NCBI RefSeq assembly: GCF_003670275.1
Contig: NZ_QXJF01000001.1
Coordinates: 1-64,000, forward strand
Length of the DNA: 64,000 bases
Reading direction: 5' to 3'
Source: Helicobacter labetoulli
Lineage (GTDB): Bacteria > Campylobacterota > Campylobacteria > Campylobacterales > Helicobacteraceae
Shown here one piece after another: positions 1 through 64,000 of this stretch. Both the position numbers and the translations under genes were made by a program. Below the pieces are notes generated by a model, which saw nothing but the letters and a program-made list of their open reading frames with translations, had not been told where the DNA came from and ran no database searches. The first letter of the stretch is position 1, and the number at the start of each line of letters is the position of its first letter.

Positions 1-8
1 GCGTAAGA

Positions 9-41
9 TCGTCGGCAGCGTCAGATGTGTATAAGAGACAG
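9..41 (+). other. Illumina Nextera transposase adapter (artefact)
   Basis: These 33 bases match the standard Nextera read-1 adapter, beginning TCGTCGGCAGCG and ending with the 19-base Tn5 mosaic end AGATGTGTATAAGAGACAG at 23-41. This is library-preparation sequence left untrimmed at a contig end, not bacterial DNA. Bases 1-8 are therefore also suspect. Whatever lies upstream of the first gene in the real chromosome is missing here. Confidence 0.97.
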
Positions 42-132
42 GTACTGTTTAAATGGGGGAATTTTGGAAGTATTATCGCGGGGAAAAACACTTATAAAAA
101 TTTTTTTATTTTATCCCAATTGTCCCTTACCA

Positions 133-166
133 CCCCCCCCCCCCTTGTTTTGTTTTTTTTTTTTTT
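133..166. repeat. Poly-C (12) and poly-T (14) tract upstream of the fkbH cassette
   Basis: A run of 12 C at 133-144 is followed by TTGTTTTG and a run of 14 T at 153-166, about 60 bases before the fkbH-like start codon. Homopolymers of this length in Helicobacter and Campylobacter commonly change length by slippage and switch surface genes on and off. Here the tract could alter promoter spacing for the cassette or the reading frame of a cut-off upstream gene. Its true length may be unreliable because it lies next to a contig end. A similar C/T tract lies just past the cassette at 6145-6164. Confidence 0.75.
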
Positions 167-224
167 GTATCCTAGCACCTTTTAAACTTTACGCCACTTT
201 TTTAAAATAGGTTCAAGGATATTT

Positions 225-2021
225 ATGTTTTTTTCCTATCCGCTAGATTCTACACTTCTTTTGCGTAAGAAAAAATCGCTTAAGAGACAATTGCTAGATA
301 CTTTACAAACGAATACAGAATCCACTTTACACAAAAATATTGCTATTTTGGGTGGATCTAGTACGCAAGAAGTATGTGATATGCTTGAGCTATTTTTGCT
401 TGATTGCGGGATTGTGCCGCATTTTTATCAAAGTGAATATAATAAATTTTATGAAGATTCTATTTTTGAAAATAAAGCTTTGAAGGATTTTAAGCCAGAT
501 ATTATCTACATTCACACGAGCTTTGTTAATGTGCGTTTTGATGAGAGTGAATGGGCGGCTTTTACTCAAGTGTGGCAAAGTCTAAGCGATACATATCAAT
601 GTGCGATTATTCAAAATAATTTTGAATTGCCTCCGTATAGAATCTATGGCAATCTTGATTCTATCCTGCCGAGTGCGAAAACGCAGTATATCCACACGCT
701 GAATGCGAAAATCCACACAAAAATATATGAAACCCCAAATCTCTATATACACGATATTTGCTATCTTTCAGCTAGTCTTGGACTAGAAAAATGGTATGAC
801 TTCTCGCTCTATGCAAGGACAAAATATGCCCTAAGTCTTGAGTGCATACCACATCTGTCGTGGAATCTAAGCCATATCATCAAAGCGATTTTTGGTATCA
901 ATAAAAAGGCTTTGGCGCTTGATTTAGACAATACGCTGTGGGGAGGTGTGATAGGCGATGATGGCTTAAGTGGGATACATATAGGAACAGAAACACCATT
1001 GGCAGAGAGCTATACGCTCTTTCAAAAATACATTAAAGACTTAAAAGATCGTGGTATTATGCTGAGTGTCTGCTCTAAAAATGAATATGAAAATGCTAAA
1101 AATGGCTTCACACACCCTAGCTCCATTTTGCGATTTGACGATTTTATGAGTTTTCAGGCAAATTGGAATCTAAAAAGTGAGAATATAAAAGTCATAGCTA
1201 AAGAGCTAAATATTGGGCTAAACACACTTGTATTTATTGATGATAATCCAACTGAAAGACATCTTGTTTCACAATCTCTGCCAAGTGTAGCCGTCCCAGA
1301 ATCTCACAACCAACAAATTGACAGAGATTCTCAAGCTGTCTCTCAAATGCTTGGCGTAGATGTGCTAGATTTTATCCCCCATATTGATAAAAATGGCTAT
1401 TTTGAAAGCATCTCTGTATCACAAGAGGATTTAGAGCGTAATAGCTACTATACGCAAAACAAGGCAAGAGATGAGGCTTTAAGTGCATTTACAAACTATA
1501 ACGAGTTTCTTCAAAGCCTTGCTATGAAAGCCCAAATTATTCCATTTTCCCCTCTATTTATGGAGCGTATAGCACAGCTTACAAATAAAACAAATCAGTT
1601 TAATCTCACCACTAAACGCTATACACAAGCCACTTTAGAATCCATAGCAAAAGATTCTAGCTTTATCACATTGCAGGGGCGGCTAAAAGATAGGTTTGGC
1701 GATAATGGGCTTATTGCCCTACTCATCGCAAGAATAGAGGATAAAACGGCACATATTGATTTATGGCTTATGAGCTGCCGTGTCCTAAAGCGGACAATGG
1801 AGTATGCTATGCTTGATACCCTTATCAAACACGCAAAAACTAAGGGCGTGAAAACACTTATAGGTTACTACTACAAAACGCAGAAAAACGCTATGGTAGC
1901 AGATTTATATAGCGATTTTGGCTTTAGCTTGAAAGCACAAGATGGCGATGATAGCATTTGGCAGCTTGATATAGACAAGTATAAGCCCAAAGCTTATTTT
2001 ATAGGAGTAAATGATGACTAA
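225..2021 (+). CDS. FkbH-like protein (HAD-IIIC phosphatase/acyltransferase)
   Basis: This 598-residue protein has the full FkbH layout. An N-terminal SGNH-like region contains IAILGGSSTQE near residue 40. A HAD domain follows with the DLDNT motif at about 233-237, then the family hallmark WGGVIGDDG. The last 150 residues resemble a GNAT domain. FkbH enzymes take a three-carbon unit from 1,3-bisphosphoglycerate, remove the phosphate and load glyceryl onto an acyl carrier protein. The next gene is an ACP overlapping by 11 bases, which fits exactly. The ATG follows AAGGA at a suitable distance. It is the first gene of a six-gene cassette and lies just downstream of a long homopolymer tract, so it may be phase variable. 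The substrate is inferred from the family. Confidence 0.9.
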   Translation: MFFSYPLDSTLLLRKKKSLKRQLLDTLQTNTESTLHKNIAILGGSSTQEVCDMLELFLLDCGIVPHFYQSEYNKFYEDSIFENKALKDFKPDIIYIHTSFVNVRFDESEWAAFTQVWQSLSDTYQCAIIQNNFELPPYRIYGNLDSILPSAKTQYIHTLNAKIHTKIYETPNLYIHDICYLSASLGLEKWYDFSLYARTKYALSLECIPHLSWNLSHIIKAIFGINKKALALDLDNTLWGGVIGDDGLSGIHIGTETPLAESYTLFQKYIKDLKDRGIMLSVCSKNEYENAKNGFTHPSSILRFDDFMSFQANWNLKSENIKVIAKELNIGLNTLVFIDDNPTERHLVSQSLPSVAVPESHNQQIDRDSQAVSQMLGVDVLDFIPHIDKNGYFESISVSQEDLERNSYYTQNKARDEALSAFTNYNEFLQSLAMKAQIIPFSPLFMERIAQLTNKTNQFNLTTKRYTQATLESIAKDSSFITLQGRLKDRFGDNGLIALLIARIEDKTAHIDLWLMSCRVLKRTMEYAMLDTLIKHAKTKGVKTLIGYYYKTQKNAMVADLYSDFGFSLKAQDGDDSIWQLDIDKYKPKAYFIGVNDD

Positions 2022-2256
2022 AGAAGCAATTCATAGTAAGGTGCAAGATATTTTTAGAGATATTTTTGATGATGAGACACTCAATATTGCAGAGCAAACT
2101 CATAGTGAAGATATTGAAGAATGGGATTCTTTAAGTCATATTAATTTAGTTGCTGCGATTGAAAAAGAGTTTTGCGTTAAATTTGCATTGGGCGAACTGC
2201 AAGAGCTTAAAAATGTCGGTGATATGCTGAATCTTATTATCAAAAAGCGTGTGTAA
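2011..2256 (+). CDS. Acyl carrier protein
   Basis: This small acidic protein of 81 residues has the phosphopantetheine attachment motif DSLSHINL, with the modified serine at about residue 40. It overlaps the FkbH-like gene by 11 bases and has AGGAG just before the start. ATG codons at 2011 and 2014 are both possible. It is divergent from typical fatty-acid AcpP and is embedded in an acylation cassette. It is therefore probably a dedicated carrier for the unit loaded by FkbH and processed by the MaoC and SDR proteins downstream. It would need a phosphopantetheinyl transferase encoded elsewhere. Confidence 0.92.
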   Translation: MMTKEAIHSKVQDIFRDIFDDETLNIAEQTHSEDIEEWDSLSHINLVAAIEKEFCVKFALGELQELKNVGDMLNLIIKKRV

Positions 2257-2257
2257 A

Positions 2258-2686
2258 ATGAATGCTTACACATTTGATGAGATTAGCATAGGGCATACAG
2301 AAACTTTTGAGTTTAGTGTGAGTGAAGAAAAAATGGATACATTTTTAAAGCTTACCAATGATACAAATCCTTTGCATATAGATTCTACTTACGCAAAGCA
2401 AAATGGCTTCAATTATCGCGTAGTGTATGGAATGCTAAGTGCGAGCTTTCTATCAACCTTTGCAGGTGTATATCTCCCCGGTAAGTTTTGCTTACTGCAC
2501 GAAGTGGCTATTGGATTCTTAAAGCCTGTGTATGTCGGCGATATGCTAAAGATTACAGGAAAAGTGATAGAAAAGCAAGAAGCATACAAGCAAATCACTA
2601 TTAAAGTGGCTATTGAAAATACGGGGGGAGGGGTAAAACCATTTAAAATTGCCAAAGGACATATCAAAGCGGGTGTTTTACACTAG
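2258..2686 (+). CDS. MaoC-like (R)-specific hydratase/dehydratase
   Basis: The single hotdog-fold domain carries the hydratase-2 motif NDTNPLHIDSTYA with the catalytic Asp and His, followed by VVYGMLSASF. MaoC-family enzymes add or remove water on 3-hydroxyacyl thioesters. The ATG at 2258 lies one base past the ACP stop and is preferred over an in-frame GTG at 2249. Its place between an ACP and a ketoreductase suggests it acts on the ACP-bound acyl unit. If the unit is glyceryl-ACP, dehydration would give an enol that becomes pyruvyl-ACP. That substrate is inference; the fold and motif are clear. Confidence 0.88.
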   Translation: MNAYTFDEISIGHTETFEFSVSEEKMDTFLKLTNDTNPLHIDSTYAKQNGFNYRVVYGMLSASFLSTFAGVYLPGKFCLLHEVAIGFLKPVYVGDMLKITGKVIEKQEAYKQITIKVAIENTGGGVKPFKIAKGHIKAGVLH

Positions 2687-2709
2687 AGATTTTACACAAG
2701 GGGACAATA

Positions 2710-3438
2710 TTGAAAGATTCCATTCTTATTACCGGAGCAAGTTCTGATTTGGGTGTATCGCTTATTCAAAGGCTAGATTCTAAAGCTACCATTTTTGCAC
2801 TTTATCATAGCAATAATGTTTTCAAACAACAATGTTTTAGTGATAGGCACATTATTCCACTGCAATGTGATTTGAGCGATATACATCAAATACAAGCGAT
2901 GATAACACATATTCAAACCATAGCTATACCTAACAAGATCGTTCATTTAGCTTCCCCTAGAATCTGCAATACACATTTTGGCAAACTTGCTTGGGAGGAT
3001 TATAAAACACATTTAAGTATCTCTTTGGAATCCATATTTCACATTCTTCAAGCCTTTATACCGCAGCTTGTAAGGCAAAAAGATAAGCGGGATAAAAAGG
3101 TAGTCTTTATGCTTTCAAGCTGCACTATGGGCGTGCCACCTGCGACGCTAAGTCATTATGTAACAGCAAAATATGCACTTTTAGGCTTACTTAAATCGCT
3201 CACAAGTGAGTATAGAAGCAAAAATATTCAATTTAATGCCATCTCTCCATCAATGATTGAAACAAAATTTCTATCAAATATAAATGAAAAAATAATAGAG
3301 CTAAACGCCTATAATCACCCGCTTAAACGCAACGCTACAATAGATGATGTCCTACCTACACTGCTCTTTTTGCTAAGCAGAGAATCTAACTACATTAATG
3401 GCGAAAATCTCATCATATCTGGCGGAGAGGTGTTTTAA
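2710..3438 (+). CDS. Short-chain dehydrogenase/reductase (FabG-like)
   Basis: This is a classical SDR of 242 residues. The nucleotide-binding motif is TGASSDLG near residue 8, the catalytic Ser is around 136, and the YVTAK motif has Tyr150 and Lys154. Such enzymes usually reduce 3-oxoacyl-ACP or similar ketones with NADPH. Translation appears to start at TTG 2710, preceded by AAGGGG. The stop overlaps the ATG of the MBOAT gene, so the two are translationally coupled. In context it probably reduces the carrier-bound unit made by FkbH and MaoC, but the exact ketone is unknown. Confidence 0.88.
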   Translation: MKDSILITGASSDLGVSLIQRLDSKATIFALYHSNNVFKQQCFSDRHIIPLQCDLSDIHQIQAMITHIQTIAIPNKIVHLASPRICNTHFGKLAWEDYKTHLSISLESIFHILQAFIPQLVRQKDKRDKKVVFMLSSCTMGVPPATLSHYVTAKYALLGLLKSLTSEYRSKNIQFNAISPSMIETKFLSNINEKIIELNAYNHPLKRNATIDDVLPTLLFLLSRESNYINGENLIISGGEVF

Positions 3439-4943
3439 TGCTATTTTCATCATATATCTTTATTTTTGCCTTTTTACCTGTGGTGTTTTGTGTGTATTTT
3501 ATGCTTAATCACAAAGGCTTTTATAGGACTTCTATTGTGTGGCTTACATTTGCTAGTTTATTCTTTTATTCATATTGGAATATTATGTATCTGCCGCTTT
3601 TGCTACTCTCCATTGGCTTTAATTATACGATTTCTGGCTTTATGCTAAAAGCTCAAGAGAAAGCAAAGCTTGGCAGTATGCAATTTTTGAGTAATAAAAA
3701 ATTGCTTTACATCGCAATTATTTTTAATATCTCATTACTTTGCTTTTTTAAATATATGGACTTTTTTATAGAGAATGTGAATCTGGTTTTTGGCAGTGAC
3801 ATTGGGCTACTTCATATTGTGTTGCCTTTGGGGATTAGCTTTTTTACTATTACGCAAATTGCGTTTTTGGTGGATTGCTATGAAGGTTTGGTGAAAGAGA
3901 GAAATCCTATCAATTACGCACTTTTTGTTACATTTTTCCCTCATCTTATTGCCGGTCCTATTTTGCATCATAAAGAGATGATGCCCCAATTTGCCGATAC
4001 GAATAATAAGATTCTAAACTATAAGAATCTCTCTCTTGGGCTATTTCTCTTTTCCATTGGCTTATTTAAAAAAGTAGTCATTGCTGATAGTTTTGCAAGG
4101 TGGGCGAATGCTGGATTTAGTGTGGTAGAAAATGGCGAGATTCTTAATTTTTTTGAATCTTGGGCGAGTATTTTATGCTATGCTTTTCAGCTCTACTTTG
4201 ACTTTAGCGGATATAGTGATATGGCTGTGGCTTTGGGACTTATGTTTAATATCAAACTGCCTATTAACTTTAACTCCCCATTTAAAGCGTGTAATATTTC
4301 TGATTTTTGGCGTAGGTGGCATATAAGCCTTACAAATTTCATCACCACTTATATCTATACGCCTATGATTAGAGCTTTTAAGAATCCTACATTTGCCAAA
4401 ATGATGGTGGCTACATTTTTGACTTTTCTCATCGCTGGAATCTGGCACGGATCTGGCTGGGGCTTTGTGATATTTGGGGCTTTACACGGCTTAGCCCTTG
4501 TGATCCATCAATATTGGAGTAAAAAATGGAGTAAGATTCTACAATTTAAGTTTCCAAAGATTCTAGGTTGGCTACTCACTTTTCTACTCGTGCTTGTGGC
4601 TTTTGTATTTTTTCGTGCTGAAAATCTGCAAGGGGCGGTGAATCTGTTAAAGGGAATGTTTGGTGGGGACATAGTCTTACCTAGCTTTTTAGAATCTAGG
4701 CTTGGATTCTTAAGTGAATATGGGATTCAATTCCATTGGTGGTTAGAGCAGATAGAGGGGAGCTTTATAACGCCATTGTGGATTCTAGGGGCTTTTATTG
4801 TGTGTTTATGTTTCAAAAATAGTGTGGAACAAACAGCACATTTCAAGCCTACAAGATTCAATCTTTTTACAACCGCTCTTTTTTCGCTTATAGCTTTTCT
4901 TTCCATTGATAAAGCACAACAATTTTTATATTTTAATTTTTAA
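3438..4943 (+). CDS. MBOAT-family membrane O-acyltransferase (AlgI/DltB-like)
   Basis: This polytopic membrane protein of 501 residues has MBOAT signatures: DFWRRWHISLT at about 289-299 and GIWHGSGWGFVIFGALHG at about 334-351, which contains the conserved membrane-embedded histidine. The family moves acyl groups from a cytoplasmic thioester across the membrane to polysaccharide, teichoic acid or protein. Alginate O-acetylation (AlgI) and D-alanylation (DltB) are the models. The start overlaps the SDR stop. The next gene encodes an SGNH-type single-pass protein, the usual periplasmic partner. The natural donor is likely the cassette's own ACP; the acceptor is unknown. Confidence 0.92.
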   Translation: MLFSSYIFIFAFLPVVFCVYFMLNHKGFYRTSIVWLTFASLFFYSYWNIMYLPLLLLSIGFNYTISGFMLKAQEKAKLGSMQFLSNKKLLYIAIIFNISLLCFFKYMDFFIENVNLVFGSDIGLLHIVLPLGISFFTITQIAFLVDCYEGLVKERNPINYALFVTFFPHLIAGPILHHKEMMPQFADTNNKILNYKNLSLGLFLFSIGLFKKVVIADSFARWANAGFSVVENGEILNFFESWASILCYAFQLYFDFSGYSDMAVALGLMFNIKLPINFNSPFKACNISDFWRRWHISLTNFITTYIYTPMIRAFKNPTFAKMMVATFLTFLIAGIWHGSGWGFVIFGALHGLALVIHQYWSKKWSKILQFKFPKILGWLLTFLLVLVAFVFFRAENLQGAVNLLKGMFGGDIVLPSFLESRLGFLSEYGIQFHWWLEQIEGSFITPLWILGAFIVCLCFKNSVEQTAHFKPTRFNLFTTALFSLIAFLSIDKAQQFLYFNF

Positions 4944-4952
4944 GGAGCAAAG

Positions 4953-6116
4953 ATGAAATATAAAAAGTTTGTTTTATCTTATTTTATGATTTTGCTTATA
5001 TTTGGACTACTGCTTGTAGGCATATTTTATTATCTCTCTAGAATCTTTGAACATAATAGCTTTGAAAGCATTGTGAAAAGACAACTGGAGCAGAACTCCA
5101 TTTATGGCACAGCATTAAATGAAAATGTCTTTGCCTACAAGCTTGAGCTAGTGAAGCAGATAAAGCCAAAGATTATAGCACTTGGTGCCTCTAGGGTATT
5201 GCAGTTTAGAGAAAAGTTTTTTATAGATTCTTTTGTGAGTGCGGGTAATGCGATGAATACACTCAAAGAAGGGAGGTTATTTTTAGAAGAAGTATTAAAG
5301 TTTTACAAACCTGAAATAGTCATCTTAGGGCTTGATATTTGGTGGTTTAATGCTTTATATCCAAACTATGAAAGGGGAGAATATTTTAATATCACAGGGA
5401 CAAATATTAGCACAACAAAGATACTTGATATAGCAAAACATATTTACAACCAGCAATTCTTTCAATCTCAATATCTCTTAGACAATCATTTTATTACAAA
5501 TCCTTATAGCAATCTTGATTCTTTAGGACTAAATGCCATATATAATGGCAGGGGCTTTTTCAAAGATGGCTCATATTTGTATGGAGAGATTTTTAAAAAC
5601 GAAAAGACTAAAGATGCCAACTTTACTGACACCTTGTTACGCATTACACAAGGAATAAGTAGGTTTGAATATGCTTCCCACATAGATGCAAAGCGTATGC
5701 AGGATTTATTTGATATACTCAATCTTTTAGAAAAACATCATATACAAGTTGTTATTTTTATCCCTCCTCTTGCTCCAAGTGTATATCAAGCTATGCAGGA
5801 CAAACAAGAAAAATATGCTTATATTGATGAACTCTTTGCAACATTGCAAAAATATCACATCCCTTTTTTCAACTATCACAATCCGGCAGTTTTACATAAT
5901 GACAATTGCGAGTTTTTAGATGGTTTTCACGGAGGAGATGTATTTTACGCAAGAATCCTTGCAGATATGGCACAAAAAAGTGAGATTCTAAAATCCTATG
6001 TCAATATGCCTTATCTCACAGAGCTAATACGCACACATAAAGGCAGGGTATTTTCTAAAGATTCTGTGAGCGATTTAAAAGAGCAAGACTTTTTAAATTT
6101 GGGGTGTGGGAAGTAA
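4953..6116 (+). CDS. Membrane-anchored SGNH-like protein (AlgJ/DltD-type partner of MBOAT)
   Basis: This 387-residue protein has one N-terminal membrane helix at about residues 8-28 and then a periplasmic domain. The domain shows GASR with Ser80 and DGFH with Asp323 and His326, the spacing expected of an SGNH Ser-Asp-His triad. The overall plan resembles DltD and AlgJ/AlgX-type proteins, which work with an MBOAT channel to place acyl groups on extracellular polymers. A strong TAAGGAG precedes the ATG, ten bases after the MBOAT stop. It is the last gene of the cassette. I recognise the motif pattern, not a specific named family. Confidence 0.75.
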   Translation: MKYKKFVLSYFMILLIFGLLLVGIFYYLSRIFEHNSFESIVKRQLEQNSIYGTALNENVFAYKLELVKQIKPKIIALGASRVLQFREKFFIDSFVSAGNAMNTLKEGRLFLEEVLKFYKPEIVILGLDIWWFNALYPNYERGEYFNITGTNISTTKILDIAKHIYNQQFFQSQYLLDNHFITNPYSNLDSLGLNAIYNGRGFFKDGSYLYGEIFKNEKTKDANFTDTLLRITQGISRFEYASHIDAKRMQDLFDILNLLEKHHIQVVIFIPPLAPSVYQAMQDKQEKYAYIDELFATLQKYHIPFFNYHNPAVLHNDNCEFLDGFHGGDVFYARILADMAQKSEILKSYVNMPYLTELIRTHKGRVFSKDSVSDLKEQDFLNLGCGK

Positions 6117-6144
6117 GGCTATCTCCCTTTTTTCTTTTTATTGT

Positions 6145-6164
6145 CCCCCCCCCCCTTTTTTTTT
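6145..6164. repeat. Poly-C (11) and poly-T (9) tract between convergent genes
   Basis: Eleven C at 6145-6155 run directly into nine T at 6156-6164, in the 86-base gap between the convergent ends of the SGNH gene and the efflux permease gene. The preceding ATTGTC echoes the ATTGTCCC before the tract near 121-166, so similar tracts bracket the FkbH cassette. It lies outside any gene and promoter I can define, so any switching role is unclear. It may mark a recombination boundary. Confidence 0.7.
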
Positions 6165-6202
6165 GCACCGCCTTTCTACTACTTTTTTGCCCTTTTTGTT
6201 TA

Positions 6203-7420
6203 TTACTCGTGTCGCAGGGCGTCAATGGGGTTAAGCTTTGAAGCGCGTCTAGCTGGGAGATAGCCAAACAAGATTCCAATAAAAGCAGAAAACAAAAAGG
6301 CAACAATGGCTGTTGGCACATCAAAAATAAATGGAATCTCCATATAATAGCTTAATCCAAGTGAAGCAAAAAACGCCCATATAATCCCAATCAAACCACC
6401 AAAGGAGCTTAGTGTAATAGATTCAATCAAAAACTGCATAAGCACCTCACTTTGCAACGCCCCAATCGCCATACGCGTCCCAATCTCCTTTGTCCGCTCG
6501 GTTACAGAAACAAGCATAATATTCATAATGCCAATACCCCCAACAATCAAACTCACCCCCGCTATCATACCCAAAAGCCCTGTTAGCCTTTTTGTCGTGG
6601 AAGTAAGTGTTTGCTCAATTTGCTTAGTATCCATAATCTCAAAGGAATCTTTCTCACCAACGCGGACATTTCTCACTTCACGCAAAGCCTGAGTTAAAAC
6701 AGGAAGTATTTCTGTGGAATCGGCATTATCCTTTGCCCTAAGCATTAAGCGATTAACAAAAAAGAGTGAGTTATTCCCTGAAACAGAGCGTAAAAACGCC
6801 TTCATAGGCAGTAAAATCACATCATCTTGATCATTTCCCATACCGCCCTGCCCTTTAGATTCTAAAACGCCTATACATTCACATACAATGTTATTTAAGC
6901 GGATTTTCTGCCCGAGCGGATTACTCTCATTAAAAAGATTTTTTCGCACAGATTCGCCTATCAAGCAGACATTACTCCCCACACGATATTCATTTTCTTC
7001 AAAGTCCCTGCCCTCACTACTATCCCATTGCGTTACTTCAAAAAAGCCTTCCGTTACGCCTTGAGCCTGTGTAGTGGTATTTTGAGATTGAAATTGCAGC
7101 ACAACTGAACTTTGCAAGATGGGTGCAACAGCTTGTATATAATCTTGTGTAAGGGCTTGTAGCCTTTGGGCTTCTTGCAAACTAAAATTACGGCGTAAAT
7201 TTGCCCCACTTGGATTCATAGCCCTTGCAGGAAACACAAGCAAAAGATTGCTTCCAAGTGAAGAAATTCTATCTGTTATCATTTTGGTTGTGCCATTGCC
7301 TATGCTAATCATCACAACAACCGCCCCAACGCCAATAATCACGCCAAGCATTGTCAAAAATGCGCGTAGAAAATTCCGCCTTATCTGCCGAAAGGCTAAC
7401 ATAAAGGCATTGAGTATCAT
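6203..7420 (-). CDS. MacB-type ABC transporter permease
   Basis: The 405-residue protein has an N-terminal membrane helix containing MLGVIIGVGAVVVMISIG. A MacB-type periplasmic core of about 200 residues follows, then three C-terminal helices of the FtsX fold, including GIGIMNIMLVSVTERTKEIG. E. coli MacB is a fusion of ATPase and permease; here the ATPase is the separate upstream gene, which overlaps by four bases. Such mechanotransmission transporters do not carry substrate through the membrane. They drive periplasmic substrates, such as macrolides, lipopeptides or siderophores, out through a TolC-type duct. It is the last gene of the operon. Confidence 0.9.
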   Translation of the reverse strand: MILNAFMLAFRQIRRNFLRAFLTMLGVIIGVGAVVVMISIGNGTTKMITDRISSLGSNLLLVFPARAMNPSGANLRRNFSLQEAQRLQALTQDYIQAVAPILQSSVVLQFQSQNTTTQAQGVTEGFFEVTQWDSSEGRDFEENEYRVGSNVCLIGESVRKNLFNESNPLGQKIRLNNIVCECIGVLESKGQGGMGNDQDDVILLPMKAFLRSVSGNNSLFFVNRLMLRAKDNADSTEILPVLTQALREVRNVRVGEKDSFEIMDTKQIEQTLTSTTKRLTGLLGMIAGVSLIVGGIGIMNIMLVSVTERTKEIGTRMAIGALQSEVLMQFLIESITLSSFGGLIGIIWAFFASLGLSYYMEIPFIFDVPTAIVAFLFSAFIGILFGYLPARRASKLNPIDALRHE

Positions 7421-8196
7421 AAATCCCCCTTAGAATCCATCTCTAAAGTATCAGTAGTTATAGAATCCGCCCTTAAAGATTCAGCCTTTTGAGCGTTTAA
7501 AGTATCGCTTTGTGAATCAGCCACCAACTTACCATCTAAAAAATGCAATTCTCTCTTGGCATATCTCGCCATATCCGGCTCGTGCGTTACCATAAGAATC
7601 GTAATACCTAAACTTTGATTTAAGCTCTTTAGAATCTCCATTATCTCCACACTTCTTTTGGTATCAAGATTCCCCGTTGGTTCATCGGCAAGTAAAAAAA
7701 GTGGTTCCTGTGCGATCGCCCTAGCGATAGCCACTCTTTGCTGCTGTCCGCCACTTAGCTTGGCACTTGTATGCTCTGCCCATTCTCTAAGCCCTACTTT
7801 ATCAAGCGCTTTCAAGGCTATCTCTTCACGCACTGCCTTTTTCACCCCACGATACATCAAGGGTAGCTCCACATTTTCAAGTGCCGTTGTGCGGGGCAGG
7901 AGATTAAATCCTTGAAAAATAAAGCCTATATAATTGCGGCGGAGCAAGGCGCGTTCATTGTGAGATAAGCTAAACACATCTATATCCCCAAAGTGATATT
8001 CTCCACTACTCCCCACATCAAGTGTGCCTAGAATATTGGCAAGGCTTGATTTACCCGATCCACTAGGACCCATAAGGGCGACAAACTCCCCCTTATCTAT
8101 CTGCAAACTCACGCCCTTTAATGCTTCAAACGCACTCTCTCCCTTGCCATAAGTCTTATGAATATTTTTTAGGACAATAAAATTACGAGATTCCAT
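7417..8196 (-). CDS. MacB/LolD-type ABC transporter ATPase
   Basis: This 259-residue ATPase has a Walker A motif (GPSGSGKSS), a Q-loop (FQGFNLLPRTTALENVELP), the signature LSGGQQQR, a Walker B followed by DEPTGNLD, and an H-loop His in VTHEPD. It belongs to the MacB/LolD subfamily. About 35 residues at the C terminus, rich in Ser, Thr and Asp, extend past the core domain. It overlaps the permease by four bases and sits ten bases after the adaptor gene. It would energise the permease at the cytoplasmic face of the inner membrane. Confidence 0.93.
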   Translation of the reverse strand: MESRNFIVLKNIHKTYGKGESAFEALKGVSLQIDKGEFVALMGPSGSGKSSLANILGTLDVGSSGEYHFGDIDVFSLSHNERALLRRNYIGFIFQGFNLLPRTTALENVELPLMYRGVKKAVREEIALKALDKVGLREWAEHTSAKLSGGQQQRVAIARAIAQEPLFLLADEPTGNLDTKRSVEIMEILKSLNQSLGITILMVTHEPDMARYAKRELHFLDGKLVADSQSDTLNAQKAESLRADSITTDTLEMDSKGDL

Positions 8197-8205
8197 ATCT
8201 CTGCC

Positions 8206-9510
8206 TTACTTCATCTTTATATTTGTAATGATGGGCGTTGTTTCATCAATTCCACTTAGAATCTGCGTAAAATTCCCATTGCTAATGCCTAGCTCCACGC
8301 TCACAGATTCTGCCTTGCCATTGTTTAGAATCCACAGAGTCCCCGTTTTTGTATGAGATTTTTGTTTGCTATGAATCTGTGCTTTGGGGCGAGGTGGCGG
8401 GGCAAACATATTCCCAAGAGATGAGCTAGTTTTTTTACCCCCCACTTTTTGCAAGGATTTGTTTAAGTCAAAATACAAAGCCGAGCTTGGCACAAGCAGG
8501 ACATTTTCTGCCTTTGCAGTGATAATATCAGCTGTAGCACTCATATCAGGGCGTAAAAGCAAGGATTTGTTATCCACTTCAATTTTAGCACGATAGATAA
8601 TAATACTTGAGCTTGAGCTACTAGAACTTGAATTACTTGAGCTACTAGAACTGCCATCACCTGAGCCAAAATTCACACGATTAACCTTTGCGTGAAAGAT
8701 TCTATCTGGATAAGCATCAACGCTAAAAGTAACCTCCTGCCCCTCTTTGACTTTGCCAATATCAGCTTCCGAAATACTTGCATAAAGCTGCATCTCTTCT
8801 AGGTTTTCAGCTACCTTAAACAAAGTTGGTGCTTGAAAACTCGCCGCCACACTCTGCCCTACTTCCACATTACGAGTAAGCACAATGCCATCAACGGGCG
8901 AGATAATCTCGGAATTTTTTAAATCAATCTTAGCACTTTCAATACTTGTTTGAATCTCCACAATAGAAGCGCGTTTAATATCCACATCAGCACGAGCACT
9001 TGTATAATTTGTCTTGGCATTTTGTAGCTCTAAAAGCGAGGGAGAAGCTCCATTTGTCGCATTATACAACTCTTGCAATCTATCATAATTCCACTTTTTA
9101 TCCTTTAAAGTTTGCTCACTTGCTTTGAGTTGGGCTTTAGCGGAATTAAGCTGTGCGGTGTATTTGGCAATTTGCTGATTAATGCTTTCAGGATTAATGC
9201 GAGCTAGAATCTGCCCTTTTTTCACTTCATCATTTTCTTCTACCAACACTTCAAGCACTAGCCCAGAGATAACACTCCCTATCTCCACTTCATTCACGGG
9301 GGAAAGTGAGCCAGAAGCCGAAATGCTTGATTGTATATCGCCTCTTGTTGCGTGTGTGCTCTCAAAACTTACTTTTGATTGAAGCAGCCACCACACAAGA
9401 GCACTGCCTAGAATGATGATAACTAATATAGCGATGATAATGCCCCACGCTAGAGGCGTGAGCTTTTTTCTTATTTTTTTGGGCTTTAATGTTTGATATA
9501 GATTCATCAT
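8206..9510 (-). CDS. MacA-type periplasmic adaptor (membrane fusion protein)
   Basis: This 434-residue adaptor has one inner-membrane helix at about residues 17-43, then lipoyl and beta-barrel segments (SGSLSPVNEVEIGS, VDGIVLTRNVEVGQSV) flanking an alpha-helical hairpin. It would bridge the MacB-type transporter and the outer-membrane duct. A striking serine-rich stretch of about 20 residues follows GSGDG in the beta-barrel domain and is encoded by a short internal repeat near 8605-8655. The C terminus is also extended. ATG codons at 9510 and 9507 overlap the stop of the TolC-like gene. Confidence 0.9.
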   Translation of the reverse strand: MMNLYQTLKPKKIRKKLTPLAWGIIIAILVIIILGSALVWWLLQSKVSFESTHATRGDIQSSISASGSLSPVNEVEIGSVISGLVLEVLVEENDEVKKGQILARINPESINQQIAKYTAQLNSAKAQLKASEQTLKDKKWNYDRLQELYNATNGASPSLLELQNAKTNYTSARADVDIKRASIVEIQTSIESAKIDLKNSEIISPVDGIVLTRNVEVGQSVAASFQAPTLFKVAENLEEMQLYASISEADIGKVKEGQEVTFSVDAYPDRIFHAKVNRVNFGSGDGSSSSSSNSSSSSSSSSIIIYRAKIEVDNKSLLLRPDMSATADIITAKAENVLLVPSSALYFDLNKSLQKVGGKKTSSSLGNMFAPPPRPKAQIHSKQKSHTKTGTLWILNNGKAESVSVELGISNGNFTQILSGIDETTPIITNIKMK

Positions 9511-11018
9511 TCTACCTTTTGCGTTGAAGTTTGTTGTGCTACACTTTCTAGTGCGAGATTCCCACCTAATGCTTTAAAAAGCGTGATGAGTGAGAGAATC
9601 TCATTTGTCTTTGCGTTAAAAAGCTGTGTTTGCAAAGATAGATAAGTGTTTTCTTGTGTTAAAAAATCATTTGTATCAAGCACTCCACGCGTATTTTTGG
9701 CACTATTACTTTCATAAGCTTTTACTCCCACTTCATAGGCATTTTGCGTATTTTGAGTTTGTCGTTTTTTAGATTCTATATCAAACAAGGCATTTTCAAT
9801 TTCACTTAAAGCGGTGTTAATATTATTTTGCAAAGTGTAGTATGCCTCTTTACTTAGCTCCTTTTGAATAAGGTAGTTTTGCTTTAAAGATGTGCGATTA
9901 AGAAGCGGGGCGGTAATGGAATTTGCGATTTGAAAAACAAGCGACCCAGCCCCTGCACTGCTATATAGAATCTCACCTACAGAGCCACTAAGAGAAATGC
10001 TAGGCAACCTTGCAGCTTTTGCATTAGTTTGCTTGTAAAGTTGAGAATGTAAGGCGTATAAGCTAGATTCAATATCGGGGCGAGAGAGCAGAATCTCACT
10101 TGGCATTTTATCTATATGAAATGTTGCAATTTGTGGAAAAGTATAAACAGATTCCATAAAATCTATATGTTTATTCAGCTCACTCAATTCAATGTTAAGT
10201 AATACAAGCAGGGCATTTTTATTTTGTTCAAAGGTATAAAGCAGGGTTTCATAGCTATTTTTTTGTGTCGTGGTATTTGCCACAAAGCTTTGATATGTAG
10301 CAATGTCAATAAGCCCAAAATGCAACTTTTGAGTATTGATAGATTCAATCTCTTCAAGATTCTTAAGCGTATTCTTAGCAAGATTTAACGCTCTAGCATT
10401 ATCACGCAATGTAAAATACAGATTTGCCACTTCGGCAATAAGCGAGATTTGTGCGTAGGCGAGATTGCTTTGAGCGATGGCATAGTCTTTTTTACTTGAT
10501 TGACGCAAAGCATTAAGCTTCCCAAACAAATCAAGCTCCCAGCTCATACCTACACTTGCATTTATGGAGTTTGCTCCGGGGCGGATAGCTGTGGTTTGTG
10601 AAAGGGTGCGTCTATCAATGTAGCTTGAGTTAAGGCTACCATTGATTGTAGGGAGCATACTTGCGGTATTGATTTTTACTTGCGATTTGGCTTGCTTAAT
10701 ACGAGAAGTCATTGTCAGCACATTAGTATTATTTTCTAAAGCAATGTGAAGCAAAGAATGAAGCTCTTTATCATCAATGAGTGCTATAAATTGCTTAAGA
10801 CTAAAGGGCATATCATCTGTGTGATTTTGAGTAGATTCTGTATCTTGTTTTATTTGTGAATCTTGAGATGATAAATCTTTGGCAAGTGAAGCAATATTAT
10901 GAAATTTTTGTGGGATATGCGTTTGCTCTGCACTCTCTTCAAGACTTGGAATCTTTGTGCTACACCCTGCAAAAATGCAAATAAGTAAGATTCTGCTAAA
11001 GGCTCTAAAATGCGTCAT
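9507..11018 (-). CDS. TolC/NodT-type outer-membrane efflux lipoprotein
   Basis: The 503-residue protein begins with a lipoprotein signal peptide ending in the lipobox FAGC. Two long coiled-coil repeats typical of outer-membrane efflux proteins follow. Recognisable segments include WELDLFGKLNALRQSSKKDYAIAQ and a second-half repeat with PDIESSLYALHSQLYKQTNAKAARLPSISLSGS. It is the first gene of the operon and probably supplies the exit duct for the MacA- and MacB-type proteins encoded downstream. AGGGGAT precedes the start codon. Confidence 0.9.
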   Translation of the reverse strand: MTHFRAFSRILLICIFAGCSTKIPSLEESAEQTHIPQKFHNIASLAKDLSSQDSQIKQDTESTQNHTDDMPFSLKQFIALIDDKELHSLLHIALENNTNVLTMTSRIKQAKSQVKINTASMLPTINGSLNSSYIDRRTLSQTTAIRPGANSINASVGMSWELDLFGKLNALRQSSKKDYAIAQSNLAYAQISLIAEVANLYFTLRDNARALNLAKNTLKNLEEIESINTQKLHFGLIDIATYQSFVANTTTQKNSYETLLYTFEQNKNALLVLLNIELSELNKHIDFMESVYTFPQIATFHIDKMPSEILLSRPDIESSLYALHSQLYKQTNAKAARLPSISLSGSVGEILYSSAGAGSLVFQIANSITAPLLNRTSLKQNYLIQKELSKEAYYTLQNNINTALSEIENALFDIESKKRQTQNTQNAYEVGVKAYESNSAKNTRGVLDTNDFLTQENTYLSLQTQLFNAKTNEILSLITLFKALGGNLALESVAQQTSTQKVE

Positions 11019-11037
11019 TCTATCCCCTAAAATCCTT

Positions 11038-11043
11038 AATATA
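11038..11043 (-). promoter_or_regulatory. Candidate -10 element of the efflux operon
   Basis: On the minus strand TATATT lies about 20 bases before the start codon of the TolC-like gene, which would give a very short leader. No clear -35 is visible, which is common in Helicobacter. It is back-to-back with the lipoprotein-operon promoter. Confidence 0.35.
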
Positions 11044-11092
11044 AAATGAAGTCTGGCATACTATTGAAACATTGTGAAGTTTAAGTGAAATC

Positions 11093-11112
11093 AAAAAAAA
11101 AAAAAATATAAT
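11093..11112 (+). promoter_or_regulatory. Promoter with A14 tract abutting TATAAT
   Basis: Fourteen A residues at 11093-11106 run straight into a perfect -10 box, TATAAT, at 11107-11112. The A tract fills the spacer region, where length changes are known to tune transcription of some H. pylori surface genes. Transcription would begin near 11119. That places the ATG at 11113 upstream of the mRNA start and supports the ATG at 11149 as the real start of the first lipoprotein gene. Confidence 0.65.
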
Positions 11113-11148
11113 ATGAACCCTCTCAAAATTTTACACAAAAGGAGTGCA

Positions 11149-12591
11149 ATGAGGTATGTTTATTCAGTTTTAGTGCCATTATGGCTGATTTTAATGACTG
11201 CGTGTTCTCATCAAGGGGCTTTGCAAACTTTCAACGAACACTATTATGGTGGAGAGGATACAAAGGCTTATGAATACGCAAAATCACAAGCAGGAGATTC
11301 TGGAGATGTTTTATGGAATCTACAAGCGGGTGTCAGTGGCTTTGGCTCATCACAAGAAGATGTTGCAACTTTGCTAGAACAAGGAGAGGGATTGTTTAAC
11401 AAATATGAATCTGAAGGCTTGATGGGTGGCTTATTTGGCAATGTGGGTGCTGTGCTTGTGAATGAAAATGTCAAAACCTATCGTGGCAATATCTATGAGG
11501 GCGTTTTATTTAACTACTACAAAGCGTTAAATGCTATGGAGCTAGGAGATTACGCTTTGGCTCGTGTAGAGTTTAATAGAGCAAATGACAGGCAACGCAG
11601 GGCAAAGGAGTATTTTAGAAAAGATATTAATAAAGCAATGGAAGAAAGCAAGAAGGAAAATGCTTCAAATGAGGATCTTAAAAATATTAATGCTGGACAT
11701 ACCAAGGAAAGCACAGCTTCTATTTTAGAATCTCAATATAGCAACCTTAAAAACTTTAATATCTATGAAGGCTTTATTAACCCAGCTGTAAGCTATGTTT
11801 CAGCTCTATTTTTTATGAGTGAGGCGGATTACTCAAAAGCGACTGATTTGTATAAAGAGGCTTATGGAATCACTCACGCTTATGTAATCAATCAGGATTT
11901 AGAAGTGATGAATAAACGCAAAAGGGGTGATAAAACAAAATACACTTGGTTTATCATAGAAGATGGCAAAAGTGCTTCACTTGAAGAGCTATCCATTGAC
12001 TTACCTGCATATCTTGTAAGTGAAAGTGTCTTGCACGTGGGCGTGTCAATCCCACAACTGAAAGAGGGTATCCCAAGTGCAAGTTTATACCAAGCAGTGA
12101 GTCATAAGAACAAGAGAGAATACAAGGCTTTTGAAGTAAGTGATACCGATGGTGTTATTGCAAATGAGTTTAGTGAAAAACTCCCTTTTATCCTTACTCG
12201 TGCTATAAGCTCTGCCATCTTAAAGGCAACAACTCAAGCGACTTTAAATAATGTGGGTGGCGATCAGTTTGGTGCGACTGGAGCGATTGTAGGATCGCTT
12301 GTTGGAGCGGCTTATTCTGCAGCTACAAATAATGCTGATGTGCGTATCACAACAGCTCTGCCAAAGCGAGTTTTAGCTCTGCAAGTGCCAAATAATGCGT
12401 TAGATTTTGCACTTCAAGCCGATGGCAACACATTGTATGAAGTAAGTTTTTCTTGCAAAAAAGATACAGAAAGCGAGAAAAAAGTAAGCAATGTTATTGT
12501 TTTGTGCGATAAAAATGATAACATTCTTTATCTGCGTTCAAAAGGTAAAAATCCAACTTATCAAATTCTAAAAGGAGGAATCAATGAATAA
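11149..12591 (+). CDS. Large lipoprotein of the COG3014 type
   Basis: The protein of about 480 residues starts with a lipoprotein signal ending in LMTAC. Its central part has helical repeat-like segments, including EGVLFNYYKALNAMELGDYALARVEFNRANDRQRRAKEYF, typical of COG3014 proteins. A glycine/alanine-rich hydrophobic stretch (GATGAIVGSLVGAAYSAA) lies near residue 395. The ATG at 11149 follows AAAGGAG by five bases and is preferred over the in-frame ATG at 11113, which falls at the promoter. It heads a four-gene lipoprotein operon and overlaps the LpoB-like gene by eight bases. The family has no established biochemical function that I know of. Confidence 0.75.
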   Translation: MRYVYSVLVPLWLILMTACSHQGALQTFNEHYYGGEDTKAYEYAKSQAGDSGDVLWNLQAGVSGFGSSQEDVATLLEQGEGLFNKYESEGLMGGLFGNVGAVLVNENVKTYRGNIYEGVLFNYYKALNAMELGDYALARVEFNRANDRQRRAKEYFRKDINKAMEESKKENASNEDLKNINAGHTKESTASILESQYSNLKNFNIYEGFINPAVSYVSALFFMSEADYSKATDLYKEAYGITHAYVINQDLEVMNKRKRGDKTKYTWFIIEDGKSASLEELSIDLPAYLVSESVLHVGVSIPQLKEGIPSASLYQAVSHKNKREYKAFEVSDTDGVIANEFSEKLPFILTRAISSAILKATTQATLNNVGGDQFGATGAIVGSLVGAAYSAATNNADVRITTALPKRVLALQVPNNALDFALQADGNTLYEVSFSCKKDTESEKKVSNVIVLCDKNDNILYLRSKGKNPTYQILKGGINE

Positions 12592-13192
12592 GAAGTTAGT
12601 AGCGTGTGGAGTGGCTTTAAGCACACTTCTCATAGCTGGGTGCAGTGGCGGACCTGAATATGTAGATGCGTCAAATTCTAAGGCGTATGCGAGTATGGGC
12701 TTAGATTACCACGATATTGAAAAGGCAGCCACTGATAGTGTGCAGTCTCTTTTGAGCAGTGCTCAAGTGCGTGAAATCTCACAAGGTGGGAAGAAAAGAG
12801 TCGTTATGATTTCTGGTGTAATTAATGACACTATGCAGACGATTGATACCGACCAGCTTAGTCGTAAGATTACACGCGATATGAGAAATAGTGGTAAGTT
12901 TGTGCTTACTCTAGCTCAAGGGGCAAAGACTGAAAAAGGCATTGATATGGCAAGAAGTGCGCGTGATAATGATGAGTTTGATCAACGCACAACCATAGAA
13001 AAAGGCAATCTAAAATCTGCCGAACTTTCACTCTCTGGGAAAATCGTGCAAAAGAACACAAAAGTTGGCTCAAAGCAACGCACAGATTATTTTTTCTTAC
13101 TTACACTGACCAATCTTAAAGATGGAACTGTTGTCTGGGACGATGAAGTCAATATCATCAAGCTTGGCTCAAACTCATCGGTAACTTGGTAA
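12584..13192 (+). CDS. LpoB-like lipoprotein
   Basis: A lipoprotein signal ends in LIAGC. The mature part matches the LpoB/FlgO-like fold family: KRVVMISGVINDTMQTIDTDQLSRKITRDMRNSGKFVL, then a second half with AELSLSGKIVQKN and a conserved DYFFLLTLTNLKDGTVVWDDE. In E. coli LpoB activates penicillin-binding protein 1B from the outer membrane; whether this homologue does so is not established. AAAGGAGG precedes the ATG inside the end of the previous gene. Its neighbours suggest a shared outer-membrane complex. Confidence 0.8.
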   Translation: MNKKLVACGVALSTLLIAGCSGGPEYVDASNSKAYASMGLDYHDIEKAATDSVQSLLSSAQVREISQGGKKRVVMISGVINDTMQTIDTDQLSRKITRDMRNSGKFVLTLAQGAKTEKGIDMARSARDNDEFDQRTTIEKGNLKSAELSLSGKIVQKNTKVGSKQRTDYFFLLTLTNLKDGTVVWDDEVNIIKLGSNSSVTW

Positions 13193-13222
13193 GATTCTAA
13201 AACTAAAAACAAAGGAGATAAA

Positions 13223-13810
13223 ATGAATACAAAGGCAAAATTGTTAGCAGGAAGTGTTGTAGCGGCATTATTACTCATTGGCTGTGGTGGCGATGATTCA
13301 CTTGGGGTTGGCGGTAAAAGCATAGATAAAAAAGCACTTAAGGCTCTCAATCTTAAAGGTGCGCCAAATTGGGTGCTTAATGCTGGACAAGGCGATATGA
13401 GTGCTATTGGAGATGCGGAAATTGTAGGTGGAGATTTAGGCTTTGCGCGCAATGAAGCCCTTGCTTTAGCTAGAGATGAAATCGCACGACAAGTTTCAGT
13501 AAGTGTTAAAGGCTCACTTTTAAATGCTAAAAGCAAAACTAAAAGTGATATGGGTGATGCGAGTATGCAGTCTATCACAGAGGAAATTACAAAACAAAGC
13601 ACAGATACGATTCTTAGTGGGACAAAACAAACTGACACTTGGATAACTGATGATGGCTCACGCATTTTTGTTCTTGCAAAGCTTGATGAAGGTAACAAAG
13701 CAAAACTTGAAGCAAATGTAAAAAAGCAAATTGCTCAAAACAGGCTTATCCCCAATGATATGAAGCGAGAAATGCTGGAAAACCTTGATTTAAGCTCTAG
13801 TGCTGAATAA
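13223..13810 (+). CDS. LPP20-family lipoprotein
   Basis: This 195-residue protein has a signal peptide ending in LIGC and a mature domain typical of the LPP20 family: GAPNWVLNAGQGDMSAIGDAEI followed by ARNEALALARDEIARQVSVSV. Lpp20 is a conserved surface or outer-membrane lipoprotein of H. pylori. The related FlgP is part of the flagellar basal disk in Campylobacter. AAAGGAG precedes the start. It is followed after 13 bases by a second LPP20-like gene. Which of the two corresponds to H. pylori Lpp20 cannot be decided here. Confidence 0.82.
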   Translation: MNTKAKLLAGSVVAALLLIGCGGDDSLGVGGKSIDKKALKALNLKGAPNWVLNAGQGDMSAIGDAEIVGGDLGFARNEALALARDEIARQVSVSVKGSLLNAKSKTKSDMGDASMQSITEEITKQSTDTILSGTKQTDTWITDDGSRIFVLAKLDEGNKAKLEANVKKQIAQNRLIPNDMKREMLENLDLSSSAE

Positions 13811-13823
13811 AGATTGGTAGAGA

Positions 13824-14714
13824 ATGCGGTTAATAGGTATCTTAGCGATAGGGGCTGTTTTTTGGTTGGCTGGTTGCGGTGGCGATTCGCCTAAGCAACC
13901 TACTTGGTTTGGTAAAAACGCACAAAGTGAAGCTTTTATGATTGGCTTTGGTAGTGCCAAAACGCTTGATGTCGCCAAAGCAAGAGCATTAAGTGATATA
14001 AGCAATCAGCTAAGTGTGCAGGTGAGTTCGCAGTTTAAATCACACACACAAAGGCAAGATTCCCATATCACACATAGTGTGAGCAATGAAGTCAAGCTTG
14101 ATACGGCTGGGATTGAGCTAAGTGATGTGAGCTATGTCAAAGATGAGTTTAAGGACAATCAATATTTTGTCCAAGCTCAGATTCCAAAAGCTTCACTCAT
14201 TAAGCAGTTTCAAAACTCATTTAACAAAGAGTATGGTGCTTTAAACTTTAATAGAATGTCGCAATGCAGTAGCATTTCAATCAAAGACAAAATGCGTCTA
14301 GCGTATGCATTAGATAAACTTAGTCTTTATGGAATGCTTTTGCACTCGCTTGGTGTGAATACAAGGGATCTTTCAGCACTTGAAGATACGCTTTCCGCAA
14401 ACTCGCCCATGCCCACCGCACGGCTTCAGATTCAAGGTGCAGAGGCTGATATTGTCTCAGCTGAACTTGCACAGGAGCTAGGAGAGTTTTACAACTTTGA
14501 TTCAGAGGCGGAGAATGTGATTAATGTTAAGCTTAAGATGGTGCTTATTAACGGGAATACAATTAAAGCTGATGCGATTATGACAATCTATGATTGCCGC
14601 AAAAATGCTGTATTTACAACTAGTGTAAGTAACATTGATGATTCGCTTAGCTTCACAGCCAAACGCATTGGGGTTCAGCTCTACAAAAAGCTTCAAGAAT
14701 GGGTAGAAAGCTAA
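13824..14714 (+). CDS. LPP20-like lipoprotein, larger paralogue
   Basis: The signal peptide ends in LAGCGG. The first half repeats the LPP20 pattern: PTWFGKNAQSEAFMIGFGSAKTLDVAKARALSDISNQLSVQVSS. The C-terminal 150 residues are a separate domain I do not recognise. It is 296 residues against 195 in the preceding paralogue, so the pair probably arose by duplication plus a C-terminal addition. It ends the lipoprotein operon; a hairpin terminator lies about 50 bases downstream. Confidence 0.78.
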   Translation: MRLIGILAIGAVFWLAGCGGDSPKQPTWFGKNAQSEAFMIGFGSAKTLDVAKARALSDISNQLSVQVSSQFKSHTQRQDSHITHSVSNEVKLDTAGIELSDVSYVKDEFKDNQYFVQAQIPKASLIKQFQNSFNKEYGALNFNRMSQCSSISIKDKMRLAYALDKLSLYGMLLHSLGVNTRDLSALEDTLSANSPMPTARLQIQGAEADIVSAELAQELGEFYNFDSEAENVINVKLKMVLINGNTIKADAIMTIYDCRKNAVFTTSVSNIDDSLSFTAKRIGVQLYKKLQEWVES

Positions 14715-14765
14715 TCTCTTAACATTTTGAAGAATCTCTTGGCTAAAAAGCCTTTTGATTTTTTT

Positions 14766-14792
14766 AGCTCTCCACTTCGGGGAGCTATTTTT
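14766..14792 (+). terminator. Rho-independent terminator of the lipoprotein operon
   Basis: An 8-bp stem, AGCTCTCC paired with GGGGAGCT with one G-U pair, has loop ACTTC and is followed by ATTTTT. A smaller hairpin, GGCT-AAAA-AGCC with T residues after it, lies at 14741-14758. Both are just downstream of the last lipoprotein gene. Confidence 0.75.
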
Positions 14793-14962
14793 CACTTAAC
14801 TTTATAGATTAAAACTCTTACAAATTAAATTTTAAGATTTTGAAATCCGCCCTACATTCTCTCGCGTAAAAAGCTACTTAAATGCTTTATTTTTTTTTGG
14901 GTAAGACTTTAAGAAAAAAGCTATTTTTTAAGGAATATGTCAATGAAGTAAAAATTGTTTCT

Positions 14963-15457
14963 TTAAAAAATTCCGCCATTTACATTGTCAATAAACTTCA
15001 TCTTATTCACAACAGAATCTATAAGCCCCTTCATTTCTTTGCTGTGATTATCATTTGAGGCAATTTTCTCAAACTCATCAAAGCTTAATTTTGATGAGTT
15101 GTTTTTGAGATAATCCATTGCAACTTTTTCGTTACTATTAATCAACCCCTCTTGCTTGAGTGTCTTTGCAAGATTCTCAAAAGAAGTCTTATCTTTGAAT
15201 CCACCCTCCAACTCACCGCCAATTTCCCTAGCCTTTTCCAGTTCTTGAGATGGAGAAAACTTATCTTCAATTCTTTTGGTAATATCTGTATATTGTAGGG
15301 AATGTGTGGATTTGTCTCTATTATGGAGGCTATCAACGCCATTAATATCCTGCTCAGATTCACGAGTTCTATTTGCATTTTGCGGTTGATTAGCGACATT
15401 ATAAATATTGGCGAGTAGCCCTTGCACACCGCCGTGATTAGTTTTTGTAATATCCAC
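14963..15457 (-). CDS. Hypothetical protein
   Basis: This soluble, charged protein of 164 residues has no signal peptide or membrane helix. Residues 1-70 look disordered and are rich in Asn, Gln, Ser and Asp. The rest is predicted helical (ENLAKTLKQEGLINSNEKVAMDYLKNN). Translation starts at GTG 15457, with GGAGGT six bases upstream. It lies downstream of the TerB-like gene on the same strand and is probably cotranscribed with it. I do not recognise the family. Confidence 0.65.
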   Translation of the reverse strand: MDITKTNHGGVQGLLANIYNVANQPQNANRTRESEQDINGVDSLHNRDKSTHSLQYTDITKRIEDKFSPSQELEKAREIGGELEGGFKDKTSFENLAKTLKQEGLINSNEKVAMDYLKNNSSKLSFDEFEKIASNDNHSKEMKGLIDSVVNKMKFIDNVNGGIF

Positions 15458-15500
15458 TCTGCACCTCCATTAAATAACAGAATATAAGCAAATAATATTC

Positions 15501-16412
15501 CTAAAAATCCCAACCCTTGCGTGATTTATCCTGCTCTACCTCCTGTTTCTCATCATTGCTTGAATATTCTTGTTTGCTTGTATCTTCTCCTTTAGATTCT
15601 AATAGCTCTAGCAAAATTGAGTAAGCCTTATCAATCTCCTTAAGATAAGTAAGGGAAGTATCTTGAAAGCTTTTGTTGATATTTTTATTATCAAAAATAT
15701 TTTGCTTTGTCTGCTTGATAAGATTATGATACTTTTCGCTTAGCTTTGCCTTGTCTAGCTCATTTGTATCTGTTAGCTCAAAAATAGCCTTAGCCTGTTT
15801 CAAATCCATTTTCAGCTCATCAGCATATTCTTTTTCAAACGCATTGTATATGGCATTAAAATCATCATTAGCTATCTCAAAATACGCCGCAATATCCACA
15901 ATGCTTTCTTGCTCAGAATCCTCAAGCTTACCATCAGCATACGCAAGGGCAAATAAAAACTCCACAACTTTTAACCGCTTTTTATACTCACCCTTTGTTA
16001 AAGCCACATAGCTCTCACATAGCTCATCAAGGCTGATACTTGGTGTTTGCTCTTTTTGGACAATCTCTTCTAGCTCCTCCTTGCTCAATCGTGGATTCTT
16101 AGATTCAGCTGCCATATCACTTAGAATCTCATCTAAAAGCTGCTTTTCCAAAAGGCAGATTTGCTCATCACTCCACACTACCCGCGCAATAATAGCTGCA
16201 AGAATTGAAAATTCATTTGATTTGATTTTACCTACCCAAGGATCTTGCATTTGATAAGGATTATCAAAATTTATAGGTGTATTATCCGCATTATTTGAGC
16301 CAAAAGGCATATTTTGTGGATTTTGATGAAGTGGATTTTTAAGATAATCTTGCAAAGTGTTGTAAAGAAAGTATATAACAACTCCAGCAATGAGTAAAAG
16401 TACGATTTCCAT
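15501..16412 (-). CDS. Membrane-anchored TerB/DjlA-like protein with degenerate J domain
   Basis: One N-terminal helix (MEIVLLLIAGVVIYFLYNTL) anchors the protein. A TerB-type helical domain follows at about residues 65-195, with the acidic pattern ALAYADGKLEDSEQESIVDIAAYF typical of TerB and DjlA. The C-terminal 70 residues resemble a J domain (LSEKYHNLIKQTKQNIFDNKN then YLKEIDKAYSILLELLE), but the essential HPD tripeptide is absent. It therefore probably cannot stimulate DnaK. It is 303 residues long and opens a two-gene tail with the hypothetical protein downstream. The function is unknown. Confidence 0.72.
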   Translation of the reverse strand: MEIVLLLIAGVVIYFLYNTLQDYLKNPLHQNPQNMPFGSNNADNTPINFDNPYQMQDPWVGKIKSNEFSILAAIIARVVWSDEQICLLEKQLLDEILSDMAAESKNPRLSKEELEEIVQKEQTPSISLDELCESYVALTKGEYKKRLKVVEFLFALAYADGKLEDSEQESIVDIAAYFEIANDDFNAIYNAFEKEYADELKMDLKQAKAIFELTDTNELDKAKLSEKYHNLIKQTKQNIFDNKNINKSFQDTSLTYLKEIDKAYSILLELLESKGEDTSKQEYSSNDEKQEVEQDKSRKGWDF

Positions 16413-16460
16413 AATCTATTATCCTTTTGTGAGTTTTGCGGCATTTTAGCAAAATTTACT

Positions 16461-16769
16461 TTAGCGTTTGTTAATGCGTTTTTCAAAATCTTTTTTTAGC
16501 TTTTCTTCTTGCTCTCGTTCAGCTTTTTTTAACCTTTTAAGCTCTTCAATCCTCTCATTTTCAAGGGCAATTTTTTTCTCCCTACTATCACGGATTCTCT
16601 GCATATACTGTTCACGCCTTTTTGGGTCTTGATAGCGAATAGGCTTCATAAACAGCACACCCACGATGATAAAGAAAAATACCAACGCCATTGCAGCATC
16701 TTCCCCACCAAAATGATACCAAGTCGCCCCAACAACCGCCGCTAGAAGAAGTTTCCAAAACGCCTGCAT
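16461..16769 (-). CDS. Small membrane protein with charged coiled coil
   Basis: This 102-residue protein has two hydrophobic segments at about 4-20 and 27-42. A strongly basic/acidic coiled coil makes up the rest (RIEELKRLKKAEREQEEKLKKDFEKR). Its start overlaps the last base of the HdrB-like gene, so it belongs to the same operon as the cysteine-depleted SdhB/HdrB-like pair. It could serve as their membrane tether. That role is inference; I do not recognise the family. Confidence 0.65.
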   Translation of the reverse strand: MQAFWKLLLAAVVGATWYHFGGEDAAMALVFFFIIVGVLFMKPIRYQDPKRREQYMQRIRDSREKKIALENERIEELKRLKKAEREQEEKLKKDFEKRINKR

Positions 16770-17584
16770 TAAAACATCTCTACTTTTTGCTGATGATAGT
16801 TAAAACCGAGCTTTTTAGGGTCATTTTCTCCAAAAGCAAGAAGTAAAATTTGGGGCAAAAACACAATGGGCAATGCGATATTATCACGATTATACGCTCT
16901 ACAAAGTCCAGCTCGTTTAGAATCCAACATCTCAAATTGACTTAATGAATGCGTAAGGATAAAATCTATCCCCAAATCTGCCAAATCAAAAAATAATCTT
17001 GCACTATTATATAACGCACTTTGCGAATTGCTCTGTAAGAGATGAGCATAATATTGTAATGCGATTGGATTTTCAAGCATTGTTAAATCAATTTTTTTAT
17101 AAAGTCCGTGATTTGTGCTTTTGGGTAAATGCCCTTGATAAGCTCCACGCACAATAATGGAGCTAAAGGGTGAAAATCTTTTTTGGATAAGAGATTCAAA
17201 ATTGATAGTATTTAACAAATCTGGTAGATAACTCATCTGCACCTTACTATCATAAAGCAAGTTAAAGCGATGTAAAAATTGCTGTTCAATATCACGCATA
17301 AGTTCAGAATCTGATTCTATAAGTGTTTTAGCATACAACGCATTAGCATACGCATCTTCTTCTAAAAAAACAAGCGTGGCATTCAGCGAGTTTGCCAAGG
17401 CAAGATTGTAGGCGACATTACGCAACAACACATCTTTTTGCACAAACCTTGCAAAATATCCACCACAATCAAGCAATGAATCTTTTGGCTTTATTATCTC
17501 AAGCTGCAATCTCCAAAAAAGCTCTCCTGTGCTGGTTAGCAACGCTTTGGCGTTTTCATATCTGCCATATATAATATACTTCAT
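16769..17584 (-). CDS. HdrB/SdhE-like protein lacking the CCG cysteines
   Basis: The 271 residues follow the plan of heterodisulfide reductase subunit B. The N terminus KYIIYGRYENA parallels the HdrB start, DCGGYF at 39-44 sits where the first CCG motif belongs, and RNVAYNLALANSLNATLVFLEED parallels the HdrB segment before its CxxC. In the C-terminal half LGIDFILTHSLSQFEML replaces the second cysteine motif, and ALPIVFLPQILLLAFGENDPKKLGFNYH is a near-textbook HdrB ending. Only Cys40 and Cys228 remain, so the unusual [4Fe-4S] clusters cannot form. It lies three bases after the FrdB/SdhB-like gene. Function unknown; probably structural or regulatory. Confidence 0.72.
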   Translation of the reverse strand: MKYIIYGRYENAKALLTSTGELFWRLQLEIIKPKDSLLDCGGYFARFVQKDVLLRNVAYNLALANSLNATLVFLEEDAYANALYAKTLIESDSELMRDIEQQFLHRFNLLYDSKVQMSYLPDLLNTINFESLIQKRFSPFSSIIVRGAYQGHLPKSTNHGLYKKIDLTMLENPIALQYYAHLLQSNSQSALYNSARLFFDLADLGIDFILTHSLSQFEMLDSKRAGLCRAYNRDNIALPIVFLPQILLLAFGENDPKKLGFNYHQQKVEMF

Positions 17585-17587
17585 AGC

Positions 17588-18250
17588 CTAAATCTCCTTG
17601 AGTGTGTATAAATGACTGAATTGCTTGTGTTTTGTCCTAAGCACAAGCTCTATAAATTCCCATATTTCCTCATCAAGTGCAGTGCCGCGTGGATATACCA
17701 TATCTGTCAAACTTACAAAGTTTAAAACTCCACTTTGATGCTCAATCACCCACTCTAAAATCTCGCCAAGCTTCTCTGGGTGGCGAGCAAGTAACCATTT
17801 AAGATACAAGAAAAATCCATCTCCTAAATACTCATCATTACTCATCGGCGTAATGAGATTAAGCAAAAGATATTTATCTAGCTCTTCTCTCTCCTCAACA
17901 CTCAAAAAGTCCGCCCACGCAAAAAATGTATCATATTTTTTTCTCAACGCCTTTTTATCAATAAGTAAATCTTTATACGCATAATAAGTGCTTATAGGCT
18001 CAATCTGCCATTCATTGCCAAATCGTTGAGTCAAATCAATCATTTCAAGATTCTCAAAAATAGCAATACCATTAATCCGCAATGCCAAATGCTCCACATC
18101 ACAGGCATATCCACTTATTTCTTGGCTCAAAAATATAAGCAAATCTCGCAAAGTTTGATTGCTTTTTACCTGAAAAGATAGCTTTTTATAATAAGGGAGA
18201 TAATCCACACCTGCTTCAAATGCAAAAACCTCTAATTGCACCTTATCCAT
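17588..18250 (-). CDS. FrdB/SdhB-like protein lacking iron-sulfur cysteines
   Basis: The 220 residues align by eye with fumarate reductase/succinate dehydrogenase iron-sulfur subunits. LEVFAFEAG starts a beta-grasp fold, RINGIAIF (59-66) replaces the usual NG segment after the [2Fe-2S] cysteines, and WQIEPISTYYAYKDLLID (82-98) matches the conserved IxPLxxxxxxKDLxxD. The C-terminal half, with YLGDGFFLYLKWLLARHPE and GVLNFVSLTDMVYP (174-187), mirrors the cluster-binding helical domain. Only Cys50 remains of about eleven cysteines. It probably pairs with the HdrB-like protein encoded next. Known Campylobacterota families of this kind carry DUF names; I believe DUF5644 applies. Confidence 0.72.
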   Translation of the reverse strand: MDKVQLEVFAFEAGVDYLPYYKKLSFQVKSNQTLRDLLIFLSQEISGYACDVEHLALRINGIAIFENLEMIDLTQRFGNEWQIEPISTYYAYKDLLIDKKALRKKYDTFFAWADFLSVEEREELDKYLLLNLITPMSNDEYLGDGFFLYLKWLLARHPEKLGEILEWVIEHQSGVLNFVSLTDMVYPRGTALDEEIWEFIELVLRTKHKQFSHLYTLKEI

Positions 18251-18333
18251 TAAAACTCCTTAGCCTTATAGATTCTATTCTTAAATGCCCCGATTGTAGC
18301 ACATTTCATTTGCACTATCCCTTAAAAGGTTAA

Positions 18334-18825
18334 TTATTTTTTAAAAAATCTACCATTTTCTGGATTTAACGCAAAGGCGAGATTGGACTGCTCTAGCCCC
18401 TCTCTTTGAATAGATTCAATCTCTTGTAGCTCTTCTTCTGAAAAGTTATAAAAGCAAGGGTGGCTTACATTGGTAAAAAGTGGAATCTCACGCAACAAAT
18501 CGTTATCGTGAAGCAGAATCTGCACAATTCCCTCATACTCAATGCTTACAAAGCTCCCAATATTTTCACTCCCAAACCCCGCCTCAAAACTCATACAGCC
18601 CTCGTGCAACTCTATGCTTTCAAAAGTGTATCCCGCCAAAACAAAAAGCGTAATCTCATTAAAAGTGCTTGTGATATGTTCGGGTAGCTGTGGAGAGAAA
18701 CTTGCTTTTTTCATATCACACAAAATGTTGAAATTAACACTATTTTGAACTAAAAACTGCAAAATATCCCGCGTATGTGTGTTCATTACCGACTTAAACT
18801 GCGGCTGAAAGAGTATCTTGCGCAT
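18334..18825 (-). CDS. Hypothetical protein overlapping pepF
   Basis: This soluble acidic protein of 163 residues has no recognised domain. The predicted pattern is mixed alpha/beta with several hydrophobic strands (EITLFVLAGYTFESIEL, FVSIEYEGIVQILLHD). The start at 18825 lies inside the last 32 bases of pepF but has a strong TAAGGAG seven bases upstream, so I keep it over the internal ATG at 18786. It is very likely translationally coupled to pepF. Confidence 0.65.
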   Translation of the reverse strand: MRKILFQPQFKSVMNTHTRDILQFLVQNSVNFNILCDMKKASFSPQLPEHITSTFNEITLFVLAGYTFESIELHEGCMSFEAGFGSENIGSFVSIEYEGIVQILLHDNDLLREIPLFTNVSHPCFYNFSEEELQEIESIQREGLEQSNLAFALNPENGRFFKK

Positions 18826-20620
18826 TGACTAGCTCCTTAAACTCCGTAAGCATTTTTTGCACTTCATTCATACCGATGAGCCAAAACTTATCACTTTCTA
18901 GATTCAGCCCAAACGCACTGATTAGCTCTTTGGGACTCTTGCTTCCCCCAAGCGATAAAAATTCCGTATATTTTTGGATAAATTTCTCTTTGTTGCGTGG
19001 TGTTTTTTGAGATTTGTATAAGCCAAAAAGAGCCAAAACAAGCAATTGTCCATAGCTATACGCATAGCAATAAAAAGGTGAATGCACAAAATGAGGAATA
19101 TAACACCACCAGCTTTCATAATTCTTGCTTAACTCAAGGCTTTCCCCAAACATTCTCTCATTTTCTTCACGCCAGATTCTATCAAAATCCTCCGCCTTAA
19201 GCTCATCACTTAGAGCGTGAATCCTCCGCTCAAAATGTGTCATTGTAACTTGACGAAAGAGTGTTGAGAAAATATCTTCTAGCTTCCCAGCATAAAGCGG
19301 AATCAGCTCATCTTTATGGAGAGAATTTTTCAATGTATCAAAAAGTAGCATTTCAGCAAAAACAGAGGCGGTTTCTGCCGTAGTAAGTGGCGTGTCCATA
19401 TTGAGATAACCTTGAGTTTTTGAAAGCTCTTGGTGAATCATATGCCCAAACTCGTGAGCGATTGTAAAAACATCACGACGAGAATTTGTGTAGTTTAAAA
19501 GCACATAGGGGTGAGCGCTTGGCACACTTCCGTGGCTAAAAGCCCCACCGCGTTTATTTGCCATAGGGTGTGAATCTACCCAGCCTTTTTTCAATGCCTT
19601 TGAAGCTATGTCTTTAAACTCCTTGCTAAAATCTCCAAACGACTTTAGCACAAGCTTCAAGGCGTCATTATAGCTCACATCACTTTGCTTAGATTCAAGT
19701 GGTGCGTAACGATCATAGTCTTTTAAACGCTTAATGCCAAGCAACTTTGCCTTTATCGTGTAATATTCTCCAACAAGCCCATAATGCGAACTCACAATAT
19801 CAATGAGCTTATCGACACTTTTTTGTGTCGCACCATTACTTAAATGCCGAAAAGATTCAGGGAGTTTGTATCCACGCAACGACTGCATAATATTTAAATC
19901 CTTACACACCATATTGAGAATATAGCTTAATAGATGGCGTGATTTTTTAAGCTTTTTGGTAAAGATTTTTTGAGCTTCTTTACGCACACTGCGTTTAGAA
20001 TGATGTAACAAACTAAGTATCTCTTCTTCACTTAAACTAGCTTTTTGTTTTTTAATCTTTTTTTGCACAGGGCTTTTGGTGTTTGCTTTGTCATTTGGTA
20101 TAGGATTTTTAAAACTAAGATGAGATAAATGCTCATCAAAAAGCCGAGAAAATGCCCCCACACCAACCGGTGAAGTAGCCAAAAGCACCCTTTCTTCTTT
20201 AAGTGAGAGACTAAACTCATCTTGCTCAATAAGCTTTTGTAAAAAATAGGAGTATTGTGGGCTAGATTCAATACATTCTTGCCGCTTATGCTGTGGGAGT
20301 TTGCAAAACTCTAGTTCAAAAAATAGCACGAGATTCTGAATCTGTGTAGTTTGCAGCTCATATTTGGCGTATATATCACCTTGTGTGGTATCTTTAGCAA
20401 AGCCCAAAAATACAAAGGTCATAACCCGTCCAATACCCTCTAAAATATCCTCATATTCCTTGATAACCGCACAAAACCCCTGTGGCTCTATCTCACTTAG
20501 CTTGCCTTCATATTTTTTAGCAAACTGCTTGGCATCACGCTTGAGAGAAAGCATAAATCGCTCAAGCTGCTCTTCACTCCTAAAAAGTGCCTTTAAATCC
20601 CATTCTGTAGTTTCTATCAT
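18794..20620 (-). CDS. pepF: Oligoendopeptidase F (M3 metallopeptidase)
   Basis: This 608-residue protein has the M3 zinc motif HEFGH at about 390-394 and the third ligand Glu in TAETASVFAEMLLF about 25 residues later, plus the RGGAFSHG segment ahead of the active site. M3 oligoendopeptidases cleave short peptides in the cytoplasm. A lysine-rich linker near residues 175-200 (PVQKKIKKQKASLSEEE) is longer than I expect and may be disordered. It lies 33 bases after hisS on the same strand. Confidence 0.93.
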   Translation of the reverse strand: MIETTEWDLKALFRSEEQLERFMLSLKRDAKQFAKKYEGKLSEIEPQGFCAVIKEYEDILEGIGRVMTFVFLGFAKDTTQGDIYAKYELQTTQIQNLVLFFELEFCKLPQHKRQECIESSPQYSYFLQKLIEQDEFSLSLKEERVLLATSPVGVGAFSRLFDEHLSHLSFKNPIPNDKANTKSPVQKKIKKQKASLSEEEILSLLHHSKRSVRKEAQKIFTKKLKKSRHLLSYILNMVCKDLNIMQSLRGYKLPESFRHLSNGATQKSVDKLIDIVSSHYGLVGEYYTIKAKLLGIKRLKDYDRYAPLESKQSDVSYNDALKLVLKSFGDFSKEFKDIASKALKKGWVDSHPMANKRGGAFSHGSVPSAHPYVLLNYTNSRRDVFTIAHEFGHMIHQELSKTQGYLNMDTPLTTAETASVFAEMLLFDTLKNSLHKDELIPLYAGKLEDIFSTLFRQVTMTHFERRIHALSDELKAEDFDRIWREENERMFGESLELSKNYESWWCYIPHFVHSPFYCYAYSYGQLLVLALFGLYKSQKTPRNKEKFIQKYTEFLSLGGSKSPKELISAFGLNLESDKFWLIGMNEVQKMLTEFKELVNAQDTLSAAV

Positions 20621-20653
20621 TCCTCGCTCCTTTTTTAAAGTTTGTATATCATC

Positions 20654-22003
20654 TCAAATCTTTAGCTCCTCTAGCTCATCTTCTTGAATGAGTGTCAAAG
20701 CTTTAAGGAAGCTTAGCTTATCCATTTGCATACCTGAAGTCATATTTTTCAAAGTAAGCGTTTTTGAGTTAAACTCACTCTCACCAATTACGATAACAAA
20801 CTCGTGTCCTTTGGCATTAGCATAGCCAAACTGCTTTTTAAGCTTACTCACCTCTGGATAAACTTCAATGGGGACTTTTGAGCGGCGGAAAGATTCTGCT
20901 AGAAAATGCGCGTAACCAAAATACGCACGATCCATACAAACAATAAGCGCACGAGCGGAAGTTGCCTTTTTATCAAGTAAATTTAGCTCTTCAAGTGCTG
21001 CTAAAAGCCTATCAATACCAATGCTCGCACCCACACCACTCATTTTATCCTTAGAAAAGGTGCGTGTGAGATTATCATACCGCCCACCTGAACACACGCT
21101 CCCTATACTTTTTAGGGCATTCAGCGTTGTTTCATACACAATCCCGGTGTAATACCCAAGCCCTCTAGCGATTGAAAAATTCACACGATAAGTATCCCTA
21201 TCCATTTGTAAAGGCTCTAGCACCGTATACAAGGCTTTTAAATCCTTTATGCCTTCCCTTGTATTTTCATTCCACTCTTCCATAAATGATATTTGTTTGA
21301 AAAAGCTCTCACTATCGCCCTGCTGCTTGATTGAAGTATATTCTAGCAGATTATCAGCTTGAGTGCTAGAAAGACTAAGCTCTTTTTGTAGTTCCGCACT
21401 TACAGCCTCTTTTCCAATCTTATCTAACTTATCAATAATCCGCAAAGTCGCATTGACATTCCGCTCCCCTACAATGCCGCAATACTCGCAGATTCCATTT
21501 AAGATTTTACGATGATTAAGCCAAATAGTAAATTCATCTATGCCAAGCCCCACAAGCGAAGCGTATATCACTTGCAGAATCTCCGCATCACAAGAGATAC
21601 TATCACTCCCAATAAAGTCAAAATCACATTGTGTAAATTCCCTATATCGCCCCCTTTGCGCTCTCTCTCCACGAAACACATTCCCAATAGCAAAGCGTTT
21701 AAAAGGCAAATCCACTTCGTTTTTATATTGCGAGACAAAGCGTGCTAAAGGCACAGTCAAATCAAAACGCAACGCTACATCTCTATCCCCGTGATCCTTA
21801 AAGCGATACAATTCTTTTTGAATCTCTTCACTCCCCTGCTTTACAAGCACTTCAGCATATTCCAAATGCGGCGTCTCAATGGGGACAAATCCAAAGTTCA
21901 TAAACACACTGCTAACCTTACTTAACAAATGAGCTTTAGCAAGAGCCTCTTTGGGTAATCTATCCTTAAAGCCACTAAGTGTGCGGGGTGTGATAAGTGC
22001 CAT
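20654..22003 (-). CDS. hisS: Histidyl-tRNA synthetase
   Basis: This class II synthetase of 449 residues has the HisRS signatures: [10 protein letters not shown] (motif 1 region), [19 protein letters not shown] (motif 2), the HisA segments [11 protein letters not shown] and CSGGRYDNL, and motif 3 [10 protein letters not shown]. The C-terminal anticodon-binding domain starts near residue 340. It charges tRNA-His. AGGAGG precedes the start. It is divergent from waaF, an arrangement I recall from H. pylori (HP1190/HP1191). Confidence 0.96.
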
Positions 22004-22086
22004 TATAAAACCTCCTAGAATAAAAAAGCAAAATTTTAACCTATTAAAATTCCAAAACTCTACATTTTTTGGTGCGATGTTTAGAT

Positions 22087-22120
22087 TTTTTAAGATAAAT
22101 GCAAGATTTTATCTTAAAAA
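22087..22120. repeat. AT-rich perfect inverted repeat between hisS and waaF
   Basis: Arms TTTTTAAGATAAA (22087-22099) and TTTATCTTAAAAA (22108-22120) form a 13-bp perfect hairpin with an 8-base loop. It lies in the divergent hisS-waaF intergenic region, so it is more likely an operator or part of an untranslated leader than a terminator. No regulator can be assigned. Confidence 0.5.
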
Positions 22121-22195
22121 TGTTGTATTTCGGCTATATTTTTAACTATTTTTATTCTCACATACTTTAATTTTTGAATTTTTTGGCTTTTTCTT

Positions 22196-22204
22196 TGCTA
22201 CAAT
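22196..22204 (+). promoter_or_regulatory. Extended -10 promoter for waaF
   Basis: TGCTACAAT is an extended -10 element (TGn plus TACAAT). It predicts a transcript start near 22211. That leaves almost no leader for an ATG at 22222 but a normal one for TTG 22246. Confidence 0.55.
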
Positions 22205-22245
22205 TTTGACTTTATTGCATTATGCTAATTTGTGGAGTTAGAATC

Positions 22246-23430
22246 TTGTTTCAGTCTCATCATACAATTCATACCAAAGATGTTAAAAGCATTTTGTTGC
22301 GGCTGCCAAATTGGCTAGGCGATAGCGTTATGGTATCTTCTGCGTTTGAATGGCTTAAGCTTAGCTTCCCCTGTGCTGATTTTAGCCTTGTAGGCACAAA
22401 GGCGAGTTGTGGAATCTATGAGCGAGATTCACGCATTAAACATATTTTTATTGATGAAAGCAAAAAGGCTAAATCTAGAATCCTAGCCACAAAAGACTTA
22501 GCCAACGCCATAGGCAAACACGACTTAGCCATTACTTTTAGCAACACCTTTTTTTCTGCCCTGCTTTTGTATCTCATAAAAAGCCCTGTGCGTATAGGTT
22601 ACGCAAAAAACGCTCGTGGATTCTTGCTTACCCACGCATTAAAATTACAAAAGCAAAATTTACAAGGCAAAAAATATCATCAAGTGCTTTTATATCTCTC
22701 TCTCATCGCCCCACTTTTACAAGTAAGAGAGCAAGTAGCCCATAAGCTCACACAAGCAAATAACTCAAATAACACCCCAAAAGAGACAATCTCACACAAG
22801 ATTCTAATGCCAAATGAAATTTTAAATACCCTCTCAACAAAGCCTTTGCAACTTATTGCGGATTCTATACAGATTTGCTCAAATAAGCCTAACATCGGCA
22901 TAAATCCCGGTGCTGCCTTTGGAAGTGCCAAGCGATGGGAGCAGTCGTATTTTATAGAAGTTATACAATACTTTTTAGATAGAGAATATGAAGTCTATCT
23001 CTTTGGCTCAAGCGCTGAATCTAGTGCAAATACAGATATTGCTTCTGCCTTAAAGAATCATAAAAACTTACAATATTTTCATAATCTCACAGATAAAACA
23101 GGCTTAAGCGAATTAATTGACTATATCAACGCTATGAATGTTTTTATCACTAATGATAGCGGACCTATGCATATCGCCACAGCGTTGAAGGTCCCAATAG
23201 TAGCCATTTTTGGACCCACAGATATAAATGAAACAGCTCCGTATATCCCAACCCACACAGAGCAGTCCATTACCTTACTTCATATTGACTTGCCCTGCTC
23301 TCCTTGCAAAAAGCGTGAATGCCCTTTAAAACATCATAATTGTATGAAGCTCATCTCGCCACAAGAAGTTATCACTTCTACACTAAGAGTGCTAGAAAAT
23401 CAACCAAAAAGGCTAAATAATGATAATTGA
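22246..23430 (+). CDS. waaF: ADP-heptose:LPS heptosyltransferase II
   Basis: This GT9-family enzyme of about 394 residues has LLRLPNWLGDSVM near the start, the nucleotide-sugar site NPGAAFGSAKRW, and TNDSGPMHIATALKVPIVAIFGPTD. It adds the second heptose to the LPS inner core. I take TTG 22246 as start because GGAG lies eight bases upstream and the promoter sits just before it. The in-frame ATG at 22222 lacks a Shine-Dalgarno but cannot be excluded. It overlaps the next gene by 11 bases. Confidence 0.9.
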   Translation: MFQSHHTIHTKDVKSILLRLPNWLGDSVMVSSAFEWLKLSFPCADFSLVGTKASCGIYERDSRIKHIFIDESKKAKSRILATKDLANAIGKHDLAITFSNTFFSALLLYLIKSPVRIGYAKNARGFLLTHALKLQKQNLQGKKYHQVLLYLSLIAPLLQVREQVAHKLTQANNSNNTPKETISHKILMPNEILNTLSTKPLQLIADSIQICSNKPNIGINPGAAFGSAKRWEQSYFIEVIQYFLDREYEVYLFGSSAESSANTDIASALKNHKNLQYFHNLTDKTGLSELIDYINAMNVFITNDSGPMHIATALKVPIVAIFGPTDINETAPYIPTHTEQSITLLHIDLPCSPCKKRECPLKHHNCMKLISPQEVITSTLRVLENQPKRLNNDN

Positions 23431-24016
23431 CGCACATAGCTCCACACCATTGCAACGCTACAAGATTCTAAGCAACACCATAACCCCCCGCCCAATCGCG
23501 TGGGTTAGCACGATTTTTCCAAGTGGCAATATAAACCTTGCACCATTTAGTTTTTTTGCCCCAATTAGCGTGAATCCACCCATTTTTTCACTTTGTATAA
23601 TGCAAAAAAGTGATGGTAGTCAAAAAGATACTTTTAGAAATATCATACAATCAAAAAAGGCTACTATCAGTATGTGTGAGCTTTCACATCTTCAAGCCTT
23701 GCAAGATTCTAGTGATGAGCTAGACTACAATGTCAGTGAGGCAAATGAGTTTGACATTCCACTTGAGATTATAGAATCTAACTATCCACCCGTGCCACAA
23801 GGGATAAAAGTCGCTTTTATGTGTGAGCTATATGATGTGCTAGAGCTTGGCGATAGTAAAAGTGTGCTACTTGAAGCAAAAAGCTTTTATATCGCTGATG
23901 AGCTTTACACAAAAGATTTAAACTTTTTGCCACAATTTATTGGACGCGTAGGGCGTATATACAAAAGCCCGGGCAGTCAAATATTCTTACAAAATAACCA
24001 CGAGAAAAAGGACTGA
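23420..24016 (+). CDS. Flavin reductase-like FMN-binding protein
   Basis: The 198 residues form a split-barrel flavoprotein. TPRPIAWVSTIFPSGNINLAPFSFFAPISVNPPIFSLCI is the family-defining segment, and FIGRVGRIY closes the barrel. Members reduce or bind FMN. The specific electron acceptor is unknown. It sits between waaF (11-base overlap) and dapE (one-base gap), so these are cotranscribed without obvious functional unity. Confidence 0.85.
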   Translation: MIIDAHSSTPLQRYKILSNTITPRPIAWVSTIFPSGNINLAPFSFFAPISVNPPIFSLCIMQKSDGSQKDTFRNIIQSKKATISMCELSHLQALQDSSDELDYNVSEANEFDIPLEIIESNYPPVPQGIKVAFMCELYDVLELGDSKSVLLEAKSFYIADELYTKDLNFLPQFIGRVGRIYKSPGSQIFLQNNHEKKD

Positions 24017-24017
24017 T

Positions 24018-25181
24018 ATGCCCGTGTCTTTACTTAAAGAGTTGATTAGATTACCGAGTGTTACGCCCAAAGAATGTGGGATTTACACAATAATCAAAGC
24101 AAGGCTTGAGCAGATTCAATCGCCACTTTTAGAAAAAATTGTCATTGAGCAGGAAAATGAGGGGGTAAAAAACCTCTTCTACCTCTTTTATCCAAAAGGT
24201 AGCGATGTAAGCACATTGCCCCATTTTTGCTTCGCAGGACACATTGATGTCGTCCCCACAGGTGAAAATTGGCAGTATGAACCATTCTCTGCTAAAGAAG
24301 TAGATGGATATATCTATGGCAGGGGAACACAGGATATGAAAGGCGGTGTAAGTGCCTTTGTGAGTGCGATTTGCCAAAGTTTAGAATCTCAAAGCCTTGT
24401 AGATTGTATGCTCTCTATCCTGCTTACAAGCGATGAAGAAGGGGAAAGAACTTATGGCACAAAAATTATGCTAGAAGAGCTACAAAAACGCGATTTGCTT
24501 CCGCATTGCTGCATTGTCGCCGAGCCTACAAGCACACATCACACAGGCGATATGCTAAAAATCGGTCGCCGCGGCTCCATTAATGGCACACTCATCATTG
24601 AAGGCAAACAAGGGCACGCCGCCTATCCGCAAAAATGTCTTAATCCCATAGAATTGCTTGGGAGCAGACTTGGGCTTTTGGCTGGAGTGAATCTTGATAA
24701 TGGCAATAGCTATTTTGAGCCGAGCAAACTTGTGATAACCGATATTCGCGGTGGTATGGAGGTCGTGAATGTAACGCCACAGAATCTTAAAATAATGTTT
24801 AATGTAAGGAACTCTCCCTTAAGCGATGAAGATTCTATCCGCACATATATAGAATCTACTCTTGCCACATTGCCCTATACGCTGACACTCAAAACAAGCT
24901 CCCTGCCCTTTATCACTGAAAGCAACACAGAACTTGTAAAATCACTCAATGCCGTGATTGAAGCAAAGATAGGCAGAAAGGCGGAGCTTAGCACAAGTGG
25001 TGGAACAAGCGATGCGAGGTTTTTCTCTGCTTTTGGTGTCAAAGTGGTAGAACTTGGCGTCCCAAATGATAGAATCCACGCCATCAATGAGCGAGTAAAA
25101 ATAGATGATATTCTCATACTGCACGATATTTTCATTGATTTTCTAGCAATTTTTAAAAATAGTGCTAAAAAATTTGTTTGA
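24018..25181 (+). CDS. dapE: Succinyl-diaminopimelate desuccinylase
   Basis: This M20-family metalloenzyme of 387 residues has zinc ligands visible in FAGHIDVVPTGENW and RGTQDMKGG, the catalytic Glu in TSDEEGERTYGT, a ligand in IVAEPTSTHHTGDMLKIGRRGS, and the late His in NDRIHAINERV. It releases succinate from N-succinyl-LL-diaminopimelate in lysine and peptidoglycan synthesis. Its length and motif order match DapE. Confidence 0.93.
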   Translation: MPVSLLKELIRLPSVTPKECGIYTIIKARLEQIQSPLLEKIVIEQENEGVKNLFYLFYPKGSDVSTLPHFCFAGHIDVVPTGENWQYEPFSAKEVDGYIYGRGTQDMKGGVSAFVSAICQSLESQSLVDCMLSILLTSDEEGERTYGTKIMLEELQKRDLLPHCCIVAEPTSTHHTGDMLKIGRRGSINGTLIIEGKQGHAAYPQKCLNPIELLGSRLGLLAGVNLDNGNSYFEPSKLVITDIRGGMEVVNVTPQNLKIMFNVRNSPLSDEDSIRTYIESTLATLPYTLTLKTSSLPFITESNTELVKSLNAVIEAKIGRKAELSTSGGTSDARFFSAFGVKVVELGVPNDRIHAINERVKIDDILILHDIFIDFLAIFKNSAKKFV

Positions 25182-25217
25182 GTTTAGAATCTACACAATC
25201 TATAAAAGGAGTTATAA

Positions 25218-25880
25218 ATGGCAATTATCGCACAAGCTAGGACATTAGAGTGGTTTTTTAAAGCTTACCCACAGCTCAATGTCGTAAAAGAATATATCTC
25301 TCAAGCTCTCAATCCGCAAAGTGAGATTCATAAAAGAATTTCAACACTTCAAATTCCACAATCTCAAGATAGAATTGAAGTGAGCTATCCCCTTGAATAC
25401 GGCATTAGAGCCATTGAGCAAAGCTATTATCTTAAGCCTATGAAAAACGCATTTTTTGAAACACACAAAGCCTATTTAGACTTTCAACTTGTAGTAAGCG
25501 GTTATGAATATATGTGTATTGGCGATAAAGACACTTTTGATGTGAAGATTCCTTATGATGAAGCTAGGGATTTAATCGTGTATGAAAACACCCTACCACA
25601 GAATCTTTGCTTAAGTAATACAAATACCAAAGGAACGCAAACACAGCAAGATTCTAGCAATAATCAAAATAGAATGCTAGAATCTTGCTATACACTCCCA
25701 AACAACGAAACTTTAAATGCCCCTTACCGCACACAGATTCTTTTAAGTAGTGGGGATTTGGCTATATTTTTTCCAGAAGACACACACGCTGGGGGCTTAG
25801 AGCCAACACCTGATATACTCCCACATTCTAAAATTATCAAAAAAAGTGTGCTAAAAGTCCCGGTAAGCCTGATTCTCTAA
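25218..25880 (+). CDS. YhcH/YjgK/YiaL-family protein
   Basis: The family core is clear: FETHKAYLDFQLVVSGYEYMCIGD, then SSGDLAIFFPEDTHAGGL with candidate metal-binding His and Glu residues. Members are cupin-like proteins linked to sugar metabolism (EbgC, NanQ) but often of uncertain role. At 220 residues it is longer than the usual 150 or so. The excess is a Ser/Asn/Gln/Thr-rich linker at about 133-160. AAAGGAG precedes the ATG. Confidence 0.82.
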   Translation: MAIIAQARTLEWFFKAYPQLNVVKEYISQALNPQSEIHKRISTLQIPQSQDRIEVSYPLEYGIRAIEQSYYLKPMKNAFFETHKAYLDFQLVVSGYEYMCIGDKDTFDVKIPYDEARDLIVYENTLPQNLCLSNTNTKGTQTQQDSSNNQNRMLESCYTLPNNETLNAPYRTQILLSSGDLAIFFPEDTHAGGLEPTPDILPHSKIIKKSVLKVPVSLIL

Positions 25881-26003
25881 GGCAAGTGGTAAATTTAAAA
25901 ACTTGTAAATTAGAATCTCTAGCAAAACTCAATCAATCACTTGCGAGTCTGCTTTAAGTCCAAAATCTCTAAAAATAAATATGCTTTCGCCTAGAATCTC
26001 AGC

Positions 26004-27959
26004 TTAACTTTCCTGCATACACGCCATAAACTCTTCCTCACTCAAAGTCCTAATTCCTAGAATCTGTGCTTTCTCTAGCTTACTCCCTGCCTTTTCTCCA
26101 TAAATCACAAAATCCGTCTTCTTACTGACACTTGAGCTTATCTTTGCTCCCTTAGATTCTAGCATTTCAACAACCTCATCTCGTGGCTTATTCAATGTGC
26201 CTGTTAGCACGATACTTTTGCCATAAAAGATATGATTCTCATCAAATTTTATCTGCTCACTCTTTGGCTTAAGAATCTCAAGCAATTTAGCGATTAGCTC
26301 TTTATTTGCGTGGTTAAACTCCACAAGTGAATACGCCATCTCTTCCCCAAAGCCATCAAGACCTAGAATCTGCTGAAAATCCGCACTAAAAGTATCTCTG
26401 CCAAAGCTTTGAGCTAATCTCTTACTCGCCCCCTCACCTATATGCTCAATTCCAAGTGCGTTGATAAAACGCCATAGCTCCACACCTATAGTATTTTGTA
26501 TCGCTAAAATAAGATTTTTTGCCCTTTTTTCTTTCCAACCCTCAAGGGCTAAAAGCTGAGATTCTTCTAAAGCATAAATATCTAAAATACTTTGGATTAA
26601 GCCATTTTCAAAAAGCTGAATTACAATCTTTTCGCCTAGTCCTTCAATATTGAGTGCTTTTTTTGAAGCAAAATGGATAATAGATTCTATCACTCGTGCT
26701 TCACAGCTCAAATTTTGACATTTGATAAAAATCTCTTCAATCAATAGCTCCTGCTTACACACTGGGCAATGCGTGGGCTTTGTGATAGGGATTTGTGTGC
26801 CATCACGCAACGCACTTAAAGGCTTTATAATCTTAGGTATCACATCACCACTGCGGATAATAATCACTTCATCATTTATGCGTATGTCCTTGCGTTCAAT
26901 CTCGCTAAAATTATGCAGTGTCGCACGAGCAATCATCGCCCCTTCAATCTCCACAGGCTCTAGTTCCGCCACAGGCGTGATAATGCCCGTGCGTCCCACT
27001 TGCAAGGTAATATCTAGAATCTTAGAGCTTTTCTCCACAGCTGGAAACTTAAACGCACACGCAAAACGCGGAGATTTAATCGTCCAGCCGAGTTTTTGCT
27101 GAGATTCTATCTCATCAAGCATTATCACCATACCATCAAGCATTATGGGATAAGCATCGCGTTTTGATAAAAGGTTTTTATAAACCTGTGAAATGTCCTT
27201 GCTATCCCTACAATGTGTAAGGAAAGGCACAGGAGCAAAGCCGAACTCTGTAATTTTTTGCAACGCTTCATAAAAGCTACCAAACTCACCAAGTCCCGCT
27301 CCAATCCCCCAAGGCATAAAGCGGAGTTTGCGTTTGGCTGTGATTTTAGAATCTAGCTGCCTTAGGCTGCCAGCGGCAGCATTGCGTGGATTAGCAAAAA
27401 GACTAAGATTCTGTTCCAATCGCTCATTATTGATACGCTCAAAATCATCTTTAGCTATCACCACTTCACCGCGTATCTCAATCTCCCCTTTATAATCAAT
27501 ACTTAAAGGAATGCTTTGAATCGTCCTTGCATTGCTCGTTACAAGCTCACCCATAATGCCATCGCCCCTTGTAGTTGCACTCACTAAGATTCCATCACGA
27601 TACAACAAGTTGAGACTTGCCCCATCAAATTTTGGCGAACAAGTAAAACTCGCTTGTGGGTGGCTTTTATATATCCTCTCACACCACTCTTGCATTTGCG
27701 TTTCATCAAAGACATCTTCTAAACTCCACATACGCTCTATATGGGAATTTTTACTAAAAGATTCTAAGGGCGTGTCGCCTACGCGTTGAGTTGGGGACTT
27801 TGGGCTAATAAGTGTTGGGTTTTGCTTTTCAAAGTTTAAGACTTGATGATATAGCTCATCATATTGGCTATCAGTGGCGATTGGGTCATCAAGCACATAA
27901 TAATGATATGCCATTTTTGTGAGTGTTTGAATATGTGTATTGTATTCTTGATGTGTCAT
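26004..27959 (-). CDS. ligA: NAD-dependent DNA ligase
   Basis: This 651-residue protein has the adenylation lysine in SPKFDGASLNLLY (KxDG motif), the NAD-binding Ia domain at the N terminus (YHYYVLDDPIATDSQYDELY), and an OB fold with RTGIITPVAELEP. A four-cysteine zinc finger (CPVCKQELLIEEIFIKCQNLSC), helix-hairpin-helix repeats and a C-terminal BRCT domain (GKSIVLTGTLNKPRDEVVEMLESKGAKISSSVSKKTDFVI) follow. It seals nicks in replication and repair. The order ligA-cheV-aspS is what I recall for HP0615-HP0617, though ligA is divergent from cheV. Confidence 0.96.
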   Translation of the reverse strand: MTHQEYNTHIQTLTKMAYHYYVLDDPIATDSQYDELYHQVLNFEKQNPTLISPKSPTQRVGDTPLESFSKNSHIERMWSLEDVFDETQMQEWCERIYKSHPQASFTCSPKFDGASLNLLYRDGILVSATTRGDGIMGELVTSNARTIQSIPLSIDYKGEIEIRGEVVIAKDDFERINNERLEQNLSLFANPRNAAAGSLRQLDSKITAKRKLRFMPWGIGAGLGEFGSFYEALQKITEFGFAPVPFLTHCRDSKDISQVYKNLLSKRDAYPIMLDGMVIMLDEIESQQKLGWTIKSPRFACAFKFPAVEKSSKILDITLQVGRTGIITPVAELEPVEIEGAMIARATLHNFSEIERKDIRINDEVIIIRSGDVIPKIIKPLSALRDGTQIPITKPTHCPVCKQELLIEEIFIKCQNLSCEARVIESIIHFASKKALNIEGLGEKIVIQLFENGLIQSILDIYALEESQLLALEGWKEKRAKNLILAIQNTIGVELWRFINALGIEHIGEGASKRLAQSFGRDTFSADFQQILGLDGFGEEMAYSLVEFNHANKELIAKLLEILKPKSEQIKFDENHIFYGKSIVLTGTLNKPRDEVVEMLESKGAKISSSVSKKTDFVIYGEKAGSKLEKAQILGIRTLSEEEFMACMQES

Positions 27960-28018
27960 AGGCGTCCCTTTAGATTCTAAGTTTAATGGGTTTTAATGCT
28001 ATTTTATGTATTTTGAGG

Positions 28019-28024
28019 TAGAAT
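28019..28024 (+). promoter_or_regulatory. Candidate -10 element for cheV
   Basis: TAGAAT lies about 58 bases before the cheV start codon in the divergent ligA-cheV gap; the overlapping TATAAC at 28025-28030 is an alternative. No -35 is evident. Confidence 0.3.
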
Positions 28025-28081
28025 TATAACACTTTCACTCAAATACTAAGTTTTGAAAATACTAAATTTTGGAGGCAGGGT

Positions 28082-29050
28082 TTGACACAGGGACAAAATG
28101 CGATTGACAAAACCACTTCGTTACACCTTAATAATGAAGTGCAGTTTTTATGCTTCACACTTGAAGAGGAAAAAGATGGCACAAATCAGCTTTATGCGAT
28201 GAATGTATTTAAAATCCGCGAGATTATTTATTATGACAACGAGCTTACAGAAACTGCTGGGGATAATAGTGGCATTATCCTAGGCTATCTTACCGTGCGT
28301 GATGAGACGATACCGCTTGTAGATATGCGACGATGGCTCTATTATAGCAAGGATAATCCCTATAGAGATTTGCGAGAATATTCGCTTAATACAGAAAAAA
28401 GCCTTGTGATTATTTGTAGCTTTTCAAATAATACCGTTGGGCTTAAGATTATGGGTGTGAAACGCATTATCCATAAAAGTTGGAATGATATTAATGTCGG
28501 CTCGGAGTTTGGCATTGATGGAGATTCAAAGATTACTGCGACAACAAAATATGATGATGGCTCTGTGATACAGATTCTTGATGTGGAGAGAATGCTTATA
28601 GAAGCCTTCCCTGCGGGTAATGCCGCAAATGAGCTTGAGATTAATGATTTGCAAAGTATTTCAAGTGATAAAATCATACTTTTGGCTGAAGATTCTAAAT
28701 CAGCTGCAAAATCCTTGCAGAAAATCATAGAAAAGCTTGAGTTAAAATATTTTAGCTTTCCTAATGGCAAGGCTTTGCTTGATTATATTCATAACCCCGG
28801 AGTGGTGGCAAATATCGGTGCTATCATTACGGATTTAGAGATGCCTGTTGTCTCTGGCTTTGAAGTGCTAAAGCGTATCAAAGAAACCCCTGCGACTTGC
28901 CATATCCCCGTGATTATCAACTCATCAATGAGTAGTGATAGCAATCATCAAATGGCGGAACGACTAAAGGCTGATGGATTTATTAGCAAATCTAACCCTA
29001 CTGAGATTGAACAAGCATTGCGTCAGATTCTCGTAGGGCTTGATTTTTAG
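28082..29050 (+). CDS. cheV: Chemotaxis coupling protein CheV
   Basis: The 322 residues have an N-terminal CheW-like domain (about 20-175), including DETIPLVDMRRWL, and a C-terminal receiver domain. The predicted phosphoacceptor Asp is in GAIITDLEMPVVSGFEVLKRIK. CheV links chemoreceptors to CheA, and its receiver can act as a phosphate sink or adaptation switch. Translation starts at TTG 28082 with GGAGG six bases upstream. Its place between ligA and aspS suggests the CheV3 paralogue of H. pylori (HP0616, from memory). Confidence 0.93.
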   Translation: MTQGQNAIDKTTSLHLNNEVQFLCFTLEEEKDGTNQLYAMNVFKIREIIYYDNELTETAGDNSGIILGYLTVRDETIPLVDMRRWLYYSKDNPYRDLREYSLNTEKSLVIICSFSNNTVGLKIMGVKRIIHKSWNDINVGSEFGIDGDSKITATTKYDDGSVIQILDVERMLIEAFPAGNAANELEINDLQSISSDKIILLAEDSKSAAKSLQKIIEKLELKYFSFPNGKALLDYIHNPGVVANIGAIITDLEMPVVSGFEVLKRIKETPATCHIPVIINSSMSSDSNHQMAERLKADGFISKSNPTEIEQALRQILVGLDF

Positions 29051-29087
29051 ATTCTATTTTATAACTTCATAATTTTAAAGGTAAAAA

Positions 29088-30824
29088 ATGTTAAGAACTC
29101 ATTTGTGCACAGAATTAGGCAAAGAAGATATTGGTAAAGAAGTTCAAGTATGCGGTTGGTGTAATACTTACCGCGACCACGGCGGCGTAATTTTTATTGA
29201 CTTGCGTGATAAAAGCGGGATTATCCAGCTTGTGTGCGACCCGAATAGTCAGGCTCATAGCATTGCTTCAAGTGTGCGTGATGAATATGTGCTTTTAGCA
29301 AAAGGTAAAATCCGTGCTCGTGGTGATGGATTAGAAAACCCAAAATTAAAAACGGGTATGATTGAAATTGTGCTTGAAAGCCTAGTGATTGAAAATAAAT
29401 CTCCAACCCCTCCAATTGCCATCGGCGATGAAAGTGTGAATGAAGAACTAAGGCTCAAATATCGTTATTTAGACTTGCGTTCACCCAAAGCGTATAATAT
29501 TTTTAAAATCCGCTCCGATGCGGCAATTGCAGCAAGAAATAGTTTGCAAAAAATGGGCTTTCTTGAAGTGGAAACACCCATTCTCACAAAAGCCACACCT
29601 GAAGGGGCAAGGGATTATCTCGTGCCTTCTCGCGTTCATTCTGGTGAGTTTTACGCCCTGCCTCAAAGCCCACAGCTTTTTAAGCAACTCCTTATGATGA
29701 GCGGCTTTGATAAATATTTTCAAATAGCTAAGTGCTTTAGAGACGAGGATTTGCGGGCAGATAGACAGCCTGAATTTACTCAAATTGACATTGAAATGAG
29801 CTTTTGTGAGCAAAATGACATTATTGCTATGGCTGAAACATTACTGCAAGATATTTTTGCAGCCTGTGGAGAGCAAATCGCCATACCTTTTATGCGTATG
29901 CCCTATACTCAAGCAATGGAATCTTATGGCAGCGATAAGCCGGATTTACGCTTTGAAATGCCGCTTGTGGAAGTTGGTGATTTGTTCTTAGATTCAAGTA
30001 ATGAGATATTTAAAAATATCGCTAAAGATTCTAAAAACAATCGCTTCAAAGCCCTTTGTGTTAAGGGTGGGGATACTTTTTTCACACGCAAAAGTCTGGG
30101 TGAAGCTGAAGAATTTGTGCGTAAATTTGGAGCTAAAGGACTTGCTTACATTCAAGTTAAAGAAAATGAGCTAAAAGGTCCGCTTGTCAAGTTTATATCA
30201 GAATCTGCAATGAATGAGCTTATCTCACGCGTAGGAGCAAAGCCAAATGATATTATATTTTTTGGTGCTGGAGCAAAAAAAGTCGTGTGGGATTATATGG
30301 GGCGTTTGAGACTTAAAATTGCCGCGGATATGAATCTTATTGATGAGAATATGCGTAAATTTTTGTGGGTGGTGGATTTCCCAATGTTTGAAAAAGAAGA
30401 TGGCAAGGTAAAAGCCCTGCACCACCCTTTCACAATGCCAAAAGATTTAGACAAAGATGATGTTGAAGAGATAGAATCTATCGCCTATGATGTGGTGCTA
30501 AATGGTATTGAACTCGGCGGTGGAAGCATTAGAATCCATAAAGATAGTATTCAAAAAAGCGTCTTTGAGCTGCTAGGCATTACACAAGAAGAAGCACAAG
30601 ATAAGTTTGGATTCTTGCTTGAAGCCCTAAGTTTTGGAGCACCACCTCACGGGGGGATTGCCATAGGTTTTGATAGGCTTATTATGCTTTTAGCCAAAAC
30701 ACAAAGTATCCGCGATGTGATAGCATTCCCAAAAACGCAAAAGGCTACCTGTCCGCTCACTCTTGCCCCAAGTGCGGTAAGTGATGAGCAGCTAAGAGAA
30801 CTTCATATCCGCCTTAAAGGCTAA
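29088..30824 (+). CDS. aspS: Aspartyl-tRNA synthetase
   Basis: This class II synthetase of 578 residues has an N-terminal anticodon-binding OB fold ([31 protein letters not shown]), motif 1 with [21 protein letters not shown], motif 2 with [25 protein letters not shown], a GAD insert domain, and motif 3 with [18 protein letters not shown]. It charges tRNA-Asp. Helicobacter enzymes of this type also charge tRNA-Asn for later amidation. Confidence 0.97.
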
Positions 30825-30860
30825 ACTTAGAATCTAACACAGAAAATATAAGGGAATGGA

Positions 30861-31359
30861 GTGGATTCTCATAACAGCATAAAAAACAAAAGAAGAATCT
30901 TTTTCCTGCCTTTTCTCTTTGTGCTTTATGCGACACTCTGCATTCTTGGCATTTTAGCTTACCGATATTTCATTACACAAATGCCACTTTTTGACCACAC
31001 TTTTTTAGAGCTTGTATCAAGGAGATTATCCTTGTTTTTATCTTTTTGTTGTGAATCTCCCCGCATTTTTTCCTATACTTTTTCCCACTTTGCAACATAA
31101 CCTTATTGTTTTTGGTCTATGCCTTGCTCTTGTTGCTGTATTTTCTTTCACAGGGCTATCTGCCAATACACCTAAACTCAATGTGTCTATCGTGCTATTT
31201 TCAAGTCTTAAAATCATCTTTGGCTTTTGCCTTGGCATTGTATTTTTTATATTTTGCATAGCATTTCAAAGCTCTATTTTTGAAAGATATGACTTCACAG
31301 GTAGAAACTATGGGATACCATTTCATAAAAGAGTTCTCTTTCAAGACTTAGGATTCTAG
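30861..31359 (+). pseudogene. Frameshifted small membrane protein gene
   Basis: A GTG start at 30861 opens a frame with one membrane helix (FFLPFLFVLYATLCILGILAYRYF) that continues naturally to about 31010, then turns into poor-quality sequence and stops at 31100. A second frame, open from 31009 to 31359, continues the hydrophobic character (PCFYLFVVNLPAFFPILF, then three more helices). Joining them gives one four- or five-helix protein of about 165 residues. A one-base shift between about 31009 and 31030 is the simplest explanation. There is no long homopolymer at the junction. The alternative of two overlapping genes is less likely because the second has no Shine-Dalgarno. Family not recognised. 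Confidence 0.6.
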
Positions 31360-31379
31360 ATTCTCACAATCTATAAAAA

Positions 31380-32351
31380 TCACGCAAATGCCATATTTTT
31401 AGCACGAGTTAGAATCTCCTTAGCCCCTTTAGCAATAAAGCTTTGTGCGAGATTTTTGCCAAGAGATTCTGCCCTGACAATTTCATCTTCCAACATAGAA
31501 TCTTCCAAACTCTCCTGCAAAATTTCTTGCCCATTTGGTAGCCCAACCATAGCCCTAAGCCTTAAAATCTCACCATCATACACCCCTTGCACGCCTATTG
31601 GCACTTGACAGCCACCCTCAAGCACACGCACAAAAGACCGCTCCGCACTCACGCACAATGCACTTTTTTTATGCGTGAGCTTTGAGACAATCTCAAAATA
31701 TGCATTATCCTTTCTCATCTCAATACCCAAAGCCCCCTGCCCCATAGCAGGTATCATAAAATCTAAAGGCACAATATGGCAAATCCCCATATCATTTTTT
31801 TTCACATCAATGCCTAGTCGCTTCACACCCGCTTGTGCCAAAATAATCGCGTCAAACACACCATTTTTGAGCTTTTCTAAACGCGTTTGTATATTCCCAC
31901 GCAAACTTAGCGTATCTAAATCCGCACGAAAGGCTTTAATCTGCATAGAGCGGCGAAGTGAAGTCGTCCCCACTCTCGCACCTTGTGGCAAAGATTCTAA
32001 ACTCTCATATTTCATACTCAAAAAACAATCCCTGCAGTCCTCACGCTCTGTAATTGCCGCCAAATCAAGCAAAGGCATAATCTCCACAGGCACATCTTTT
32101 AAACTATGCACGGCTAAATCAATCTCTTTATCCAAAAGCTTTTGTTCTAGCTCCTTTGTGAAAAGCCCCTTGCCACCGATTTTTGCCAATGGCACATCAA
32201 GAATCTTATCACCTTGCGTTTTGATAATCTTAAATTCTGAATCTAGCCCACACTCATTTTTCAAGCGAGATTTGACATATTCTGCTTGCCATAGAGCCAA
32301 TGCACTCCCGCGTGTGCCAATGATAAGTTTTTTCTCCGCAACATTTTGCAT
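31380..32351 (-). CDS. hemC: Porphobilinogen deaminase (hydroxymethylbilane synthase)
   Basis: This 323-residue protein has the N-terminal signature [29 protein letters not shown], and the dipyrromethane cofactor Cys in [11 protein letters not shown]. It assembles four porphobilinogens into hydroxymethylbilane for heme. It is the last gene of the hemA-proS-hemC run, in the order I recall for HP0237-HP0239. Confidence 0.96.
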
Positions 32352-32361
32352 TTTTACCCCT

Positions 32362-34131
32362 TTAGCTATTCCGCCCTAGAATCCCAAGCAGATTTTCAAG
32401 TGTATTTTCATCACATTGAAGCTCAAACTTCTCTAATCCCTTACGCTTGATAAGCTCTACTCGCCCATCATTTAGCCCTTTTCCCACAATCAATGCAAAT
32501 GAAAACCCAAGTAGCTCAAAATCCTTCATCTTCACTCCAAACCGCTCATCTCTATCATCAAGTAGCACATCTATACCCCTAGCCTTGCACTCTTCATAGA
32601 TTTTTGTAGCAAACTCATTTTGCGTATTGTCTTTAACATTTGAAATGATAATGGCTAAATCAAAGAGCTTGACCTCTTTTCCCCACACACAGCCAAGCTC
32701 ATCGCTTTTTTGCTCTAAAATTGCCGGTAAGATTCTAGATACACCAAAGCCATAACACCCCATAATCAAATCCTGAATCTTGCCATCTTTATCTAAAAAT
32801 TGTGCATTCATTGCGTGAGAATACTTTGTGCCAAGTTTAAAAATATGCCCCACTTCAATGCCTTTTGTGTAATACAGCTCACCTTGACATTTTGGACATA
32901 AATCTCCCTCTTGTGCTTTAGCAATATCCACAAAGTTAAGATTCTCAAATGTGTCTAAATCCACACCGACAAAATGATAATCTTTTTCATTGGCTCCACA
33001 AATCAGCCCTTGAGCCTCTCTCAAACTCTCATCAAAATAAATGTATTGACTTTGTGTTATATGCCCCAAGCCATAAGGTCCTATGAATCCAGCCTCTAAG
33101 CCCACTTGTGTCATCTCCTCTAACTCCGCATCTTCTAGGCTTAAAAAAGAGCTATCCACGCGATTAATGGTATTAAGCAGTTTTGTCTCTTCAATCTCAT
33201 CATCACCTCGCACAAAGCCATACACAAGCTCAAAGCTCCCATTAGCCCTTATTGCCTTTTTCACAACCGCCTTTAAGAGATAGAATCTATCCACTTTGAA
33301 AAACTCGCTTAGAGATTCTATGCTTTTAATATTTGGTGTATAGAATCTTGCAAACTCCGCCTTTGGTGGATTCTTATCATATCGTAGCTCATTTGGACGC
33401 GGGGAAACTCGCAACGCCCTTGAGCCTATCTCAACATTTGCACCATACTCGCAGTTTTTACACACAACAATCGTATCTTCCCCGCAAGGAGCCAATACCA
33501 TAAATTCCTTGCTTCCACTTCCGCCAATCGCTCCAGAATCCGCCTCCACGATTTTAAAATCCACACCTATGCGTTCTAAGATTTTTTTATAAGTTTGTTC
33601 CATTACATCAAACTCTCTATCTAAGTCCTCAAAGCTACTATGAAAACTATATCCGTCCTTCATAATAAATTCACGCCCACGCATAAGCCCAAAACGAGGA
33701 CGCACTTCATCGCGGAATTTTGTGTGAATCTGATAGAGATGAATGGGGAGTTGCTTATAGCTTTTCACACCATTTTTAGCGATAAAAGTTACCACTTCTT
33801 CGTGTGTAGGTCCTAGCACAAACTCATTATCCTTCCTATCCACAAAACGCAAAAGCTCTCGCCCATATTTCTCATATCGCCCAGATTCACGCCACAAATC
33901 CGCAGGAGTAACAAAACCCATTAGAATCTCTTGTGCACCGGTTTTATCCATCTCTTCTTTGATGATATAACGCACTTTATCAAGGAGCTTCTTTCCAAGC
34001 GGCAAAAAGTTATAAATCCCACTGCCAACTTGCTGGATAAATCCACCCCGCATAAGATATTGATGACTTTTTAGCACCGCGTCTTTTGGGGCATCTTTTA
34101 GGGTATTAACAAAAAGCTGTGAAAATCTCAT
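32362..34131 (-). CDS. proS: Prolyl-tRNA synthetase
   Basis: This bacterial-type ProRS of about 589 residues has motif 1 ([20 protein letters not shown]), motif 2 ([30 protein letters not shown]), an editing-type insertion domain in the middle, motif 3 ([16 protein letters not shown]) and a C-terminal anticodon-binding domain. The start is ATG 34131, preceded by AAAGGAAG and overlapping the hemA stop by four bases. An in-frame upstream start at 34167 lies deep in hemA and is not used here. Confidence 0.96.
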
Positions 34132-35471
34132 ATATCTTCCTTTACAATGGTGGTGTCTTTTTCGCATTTATAGTTATTTAGCATAACAATTTCATCGCCA
34201 ATATCAAACATACTCTTCATTGCTTCAATGATAGGATCTCCTTGATGGCTCTCACTTGCTTGTCGTAGCCTCATTGTGGGATTATGTAAAAAGCTATTAA
34301 ATGCCCCGTGGAGAATCTTCTCTACATTTTGACGATACTTTTCTGGTAAAAACCCTTTCTTAATCGCCCTATCAAGCTCTTTGAGTGAAGCTTCTTTAGC
34401 CAAATAACGGATATGCTTTATCACCGGCTCAACACTCAAAGTCTGCAACCAAGTAAAAAAATCTCTCGTATAAGATTCTAGAATCTTATGTGCCTCTTTG
34501 GCACTCTCATCACGCACATTTTTATGCTCATTGATAATCTCCTGCAAATCATCAACACAAAAAATTTCTAAATCCGCAACGCTCATAGATTCTATATCGC
34601 GAGGCAAGGCTAGGTCAAACCACATACGCTTGACTTGACTAGGCTTCACCATATTTGCCTTAATAATACACTCTTCTGCACTTGTCGCACTAAAAAGCAA
34701 AGTAAAATCATTTAAAATTTGAGGGAGTTTTTCAAAAGATTCTATATTTACATTTTGAGAATCCAGCTCTTTAGCAAGGCTATGGGCGTTATGCTTTGTG
34801 CGGGAAAGAAGGGTAATTTTTGCTCCAGCATTAAGCAAATGCTTGCACGCAAGGCGTCCCATTTCTCCACTACCTATAACCAATGCGTGAATGGAGCTAA
34901 GATTCTGTCCAATTTGCTTAAGCTTATGCTCTGCCATACGCACCGCTGTGGAGGCTACCGAGATGCTATGGGCTGAAATATCAGTTTTTTGTCGCACACT
35001 TGCTGCACACTTAAAAGCAAAATGCATTAAACGCGTCATATCCCTACCACACAGCCCACTATCAAAAGCAATTTTATAGGCATTTTTAAGCTGTCCTGTG
35101 ATTTGTGTCTCACCTACCACAAGGCTATCAAGACTTGAAGCCACACCAAAAATATGATAAATCGCATACTCATTTAAACGCACAATGGCATTTTGCTCTA
35201 TGAGTGTAGAATCTAAGCCTGTGTATTTTGCTAAAGTGTCGTATATGTGCGTTCTTGCTATTTTTCTATTATACATACTTACATAAATTTCAATACGATT
35301 ACAAGTGCAAAGCAAAATACTCTCGCTTATGCTTTCATTTTCATTAATCTCTTGCAAAAAAGGAAGTATTTGGGTTTGAGTGATATTTAGCTTTTCACGC
35401 ATAGCAATATCTGTATTCTTATGTGAAAAGCTTACCACCATATATTGAGTTTGTTCTTCTTGTCTTTGCAT
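34128..35471 (-). CDS. hemA: Glutamyl-tRNA reductase
   Basis: This protein of about 447 residues has the catalytic Cys in [12 protein letters not shown], the substrate segment [17 protein letters not shown], the NADPH-binding motif [16 protein letters not shown], and a C-terminal dimerisation helix. It converts glutamyl-tRNA to glutamate-1-semialdehyde, the first step of C5 heme synthesis. I prefer ATG 35471 over GTG 35477 because GAGGTGG is too close to the GTG. Confidence 0.95.
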
Positions 35472-35479
35472 ATCCACCT

Positions 35480-36391
35480 CTAAAATGTCCGCTCAACCAT
35501 CTGCGTGATAATTTCTTGTAATTTTGCATTATTTTCATTAGCCACAGCCATAAGGGCTTTGTTGGCAAATATTTTTGCTTCATCTATACTTTGGGAAATG
35601 ATATTGTGCTTTTGCATTTGCACTCTTATCCAAACCTCCTCTTCCTCGCTTAGCTCCTTTGCCCAAAGATTACGGATATGCTCACGCCCATTTTCATCTA
35701 GCTTTTCATACATAAGCATAAGGGGTAGGGTTATCTTACCTTCTTTAAAATCACTCATTGCGGGCTTGCCAAGTGTTTTTGAATCCTGTGTAAAGTCCAA
35801 AATATCATCAATAATTTGAAAAGCTATGCCAAGATTTTCACCATAGATTCTGTATATATTTTTATTTAGCCCTTTGAGTATTGCTCCACACTCTGCTGCA
35901 GCGACAATAAGAGCAGCAGTTTTATTCGCACACATTTTAATATAGGCTTGTTTATCAATATGGAATCTTGAAGCAAGTGAAACATCTTCAATCTCGCCAA
36001 TGGATAGTCTCACCACCGCTGAAGACACACTTTGGGCTAATCGCACATCAAGACAACTTAATTCATAAAATGCCTTAGAATACAGCACATCGCCCAACAT
36101 AATGGCGTTTTTATTTCCAAAAAGAGCGTTGATTGATGGCTTTTGACGCCGTGTTTGTGCCTCATCAATCACATCATCGTGCAAAAGAGATGCACTTTGA
36201 ATCATCTCAATCATCGCACATACCCTTAAGGCATCTTCACTCACACCACTAATAGCAAGTAAAAGCTTGCTTCTTAGCATCTTACCTTGGCTAAGATGGG
36301 AGCTAAGATTTAGCACTTCATCATTACCGCACTCTTTGATATACATATCAATATGTGCCTTAATCCGCTCTAATGCAAATTCCAAACTCAT
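35480..36391 (-). CDS. ispB: Polyprenyl diphosphate synthase (octaprenyl-type)
   Basis: This all-helical prenyltransferase of about 303 residues has both aspartate-rich motifs: LLHDDVIDEAQTRRQKPS near residue 80 and IIDDILDFTQD near residue 210. It makes the long isoprenoid tail, which in this organism would go to menaquinone through the UbiA-type enzyme at 58471-59367. The ATG overlaps the stop of the previous gene (ATGA). Confidence 0.92.
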   Translation of the reverse strand: MSLEFALERIKAHIDMYIKECGNDEVLNLSSHLSQGKMLRSKLLLAISGVSEDALRVCAMIEMIQSASLLHDDVIDEAQTRRQKPSINALFGNKNAIMLGDVLYSKAFYELSCLDVRLAQSVSSAVVRLSIGEIEDVSLASRFHIDKQAYIKMCANKTAALIVAAAECGAILKGLNKNIYRIYGENLGIAFQIIDDILDFTQDSKTLGKPAMSDFKEGKITLPLMLMYEKLDENGREHIRNLWAKELSEEEEVWIRVQMQKHNIISQSIDEAKIFANKALMAVANENNAKLQEIITQMVERTF

Positions 36392-36816
36392 CAATCCACC
36401 CCTTGCGAGAGATTTTCATCAAGCACAGAGACGCCAAACCCCTCGATATATAGCTTCAAATGTGCTTTCTTATCAGCAAAATCTTTAAAATATAAGAGTA
36501 GTTGCGGGTCATCTTTTAGCGTATTGTCCCCTCTACTAAGGGGAAGCTTAAAGGCGTTGCGTTGATAGTCCTGATACAGCACAACTTGATGATTAAACTT
36601 ATCATAACGGATATACAGCACAAGTCCTTGATTTTTAAATAATGTCCAGCGAAACTCTAGCTTTTTTTGCACATTGCCCAAATCAAAATGTGCAGTATAG
36701 ACCTGCTCTTTTTTAAGCTCAAGGCTCTTTTCCCAACTCCATTGTGGAATCGCCCCATAAGCTTGTATCACAACAAATAGGGCATACAAGAGACATAAAA
36801 ACTTCGCTCTATTCAT
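36391..36816 (-). CDS. Exported hypothetical protein (HP0241-like position)
   Basis: A signal peptide (MNRAKFLCLLYALFVVIQAYG) is followed by about 120 residues with a strand-rich pattern (EFRWTLFKNQGLVLYIRYDKFNHQVVLYQD). No catalytic motif is evident. It is coupled by short overlaps to the genes on both sides and occupies the position of HP0241 in the conserved hem-isp block. Function unknown. Confidence 0.75.
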   Translation of the reverse strand: MNRAKFLCLLYALFVVIQAYGAIPQWSWEKSLELKKEQVYTAHFDLGNVQKKLEFRWTLFKNQGLVLYIRYDKFNHQVVLYQDYQRNAFKLPLSRGDNTLKDDPQLLLYFKDFADKKAHLKLYIEGFGVSVLDENLSQGVD

Positions 36817-37075
36817 AATTTCCCAATATATTTGCCATAGAGGTTATTGCAAGATTCTGCTTCCCACTCTCTATCTCTTCCTTATTTGCTTCATCAAAAT
36901 AATACGCCTTAAAAGCCTTATCCACATCTATATCTTTTTGTTCTAAAAGTGCCTCATACACCACTAAGCGTTCTAACAATCGCTCTAGTTCCAACCCAAC
37001 TAAAGTAGGTGAAGCATTGCAAATAATCTCTTGCCATTTTTGTAATACACTCCCCTCAAAAAACGCATCTTCCAT
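36809..37075 (-). CDS. DUF2018-family protein (HP0242-like)
   Basis: This small helical protein of 88 residues (SPTLVGLELERLLERLVVYEALLEQKDIDVDKAFKAYY) has the length, composition and gene position of H. pylori HP0242. From memory, the HP0242 structure is an intertwined, knotted helical dimer. Cellular function is not known. It overlaps the exported protein gene by eight bases. Confidence 0.78.
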   Translation of the reverse strand: MEDAFFEGSVLQKWQEIICNASPTLVGLELERLLERLVVYEALLEQKDIDVDKAFKAYYFDEANKEEIESGKQNLAITSMANILGNYE

Positions 37076-37081
37076 TCTACC

Positions 37082-38383
37082 CTACTCCTTTATAGAATCT
37101 AGTCTTTTTAAGACTGCTTGTGCGTGAGCGTGAAGAGATTCACACTCCGCTAAAATAGCACAAGATTCACCCATTTGCCTAATAGCTTGTGCGGAGAAAG
37201 AAATAATAGAACTTCTTTTTGTAAAATGCTCCACTCCAAGGGGAGAAAAGAATCTTGCACTTCCTCCTGTTGGCAGCGTGTGATTGGGACCAGCGAGATA
37301 ATCTCCAATAGGCTCACTTGAATACTCTCCTAAAAATATCGCTCCAGCGTGCTTGATATAGGGCAATACATCAAATGGAGCTTGAGTGAGAATCTCCAAA
37401 TGTTCCACAGCTAACGCATTTGCTATCTCTATACTTTCTTGTAAATGGCGTGTATAGATGAATATGGAGCGATTTTTAATGCTTTGCTCCGAGATAGCAA
37501 AACGCGGCATTGTGGGGAGAATCTTTTCAATCTTTGTCTGCACATTTTTGATAAGCTCCATATCATCGCTTATGAGAATGGAGCTTGCCATTTCATCGTG
37601 TTCAGCTTGAGAGAGTAAGTCATAAGCGACATACTGCGGATTTGCACTTTTATCAGCAATAATGGCAATTTCGCTAGGACCTGCCACCATATCAATATTG
37701 ACTTCACCAAAAACAAGTTTTTTCGCACAAGCGACAAAAATATTGCCCGGACCTGTGATAACATCTGCCTTTTTTACACCCTCAACACCATACGCCATAA
37801 GCCCAATAGCACTTGCCCCGCCAACTTTATATGCCTCTGTAATGTTACACAAATGTAAAGCTGCAAGTAGCAAGGGATTTAGCTCATTATGTGGAGCGGG
37901 GGAACAAACGATAATCTCCTTGACACCTGCGACAATAGCAGGAATTGCATTCATCAAAAGTGAGCTAGGATAGGCGGCTTTACCACCCGGAATATATAGC
38001 CCAGCGCGTTCCATAGGCGTGATTTTAGAGCCAAGAATTGTGCCATTTTCTTCACAATCAATCCAAGTTTGTTGTTTTTGTTTTTGATGAAATGCATAGA
38101 TTCTATCATAGGCAAGATGAAGAGCTTTTTTTAAATCTTTTGGCAAATCATCATAGGCTTTGGCACACTGCGTTTGAGAGATTTGCAAATCCTGCAAACT
38201 TTTTGCTTCCCACTTATCAAAACGAGCGATATGCCTTTGCAAAGCTCCAAAACCTTCATTTTTTATCTCTTCAAGGATACTCTGCACGATAGATGAAACC
38301 TCTCCCATATCCATCTTGCCACGCTCTAGAATCTTTGCAAATTCTTTATCAAACTCACAAGTATGCGTATCAAGGATTTTCAT
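37082..38383 (-). CDS. hisD: Histidinol dehydrogenase
   Basis: This protein of about 433 residues has clear HisD motifs: YIPGGKAAYPSSLLMNAIPA, KVGGASAIGLMAYG, DVITGPGNIFV, VDMVAGPSEIAIIAD, LSQAEHDE and the C-terminal GPNHTLPTGGSARFFSPLG. It oxidises histidinol to histidine in two NAD steps, with zinc bound by Gln and His residues. ATG 38383 with GGGGA upstream is chosen over a frame extension to 38461 that lacks conserved sequence. Its presence shows histidine synthesis, unlike H. pylori. Confidence 0.94.
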   Translation of the reverse strand: MKILDTHTCEFDKEFAKILERGKMDMGEVSSIVQSILEEIKNEGFGALQRHIARFDKWEAKSLQDLQISQTQCAKAYDDLPKDLKKALHLAYDRIYAFHQKQKQQTWIDCEENGTILGSKITPMERAGLYIPGGKAAYPSSLLMNAIPAIVAGVKEIIVCSPAPHNELNPLLLAALHLCNITEAYKVGGASAIGLMAYGVEGVKKADVITGPGNIFVACAKKLVFGEVNIDMVAGPSEIAIIADKSANPQYVAYDLLSQAEHDEMASSILISDDMELIKNVQTKIEKILPTMPRFAISEQSIKNRSIFIYTRHLQESIEIANALAVEHLEILTQAPFDVLPYIKHAGAIFLGEYSSEPIGDYLAGPNHTLPTGGSARFFSPLGVEHFTKRSSIISFSAQAIRQMGESCAILAECESLHAHAQAVLKRLDSIKE

Positions 38384-38539
38384 TCTTTTCCCCATAATCA
38401 AAAGTAAATGAGAATTATATACAGCAACTCTAAACAGACAAACACTTGCACCAAAAGGCACTAGGATTTAGATTGTAAAGCCTAGAATCTAAAAATCATA
38501 GCCGCGTAAAATCCCAATATTAAAATATGCTCTCAAACT

Positions 38540-40027
38540 TTATATCGCACAAAAAGGCATTTTAAGAATCTGAGCTGTTTTTGAACGCCACTCATTAAAA
38601 TGAGTAATTTTCTCTTCTAGTGGTCGCTTATACGATGGAATCATCTCGGCAAGTTTATCTTTCCACGCACTACTTTTCATCTCTTCACCAAAACAACGCT
38701 CAAGCACTTGTAGCATAATATCTACAGCTGTTGAAGCCCCCGGCGATGCACCAAGCAGAGCTGCCAATGTCCCATCACTTGAAGTAATGACCTCTGTGCC
38801 AAATTGCAAACTTCCCCTGCCATTACTATCTTTTTTAATAATCTGCACCCTTTGCCCAGCAAATAATGCCTCCCAATCTTCAATCTTCGCATCGGGAAAA
38901 AATATGTGTAGCTTACGCATTCGCTGCTTATTTGACATTAAAATCTGTTTAATGAGATAAATTGTCAAAGGCACATTGTCAATACCCGCTTGAAACATCG
39001 GCAAAAAGTTACTAAAACGCACTGACATAGGAAGGTCAAGCAAACTTCCGTGTTTTAAGAATTTTGTATTAAACCCCGCATAAGGACCAAAAAGCAACTC
39101 TTTTTTACCCTTAATAATACGCGTATCCAAATGCGGCACAGACATCGGCGGATCACCAATAGATGCTTTACCATATATTTTCGCATTATGTTTATCAATA
39201 ATATCACGATTTTTGCACACAAGCCATAAACCACCAACAGGGAATCCACCATAGCCACGACCCTCTGGTATGCCACTTTTTTGCAATAATGGAAAAGAAC
39301 CACCACCTGCACCTAAAAATACAAATTTTGCCTTGACTTGCTTTTTTTCACCAGTCTTAGTATTTAGCACATCTAAAACCCATGAAGCACCTTGTTTTGT
39401 GAGATTCTGCACCTTGTGGCTGACATATACATTAAAGTTATCTTTTTGGCTAAGCTTTTCTTTAAACTGCCTTACAATCTCGCCAAAATCCACATCTGTG
39501 CCTTCCTGCATATATGTCGCAGCTATGGGTTGATTCTCATCTCGCCCTTCAAGCAAGAGTGGAGCCCATTGCTTAATCTGCTCTTTATCTTCAGAATAAA
39601 CCATATTTTTAAAAAGCGGACAACTTGCCGTGAGTGTTTCATAGCGTTGCTTCAAATATGGCACGATATGATCCACCACAAAGCTCAAATGCGGCACTGA
39701 ATTTAAAAAAGTCTGTGGCTCCTTTAAAATTCCAGATTTTACACAATACGCCCAAAACTCCTTGCTAAGCTCATATTGCTGATTAATCCTAACTGCCTTT
39801 GTAATATCAATACTACCATCTTCTTTTTTTGGTGTGTAGTTTAACTCACAAAGTGCCTGATGTCCTGTCCCGGCGTTGTTCCATACCATGCTGCTTTCCA
39901 ACGCAACATCATCAAGCATCTCATATACACTGATATGTGCTGAGGGTTTAAGCTCCTTTAGCATCGCTGCTAATGTCAAGCTCATAATCCCTCCACCAAC
40001 CAAAACTACTTCTGAATCCTCACTCAT
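38540..40027 (-). CDS. mqo: Malate:quinone oxidoreductase
   Basis: This FAD-dependent protein of 495 residues has the N-terminal VVLVGGGIMSLTLAAML dinucleotide motif, SSMVWNNAGTGHQALCELNYTP, and GGGSFPLLQKSGIPEGRGYGGFPVGG. It oxidises malate to oxaloacetate and passes electrons to menaquinone at the inner membrane. AAGGAG lies eight bases before the ATG. Confidence 0.95.
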   Translation of the reverse strand: MSEDSEVVLVGGGIMSLTLAAMLKELKPSAHISVYEMLDDVALESSMVWNNAGTGHQALCELNYTPKKEDGSIDITKAVRINQQYELSKEFWAYCVKSGILKEPQTFLNSVPHLSFVVDHIVPYLKQRYETLTASCPLFKNMVYSEDKEQIKQWAPLLLEGRDENQPIAATYMQEGTDVDFGEIVRQFKEKLSQKDNFNVYVSHKVQNLTKQGASWVLDVLNTKTGEKKQVKAKFVFLGAGGGSFPLLQKSGIPEGRGYGGFPVGGLWLVCKNRDIIDKHNAKIYGKASIGDPPMSVPHLDTRIIKGKKELLFGPYAGFNTKFLKHGSLLDLPMSVRFSNFLPMFQAGIDNVPLTIYLIKQILMSNKQRMRKLHIFFPDAKIEDWEALFAGQRVQIIKKDSNGRGSLQFGTEVITSSDGTLAALLGASPGASTAVDIMLQVLERCFGEEMKSSAWKDKLAEMIPSYKRPLEEKITHFNEWRSKTAQILKMPFCAI

Positions 40028-40064
40028 TCCCTTGCTCCTTCCTCATACTTACGCTTTGGGCTAG

Positions 40065-40076
40065 GCTTATATAAGC
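40065..40076 (-). promoter_or_regulatory. Palindrome overlapping a possible mqo -10
   Basis: GCTTATATAAGC is a perfect 12-bp palindrome about 40 bases before the mqo start. Its centre could act as a -10 (TATATA) and the whole as an operator. The rest of the 284-base gap to 40311 is AT-rich and I see nothing else in it. Confidence 0.35.
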
Positions 40077-40310
40077 TTAAATGCTTTTGTGCGTTAGGGG
40101 ATTATTATGTATTAAACCTACCTTTGAAGTTCTCTTTATGTTAGGACATTTTTGTAAATGAGTATTCAAAAAAAGTAAAATAAAAAATAACTTTGTTACT
40201 AAAATCACTTTTTTACATATTTACACTATAAAGATGGGAAGTTTTGCCACACTCTACTAAGCTTTATGCAAGATTCTAGAGTATTAATATTCATATCTTA
40301 AAGCTTTGTG

Positions 40311-41081
40311 TTAAAGCTTCACACCCACATATAGCGTGGAAATATTCGCACTATATGATTTAACAAAATAACTCTTCACGCCCCTTTGTGAAAGTTTTTG
40401 TGCCAGCTCATCGCTACTTACAAAATTTTGTATAGAATCTGGCAAATATTTATATGCTGCATAGTTTTTTGACACAAGCCCACCCACTAAAGGCAGAATC
40501 TTAGAAGTATAAAACCGCATAAGAGAGCTAAACACTCCCCTCTTCTTATTGTTCATAAATTCCAAAATAACAATAACGCCACCGGGCTTTAATACACGCA
40601 CAAACTCATCTAATGCCTCTTCAAGTGCCACAACATTACGCAATCCATAAGCAATGGAGAGAATATCCACACTTTGAGACTGAATATCAAGTGCCTTTGC
40701 CTCACCCTCTTGTAAGGTAAGCCTCCCCTCTTCCAGCAATGCAGCAAGCTTTTGATGCGCCACTTCAAGCATACCACTTGATGGGTCTATCCCACGCAAA
40801 TGTGCAATATGCTTTTGTGCCTTGTTGGCTTCATTTTGCCAATGCCAAAGCATATCGCCCGTCCCACAAGCCACATCAAGCACACATTCAATATGTTCTT
40901 TCCCCAAAGCCTCAAATGCCTTCTTACACGCACTCACACGCCAACTCACATCAACGCCTAAGCTCATCATACGATTTGCCTTATCGTAGCTTGGGGCAAT
41001 CTCATCAAACATATTGACAATCTTTTCTTGTTTATGCAATGTTTCTTTTGTGATTGAGTCGTGTGGATTCTGCTTACTCAT
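40311..41081 (-). CDS. ubiE: Demethylmenaquinone methyltransferase
   Basis: This class I methyltransferase of 256 residues has UbiE signatures: [34 protein letters not shown] (SAM site), [25 protein letters not shown] and a C-terminal [12 protein letters not shown]. It methylates demethylmenaquinone in the last step of menaquinone synthesis. It overlaps argH by eight bases. Confidence 0.94.
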
Positions 41082-42483
41082 TACTTTCCTTTACATCATT
41101 CATTTTTTGTGTTACAAAGCCAATAAGTTCATCAATTTGAACCTGCGTTTGTCTGCTTGAAGTCCCGCCTAGTGTGTCTCTTGCGTTCATAGAAGATTCT
41201 AAACTTAGCACTGCCTTTACCCCCGCCTTTATCCTAGAATCTATACTTAAAATTTCAGATTCAGCTAACTCACTTATATCCACGCCCTTATGCTCCGCAT
41301 ACGCTACAACCTGCCCTGTGATATGATGTGCGTCTCTAAATGCTACGCCACATTCACGCACCAAAAAATCCGCCAAATCAGTCGCACTCAAATGTCCGCA
41401 TTTTGCCATTTTTGCCATATTTTCTGTATGGATTGTCATAGTTTGAATGCACTCCTTAGCAATTCGCAAAGAAATTTTTACATTTTTAATCGCATCAAAC
41501 ACGCCCTCTTTATCTTCTTGCGTGTCCTTATTGTAGGCAAAAGGCAAACCTTTCATCACGCTAAGCAGTCCTATGAGTGATCCATACACTCGCCCACTTT
41601 TCCCACGCAGGAGTTCAGGCACATCGGGATTTTTCTTTTGGGGCATAATGGAGCTTCCTGTCGCATACGCATCGCTTAGGGATATAAACTTAAACTCCGC
41701 ACTGCTCCATAGCACCAGCTCTTCAGCCACACGCGATAGGTGCATAGCAATCATTGATAGGCTATAAAGCATATCCAAGGCAAAGTCCCTATCACTTACT
41801 GAATCCATTGCATTAAGCGTAGGCTTTGCAAAGCCAAGCGTTTGAGCTAAAAATTCCCTATCATTACCATAAGGTGTCCCAGCCAATGCCCCGCTTCCAA
41901 GAGGGCAGAGATTATTGCGTTTAAAATCATCTTCCAAACGCTCCACATCTCGCTTAAAGTTACACGCCCACGCTACGAGATGAAAGCCAAAGTTAATGGG
42001 TTGGGCGTGTTGCAAATGTGTCATTCCGGGCATAATGCTTTGTGTATGGGCTTTGGCAATATCTAAAAGTGTTTCCATCAACTCTAAAAGTAGAATTTGA
42101 ATCTCTTTATTATTCCTTAGCACAAATAGCCGAAAATCCACCGCCACTTGATCATTACGAGATCTTGCGGTGTGAAGTTTCTTGCCCACTTCACCGATAT
42201 GCTTTGTTAGGGCAGATTCTATTGCCATATGTATGTCTTCATCGCTTATCTTAAAGCTAAAATCACCAGATTCTATTTCCTGTGCGATAGATTCAAGCCC
42301 TTGTAAAATCTGTGCTAGTTCATTTTTATTTAAAACACCGATTTTTTCAAGCATTTGAGCGTGGGCTTTTGAGCCTTGTATATCCTCACGCCACAAAATC
42401 TTATCAAACAAAATAGAAGCGTTAAATTCCTCTAAAAGTGAGCTAGATTCTAACTCAAATCGCCCTCCCCAAAGCTTTGCCAT
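41074..42483 (-). CDS. argH: Argininosuccinate lyase
   Basis: This fumarase/aspartase-superfamily enzyme of 469 residues has the signature [19 protein letters not shown], plus [19 protein letters not shown] and [17 protein letters not shown]. It splits argininosuccinate into arginine and fumarate. It lies between hemJ and ubiE, which I recall as neighbours in H. pylori (HP1484 and HP1483), a species without argH. Confidence 0.96.
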
Positions 42484-42492
42484 CTCACTCTC

Positions 42493-42933
42493 CTAAAAAG
42501 GCTTACACACTGCTAAAAACGCAATGAGAATAATGGCGATTGTTGGGAATTCATTGAAAATTCTAAAAAATGTATGTGTTCTCTTGCACAAGCCATTACC
42601 CAAAGTTTTAATAAAGTATCCACAAGCAAAATGATACACCACAAGCAACAACACGATTGTAAGCTTGATATGTAGCCAGATTCCAGAATCTGCAGGTTTT
42701 AACAGACTTGGGTTTAGAGCTATCATCGCTACACCTGTGGCAATTGTCAGCACCATTGCAGGTATGCCAATAAACTTATATAGCCTTATCTCCTGAAGCT
42801 TAACAATCTCCACAAACTCCGCATTATCCCTATGCGTAGCGTGATAGACAAATAATCGCGGCAAATAAAACAACATAGCCATCCACGACACAAGCACAAC
42901 AATATGAAATGCCTTTATATAAAGATATTCCAT
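42493..42933 (-). CDS. hemJ: HemJ-type protoporphyrinogen oxidase
   Basis: This four-helix membrane protein of 146 residues has the UPF0093/HemJ pattern: KAFHIVVLVSWMAMLFYLPRLFVYH with the conserved His, then ETRLYK-like EIRLYKFIGIPAMVLTIATGVAM, and WLHIKLTIVLLLVVYHFACG. It oxidises protoporphyrinogen IX to protoporphyrin IX. It links functionally to hemC and hemA elsewhere in the window. AAGGAG precedes the ATG. Confidence 0.92.
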   Translation of the reverse strand: MEYLYIKAFHIVVLVSWMAMLFYLPRLFVYHATHRDNAEFVEIVKLQEIRLYKFIGIPAMVLTIATGVAMIALNPSLLKPADSGIWLHIKLTIVLLLVVYHFACGYFIKTLGNGLCKRTHTFFRIFNEFPTIAIILIAFLAVCKPF

Positions 42934-42980
42934 TTTTTCACTCCTTTTTTAGAATCTTAGCTCAAAATCTCAAGGTCGGT

Positions 42981-42986
42981 ATTATA
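42981..42986 (-). promoter_or_regulatory. -10 element for hemJ-argH-ubiE
   Basis: A perfect TATAAT on the minus strand lies about 48 bases before the hemJ start, giving a leader of about 40 bases. The three downstream genes are tightly spaced and probably cotranscribed. Confidence 0.55.
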
Positions 42987-43020
42987 CCCACTTTGAATGA
43001 ATAGGCTCTATCTGCTTAAA

Positions 43021-43599
43021 TCAAATTTGTTTATCAAATTTTGCCTTTATGCTCTCTATATTCTCCTTTTCTCCTTCTAAACGCAAAGCAATGCTATTTT
43101 CCAAAAAAGATTCTTTAACTAGCTCCACGCCTAGCTTCTTTGCCATATACTCGCATTGTGAAAGCAAGGCATAGTCAATCTCAAAGTTAAGATTTTCACG
43201 CAATACAAAATCTTCCAAAAGCCCTTGTGATTTTGCAGAATCTATGGCATCTTTTATCGCATTCGTATAAGCCCGAACAAGCCCTCCAACACCTAACAAT
43301 GTCCCGCCAAAATACCGCACCACAATCACGCCAATATCAATGAGATTCTCCCCACGCAAAACATTGAGGCTTGGCATTCCGCTGCTTCCCTTTGGCTCTC
43401 CATCATCATCAAAAGATTCTAGAATCTGCTTAAACTCATTCAAATGCCGCGTAGCACTCACAAAATGAACTGCTTTAAGATGTTCTTGTTTAAGAGAGGT
43501 AAGCAAAGATTCAAACTCACCATAAGGAACTAAAAAAGCTAAAAACTTTGATCCCTTACTTTCAAAAATCCCTTGTGCTTGAGAATATAAAGTTTTCAT
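43021..43599 (-). CDS. YigZ/IMPACT-family protein
   Basis: The 192-residue protein has the family core KAVHFVSATRHLNEFKQILESFDDDGEPKGSSGMPSLNVL, then VVRYFGGTLLGVGGLVRAYTNAI. YigZ proteins relate to eukaryotic IMPACT, and their bacterial function is not firmly established. The C-terminal UPF0029-like domain is present. It overlaps the upstream lipoprotein gene by four bases. Confidence 0.88.
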   Translation of the reverse strand: MKTLYSQAQGIFESKGSKFLAFLVPYGEFESLLTSLKQEHLKAVHFVSATRHLNEFKQILESFDDDGEPKGSSGMPSLNVLRGENLIDIGVIVVRYFGGTLLGVGGLVRAYTNAIKDAIDSAKSQGLLEDFVLRENLNFEIDYALLSQCEYMAKKLGVELVKESFLENSIALRLEGEKENIESIKAKFDKQI

Positions 43600-44051
43600 T
43601 TATATTGCAAATAATAAGTCGCCTTATTGCCCCTTAGCTCCATTTTATCACCCTTCTTTTTAACAGCAAACTCTCCATCAAGTGCTTTAAAAAACCAAAA
43701 TTCATAATTCATTCCCTCATTCTCTTCACACATACGGCGAGATGAGCCTATCCCGCTTACTTGCAGTTTTTTGCCAATGAGTGCAAATGTTGCAAAATAA
43801 TTATTACACACACCCACGCCAAAAATGCGATTTTCATCAGCGTCAAAAATCATTGTTGATTTTGCACCCTCCCACACAGGAGTTAGCTCTCTAGCATCGT
43901 GCAGGACAATCTTATACACATACCATTCCTGTTTAGATTCTAAAAGATTCTCCTTATTTTCCTGTTGTAATAAATCCACAAAACAACCCTGAATCCCTAT
44001 CATAAGCCCAGCAGCCAAAGCAATCCTAAAGAATAAATGTGAAATTTTCAT
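43596..44051 (-). CDS. META/HslJ-domain lipoprotein
   Basis: A signal peptide ends in IQGC, predicting a lipoprotein. The mature domain fits the META pattern: WEGAKSTMIFDADENRIFGVGVCNNYFATF, then LQVSGIGSSRRMCEENEGMNYEFWFFKAL. META proteins such as HslJ are envelope proteins associated with stress resistance; no enzyme activity is known. The two conserved cysteines could form a disulfide. Confidence 0.78.
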   Translation of the reverse strand: MKISHLFFRIALAAGLMIGIQGCFVDLLQQENKENLLESKQEWYVYKIVLHDARELTPVWEGAKSTMIFDADENRIFGVGVCNNYFATFALIGKKLQVSGIGSSRRMCEENEGMNYEFWFFKALDGEFAVKKKGDKMELRGNKATYYLQYK

Positions 44052-44075
44052 AAAAACCCCTTTGTTATATTTTAA

Positions 44076-44084
44076 GTTATAGCA
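44076..44084 (-). promoter_or_regulatory. Extended -10 for the META lipoprotein gene
   Basis: TGCTATAAC on the minus strand is an extended -10 about 25 bases before the start codon of the META-domain gene. Confidence 0.42.
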
Positions 44085-44158
44085 GAATCTAAGCCATTTG
44101 TAAGTGTGCCATTATAGAATCTCATTGCAAATAAAACCCAACTCAACAAAGGCAAAAT

Positions 44159-44947
44159 ATGCGTATTGACCTACATAATCACACAACCCTTTGTCATCAC
44201 GCCACAGGAAGTATGGAGGAGTATATCGCTTGTGCGATAGAAAAAAAGATTGATGTTTTTGGCTTTTCTTGCCACGCACCTATGGCATTTGATGAAAAGT
44301 ATCGTATGTCTAAAGATGAGCTGCTAGGGTATTGTGAGAAGATTCACTCTCTCAAAGAATGCTATCAAGGGCAGATTCAAATTTTGTGTGCCTTGGAGGT
44401 GGATTATATTTTAAATAAAGAATATTTCATAGAATCTCAAGTGCTAGAATATCCCTTTGATTATCTCATCGGCTCCGTGCATTTTTTAGATAATTGGGGC
44501 TTTGATAATCCTGAGTTTATCGGCAAATACGCTGAAATTAATATAGAAGAATGTTGGGGCGAGTATCTCCACTCCATAGCACAAATGGCACAAACAGGGC
44601 TTTTTCAAATTGTTGGGCATATAGATTTGCTCAAACTCTTTGGGCATACGCTCCCAGATTCTCAAATCCCCAATCTTAACCTTGCTTTAGAATCTATTGC
44701 TGATAATCATCTTGCCATAGAGCTAAATCCAGCCGGATTGCGAAAACCTATTAAAGAAGCCTACCCATCAGCCAATATTCTACAAAAAGCCTACAAAAAG
44801 GGCATTCCCATTACTTTTGGCTCGGACGCTCACGCTTTAGAACACATAGGCTTTGGTTATGAAAAGCTATGCGATTTGGCTAAAAGTATCGGCTACACCC
44901 ACGCCTTGTATTTTACAAACAAAGAACCTGTGAGTGTGAGAATCTAG
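44159..44947 (+). CDS. PHP-family phosphatase (histidinol-phosphatase type)
   Basis: The 262-residue protein has PHP metal-binding motifs: DLHNHTTLCHHA at the start, GFSCHAPM, ALEVDYI, GSVHFLDNWGFDNPEF, VGHIDLLKLFG and the final FGSDAHALEHIG. The order matches HisK-type histidinol phosphatases. With hisD in the same genome it is a good candidate for the penultimate histidine step, but PHP enzymes have varied substrates. Confidence 0.82.
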   Translation: MRIDLHNHTTLCHHATGSMEEYIACAIEKKIDVFGFSCHAPMAFDEKYRMSKDELLGYCEKIHSLKECYQGQIQILCALEVDYILNKEYFIESQVLEYPFDYLIGSVHFLDNWGFDNPEFIGKYAEINIEECWGEYLHSIAQMAQTGLFQIVGHIDLLKLFGHTLPDSQIPNLNLALESIADNHLAIELNPAGLRKPIKEAYPSANILQKAYKKGIPITFGSDAHALEHIGFGYEKLCDLAKSIGYTHALYFTNKEPVSVRI

Positions 44948-45038
44948 CGGATTTTATTTGTTTCAAACCCTAATGTAAAAAACAACAAACTACAAAGCTT
45001 CCGCACTAAAATTTTCAAGCTTTCAACACCACCAAGAT

Positions 45039-45069
45039 TCTAGCTTTTAGGCTACCTATAAAAGCTAGA
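45039..45069. terminator. Inverted repeat between convergent PHP gene and topA
   Basis: TCTAGCTTTTA and TAAAAGCTAGA form an 11-bp perfect stem with a 9-base loop, immediately next to the topA stop codon and 90 bases past the PHP gene. Its position between convergent genes suggests a shared terminator. Neither side has a real T run, so the call is tentative. Confidence 0.45.
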
Positions 45070-47310
45070 TTAAATCTCCACTCTGTCCTTACATTTCAGG
45101 CACTCACGCATTTGCTTTTTGCGATATTCCCTCTCACACATTGCCCCACCGCATTTTTCACATTTTTGGGCAGTAGGTTGAAACTTTGAGATAAAGTTAC
45201 ATTTTGGGTAATTCTTACAGCCAAAAAACGCTCCCCTGCGGCTAAATCTCTGCACTATCTCCCCTCCGCACTCCGGACACGCCACACCTTCCACACTCTT
45301 TGGCTCTGCTTTATTTTGCAGTGATTTTGTATTTTTACACTTTGGATAGCCACTACACGCGATAAATTCTCCATTACGCCCAAGCTTCTTTACCATAGGC
45401 TTGCCGCATTTCTCACACTCTCCATATTCCGTAGAATCTGCTTGTTCATTCTCTTGTGGTTTCCTCTCATTAGGCTTAATATATTTACACTTTGGATAAC
45501 CACTACACGCGATAAACTCTCCATAACGGCTTTGTCGCTGCACGAGTTCCTTTCCACACTGCGGACACATCTCGCCTGTGGGGATATTGACTTTTTGTGA
45601 AGTGATATTTTTCTTACCAGATTCTATTTTCTTGATAAATGGGTCATAAAAATCCCAAAGCACCACCTGCCAATCCATACGCTCCTGTGCGATTTCATCA
45701 AGCTTATCTTCAAGCCCTGCGCTAAAATGCGAATCTACAATCTCATTAAAATTTTCTTCAAGCATAGCTGTGGCTTTAAAGGCACTCTCTTGTGGCACAA
45801 GCTGCTTTTTTTCTAGCCTCACATACTCTCTATTCACAAGCAAGGCAATTGTTGGTGCATAAGTTGATGGACGCCCTATACCTAAAGTCTCCATACTTTT
45901 AATGATACTTGCTTCAGAATATCTAGGGGAAGGCTCTGTGGATTTTTGCTCACTTTTTACCTCTTTTAGCACTACACTTTGCCCCTGCTTACACTCGGGC
46001 AAAAGTTTATCCTTATCATCACTCCCCATAATTTTATAAAATCCATCAAACACAAGCTTCCGCCCACTTGCTTTAAACACAATCTCATCATTTGCTTCAT
46101 TTGGGGCAAAAAGAATGTTTTGCGTTTCAAATACCGCATCTTGGCTTTGTGAAGCAAGAAAGCGATTATAGATTAATGTATAGATTTTTAACTCATCAGG
46201 CTTTAAATACTCTTTAGCAAGAGTTGGAGTAAAAGCGAGATTTGTCGGGCGGATAGCCTCGTGAGCCTCTTGAGCGGCTTTAGACTTTGTACTGTAATTT
46301 TTAGCTTTAGCCGGGACATATTCCTTGCCATAAGTTTTTAAAAGCACCTCCCTAGCAGAATCTTGAGCCTCTTTGGCGATATTTAGACTATCTGTTCTCA
46401 TATATGTAATAACCCCCATCGTCCCAAAGCTCGTATTTACCCCTTCATAAAGCTTTTGAGCGATACTCATTGTGCGTGTAGGTGAGTAGCCAAGCAGACT
46501 TGAAGCACTCTGTTGTAATGTAGAAGTCATAAATGGCGGAGGCGTGGGCGTTTTCTTGCTTTTTGTAGTGATTTCTTTAATGTAAAATTGCTGTTTTTTA
46601 ATGTTTTCACACATTTGCTCTACGAGCTTAGAATCTTGGAGCGAGAGTTTTTCAAGCTTTTGATTATACACGATGAGTTCAGATTCTATATCGCTATTTT
46701 TTTCTCCGCCCTGTGTGGCAAAAATCGCCCCTATATTGAAATAAATTGTTGGCTTAAAAGCCTCTATCTCCCTTTCTCTATCTACGATGATTTTTAAAGC
46801 CGCACTTTGCACACGCCCAGCTGACAACCCTTTTTGAATCTTAGAACTCATAAGTTGAGAGAGCTTAAAGCCTACAATCCTATCAAGCAGCCGCCTAGCC
46901 TGTTGTGCATTAACCCTTGCCATATCAATTTTTCTAGGATTTTCCAAGGAATGTGTAATGGCATTTTTGGTTATCTCGTGAAAGACAATGCGCGGAAACT
47001 CATCATAAGGTCGCTTCAAAGCCTGTGTAATATGATAGCCTATCGCCTCCCCTTCTCTATCCTCATCGGTTGCGATATAGGTTGTTTTTGCCTTTTTATG
47101 GGCTTGTTTTATCTTTTCAACAACATCGGCGTGATCTTTACTAATGGTGTATTGTGGCTCAAAGTGTTTATTCTCAATCTCTATCCCAAAGCTATATTTT
47201 GGCAAATCGCGAATATGTCCTTTTGAAGCAAGGACTTCATATTTGTCTCCTAAAAAATGTTTGATTGTTTTTGCTTTGGCTGGTGATTCTACAATGATTA
47301 AGTCTTTCAT
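45070..47310 (-). CDS. topA: DNA topoisomerase I
   Basis: This type IA topoisomerase of about 746 residues has a TOPRIM domain (DLIIVESPAKAKTIKHFLG, IATDEDREGEAIGYH), the catalytic Tyr in GVITYMRTDS, and four C-terminal four-cysteine zinc ribbons (CPQCGKEL, CEKCGKPM, CPECGGEI, CEKCGGAM). It relaxes negative supercoils. ATG 47310 with AGAGGGG upstream fits the family start; the frame extension to 47388 lacks conserved sequence. It is divergent from flaB, as I recall for HP0116/HP0115. Confidence 0.96.
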   Translation of the reverse strand: MKDLIIVESPAKAKTIKHFLGDKYEVLASKGHIRDLPKYSFGIEIENKHFEPQYTISKDHADVVEKIKQAHKKAKTTYIATDEDREGEAIGYHITQALKRPYDEFPRIVFHEITKNAITHSLENPRKIDMARVNAQQARRLLDRIVGFKLSQLMSSKIQKGLSAGRVQSAALKIIVDREREIEAFKPTIYFNIGAIFATQGGEKNSDIESELIVYNQKLEKLSLQDSKLVEQMCENIKKQQFYIKEITTKSKKTPTPPPFMTSTLQQSASSLLGYSPTRTMSIAQKLYEGVNTSFGTMGVITYMRTDSLNIAKEAQDSAREVLLKTYGKEYVPAKAKNYSTKSKAAQEAHEAIRPTNLAFTPTLAKEYLKPDELKIYTLIYNRFLASQSQDAVFETQNILFAPNEANDEIVFKASGRKLVFDGFYKIMGSDDKDKLLPECKQGQSVVLKEVKSEQKSTEPSPRYSEASIIKSMETLGIGRPSTYAPTIALLVNREYVRLEKKQLVPQESAFKATAMLEENFNEIVDSHFSAGLEDKLDEIAQERMDWQVVLWDFYDPFIKKIESGKKNITSQKVNIPTGEMCPQCGKELVQRQSRYGEFIACSGYPKCKYIKPNERKPQENEQADSTEYGECEKCGKPMVKKLGRNGEFIACSGYPKCKNTKSLQNKAEPKSVEGVACPECGGEIVQRFSRRGAFFGCKNYPKCNFISKFQPTAQKCEKCGGAMCEREYRKKQMRECLKCKDRVEI

Positions 47311-47405
47311 AAAAGCCCCTCTAGTTCCATATAAAAAGTAAAAGCGGATTTTAGCACAGATTCTAAACAGAATTTCTACAAAAAGCAAAATATAGACTGC
47401 AAAAA

Positions 47406-47423
47406 TTGGAATGCCTTTTGCTT
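47406..47423 (+). promoter_or_regulatory. Sigma-54 promoter of flaB
   Basis: TTGGAATGCCTTTTGCTT has GG at 47408-47409 and GC at 47420-47421, exactly ten bases apart, as sigma-54 (RpoN) requires. flaB is a known RpoN/FlgR-dependent gene in H. pylori. The start codon lies about 40 bases downstream. Confidence 0.9.
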
Positions 47424-47463
47424 AATCGGCATAAACAAAAAAACTTTAGCAAAGGATGCAAAA

Positions 47464-49008
47464 ATGAGTTTTAGGATAAACACAAACATCTCCGCCCTAA
47501 CTGCCCACACCATTGGTGTGCAAAACAATAGAAGTTTGCATAGCTCACTTGAAAAGTTAAGTTCTGGTTTGCGATTAAATAAAGCAGCAGATGACGCTTC
47601 AGGTATGGCGATTGCCGATAGTTTGAGAAGCCAAAGTGAGAGCTTGGGACAAGCTGTAAGAAATGCCAATGATGCTATTGGTATGATTCAAGTAGCTGAT
47701 AAAGCAATGGACGAACAGCTCAAAATCTTAGATACTATTAAGACAAAAGCCATTCAAGCCGCACAAGATGGACAAAGCACAGAGACAAGAAAGGCATTAC
47801 AAAGTGATATTATCCGCCTCTTAGAAGAGCTAGACAATATCGCCAACACTACAAGCTACAACGGACAACAAATGCTTTCCGGTGCATTTTCAAACAAAGA
47901 ATTTCAAATTGGGGCTTACTCAAATACAACGGTCAAAGCCTCTATTGGTCCAACAAGCTCGGATAAAATAGGACACGTGAGAATGGAAAGCAGCTCATTT
48001 GCAGGGGAGGGAATGCTCGCCTCTGGTGCTGCAAACAACCTAAGTGAAGTAATGCTAAAATTCCGCCAAGTTGATGGAAAGCACGATTTTGAACTTGAAA
48101 CGGTAAAAATTTCAACTTCTGCTGGGACAGGCATTGGTGTTCTCACAGAAGTCATCAACAAACACGCTGATACGCTTGGTGTGCGTGCTGCGTGGAGTGT
48201 TATGGCAACAGGTGATGTGCCGGTTTTATCTGGAACGGTGCGAGGACTTGTCATCAATGGCGTAACGATTGGGAATGTCAATGATGTGCGTAAAAATGAC
48301 TCCGATGGTCGTTTGCTTAATGCCATTAACTCAATCAAAGAGAGGACAGGCTGTGAGGCTTACACAGACATTACAGGGCGGATAAATGTAAGAAGCCTTG
48401 ATGGAAGGGCGATTTCCATTCAAACAGAGGACGATAGTGGTAAAGTCTTTGGTGGTGGAAACTTCGCTGGAATCTCCGGGACAGATCACGCCATTGTGGG
48501 GCGTTTAACGCTTATTAGAACAGATGCGAGAGATATTATTGTAAGCGGGATAAACTTTAGCCATATTGGATTCCACTCTGCACAAGGTATTTCAGAATAT
48601 ACGGCAAATCTCCGCTCTGTGCGTGGTGAAATGGACGCAAACATCGCTTCAGCGTGTGGGGCAAACGCTAATGTGGCTCAAGCAAACTTACATTTTGATG
48701 GTATTGGTGCTGGGGTTACAAGCCTTAAGGGTGCAATGGTTGTTATGGATATGGCAGAATCTGCACGGATTCAGCTTGACAAACTAAGAGCGGATATTGG
48801 TTCGGCTCAGATTCAGCTTGTTGCAACGATTAACAATGTCTCTGTTACGCAAGTTAATGTCAAAGCCGCAGAATCTCAAATCCGCGATGTGGATTTTGCC
48901 TCTGAATCTGCGACATTCTCTAAGCATAATGTTTTGGCACAAAGTGGTAGCTTTGCGATGGCTCAAGCTAATGCGGTGCAACAAAATGTTCTTAGACTGC
49001 TTCAATAA
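47464..49008 (+). CDS. flaB: Minor flagellin FlaB
   Basis: The 514-residue flagellin begins [20 protein letters not shown] and ends [17 protein letters not shown], the conserved D0/D1 coiled-coil ends. The central variable domain includes [20 protein letters not shown] and [10 protein letters not shown], segments I associate with FlaB rather than FlaA. FlaB forms the hook-proximal filament and is secreted and glycosylated with pseudaminic-type sugars in Helicobacter. AAAGGA precedes the ATG. A sigma-54 promoter upstream and a Maf gene downstream support the call. Confidence 0.95.
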
Positions 49009-49050
49009 TCGCCCTAAAGTTCTAATAACCTAAAACTTTAAGAATACGCT

Positions 49051-50952
49051 ATGCAGGATTTTTTCTCTCTTAATCTTTCAGCTTTGGCGGTGCGTTCCCC
49101 CGCCCTTGCCTTAAAGCTTAAAGATTTTGTCCCAAATCAAAACTATGAAGTGTTTCAAGGCAGTGATGTTTTAAATATTAATATCATTGATAAACGCACA
49201 AATACGCCTTTATTTCAACACAATCCCCTTGACGAGACAAATGCCAAAATCGCCGAGTTTGGAGCATACTCACACTATCCATATTTATATTTTTTTGGCG
49301 TGGGCAATGGTGTGCTTTTTAAGGTTTTATTACAAAATGAGCTTCTTAAACGCATAGTTGTGCTAGAGCCAGAATTAGAGCTGCTTTTTATTGTGCTTCA
49401 TTTTATGGATTTTAGCCGAGATATTTTAGAGCAACGCATTATGTTTATTGATGCTACAAGTGTGGATTTCACAGGCATTGATATTTTATTCTCCACTAAT
49501 CGCGATGCGAAAATTTACTCCAAAGTCTATGATTTGCATTTGTTTAATGCCTATTATAACGCTTATGCGGATTTATATATCAAAATCAATCAGCTTTTTA
49601 TCCGTGCTATTGAGCATAGTGTCATCAGTGTGGGGAATGATAGCCGAGATTCTATTGTTGGTATTCAACAGCATATACAAAATATCCCAAGCGTGATTCA
49701 AAGCCCGACTTTGCTTGATTTACTCGCACAGATTAAAGGCAGAGATACAGCTATTATCGTAGCCACCGGTCCAAGTCTTAGCAAACAACTTCCGCTTTTA
49801 AAGCAGATTCAAGACTATGCGACTATTTTTTGCATTGATGCTTCATTGCCAATCTTAGTAAGAGAGGGCATTAAACCTGATATTGTCTTTTCATTAGAAC
49901 GCGTAGAGCCAACGGCGAAGTTTTACGAAGATACACCAAAAGAGCTAAGAGATGGCATTGTCTTTGCTATTACTTCTATTGTGCATAAAAGGCTAAAGGA
50001 CGCATTAGAGGGGGATTTGGTGCAATACTCATTGCGTCCATTTGGCTATACAAACTATTTTGAAATTGCTGAATACGGCTATTTGGGTATTGGTATGAGT
50101 GCGGCAAATATGGCATACGAGCTTGTTGCTCACGCTAGATTCAAGCGATGTATCATTATAGGACAGGATTTAGCCTTTGGTGAAGATGGCACTTCTCACG
50201 CTAAAAATGCCGTATATGGTGCAAATGAGATAAACCCCAAAGTCATAGAAAAAAAGGGACAAAAGGTTATGGTAGAAAAATATGGCGGTGGAGGCGAGAT
50301 AGAATCCACGCTTGTATGGAAGCTGTTTTTAACCTTTTATGAACGAGACATTGCCAACACCCCCTATCCCATTGAGGTGATTAACTCTACTGAAGGTGGA
50401 GCTAGGATTGCAGGGACAAAGGAGATTCCATTTGCTGAATCTATCAAGCTTATTGACACTTCGCACAAAAAGCAGCCCATCAAACTCACCTACCCCACAC
50501 AAGAAATGTATGAGAAAAATTTAGAAAAAGTGCGGCAAAAAACGCTTGAATGGATTGAATTAGGATTAAAAGATAAAGCTTTTGTTGAAGAGGTGTTTTT
50601 GGAAGTGGCAGCACTCACAGAGCGGCTTGAGCTACTCAATAAAGAGGGGAGACTAGATGAACTAGATTCTAAAGAGTTGCAAGAGTGTATTGATAGAATC
50701 CAGCAGGTTAAAGAACTTTTTGATGATAGGCGGTTTAGAGAATGCTTTATGGACGCGATACAATCTTATATATTCCATCAAGAAATGGATATTGCTAAAA
50801 TTCTTGTTATGCCAACAAACAATGAAGAATCTAAGCTCATCAAACAAGCTGAGCTTATTTACGCACACAAATATTGGCTTTTCTCCCTTGCAGGTGGTAT
50901 GGATAGCGTGATTGAAGTTGTGAAAAAAGCGTATGAAACTTGGGAAGTATAA
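49051..50952 (+). CDS. Motility accessory factor (Maf/DUF115), predicted flagellin glycosyltransferase
   Basis: This 633-residue protein has the Maf core IIVATGPSLSKQLPLLKQIQDYATIFCIDASLPILVREGIKPDIVFSLERVEPTAKFYE, followed by GIGMSAANMAYELVAHARFKRCIIIGQDLAFGEDGTSHA. Maf proteins transfer nonulosonic acids such as pseudaminic acid to Ser/Thr of flagellin. It lies 42 bases after flaB, matching HP0114 next to HP0115. It is probably cotranscribed with flaB. The sugar donor is inferred from the family. Confidence 0.9.
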   Translation: MQDFFSLNLSALAVRSPALALKLKDFVPNQNYEVFQGSDVLNINIIDKRTNTPLFQHNPLDETNAKIAEFGAYSHYPYLYFFGVGNGVLFKVLLQNELLKRIVVLEPELELLFIVLHFMDFSRDILEQRIMFIDATSVDFTGIDILFSTNRDAKIYSKVYDLHLFNAYYNAYADLYIKINQLFIRAIEHSVISVGNDSRDSIVGIQQHIQNIPSVIQSPTLLDLLAQIKGRDTAIIVATGPSLSKQLPLLKQIQDYATIFCIDASLPILVREGIKPDIVFSLERVEPTAKFYEDTPKELRDGIVFAITSIVHKRLKDALEGDLVQYSLRPFGYTNYFEIAEYGYLGIGMSAANMAYELVAHARFKRCIIIGQDLAFGEDGTSHAKNAVYGANEINPKVIEKKGQKVMVEKYGGGGEIESTLVWKLFLTFYERDIANTPYPIEVINSTEGGARIAGTKEIPFAESIKLIDTSHKKQPIKLTYPTQEMYEKNLEKVRQKTLEWIELGLKDKAFVEEVFLEVAALTERLELLNKEGRLDELDSKELQECIDRIQQVKELFDDRRFRECFMDAIQSYIFHQEMDIAKILVMPTNNEESKLIKQAELIYAHKYWLFSLAGGMDSVIEVVKKAYETWEV

Positions 50953-51161
50953 GGGTATTTAAGATTCTAATGTTTCTCATTGCAAGATACTATCGTAGAT
51001 TCAAACAAATAATAAAGCATAAGCCATACAAGCACCAAAAGGCAATGCCAAAACAAAAAATCTTGCAATAGCATAAAATACAAAAGGCGACTGGTTAAGA
51101 GGTTGGATAAGATGCCCTGCCCATTAGTCAAAGGGCAGAGCGTGGATAATCTTAGCTACCA

Positions 51162-51224
51162 TTATACTACTATAAGACATAGTAGTATAATGGTAGCTAA
51201 GATTTTGGAGCAAATCTTATCCAT
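51162..51224 (-). CDS. Candidate 20-residue hydrophobic toxin peptide
   Basis: The small gene encodes MDKICSKILATIILLCLIVV and a TAA stop. The first seven residues are polar with two lysines; residues 8-20 form one hydrophobic segment long enough to insert into a membrane. A perfect AAGGAGG lies five bases upstream but is locked in a hairpin, typical of type I toxins, whose primary transcript is translation-silent. Length and character resemble Ibs, Fst or AapA peptides, though I see no direct sequence match. It lies between the convergent maf and mnmD genes, with neither overlapped. Confidence 0.68.
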   Translation of the reverse strand: MDKICSKILATIILLCLIVV

Positions 51225-51280
51225 TCTAGCCTCCTTTACAATAAAGTAGGCTATCACTTAAGAGGCTGCCACCTCTTAAG
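51198..51280 (+). ncRNA. Candidate antisense RNA (antitoxin)
   Basis: On the plus strand a perfect TATAAT at 51186-51191 lies inside the small gene and predicts an RNA starting near 51198. The RNA would cover the complement of the first nine codons, the start codon, the Shine-Dalgarno and the 5' leader, and would end at or after the 9-bp hairpin 51257-51280. That gives about 80 nucleotides, the size I recall for IsoA antitoxin RNAs. The hairpin is not followed by a T run, so the 3' end is uncertain. Confidence 0.55.
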
Positions 51281-51389
51281 GACAATCTCAAAGGCATTGT
51301 ATCACTTTCTCTTTAACTTTCGTTTTTTTGATTTTATGTTTAATGGCTATGCTAGGGTAGCGAGGCACTCTCTATACTAAATTGCGATT

Positions 51390-52172
51390 TTATTTTATCT
51401 CCTTAAGTTTTTCTAAATTCAAAGATTCTTTGCTTATAAGGCTACTTCCACGAACATTATTTGCCTTATAGTCATATACTCTAAATCCCGCATTTATGGC
51501 GTTTTCACGCACTGCCCTGCTTTGGGAATAAGTGGTGATAATGCCCTGTGGGTGTAAAAGATGATAAAGCAAGGCAAAATATTCCTTGCTCCATAGAGTT
51601 GGATTTTTCTTAGGGCTAAAGGCATCTTGAAAAATAATGTGAAACTCACCGCATAAATCCCGCTTAAGATTTTCCAAAAACACAAGTGTATCGCCTTTAT
51701 AAAGATAAATCTCAAATTCCATATCGCCTATTTTCCCATCATATTGACTGACTTGCCTAGCAGATTCAAAATGCTCTAACATCTCATTAAGTTGCAAAAC
51801 ATCGCTCATATATGGCGGATAGGTGAGATTATGAAGCATTTTAAAGACACTCTCATCTTTTTCTGGCGAGTATATCTTCACCTTGCATGCAAATGGCACT
51901 CCTAGAATCTGCCCTCGTGTAAGCGTGCTTAAAAGTGCCAAGGTGTTATAGCCTAAGCCAAAGCATATATCAAGCACATATAGAGCATTTGGCAAAGCCT
52001 CTAAAGTATCGCCATAATGCGTTTTGCAATGCCACAAAGAGGGATAGATATGTTTATACAAGCTCTCATTCAATGCCCCATCTTTCAAGCTATGATAACA
52101 CTCATCAAATTCCGCATTATACGCACTCATAGAGCCATCGGCACTTTGACGAAAACTTATCATATTCTCCAT
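51390..52172 (-). CDS. mnmD: MnmD-type tRNA methyltransferase
   Basis: The 260-residue SAM-dependent enzyme has LDICFGLGYNTLALL (SAM site) and the MnmC/MnmD hallmark IIFQDAFSPKKNPTLWSKEYF, then GIITTYSQSRAVRENAINAGF. It would methylate aminomethyl-2-thiouridine at tRNA wobble position 34. It is the stand-alone methyltransferase half of MnmC; no FAD oxidase domain is attached. Confidence 0.86.
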   Translation of the reverse strand: MENMISFRQSADGSMSAYNAEFDECYHSLKDGALNESLYKHIYPSLWHCKTHYGDTLEALPNALYVLDICFGLGYNTLALLSTLTRGQILGVPFACKVKIYSPEKDESVFKMLHNLTYPPYMSDVLQLNEMLEHFESARQVSQYDGKIGDMEFEIYLYKGDTLVFLENLKRDLCGEFHIIFQDAFSPKKNPTLWSKEYFALLYHLLHPQGIITTYSQSRAVRENAINAGFRVYDYKANNVRGSSLISKESLNLEKLKEIK

Positions 52173-52217
52173 TTTTTAAATCCATTAAATCCACTCAACC
52201 CATTTAGCTTAGCTTGA

Positions 52218-54281
52218 TTACTTGGCTTTCTTCTCATTTTTAACTTCATAGCCATTTTTTAGAATCCACCAGCTCAATGCCGTGGCTTGTTCCAGTCGCT
52301 TATAAAGAGATTTTGCCAATTCTTTATCGTTATATTGAGCCGTGCCTTCATTAAAATACTCTATCTCGCCATCTTTATTAGCAATAAACCTATCCGTAGC
52401 GATGGCAAAATAGCCCAATGCACTATTTTTTTCACTCAATGCCATATTCTCATTGCTCGCAAGTGGTGTGCCAAAGCTATGGTATGTATAGCCATTTGGT
52501 GCGATAAGCTCTACAATACTTGGTGTTATATCAATGTGAGAGCCGATATTTGCGAGCTTTTTTATCTCCAGTGTTGGAGAGTAGATAATAAGTGGAATGG
52601 TATTATTTGCCTTAAGCATCGCACCTACTTTTGGATACTCTCTATCATAATGATCACCTGTTATCACAAACAAGGAATTAGGCAAGATTTTTGAAACTTC
52701 CTCAATAAAGCGAGTAATCATCTTATCCTGATACCAAATATGCCCTATAAGACGAGGATTCTTCTCTTTGTAGTGTGATGACTTGGCAAAAAATCGCTCA
52801 ATTTCTTTTAAAGGGACATTAAACTGCTCCAAAGGCACATCATAGGGCGGGTGATTGGAAGTTGTAAGAATCATATTAAAGCTTGGCTTGTTGCGTTCTT
52901 TAAAGGTATTGTCCCGCACAAGTGCAAAAAGATGATGGTCATACGCTCCCCACAAGCCTTCATAGGGTGCAGAGTAGCCATTAAGCTTTGCATTTTCAAT
53001 AATCTGGGTATTGTAATAAATCTTTTCAAAGCCCTGTGTAGCAGTGTATTGGTCTAGCTTTTGCCAAATCCCACTCCCACCATAATAAAAGTTATTTTGA
53101 TAACCCAAATTTTTCATAATATAACCCGGAGCGGTTACAAAAGGCTCTAAAGTGCCAAGCAAGGAATTCACCGGTATTTCAGTTTGGAAAAGCCCTGTAA
53201 GATGCACATCCATACTTTTAATCGTAGAACCAGCATTTTCTAAAAACACGCCAATTTTTACGCCGTGTTTATCCTTAAGAAGCGATTTTAGCCCAGAAGT
53301 CAGTCCAATCTCATCAAAATATTCATCAAAATGCCATTCACTCAAAGATTCAGCTACGATATAAAACACATATTCTATATTTTGCCCTGTGCTATTAGTT
53401 ACTTTCTTTTCTAGCAAATCTTTAAGATTATATTGTGTCTGTTTTGAATCTAGCTCAAAATACTCCTCCACAACTTCAAGTGGATCTTGCGTAGTATAAT
53501 CGCTAAAGCGTGAGTTTGAAATCCTCGCATACCCACGATACACCAAATATAAATCCCTAAACGCACCCGGTGAGGCTTTACGCAAAAAAGTATTTTCAAC
53601 AGGCTTTAAGGCTTGGTCTAAGCTTATACCCTTAAAACTAAAAGCAGAATTAATGGAAATCATCATAAAAAATGCAAAAAAGATAAAAAGAATAAAAGTT
53701 GCTAGAGCCGATTCTCTGCGTGTAGAGCGAGAGCGAATGGAGCTTAGTGGGTCTTTGCCATATTCTCGTGTAATTTTCCCAGAGATTCTTGTATATACCC
53801 ACATAAACACAAAGCTAAGAAAAAGCCAAAGTAGCACTTTTGAAGTAATACCATACTGCCCACTTATGCCTGTATGGAAAATTGCCTTCTGGTCATCAAA
53901 AATAAGTCCTAGCAAATTTGCATTAAACACATCATTATAAATTTGATAAAAAACAATCTCTGCAATACCTATAAATAAACTCAAAACAACAACAATCAAC
54001 GCATAAATCCATAATATAAACCAACGAAACTCCGTCCAAAAAAATAATAATCCAAGCACAAAATACGCAAGGCTTAGTCCTGCGATATGCCTTGAATCAT
54101 AACGCAACCCATTAAAAAAAGTATTGACATATTCCATATAGCTTTTAACTTCCCCGATAGCCCCGTGATGTACGCCACTATACAGCACAAAGCTAAGCTT
54201 CATTACAAAAAACAAAACAAACAAAAATAACGCAAATACAATTGATTTGACAAGAAGTTTTTCAAGCCACTTTCTTTCCAT
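52218..54281 (-). CDS. LTA synthase-like sulfatase-fold membrane protein
   Basis: About 687 residues. Five N-terminal membrane helices occupy the first 220 residues, followed by a large periplasmic sulfatase-fold domain. VAESLSEW supplies the metal-binding Glu near 311, GSTIKSMD the nucleophile Thr near 353, TSNHPPYDVP a substrate loop, and VITGDHYDR the Asp-His metal pair. Gram-negative relatives transfer phosphoglycerol or phosphoethanolamine to glycans or lipids. ATG 54281 with TTGGAG upstream is preferred over 54311. It follows the Kdo hydrolase-like pair, the position I associate with HP0578. Confidence 0.85.
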   Translation of the reverse strand: MERKWLEKLLVKSIVFALFLFVLFFVMKLSFVLYSGVHHGAIGEVKSYMEYVNTFFNGLRYDSRHIAGLSLAYFVLGLLFFWTEFRWFILWIYALIVVVLSLFIGIAEIVFYQIYNDVFNANLLGLIFDDQKAIFHTGISGQYGITSKVLLWLFLSFVFMWVYTRISGKITREYGKDPLSSIRSRSTRRESALATFILFIFFAFFMMISINSAFSFKGISLDQALKPVENTFLRKASPGAFRDLYLVYRGYARISNSRFSDYTTQDPLEVVEEYFELDSKQTQYNLKDLLEKKVTNSTGQNIEYVFYIVAESLSEWHFDEYFDEIGLTSGLKSLLKDKHGVKIGVFLENAGSTIKSMDVHLTGLFQTEIPVNSLLGTLEPFVTAPGYIMKNLGYQNNFYYGGSGIWQKLDQYTATQGFEKIYYNTQIIENAKLNGYSAPYEGLWGAYDHHLFALVRDNTFKERNKPSFNMILTTSNHPPYDVPLEQFNVPLKEIERFFAKSSHYKEKNPRLIGHIWYQDKMITRFIEEVSKILPNSLFVITGDHYDREYPKVGAMLKANNTIPLIIYSPTLEIKKLANIGSHIDITPSIVELIAPNGYTYHSFGTPLASNENMALSEKNSALGYFAIATDRFIANKDGEIEYFNEGTAQYNDKELAKSLYKRLEQATALSWWILKNGYEVKNEKKAK

Positions 54282-54915
54282 TTCTCGCTCCAACACAGAT
54301 TCTATACCCAAAGCAAAAGCCTCGCCACAACGCTACCATAATACACAAAGTCCATAAAAATGGGTCAATGCAATACTCCCAAATACTCATCTGCCCTAGA
54401 ATCTGTATTTTGTAAGCAATGATACAAAGGATTATCCCCCAACCTGTGAGAGTGCTTAAGCCATAGGATATAATGGATATTACGCATAAAATAAAAAGCG
54501 TTATTCTAAACTCTAAATGGTAAATATCCACAAAACCATAGCCCAAGATTCCAAAGTATAGAAAAATTCCAAGCACAATCCACACATACTGCACGCTTGG
54601 AGGGAAAAATGACTTATCCCAAAAACCCTGCTTTATATCAACACAACCATCTATATAAAACTTCATCAAATAATATAAACATAGCAATATAAGCATCATA
54701 CTTGGCACATCAAACAACGCATAAGCATAATTTTTTAAGCTCCATTCCATAAAGGGTATATTAAAGATAAGAATCCACACTCCACCAATGCCCAATAAAG
54801 CTTTTTTTGAGCTAAAAAAATGAGATAAAAAGCTAAGCTTAGAACAACACCACACAATTCCCGCAAGAGTGATGATATTTAGCCCAATACTTATGGCAAG
54901 ATTGACAGCATTCAC
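54262..54915 (-). CDS. Membrane subunit of a predicted Kdo hydrolase (HP0579-like)
   Basis: This polytopic membrane protein of 217 residues has about six helices and no obvious catalytic motif. It overlaps the sialidase-like gene upstream by four bases and the LTA-synthase-like gene downstream by about 20. From memory, HP0579 and HP0580 of H. pylori form a two-protein complex that removes the outer Kdo from LPS; size, topology and order match. Identification rests mainly on context. Confidence 0.62.
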   Translation of the reverse strand: MNAVNLAISIGLNIITLAGIVWCCSKLSFLSHFFSSKKALLGIGGVWILIFNIPFMEWSLKNYAYALFDVPSMMLILLCLYYLMKFYIDGCVDIKQGFWDKSFFPPSVQYVWIVLGIFLYFGILGYGFVDIYHLEFRITLFILCVISIISYGLSTLTGWGIILCIIAYKIQILGQMSIWEYCIDPFLWTLCIMVALWRGFCFGYRICVGARNGKKVA

Positions 54916-56159
54916 TTTTGCCCTCCTTGTGTAGCATAATTTTTCAATACTGCTTTTGGTATCAATGCAACACGAATATGCAAACGCCCATAAGTGTAAG
55001 CAACCGCGATAAACTCATCGCCCACAGCCACGCTTGGATAAGACACTTCATTATCAAGGAGTGTATCTAGCTTCAACACAGGCTCAAAGCTCACAGATTC
55101 TGAATCTAAGCTTTTTTGATTAAGAGACATAATCCACAGCTCCTCGCGTTTATTGCCACTTTTCCTTTGTGTTTGATTATGAAGCAAATAGATAGAATCT
55201 AGGCTCGTAAAAAGCACGGAAGAAAAATCAAAGCTTTGCAAATTGCTCCGCTTTGGGCTTTGACAAAACTCATCGCACAATGATGTGAAAAGCACATTAT
55301 CATAAGCTTTGTGATTGCGATATACCCCAAAAACAGTGTGCGAATCTAATGCGATAAAGCTAGGCTGAAGCTGTGAGTGAATATTTAAGGGCTTTATTAT
55401 AGAATCTAGCTCTAATGTGGAGCTAAAATCAAGCAGGAGTGGATATTTCCTTGCAAGCTCGTGATAAATTGGCAAGATAAATCCGCCATCTTCTTTAAGC
55501 ATTGGCGGGGTGCGGACAAGATGAGAAAAGTTTAAAAATGGGCTTAAATGTAGCTCCCTAACAAAGCTAAGATTTTGCAATGTAGAATCTAAACACAGCC
55601 AATATATCTTACTTGTCGCCCAACCACCTAAGCTCACTCCCACAACAAACAAATGCACACGATTTTGCCTATCCACAAAAGTGATAGGATTGCCTAGCTT
55701 TTTGATAAATTTTCCACTAAGTTGTGAAAGTTTTTGTGCATCTAAAAGATGATGTGGCTCACTCCAAGTGCCAAGATTCTCACTCTTACTTTCATTACCC
55801 AAAGCCTTGCTATCATTAAAAGTAAAAAAGCTTTGATAAATCCCCACATCTCTAGCTCCCTCTCTGCTCCCTGCAAAATATAGTAACATAAAATCCTTAT
55901 CACTCACAGAGCGGATATTTGTAATTGCACTTGCGTGAGCTGAAGCTTGAGCATTTGGAATATCAAAATAAGTTATAGAATCTAAGGTGTGTGTGGGCAG
56001 ATGTGAAGCAAAGGATTCTTCATTCTCTAATCTTAGGGAAGAGATGAGTGTATGCTCGCTTAAATCAAGTGTCGTTTTTGGGCTTTCATCAGTGGCTATG
56101 CACCACCAAGCACACAAAAGCAAAACACTCACAAAAGCTATGCTTTTTCTTATCCCCAT
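54912..56159 (-). CDS. Sialidase-like subunit of a predicted Kdo hydrolase (HP0580-like)
   Basis: This 415-residue protein has an N-terminal signal or anchor (SIAFVSVLLLCAWWCIA) and a sialidase-like beta-propeller. LLYFAGSREGARDVGIYQS carries a predicted active-site Arg, LGNPITFVDRQNRVHLFVV is a BNR-like strand, and GGFILPIYHEL, FIALDSHTVFGVYRNH and DNEVSYPSVAVGDEFIAVAYTYG follow. The pattern matches COG4692-type BNR proteins. With the membrane protein downstream it probably trims the outer Kdo sugar from LPS in the periplasm. The substrate comes from the HP0580 comparison and was not seen directly. Confidence 0.72.
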   Translation of the reverse strand: MGIRKSIAFVSVLLLCAWWCIATDESPKTTLDLSEHTLISSLRLENEESFASHLPTHTLDSITYFDIPNAQASAHASAITNIRSVSDKDFMLLYFAGSREGARDVGIYQSFFTFNDSKALGNESKSENLGTWSEPHHLLDAQKLSQLSGKFIKKLGNPITFVDRQNRVHLFVVGVSLGGWATSKIYWLCLDSTLQNLSFVRELHLSPFLNFSHLVRTPPMLKEDGGFILPIYHELARKYPLLLDFSSTLELDSIIKPLNIHSQLQPSFIALDSHTVFGVYRNHKAYDNVLFTSLCDEFCQSPKRSNLQSFDFSSVLFTSLDSIYLLHNQTQRKSGNKREELWIMSLNQKSLDSESVSFEPVLKLDTLLDNEVSYPSVAVGDEFIAVAYTYGRLHIRVALIPKAVLKNYATQGGQK

Positions 56160-56181
56160 CTCTTTAAACTACCCAAAGGAA

Positions 56182-57369
56182 TTAAAGCAGTGTTTTAACA
56201 AACTTAGCAATACGCGATACTCCCTCTTCAAGCTGCTCTAAAGAACACGCAAAAGAAAGTCGCACAAAGCCCTCCATACCAAAAGCACAGCCCGGCACTA
56301 ACGCCACACACTGCTCTTTTAGCAATGCTTGACAAAAGCTCATAGAATCTGCTCCATACTGAGGCAGGGCAGAGATATTGACAAATAAGTAAAACGCACC
56401 CTGTGGAGCAATAACGCTAAGATTTTGAATATTATTAATCGCATCACACGCAAACCGCATACGCTCTTCAAATGCCACTCGCATTTCTTCAATATCATTA
56501 TCTGCTTCGCCCTTAAGAGCTATTATAGAAGCTTTTTGCGTAATGGAGTTAATATTTGAAGTGCATTGACTTTGGAGATTATCCATAAGTTTGACAAGCT
56601 TTTTATCCTTACACGCAAGATAGCCCATACGCCACCCCGTCATTGCTACTGACTTGCTTAGACCATTAATAGTAATCGTGCGCTCACACATATCTTGGCT
56701 AATTGCCGCAGCAGAAGTGAATTTCACGCCATAAATAAGCTTCTCATACATCTCATCACTTACAACCCATACATTTGTATCTTTTAGCACCTCTGCAAGT
56801 GCCTCTAGCTCCTCTTTGGTATAAACCATACCTGTTGGATTAGAAGGAGTGTTAAGCACAAATATTTTTGTTTTTGGGGTGATGGCTTGTTGTAACTGCT
56901 TTGGCGTTATTTTAAAATTACTCTCCTGTGTTGTCTCAACAAAAACAGGCTTTCCACCGCTGAAGGTTACAAGCTCTGGGTAAGTAACCCAATAAGGCGA
57001 AGGGATAATCACTTCATCACCAGAATCAATCAAAGCCTGAAATACATTAAAAAGCGAGTGTTTTGCACCATTGCTAACAAGAATCTCATTCTTTTCATAT
57101 GCTAATCCATTCTCACGCAAAAACTTATTTTGAATAGCCTCACGCAGCTCCACAATCCCAGCTACGGCTGTATATTTTGTAAAACCACTCTTTAATGCCC
57201 TAATGGCTTCATCTTTTATCACCTCTGGTGTGTCAAAATCCGGCTCACCTGCTGAAAAACTCAAAACATCTTGCCCTTGAGCCTTTAGCTCCTGTGCTAG
57301 TGTGCTTATGGCGATTGTCGTAGATTCTTGAAGTAGCTCTACTCGTTTGGCATATGTGTGATTTTTCAT
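56182..57369 (-). CDS. aspC: Class I aspartate aminotransferase
   Basis: The 395-residue PLP enzyme has SAGEPDFDTPEVIKDEAIRAL, NTPSNPTGMVYTKEELEALAEV, VSDEMYEKLIY, the PLP lysine in NGLSKSVAMTGWRMGYLAC, and GCAFGMEGFVRLSFACS. It belongs to the Ib-type aspartate aminotransferases, which interconvert aspartate and oxaloacetate. AGGAGAAA precedes the start. The symbol could equally be aspB. Confidence 0.93.
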   Translation of the reverse strand: MKNHTYAKRVELLQESTTIAISTLAQELKAQGQDVLSFSAGEPDFDTPEVIKDEAIRALKSGFTKYTAVAGIVELREAIQNKFLRENGLAYEKNEILVSNGAKHSLFNVFQALIDSGDEVIIPSPYWVTYPELVTFSGGKPVFVETTQESNFKITPKQLQQAITPKTKIFVLNTPSNPTGMVYTKEELEALAEVLKDTNVWVVSDEMYEKLIYGVKFTSAAAISQDMCERTITINGLSKSVAMTGWRMGYLACKDKKLVKLMDNLQSQCTSNINSITQKASIIALKGEADNDIEEMRVAFEERMRFACDAINNIQNLSVIAPQGAFYLFVNISALPQYGADSMSFCQALLKEQCVALVPGCAFGMEGFVRLSFACSLEQLEEGVSRIAKFVKTLL

Positions 57370-57390
57370 TTGTTTCTCCTTTGTATGGAT

Positions 57391-57918
57391 TTATTCCTTA
57401 ATATCTGCAAGTTTGATGGTAAATTCTATCTCACCCTTGCTTAAACGCATCTCTTTTGCAATCGCATCTATACTCCACCCATCGCGAAACATTCCTAAAA
57501 TGCGTTTTTGGTCTATATTTGTGCTTGAGCTTGGGAAGTAGCCAAACTCGCGGATTTTCTCTTCTAAGCTTACAAGCTTCTCTTCAATATATGAACGCTC
57601 TTTATTAAATTGTGCTTCTAAAATCTCAATCTGCCGATATACGCTCACAAGCGAATTATTAACCGCATCAGCAGATTCTGTTTTGATTTTGGTATTCAAC
57701 GCTGTGGAGCTTAGCTGACTTTCAAGCTCACTATCTTTAATCCACTTATGAATCTTAAAAATCTCTCCATTAATATCCTCCATACCCTTTTCAAATCGGC
57801 GCATGCGTTTATGAATCTCCAAAGAGCGACTATAACTCAAAAAGGCTATCAAACACACAATTGCTATGGATATAAGCGAAAATATCATCGCCATACTACT
57901 CATTGAAACTCCAAACAT
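57391..57918 (-). CDS. Membrane-anchored coiled-coil protein with C-terminal HTH-like segment
   Basis: One N-terminal helix (AMIFSLISIAIVCLIAFLSY) is followed by about 100 residues of coiled coil. The C-terminal segment (KRILGMFRDGWSIDAIAKEMRLSKGEIEFTIKLADIKE) has the shape of a small helix-turn-helix found in DUF2802/DUF6115-type proteins. The start ATG at 57918 overlaps the previous stop. Related campylobacterial proteins often sit near motility or signalling genes, but I cannot assign a role. Confidence 0.72.
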   Translation of the reverse strand: MFGVSMSSMAMIFSLISIAIVCLIAFLSYSRSLEIHKRMRRFEKGMEDINGEIFKIHKWIKDSELESQLSSTALNTKIKTESADAVNNSLVSVYRQIEILEAQFNKERSYIEEKLVSLEEKIREFGYFPSSSTNIDQKRILGMFRDGWSIDAIAKEMRLSKGEIEFTIKLADIKE

Positions 57919-58481
57919 CACTCCACTCCTTTTACTACACTTTTAGAATCCAAAATCATTAGCCGCTCCATTTGTGCCACAAAACTATCAAAATCCCCAA
58001 CATCACCTTGATGAATCTGCGTAAAAACGACAATCTTTTCATCAATGGAATGTGCAAAGATTCCAATATGGCGTTTTGGGAATGCAGGTAAAAATATCCG
58101 CAAATAATACTCCTGTCCCCTTTCAAATACGCTCTCTGGCATACACAGCACACTATGCCCCACAAAGTTTGCAATCCCCTCTGCACCCAAAGGCACATAG
58201 GCAAAGCTTTTATTCAGCAGAATCTGCTCAATATTTTCCACCTTTTGGTATAACTCCACAAGCAGCTCAAGCAGGACTTCATCGGTGTCTTCTAGGCGAT
58301 TTTTAGATTTATTTTTATTCAACCACTGCGTAATAGAACCATAACGATGTTGGGAAAGTGCAACAAACTCCTTTTTATATGCACTAAGATTCTCTTCTGC
58401 TTTTGCAAAAGCCACTTCAAGCTCACAAGGCACTATACGCGTTTGTATGCCATGAGCTTGTAATATTTCTTTAATATCCAT
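57918..58481 (-). CDS. Protein with degenerate PilZ-like domain
   Basis: The 187-residue protein has a helical N-terminal half and a C-terminal half that reads like a PilZ barrel: YVPLGAEGIANFVG where the usual D/NxSxxG sits, then RGQEYYLRIFLPAFP and IVVFTQIHQGDVGDFDSFVAQMERLM. The arginines and the Asp/Ser that bind cyclic di-GMP are not recognisable, so it probably does not bind the ligand in the usual way. It is coupled to ubiA by an 11-base overlap. Confidence 0.55.
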   Translation of the reverse strand: MDIKEILQAHGIQTRIVPCELEVAFAKAEENLSAYKKEFVALSQHRYGSITQWLNKNKSKNRLEDTDEVLLELLVELYQKVENIEQILLNKSFAYVPLGAEGIANFVGHSVLCMPESVFERGQEYYLRIFLPAFPKRHIGIFAHSIDEKIVVFTQIHQGDVGDFDSFVAQMERLMILDSKSVVKGVE

Positions 58482-59367
58482 ACATTACTCCCACACAATC
58501 CACTAAAATACACACAAAAAACATAATGCCCAAATATCCATTTGTAACAAAAAATGCCTTTGGAATATTGCTTAAATGCACGCTTACAAGATACTGCTCA
58601 TAGCATAACATTAAAGCCCCCACTCCCACACCTATCCACGCAACCACACCCAAATGTGCCTCATACACAAAATATGCCCAAAAAGCCACCGCCAAGATAT
58701 GACACAAACGCGAAATCCACAATGTCGCCTTAAGTCCAAAATAAGCGGGTATAGAGTGGAGATTTTTAGCCTTATCAAAGTCCATATCCTGAATAGAATA
58801 TAATAAATCAAACCCAGCCACCCAAAACAACACGCCAAGAGAGAGTAAAACACTCCACAAAGGCACTTCTCCCATAACGGCAATAACCCCAGCAATAGGA
58901 GCTAACCCTAAGCATACTCCAAGCACCCAATGAGCTATGGCACTCAAACGCTTTGTGTAAGAATAAAACGCCAAAATCATCAAAAATGGCACACTCAAAT
59001 AAAATGCAAGATTGTTAATCAAATACGACACTGCCACAAAAAGCAGTGCATTTATGATGTTAAAGGCAATAAGTGCGGATAGTTTAATGCGTCCATCAAC
59101 GCTTGGTCGCTTACTTGTGCGGAGATTCTGCACATCAATATCCCTATCTTTGAAACGATTAAAGCCCATTGCAAAATTCCTAGCAGTTATCAATGCCAAA
59201 ACACAAAGCCCAAATGTCTCCCAGCCACACCACGCAACTCCATACTGCTGCATACTCGCTACAACCATCGCAATAAGAATAAAACTGCTTGAAAAAATAG
59301 TATGTTCAAAGGCGACAAGTTCGCTGAAATTTTTAATCTGTTTGCCTAAATTCTGCAATGCACTCAT
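58471..59367 (-). CDS. ubiA: UbiA-family prenyltransferase (menaquinone pathway)
   Basis: This eight- or nine-helix membrane protein of 298 residues has the first Asp-rich motif NRFKDRDIDVQNLRTSKRP and the second YSIQDMDFDKAKNLHSIPAYFG, both binding prenyl diphosphate through Mg. It joins an aromatic ring to a polyprenyl tail. Campylobacterota use menaquinone made by the futalosine route, so the actual role is probably that of MqnP; databases often label it ubiA. It connects functionally with ispB, ubiE and mqo. Confidence 0.9.
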   Translation of the reverse strand: MSALQNLGKQIKNFSELVAFEHTIFSSSFILIAMVVASMQQYGVAWCGWETFGLCVLALITARNFAMGFNRFKDRDIDVQNLRTSKRPSVDGRIKLSALIAFNIINALLFVAVSYLINNLAFYLSVPFLMILAFYSYTKRLSAIAHWVLGVCLGLAPIAGVIAVMGEVPLWSVLLSLGVLFWVAGFDLLYSIQDMDFDKAKNLHSIPAYFGLKATLWISRLCHILAVAFWAYFVYEAHLGVVAWIGVGVGALMLCYEQYLVSVHLSNIPKAFFVTNGYLGIMFFVCILVDCVGVMYGY

Positions 59368-59541
59368 TATGCAAGTTCCTTGATTTTTGCTCTCAATTTT
59401 ATTATTTTTAAGGGTAAAAAAAGCAGGATTCTAAAATACCTTACCAAAAAATAAGCTAAAACTCTTGCAAAATAACGCAAAATCGTTTAATATATCGCCT
59501 TTAAAGCCCAAATGAAATATTTTTATTAAGGATTTTAGATT

Positions 59542-60288
59542 ATGGATAAACTAAGTTATATAGACATAGGAATTATTGTTTTGCTTGTTTTACTCTCTCT
59601 TAGGGGGATATGGCAAGGAGTCATACGAGGCTTGACAAGTTTTTTAGGTATTTTATTTGGGATATTTTTCGCCTCAAGATTCTATAGTGGGCTTGGAGAG
59701 TGGTTTGCACAAAATGTCTATGATCTCAATACGCCAGAGCTTAACTCTCTTGTGGGCTTTGTCATTATCATTACGCTGATTTGGGCAGGATTCTTGCTTG
59801 TCGGAGAAATTTTGTTCCGTATGGTGCGATTTACGCCATTAGCTGGGATTGATAAGGCTTTTGGACTACTTTTTGGATTCTGCAAGGCTTTTTTACTTCT
59901 ATCAATCATCGTCTTTGGAATCTCGCAAATCGCTTGGCTCAAAAACTTCTCGCAAAATGTTGAAAAAAATAGCTCTATTTTTCCTATGATGAAAAATCTC
60001 TCCATAAAAATTATGAATCTTGAGCAGATTCAGGAGGTAAAAGAGAATCTTAACCTTGATGGAACACTTGATAATACCATTGATGATGTCAAAAGTGAGC
60101 TTGACAAAGCCCAAGAGGATTTAAACCAAGTTATCAAAAGAGCTCAACAAGAAACTTTCAAAGATGTGGAAGAGCTTTTGCAAGAAGCAACCAAACTACA
60201 AGAGATGAAATCAAAGCGTGAAGATTCTAGCAAAGATTCTAATGATGTATCCACGCAAAACACACCTACACAGACAGAAAGGCTATAG
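59542..60288 (+). CDS. CvpA-family membrane protein
   Basis: The 248-residue protein has four N-terminal helices with the CvpA pattern DIGIIVLLVLLSLRGIWQGVIRGLTSFLGILFGIFFASRF and GIDKAFGLLFGFCKAFLLLSIIV. A charged, probably disordered or coiled C-terminal tail of about 90 residues follows. CvpA is tied to colicin V production and envelope stress in enterics; its function here is unknown. It starts the cvpA-lysS-glyA run I recall from HP0181-HP0183. AAGGA precedes the start. Confidence 0.87.
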   Translation: MDKLSYIDIGIIVLLVLLSLRGIWQGVIRGLTSFLGILFGIFFASRFYSGLGEWFAQNVYDLNTPELNSLVGFVIIITLIWAGFLLVGEILFRMVRFTPLAGIDKAFGLLFGFCKAFLLLSIIVFGISQIAWLKNFSQNVEKNSSIFPMMKNLSIKIMNLEQIQEVKENLNLDGTLDNTIDDVKSELDKAQEDLNQVIKRAQQETFKDVEELLQEATKLQEMKSKREDSSKDSNDVSTQNTPTQTERL

Positions 60289-61851
60289 ATGTTTTCTAAC
60301 TTTTATATTCAACAGCGTATTAAAAAAATGCAGCTTATGCGTGAAGAGGGCTTAAATCCTTATTCCAACGATGCACAACGCACTATAAGTAATAATGATT
60401 TTTTACAAAAATATGCCCATCTTACAGCTCAAGATTCTACACATACAGACTCTCAATCCACAGAATCCGCTCCTAAAGAATCTATTGTAGGACGAGTGCG
60501 TTTTATCCGTCTAATGGGCAAAGCTTGTTTTATTAAGATTCAAGATGAGAGTGGGATACTTCAAGCTTATGTTTCAAAAAATGACATAGGCGAAGACTTT
60601 GCGTATATTAAGAAGATTCTAGAAGTGGGAGATATTATCAATATATCAGGCTATGCGTTTGTAACCAAAACCGGTGAGCTTAGCATTCACGCACTTAGCT
60701 TTAAGATTTTAAGTAAAAGCATTGTGCCACTACCTGAGAAATTCCACGGGTTAAGCGACATAGAGCTGCGTTATCGCCAACGCTATGTGGATTTAATTGT
60801 CAATGAAGATGTGAGAGAGACTTTTAAATTGCGAAGCAAAATCATCTCGTGTGTGCGGCAGTTTTTTGAGAAAAAAGGGTTCTTAGAAGTAGAAACACCT
60901 ATGCTACACCCAATTCCCGGCGGTGCAAATGCGCGTCCCTTTATCACTCATCACAACGCACTTGATGTAGAGCGATATTTGCGTATTGCTCCAGAGCTTT
61001 ATCTTAAGCGACTTATTGTTGGTGGATTTGAGGCAATCTTTGAGCTTAATCGTAATTTTCGCAATGAAGGAATGGACCACTCACACAACCCAGAATTTAG
61101 TATGATTGAATTTTATTGGGCATATAAAACTTATGAAGACCTTATCACGCTCACACAAGAGCTTTTTACATATCTTTTAGAAAAGCTTAATCTTCCGCAG
61201 ATTCTAGAGCATAATGACACACATATTGATTTTACAAAATGGCATATTTTAAGCTACAAGGAAGCTTTGGAAACTATAGGTGGTTTGGAGAAAAATGTCA
61301 TTGAAGATAAGGCATTATTACTCAAAACACTTCAAGAAAGGCATATCAAGGTTGATAGCTCTTTTAGCTATGGAAAGCTCTTGGGCGAGGCATTTGATGA
61401 GTTTGTGGAACATAAGCTTATTAATCCTACTTTTATTACACAATACCCTATTGATATTAGTCCGCTTGCAAGACGCAATGATGAGAATCCGGACATTGCT
61501 GATAGATTTGAGCTTTTTATCGGCGGCAAAGAGATAGCAAACGGATTTAGTGAGCTTAATGACCCACTTGACCAACTTGAACGCTTTAAAGAGCAGGTTA
61601 AAGCAAAAGATGCCGGAGATGAAGAAGCACAATATATGGATGAAGACTATGTGTGGGCTTTAGCACACGGAATGCCACCAACTGCGGGTGAAGGCATAGG
61701 AATCGACCGCTTAGTTATGCTTTTAAGCAATGTAAAAAGCATTAAAGATGTGATTTTATTCCCCGCATTAAAGCCAAGTAAAACAAATTTTGATATAATG
61801 CCGAGCGATAACGCCACCCAAACAGACCAAACAAACAAGGAGAAGCAATGA
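60289..61851 (+). CDS. lysS: Lysyl-tRNA synthetase (class II)
   Basis: This 520-residue protein has an N-terminal OB fold ([29 protein letters not shown]), motif 1 ([21 protein letters not shown]), motif 2 ([20 protein letters not shown]) and motif 3 ([17 protein letters not shown]). A short Ser/Thr-rich insertion lies at about residues 45-65. It starts directly after the cvpA stop and overlaps glyA by four bases. Confidence 0.96.
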
Positions 61852-63098
61852 GCTACGCGATAAAAGAGCAAGATTTTGAAATTTATGAACTCATAGAAAA
61901 AGAGCTTGAGAGACAAAATGATCATTTGGAGATGATAGCGAGTGAAAACTTCACATTCCCTAGTGTTATGGAGGCTATGGGTAGCATTTTAACCAACAAA
62001 TATGCTGAGGGCTACCCTTTTAAACGCTATTATGGTGGTTGTGAGTTTGTGGATAAGATTGAAGAAATTGCCATTAATAGAGCAAAACAACTTTTTGGTG
62101 TAAGCTTTGCCAATGTCCAGCCTCATTCAGGCTCACAAGCCAATGCTGCTGTGTATGCCGCACTCCTTAAACCTTATGATAAGATTTTAGGAATGGATTT
62201 GAGCCACGGCGGACATCTCACGCACGGAGCGAAAGTCAGCACCTCCGGGCAACTTTATCAAAGCTTTTTTTATGGGGTTGAGCTTGATGGCTATATTGAT
62301 TATGACAAACTCGCATTTCAAGCTCAAACAATCAAGCCAAATATCCTTGTATGTGGATTTTCAGCCTATACTCGTGAGCTTGATTTTAAGCGGTTGCGTG
62401 AGATTGCAGATTCTGTTGGTGCTTTACTTATGGGTGATGTGGCTCATATAGCTGGGCTTGTAGTGGCTGGAGAGTATCCAAATCCTTTTCCACATTGCCA
62501 TATCGTTACGACAACAACACACAAAACACTGCGAGGACCACGCGGAGGAGCTATTCTAACAAATGATGAAGAGCTGATAACAAAGATTAATAAAGCTGTA
62601 TTTCCCGGGATTCAGGGCGGACCACTTATGCATGTTATCGCAGGTAAAGCAGTTGGATTTAAAGAGAATCTAAAGCCTGAATGGAAAGTGTATGCTAAAC
62701 AAGTCAAGGCAAATATCCAAGCATTAGCTAAGATTCTTATTCAACGCAATTATAATCTCGTAAGCGGTGGAACTGAAAATCACCTTGTGCTTATGAGCTT
62801 CCTTAATAACGACTTTAGCGGTAAAGATGCAGATTTAGCACTTGGGAATGCAGGGATAACGGTGAATAAAAACACCGTCCCGGGTGAAACACGCTCTCCT
62901 TTTGTTACAAGCGGTATAAGGATTGGGTCTCCAGCCCTTACAGCAAGGGATATGAAGGAAAAGGAATTTGAGCAGATTGGCAAGTGGATTGCTGATATTC
63001 TTGATGATATTGCCAATGTTGATTTGCAGCATAAAATCAAAAAAGAAATTAAAGACTTTTCACGAGATTTTAGAATCTATGAGCGACCAATTTTTTAG
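61848..63098 (+). CDS. glyA: Serine hydroxymethyltransferase
   Basis: The 416-residue PLP enzyme has [47 protein letters not shown], the PLP lysine in [14 protein letters not shown], and [19 protein letters not shown]. It interconverts serine and glycine with tetrahydrofolate. AAGGAGAAG precedes the ATG inside the end of lysS. Confidence 0.97.
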
Positions 63099-63109
63099 GG
63101 GGGTAGATT

Positions 63110-63655
63110 GTGACTGAAATGGATCTGAAACTGATAAAAATGGATACTTCCCATTATTATCAGCGTGTCAGCGGATTGGGGACAAAGGTAAGTCATATGG
63201 GGAGAATTCTCTATGACAAATATGAGCGAGTAGATTCTATGCTAACTTCTATGCTTATTAATAAGCATTTTCGTAGAGAAATTACAATCGCTCACTCACT
63301 TTTACTCGGTAGAGGCACAAAGGTAGAGAATATCGTCTTTGACTATAATGGACGCAATCCAGAGAGATTCTATCATCGTGCGCAGCTGCTTTTACGGGAG
63401 GAAGGCTTTTTGAACTTTACTGCCTTTTCTACCAAAACTCCCGGGCACTTACATCTTTATATACATAAAGGGCATACCGAACTTGGTGAAGGGAAACGAC
63501 TGATAAAAACTCTTTCTATGAAGTTAGCACAGCATTGTCCAAAAGAATGGAGAGTATTTCCAAATGATGAAATGCCCCCGCATTTTAATATCCTGTGTTT
63601 GCCTTATGATGTTTATGCAAAAGAGCGTGGAGCATCGTGGGCAAGACATATGTAA
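63110..63655 (+). CDS. DUF1882-type conserved protein (HP0184-like)
   Basis: The 181-residue soluble protein contains [38 protein letters not shown] and, near the end, [62 protein letters not shown]. It lies 11 bases after glyA, the position I recall for HP0184. Translation probably starts at GTG 63110 after AGGGGGG; ATG 63119 is an alternative. Function unknown. Confidence 0.75.
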
Positions 63656-63677
63656 CTAAATCAATTAAGGAGCAAAG

Positions 63678-64000
63678 ATGGAAACAAAACGAGAATTGAA
63701 TGATATTTTAATCAACGATGATGACTTACAAAAACAAAATCGCACCAAAAAATTGATGATGATGATTGGTATGGCGATTATCTTTTTGTGTATTTTAATT
63801 GCTGTGATTTTTGTTATCACGCGTGATGAAGAGGATCTTGGCGAACAAACCATAGCAAACAACAACGGCTTAACCCCAATAGAATCTACCCCTATCCAAG
63901 AGCCTCAAAAGAGTGAGTTTGAGAATGTGCCTCTTGACAAAAATGCGGGTAATGATGATAGATTCCAGCAGATTCTTGATGATATTCGCAGTCGCGATCC
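63678..64000 (+). CDS. Membrane protein, partial (cut by window end; HP0185-like position)
   Basis: The ATG at 63678 follows AAGGAGCAAAG. The frame stays open for 107 codons to the window edge. The N terminus is charged (METKRELNDILINDDDLQKQNRTKK), followed by one membrane helix (MIGMAIIFLCILIAVIFVIT) and an acidic, proline-containing periplasmic region. Single-pass proteins of this design often end in a SPOR domain that binds peptidoglycan; that part would lie beyond the window, so the call stays open. Confidence 0.72.
   Translation, partial: METKRELNDILINDDDLQKQNRTKKLMMMIGMAIIFLCILIAVIFVITRDEEDLGEQTIANNNGLTPIESTPIQEPQKSEFENVPLDKNAGNDDRFQQILDDIRSRD

Follow-up and report, generated by a model that had tools for sequence, protein, structure and literature searches.

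The window analysed here, a stretch of 64,000 nucleotides, carries near its start a compact cassette of six ORFs on the forward strand (positions 225–6116), all of them intact and arranged in the order FkbH-ACP-MaoC-SDR-MBOAT-SGNH, with adjacent genes overlapping or lying no more than 23 nt apart. The reading of the ORFs thus reproduced the coordinates, the order and the tight spacing that a preliminary description of this DNA had given. The same order is found in 12 other Helicobacteraceae genomes, from four other genera, as well as in other phyla, and is therefore far from what chance would produce. Position 1 of the window is also base 1 of its contig, and the locus, including the 5′ extent of the operon, is visible only from this contig end onward. 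The forward-strand sequence read directly at positions 9–41, tcgtcggcagcgtcagatgtgtataagagacag, which we take to be the Nextera read-1 adapter, is an assembly artefact that lies outside the locus. A C12 tract (133–144) and a T14 tract (153–166) follow, 60–90 nt upstream of FkbH, and might mark a length-variable promoter region. A T tract also precedes FkbH in locus L067 (T13), though the DNA farther upstream differs there; matches in a promoter scan of the locus were no commoner than in shuffled sequence. Downstream of the cassette, genes of a MacB-type export system occupy the opposite strand.

The first gene (225–2021) encodes a 598-residue FkbH-type phosphatase/glyceryltransferase that scores well above the curated cut-off of TIGR01686 (280 versus 147 bits, 1.8e-83), also matches PF21211 (5.5e-14) and the PDB entry 3slr, and retains the catalytic HAD motifs DLDNT, SKN and DDNP (D233/D235/T237, K285 and D339/D340) together with C518, all invariant in 10 homologues. 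FkbH homologues acting on discrete ACPs have been examined in vitro and form glyceryl-S-ACP from 1,3-bisphosphoglycerate (PMC3625739; see also PMC7489565); we infer that this protein would load its carrier in the same way. That carrier is a free-standing ACP of 81 residues (2011–2256; PF00550, PP-binding, 1.3e-5) with the phosphopantetheine site DSLS from residue 39; all its scores against NCBIfam models fall under the cut-offs, and the DltC model is absent among the matches. Next comes a MaoC/R-hydratase-type dehydratase of 142 residues (2258–2686, with an alternative GTG start at 2249; PF01575, 6.3e-15), in which the catalytic D35 and H40 are invariant in 23 homologues. Its predicted structure (pLDDT 94.6) matches PhaJ in Foldseek (5cpg, 3.6e-11), and by sequence and model it belongs to the hot-dog fold, catalytic Asp and His included. 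It is followed by a 242-residue, FabG-like SDR ketoreductase of the YxxxK type (2710–3438, TTG start; PF13561, 5e-31), whose Y150 and K154 are invariant in 18 homologues.

The last two genes would form an export pair. The MBOAT O-acyltransferase (501 residues, 3438–4943; PF03062, 2.2e-33) has the motifs RRWHISL from residue 292 and WHG from residue 336, which include the conserved His of the family, and aligns with DltB in the PDB (6bug, 3e-30); its 173 bits against the DltB model TIGR04091 stay under the cut-off of 375, so that it does not count as a DltB equivalog. It ends in the hexapeptide FLYFNF (residues 496–501, Tyr498; 4923–4940, forward strand), a putative acyl shuttle of the form FxYxxF, the C-terminal acyl-Tyr shuttle motif described for PatA and DltX (PMC12148441). 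The downstream protein (387 residues, 4953–6116), with an N-terminal membrane anchor, is a putative SGNH-type periplasmic acyltransferase. This assignment is weaker than the others and draws on motifs (GASR from residue 78, with Ser80; DGFH from residue 323, with D323/H326), position and a weak fold match: a model built from 4 sequences (pLDDT 63) has TesA and DltD, which share the SGNH fold, near the top of its Foldseek matches, at E values of 0.014–0.045 with none below 0.001. The protein has no NCBIfam match, and hence does not qualify as a DltD equivalog, and DUF1574 is under its cut-off; homologues also lie downstream of MBOAT in loci L068, L086 and L048. A second MBOAT in the same genome, on contig C21, ends in FIYASF.

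For 80 FkbH loci from many phyla, those closest to a MaoC-positive query, partner genes were counted when they shared the strand and lay no farther than 7.5 kb away. ACP was present in 75 of them and MBOAT in 59. MaoC was found in 21, of which 18 also had a ketoreductase (15 SDRs and 3 unrelated aldo-keto reductases, AKRs), whereas none of the 59 MaoC-negative loci had one; the MaoC-positive loci without a visible ketoreductase are L107, which is cut by a contig end, L113 and L141. Shared ancestry inflates the p-values of such simple counts. On the FkbH tree itself, the MaoC label changes at least nine times on starred branches, and the reductase tracks MaoC in 6–9 of 9 independent pairs and never in the opposite direction. 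By this comparison FkbH, ACP and MBOAT make up a core that crosses phyla, and MaoC with a ketoreductase is an optional tailoring insert; it lies between ACP and MBOAT in five genera of Helicobacteraceae, and likewise in Bacteroidota and Pseudomonadota. In two relatives a methyltransferase gene lies between ACP and MaoC. The preliminary description had proposed a genome-neighbourhood survey for the six-gene set, and in it the order did recur, with MaoC and ketoreductase as a joint optional insert. It had also proposed that FkbH, ACP, MaoC and SDR make a lactyl group for the MBOAT-SGNH pair; the survey and the tree support FkbH and ACP feeding that pair with the tailoring unit in between, and the lactyl identity of the group and its acceptance by MBOAT are predictions. 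The adapter sequence, the FLYFNF hexapeptide, and the chimera and poly-G tracts described below are additions to that description.

That MaoC and the ketoreductase behave as one optional unit favours a lactyl branch over the idea that they serve another step, and the pattern fits conversion of glyceryl-ACP to pyruvyl-ACP and then to lactyl-ACP. Bryostatin biosynthesis offers a precedent, since its loading module combines FkbH-type loading with dehydration and reduction to lactyl, although within a polyketide synthase module and not, as in the window, by separate enzymes. A literature search covering only a minority of subscription journals returned no paper joining bryostatin, FkbH and lactate; it also gave nothing relevant on FkbH with MBOAT, FkbH with lipopolysaccharide, lactoyl or glyceroyl O-antigen, or MaoC phase variation, which at that coverage is weak evidence. 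Simple glycerylation, with FkbH, ACP, MBOAT and SGNH transferring glyceryl itself and MaoC and SDR acting elsewhere or being mere neighbours, gains from the 59 of 80 related loci that lack both, so that transfer of glyceryl by the bare core probably occurs elsewhere. For this locus we think it unlikely, given the position of the pair across genera and phyla and a ketoreductase that follows MaoC with no contrary case, in some loci by way of an unrelated AKR. It is quite improbable that the pair instead draws on fatty-acid intermediates, in the manner of PhaJ and FabG, and makes from them a 3-hydroxyacyl group, (R)-3-hydroxybutyryl for example, for transfer by MBOAT. The MaoC fold is indeed closest to R-specific enoyl-CoA hydratases and the SDR resembles FabG, but the cassette has neither ketosynthase nor thiolase, and FkbH always adjoins the pair, a weak argument as the loci were collected by FkbH. 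Least probable of all is oxidation of glyceryl-ACP toward hydroxymalonyl or methoxymalonyl, as for FK520, within a small secondary-metabolite pathway. Such a fate is known in polyketide clusters (PMC7489565), and the methyltransferase of the two relatives would suit it; however, the cassette has no polyketide synthase or second dehydrogenase and continues with an MBOAT-SGNH pair, and an oxidation of this kind has no use for a MaoC dehydratase.

A copy of the cassette in another genus (G051), 98% identical, bears on how the donor genes relate to the acyltransferase. From the FkbH start to about codon 407 of MBOAT it is 91–100% identical to the window; past that codon it matches, at 95–100% identity, MBOAT genes that occur in its own genus without FkbH, and the chimeric MBOAT is followed by the SGNH-like protein of that genus. 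Sequence comparison places the crossover from window-like to resident sequence at about 4658–4659 in window coordinates. On this comparison G051 is a natural chimera, divided inside MBOAT into a donor and an acceptor module: the core of MBOAT goes with the donor genes, and its shuttle peptide with the SGNH protein. In many Helicobacteraceae, MBOAT-SGNH pairs of the same type are found without FkbH, and PatA uses acetyl-CoA (PMC12148441), as would be expected if the pair were an ordinary acetyl-CoA-dependent O-acetyltransferase beside an unrelated FkbH-ACP-MaoC-SDR unit. Yet the genes overlap in a conserved order, MBOAT lies near FkbH and ACP across phyla, and the recombination unit of G051 joins the MBOAT core to the donor genes, all of which makes that reading quite improbable. 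The idea that MBOAT sequence might predict the acyl donor was also considered and rejected, as close MBOATs (59–74% identical to that of the window) exist in genomes with no FkbH match (G046, G047 and G058). The two copies in G092 looked like a duplicated cassette of which one copy is decaying, and this too was rejected: their flanks are repeated as well and they occupy opposite ends of one contig, most likely a circular chromosome whose overlapping ends were left untrimmed.

We consider it reasonably probable, if well short of certain, that the operon directs a carrier-protein-fed surface acylation of the Dlt kind with a glycerate-derived acyl group, made lactyl by MaoC and SDR, although the individual reactions, the nature of the acyl group and its acceptor are all inferred. 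FkbH would form glyceryl-S-ACP from 1,3-bisphosphoglycerate, MaoC would remove water to give an enol product that becomes pyruvyl-S-ACP, and the SDR would reduce this to lactyl-S-ACP. At the inner membrane face, the MBOAT core would shift the acyl group from ACP to its own Tyr498, from which the SGNH protein would pass it to a hydroxyl on a polymer, probably a glycan, outside the cytoplasm; neighbouring genes showed no consistent pattern linking the acceptor to LPS, capsule or flagellar glycan. A core without the MaoC-ketoreductase unit would transfer glyceryl.

The proposed system resembles Dlt D-alanylation (DltA, DltC, DltB, DltX, DltD) in its predicted carrier-bound acyl donor, MBOAT, acyl-Tyr shuttle peptide and putative SGNH-type transferase. 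It differs in activation by FkbH from 1,3-bisphosphoglycerate in place of an adenylating DltA, in an ACP that is not DltC, in the extra dehydratase and reductase and in the fusion of the shuttle peptide to MBOAT. No protein of the genome exceeds the cut-off of the DltA equivalog TIGR01734, the best score, on another contig, being 296 versus 560 bits. PatA-PatB of peptidoglycan O-acetylation and other MBOAT-SGNH pairs combine an MBOAT ending in FxYxxF, as in the window, with a separate SGNH partner, of which the protein downstream of MBOAT would be the counterpart; PatA, however, uses acetyl-CoA (PMC12148441), whereas the window encodes a carrier protein together with its putative loading enzyme. 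In the polyketide pathways to tetronates and methoxymalonate, free-standing FkbH/ACP pairs form on a discrete ACP the glyceryl-S-ACP from 1,3-bisphosphoglycerate that is predicted here (PMC3625739, PMC7489565); in the window, however, the product would pass to a membrane acyltransferase and not to a polyketide synthase, and MaoC and ketoreductase replace two oxidising dehydrogenases. In the related bacterium Campylobacter jejuni, flagellin pseudaminic acid carries di-O-methylglyceric acid, a glycerate-derived acyl on a surface glycan, such as is proposed here, that involves a phase-variable gene, although no MBOAT-SGNH route is described there and the source does not state which genes make the glycerate (PMC3068675). 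In other families of the phylum, the FkbH proteins fall into a subfamily that is more distant and whose members are mostly shorter.

In the relatives, the MaoC gene contains a poly-G tract of 8–17 nt at all 11 loci, in frame at 6 and out of frame at 5. Poly-G/C tracts of at least 8 were present in MaoC at 11/11 loci and in FkbH at 8/12, and in SDR (0/11), MBOAT (0/11) and ACP (0/12) at none; the cassettes hold 23 such tracts in 57 kb, against 7 in 153 kb of flanks. With a tract inside the ORF and both frame states represented, the MaoC gene of these relatives has the sequence hallmarks of a homopolymer contingency locus. The window gene does not: its counterpart on the forward strand, GGGGGGAGGGG (2623–2633), is interrupted (G6-A-G4) and in frame (ON), so MaoC appears to be fixed ON here. 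In the MaoC model this stretch encodes a Gly loop (residues 122–128) before the last β-strand (129–140). Several relatives with MaoC out of frame keep the other cassette genes, which is also a point in favour of simple glycerylation. Within the lactyl reading, cells of Helicobacteraceae with a phase-variable MaoC could alternate between lactyl and glyceryl. Tentatively, and with rather less than even confidence, we suggest that MaoC acts as a switch of chemistry in this family, giving lactyl when in frame and, when out of frame, leaving the same ACP, MBOAT and SGNH to deliver glyceryl, while the FkbH tract, where present, would be a second switch that turns the whole modification off. If MBOAT refuses glyceryl, MaoC could instead be a further on/off switch.

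The cassette would represent, in many phyla, a carrier-protein-fed relative of MBOAT-SGNH systems, contrary to the statement that Dlt alone among MBOAT/SGNH pathways has a carrier protein (PMC12148441). Across the family, tailoring enzymes appear to plug in between loading and export, among them the dehydratase, an SDR or AKR, a methyltransferase and a split transketolase. The G051 chimera of donor and acceptor parts would be a natural tool with which to dissect MBOAT specificity, and the predicted lactyl or glyceryl esters would be lost from base-treated glycan preparations. The cassette would link glycolysis to surface acylation and, if the dehydratase switch is true, relatives of Helicobacter would vary their surface in a new way, by changing the kind of acyl group and not its presence alone.

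The six genes of the cassette all lie on the plus strand and overlap or are separated from their neighbours by at most 23 nt: FkbH (225–2021), ACP (2011–2256), MaoC (2258–2686), SDR (2710–3438), MBOAT (3438–4943) and SGNH (4953–6116). The preliminary description had placed six overlapping or tightly spaced genes at 225–6116, and all of them proved to be where it put them. The first five are open reading frames whose family identity is backed by Pfam and NCBIfam (by Pfam for the ACP), the exception being SGNH, which was tentatively assigned from its GASR and DGFH motifs and an N-terminal membrane helix. FkbH keeps the HAD motifs and C518 in an alignment with ten homologues, the ACP has a DSLS site, D35 and H40 of MaoC are invariant in 23 homologues, and Y150 and K154 of the SDR are invariant in 18, with the YxxxK active-site spacing of FabG-type ketoreductases. 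The MaoC model (pLDDT 94.6) matched PhaJ by structure, and the mediocre SGNH model (pLDDT 63) gave TesA and DltD, both SGNH folds, as its top Foldseek matches (E 0.014–0.045). MBOAT matches DltB (PDB 6bug) at 3e-30, with a score far under the DltB equivalog cut-off, and its C-terminus, FLYFNF, agrees with the FxYxxF acyl-shuttle motif, whose Tyr becomes acylated in PatA and DltX (PMC12148441). Judged from these sequences, the cassette is predicted to represent a new form of a known arrangement, the MBOAT-SGNH pair for surface acylation. It would work like the teichoic-acid D-alanylation (Dlt) system, yet it falls outside that class because no equivalog of DltA, DltB or DltD was recognised. A literature search with incomplete coverage found no paper linking FkbH with an MBOAT surface system.

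Among 121 Helicobacteraceae genomes, FkbH of the cassette subfamily (52–98% identity) occurs in the window genome and in 12 others from four further genera (G051; G092; G095, G096, G097, G099, G100; G018, G019, G020, G022, G025). The six-gene set had been put forward for a genome-neighbourhood survey, and the order FkbH-ACP-MaoC-SDR-MBOAT indeed recurs in nearly all of these copies, with a second MaoC in genus g2, no MBOAT after the SDR in G096, and neither MaoC1 nor SDR in G025. A wider scan, over 84,980 species genomes, yielded 80 named loci; the phyla include Bacillota, Bacteroidota, Pseudomonadota, Myxococcota and Acidobacteriota. Since an ACP is found in 75 of the 80 and an MBOAT in 59 (on the FkbH strand and no more than 7.5 kb away), FkbH-ACP-MBOAT forms the core across phyla; a Flavobacterium cassette has no MBOAT. 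What looks like a second, broken copy in G092 (L068 and L069, at the two ends of contig C1) most likely arose because a circular chromosome was assembled with its overlapping ends untrimmed and with base errors in them.

MaoC is present in 21 of the 80 loci. An SDR accompanies it in 15 (14 counted in the main survey, plus L120, whose SDR lies 6.9 kb downstream) and an aldo-keto reductase (Pfam PF00248) in three others (L109, L130, L153), giving a ketoreductase in 18 of 21 MaoC-positive loci compared with none of the 59 MaoC-negative ones. Of the three MaoC-positive loci that lack one, one is truncated by the end of its contig. On the FkbH tree there are 15 changes of the MaoC label, at least nine of them on starred branches, and in nine independent tree pairs the reductase moves with MaoC in six to nine and the opposite way in none. 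This pattern fits a predicted loss of water from glyceryl-ACP, in which the enol would tautomerise to pyruvyl-ACP, followed by reduction to lactyl-ACP by the ketoreductase. That an unrelated reductase family can replace the SDR backs the reduction step more than co-inheritance alone would. The preliminary description, which had proposed either this route or plain glycerylation, is partly supported: the ketoreductase counts and the tree pairs favour the predicted lactyl branch, which we regard with moderate confidence as the best reading, and they make plain glycerylation unlikely.

Other genes are inserted at this site in some cassettes. G095 and G099 have a methyltransferase gene separating ACP from MaoC, and a Pseudodesulfovibrio has one separating ACP from MBOAT. 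The methyltransferase genes that stand between ACP and MaoC in two Helicobacteraceae genomes (L071 9780–10670, minus strand, and L072 10926–11648) each carry their own poly-G/C tract of 11–12 nt. Both halves (N and C) of a split transketolase occur in six of the 21 MaoC-positive loci versus none of the 59 MaoC-negative ones (all in Bacillota: L109 15926–17658, L130 6378–8112, L116 11785–13542, L141, L153 and L107); a pyruvyl-type intermediate might conceivably undergo a thiamine-dependent step there. In two genomes an additional small ACP-like gene with a G10–G12 tract sits between SDR and MBOAT (L073 11775–12014, L074 11700–11955); on its own it matched no Pfam family.

A natural chimera bears on the division of labour within MBOAT. 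The copy in G051, a genome of another genus, is ~91–100% identical in DNA to the window over the stretch that begins at the FkbH start codon and ends near position 4658 (MBOAT codon ~407). Beyond that codon its MBOAT is 95–100% identical to those of G046 and G047, two genomes of G051's own genus that lack any FkbH match, and next to it comes the 330-residue SGNH-like protein found behind the MBOATs of these two genomes. The junction thus indicates that the donor genes travel with the MBOAT core and that the C-terminal helices, shuttle peptide included, remain with the SGNH partner, as expected of a core that recognises the cytoplasmic donor and a C-terminus that passes the acyl group to SGNH. 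By sequence, the G051 copy shows a recent transfer between genera.

The genes adjoining the cassette in the window, in G099 and in a Flavobacterium do not name the acceptor. The cassette of the window is followed by a MacB-type export system on the opposite strand, and C11 then T9 stand at 6145–6164, just past the SGNH stop, between the convergent genes. In G099 the upstream PPDK-like, glutamine-amidotransferase, nucleotidyltransferase and inositol-phosphatase set is reminiscent of Campylobacter capsular phosphoramidate genes. The window opens contig C11 of a 2.09-Mb draft genome; bases 9–41 are what we take to be a Nextera adapter at the contig end, short ORFs at 3–210 (VRSSAASDVYKRQ..., MCIRDRY...) are partly adapter translations, and C12 and T14 tracts precede FkbH. 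The same genome has a second FkbH in L085 (G000:C5:1–18000; 2302–17955), with an ACP, MaoC, glyoxalase-like protein, formyltransferase, KAS III, SDR, NeuB and UDP-GlcNAc 2-epimerase. This locus, which calls to mind the flagellin glycosylation island of C. jejuni, is probably devoted to a nonulosonic-acid glycan and has acyl chemistry of its own. Three consecutive adenylation-domain-like proteins at G000:C13:17502–22501 (166–296 bits with a DltA-type model, under its cut-off) are possibly a small peptide or surface-modification locus.

In Helicobacteraceae, poly-G/C tracts are concentrated in the cassettes (23 in 57 kb compared with 7 in 153 kb of flank, a ratio of 8.8, whose p-value serves as a rough guide because related genomes are not independent), being carried by MaoC in 11 of 11 loci and FkbH in 8 of 12, and by ACP (0/12), SDR (0/11) and MBOAT (0/11) in none. 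Those of MaoC lie mostly at codons ~123–128 (G11 in G051, G10 in G092, G11 in G096, G12 in G095, G17 in G018, G9 in G022, G15 in G019 and G8 in G020), otherwise at codon ~51 (G9 in G097, G10 in G100) or near the 3' end (G10 in G099). Six of these genes are in frame and five out of frame, through frame loss at the tract in G095, G019, G020 and G097 and an earlier stop in G099. In the structure model the tract encodes loop 122–128, ahead of the last strand (129–140), which means that the protein should tolerate length changes that keep the frame, and that a frameshift would remove the strand. In other phyla a short hairpin occupies this position. The window tract is interrupted (G6-A-G4 at 2623–2633, protein unchanged), and MaoC there thus looks fixed ON. 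In FkbH the tracts fall in a linker near codons 26–40, as C11 (PPPP) in G097 and G100 and as G9–G15 in G022, G019, G025 and G020, the different bases suggesting independent origins. Where MBOAT stands without FkbH, as in genus g3 and in G006, the gene itself carries a poly-G/C tract at about codon 80 (L080 2032–2045, L081 9439–9449, L082 9299–9311, L086 7231–7241), and several are out of frame. In L075 (G018), C19 occupies the contig start (1–19) and C14 lies in a second SGNH-like gene (12866–12879); SGNH partners, to judge by such tracts, can also be open to phase variation.

In G095 and G097, MaoC is out of frame, yet FkbH, ACP, SDR and MBOAT are intact. If MBOAT refuses glyceryl, MaoC would be a further on/off switch; if it accepts glyceryl, a MaoC frameshift would switch the cell from lactyl to glyceryl. 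Because one switch suffices for on/off control, the fact that FkbH has a switch of its own in several of these loci speaks mildly in favour of a switch of chemistry.

Follow-up and report, generated by a model that had tools for sequence, protein, structure and literature searches.

The adjacent genes B220 and H271 in the window (the whole 64,000-nucleotide stretch of Helicobacter labetoulli DNA that was analysed) are, at a probability that we put at roughly 0.6, an ancient paralogue of the SdhB-SdhE electron-transfer module that is cysteine-free, now works as a non-redox protein-binding module and was first an accessory of SdhABE. B220 (17588-18250, minus strand, 220 aa) is SdhB-like and cysteine-free at the ligand sites, with an N-terminal beta-grasp domain and a helical DUF5644 domain, and H271 (16769-17584, minus strand, 271 aa) is HdrB/SdhE-like, with two CCG-type halves that have no CCG motifs. 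When the sequence was checked, the reading frames, the cysteine counts (one in B220, C50; two in H271, C40 and C228) and the motifs (INGI, IEPISTYYAYKDLLID, RNVAYNLALANSLNA and LPQILLLAFG) were all as given in the original prediction. Read from the sequence, the junction of the two genes is TAG GCT (17585-17590, minus strand) followed by ATG, and the stop codon of B220 lies in the frame of H271; little beyond one stop codon thus separates the window pair from the natural fusion of its relatives. If TAG is read as a residue, the window encodes one chain of 493 residues that corresponds to the natural fusions in other Helicobacter species, and the fusion relatives without the stop (L011-L013, L017, H. 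pylori-type genomes and named Helicobacter species) encode a single protein of about 496-540 aa. Among the named relatives, H. cinaedi and H. magdeburgensis have B proteins that are 83% identical to B220.

B220 descends from SdhB, and H271 descends from the HdrB-like SdhE. With Pfam, B220 was assigned to DUF5644 (PF18712; 1.4e-45, 154.1 bits, residues 100-206; curated cut-off 25 bits) and H271 to HdrB-like_C (PF22196; 2.1e-36, 124.3 bits, residues 179-265; curated cut-off 33.4 bits), and NCBIfam gave no confident name for either protein. Against HMMs of the true Campylobacterota subunits, B220 scored 51.0 bits with SdhB (E 2.6e-15) and H271 scored 37.4 bits with SdhE, whereas composition-preserving shuffles reached at most 7.5 and 4.3 bits, respectively (maxima over the shuffles giving any score), so the resemblance is not due to chance. 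A profile built from the cysteine-free B relatives also detected true SdhB at 1e-12 to 1e-22. The frameworks of FrdB/SdhB and HdrB, which were earlier proposed to be kept, were borne out by these scores and by the predicted fold. Using the read-through pair, a model was obtained from 30 sequences with no templates (pLDDT 87.1, pTM 0.75), and structure prediction recovered both the SdhB and the HdrB folds rather than unrelated ones. Residues 1-208 of the model (B220) matched many FrdB/SdhB chains at Z 12-13.9 over about 195 residues, with a beta-grasp and a helical ferredoxin-like fold, and residues 223-493 (H271) matched HdrB at Z 27.5-28.6 over 262-268 residues, which gives two CCG domains by fold. 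Against the H. pylori crystal structure 3KWL, the pair was aligned over both domains simultaneously (Z 38.2, 465 residues, 2.6 A). In addition, a single alignment to EtfD of M. smegmatis (9OJN; Z 14.8, 321 residues, 4.5 A) runs from B into H and covers a part of them, so that their placement seems roughly to be that of a ferredoxin-CCG electron-transfer protein.

The loss of the ligand cysteines is ancestral and not a local decay. In each of the 12 ligand columns of B, cysteine was found in 23/23 true SdhB and in only 0-2 of 39 representative copies, and in each of the 10 ligand columns of H, it was found in 27-28 of 28 true SdhE and in only 0-3 of the 22 full-length copies. A deletion has removed the 2Fe-2S loop from nearly all of the 39 B copies. 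The lone cysteine of B220 falls outside the ligand columns, compared with the 11-12 ligands for three clusters in SdhB/FrdB, and C40 is the only cysteine of H271 in a ligand column, compared with the ten-cysteine (CCG) motifs of SdhE/MfrE/HdrB. Since the 2Fe-2S loop is gone and other residues stand in place of the 4Fe-4S and CCG cysteines, the copies should be unable to hold the clusters of their parents. Framework residues common to the B copies and true SdhB are F11, D16, N60, G78, P85, D94, G143 and G174, and in all 22 H copies, one former CCG ligand is acidic (E/D) and another former ligand is followed by Phe. The loss can be placed in the ancestor because all copies form a single clade for B and a single clade for H (39 and 22 rows, respectively; SH-aLRT 100 each). 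The earlier proposal that the iron-sulfur cysteines were lost thus applies well beyond the window, since close and distant orthologues in the Campylobacterota survey are also cysteine-poor at these sites. Local decay of the window pair was excluded, as the ligands are absent, and selection is seen, in orthologues from many families.

The B clade groups with the SdhB of SdhABE-type enzymes (SH-aLRT 97), apart from FrdB and MfrB, and FrdB was therefore excluded as the parent of B. Of the parentage first suggested, SdhB and the HdrB-like SdhE were retained, and FrdB of quinol:fumarate reductase was set aside by the tree. The trees were quick ones with no bootstrap and with long-branch warnings, and the exact place of B within SdhB, on a stem of 1.86 changes per site, is uncertain. 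In both the B and the H trees, the copies evolve faster than the true subunits. Purifying selection acts on both genes, with dN/dS against H. cinaedi of 0.13 for B220 and 0.12 for H271 and values of 0.03-0.15 in other pairs, the lowest of which has a nearly saturated dS.

DUF5644 was found in 198/397 Campylobacterota genomes and in 0/14 control genomes. Using a broader profile, further copies were added, and matches of about 1e-17 to 1e-35 outside Helicobacteraceae were treated as true SdhB and excluded from the copy count. Among near-complete Helicobacteraceae genomes, HdrB-like_C is present in 91/112, and the pair is carried by about four fifths of the Helicobacteraceae genomes searched. When genome contigs were scanned, a single fusion protein as the query gave no matches, and an alignment as the query gave 29 loci. 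Three gene forms were observed. B and H are separate genes in the window and in families f19 and f5; they are fully fused (about 496-540 aa) in the H. pylori type and in many others; and a short fusion (about 350-375 aa) keeps only the second half of H and has lost the first. The B and H halves are adjacent or fused in every locus where both were read. This is in line with the pairing and the ligand loss of the heterodimer without redox centres that was originally suggested, and its two-chain form is one of several. Two damaged loci were also seen: in H. bizzozeronii (L115, 5989-7466), the fusion gene lies in three frames, which may reflect a broken gene or assembly errors, and in genome G111 (L229, 5878-6456), a 193-aa remnant of the pair, apparently in the course of being lost, lies upstream of the TM gene.

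The copy probably arose by duplication beside the sdhA-sdhB-sdhE operon. It lies within 6 kb of the true sdhE in 19 of the 21 genomes carrying both (families f6, f9, f14, f16 and f18), which argues for a duplication origin there; the 21 are those with coordinates of both genes, so that G275 and G399, which have a likely copy and no listed coordinates, were left out. In 13 of the 19, the copy is on the same strand and upstream, as the first gene of copy-sdhA-sdhB-sdhE, and in 6 it is on the opposite strand. For example, the end of the copy in L079 overlaps the start of sdhA, and the gene that follows it is a true flavoprotein (Succ_DH_flav_C). In L100, divergent genes of clusters c6 and c3, which flank the copy in other families, also adjoin the copy-sdhABE operon, and thus the two genomic contexts of the copy are joined at this locus. 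These clusters are presumably thiL and truD. Where the copy and true sdhE occur together in families f11, f19 and f5, they are not adjacent. The simplest reading is that sdhB-sdhE was duplicated next to sdhA in the ancestor of the order.

In present genomes, the pair and SdhABE are found separately. The genome of the window has no true SdhE, and a clear one was found only in G017 among the Helicobacteraceae genomes searched. No gene for the flavoprotein subunit A lies beside the pair in the window, whereas one lies beside the orthologues in 13 other genomes. The pair persists in genomes without sdhABE, including that of the window, and many genomes have SdhABE without the copy or the copy without SdhABE. 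Moreover, FrdB is still present in G005, G012, G019, G021 and G022, which lost the pair. Dependence on either complex is therefore not obligate. An obligate partnership with SdhABE was excluded, since true SdhE is found in only one Helicobacteraceae genome and the pair in most.

A link between the pair and the neighbouring TM and TerB genes is not supported. A structural complex with the TM/coiled-coil and TerB-like genes was once considered; the distribution of these genes gives it no support. The TM/coiled-coil protein TM102 (16461-16769, minus strand, 102 aa), whose gene overlaps the end of H271 and which matched no Pfam family, is present in all 112 near-complete Helicobacteraceae genomes, whether the pair is present or absent, compared with 91 of 112 for HdrB-like_C. 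It shares 98% identity with the H. cinaedi protein (dN/dS 0.008), compared with 83% for the pair, and looks more constrained. In G005, G022, G050, G126, G146, G186 and G302, the pair alone is missing, and the order of pepF, the 163-aa gene and the TM gene (in most cases with TerB) is intact; G012 and G021 have a similar order, and G111 holds the remnant. Such clean deletions show that the pair is dispensable and that the TM and TerB genes do not need it. The gene for the membrane-anchored TerB protein (15501-16412, minus strand; Pfam TerB 1.2e-11) is retained in most genomes that lost the pair, and membership with the pair is supported for neither TM102 nor TerB. Outside Helicobacteraceae, the pair has other neighbours. 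The 163-aa gene (18334-18825, minus strand), which lies between pepF and the pair and is conserved in Helicobacteraceae, is also still in place in most pair-deleted genomes, and its product had no Pfam or NCBIfam match. Besides a membrane helix, the TerB protein contains a TerB domain (Z 10.1), and its C-terminal region is weakly J domain-like (Z 6.5 to xRbj) and lacks HPD, a combination reminiscent of DjlA. A CutA gene takes the position of TerB in some Helicobacteraceae (L066, L067, L070 and L098), and a desulfoferrodoxin gene follows the pair in family f19 and L074 (L082, L074, L083 and L084).

Based on these observations, the pair is most likely a non-redox scaffold or regulator, and we regard its non-redox role as highly probable. 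We propose that B and H would pack in the manner of the H. pylori fusion crystal structure and would still present the surfaces which once docked the partners of their parents. The copy may at first have assisted the SdhABE complex as an accessory in assembly, holding or regulation; it heads the operon of this complex in several families, and this position argues for such a role with SdhA/SdhBE. After SdhABE was lost in Helicobacter, the pair would have been retained to serve a different partner, perhaps FrdA of the ordinary fumarate reductase. The independence of the copy and SdhABE in present genomes speaks for a role that is not obligate and that differs in Helicobacter. A complex-II flavoprotein as the partner is possible, although we lean against it. 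In true SdhB, the 2Fe-2S loop is part of the docking face to SdhA, and the deletion of this loop in the copies counts against the proposed module. It is a tentative idea, and a somewhat improbable one, that this redox-dead module became a lineage-specific factor for complex-II assembly or regulation in Campylobacterota, encoded first as the leading gene of the sdhABE operon and afterwards retained by itself in Helicobacter for its fumarate reductase. About equally speculative is a narrower role in the maturation or holding of the complex-II flavoproteins SdhA and FrdA, to which an SdhB mimic would be bound before the true iron-sulfur subunit. It would fit the SdhB ancestry of B, the position before sdhA in 13 genomes and the overlap with the sdhA start in L079, and, to our knowledge, Campylobacterota lack the proteobacterial flavinylation factor SdhE/YgfY. 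However, the missing loop, the many genomes with sdhABE and without the pair, and the five genomes that keep FrdB without the pair all weaken it.

Alternatively, the old cluster pockets may have been re-used for a new ligand (metal, quinone, thiol or metabolite), which would make the pair a sensor or an enzyme. The invariant acidic residue at one former ligand site of H, the invariant Phe after another and the recurrent GGYxGR, EDAYAN and YAHL motifs in the Helicobacter pockets are consistent with this, but most of these motifs are not kept outside Helicobacteraceae and the short fusions do without the first half of H, and we consider such re-use unlikely, a little more so than the flavoprotein factor. 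A flagellar or sheath-linked function is very improbable. PMC9570263 (Table 1) counts HP0468, which the 3KWL protein appears to be from its orthology and matching fusion, among the proteins that are enriched in Helicobacter species with a sheath, but the authors caution that sheath and phylogeny are confounded, diverged copies may be missed at their blastp cut-off of 1e-20, and the family is present far outside Helicobacter. Slightly less probable still is a decaying relic with no function: clean losses in several Helicobacteraceae lineages, the remnant in G111 and the faster evolution than that of the true subunits can be read in this way, but the low dN/dS, the frames intact across many families and the preserved pairing contradict it. 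The non-redox protein-binding module thus remains our preferred reading, and because the copy sits next to sdhA in the operon, a complex-II role is directly testable.

In the literature searched, the family is found only in tables or among unknowns, with no function assigned to 3KWL (PMC9570263, PMC6090961, PMC3397514). A family member was reported in a gastric-cancer GWAS, which also cites its up-regulation by hydrogen (PMC6090961), and 3KWL is an entry in a list of unknown structures (PMC3397514). The Pfam name HdrB-like_C indicates that the C-terminal resemblance to HdrB was already recognised. No description of a cysteine-free SdhB/HdrB copy was found in our search, nor a prior account of the relation to SdhB, the single origin, the census of ligands or the linkage to sdhABE. 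An origin can now be given for a widespread Campylobacterota family which has had a crystal structure since 2010 and is merely a hypothetical protein in H. pylori screens. The pair would clearly exemplify an iron-sulfur module that has become a pseudo-subunit without a redox role.

Compared with known systems, the closest is 3KWL of H. pylori (DUF5644 and HdrB-like_C), an orthologous fusion with the same domain arrangement (phmmer E 6.8e-47 for B and 5.2e-32 for H); it is one chain, whereas the window pair is two genes. The closest true relative of B by tree is SdhB of the SdhABE-type succinate dehydrogenase/fumarate reductase, which was described for Wolinella (PMC2680327). The two share the same two-domain fold, but B220 lacks the ligand cysteines and the 2Fe-2S loop, and in the genome of the window its gene does not share an operon with sdhA. 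With SdhE/MfrE and HdrB, H shares the two-half HdrB fold and the C-terminal framework (D..D, RD, Q, L..G and H), but in H271 the CCG and CxxC ligands are replaced, and no non-cubane cluster is therefore expected. With EtfD, a membrane redox protein, the likeness lies in the rough placement of the B and H halves.
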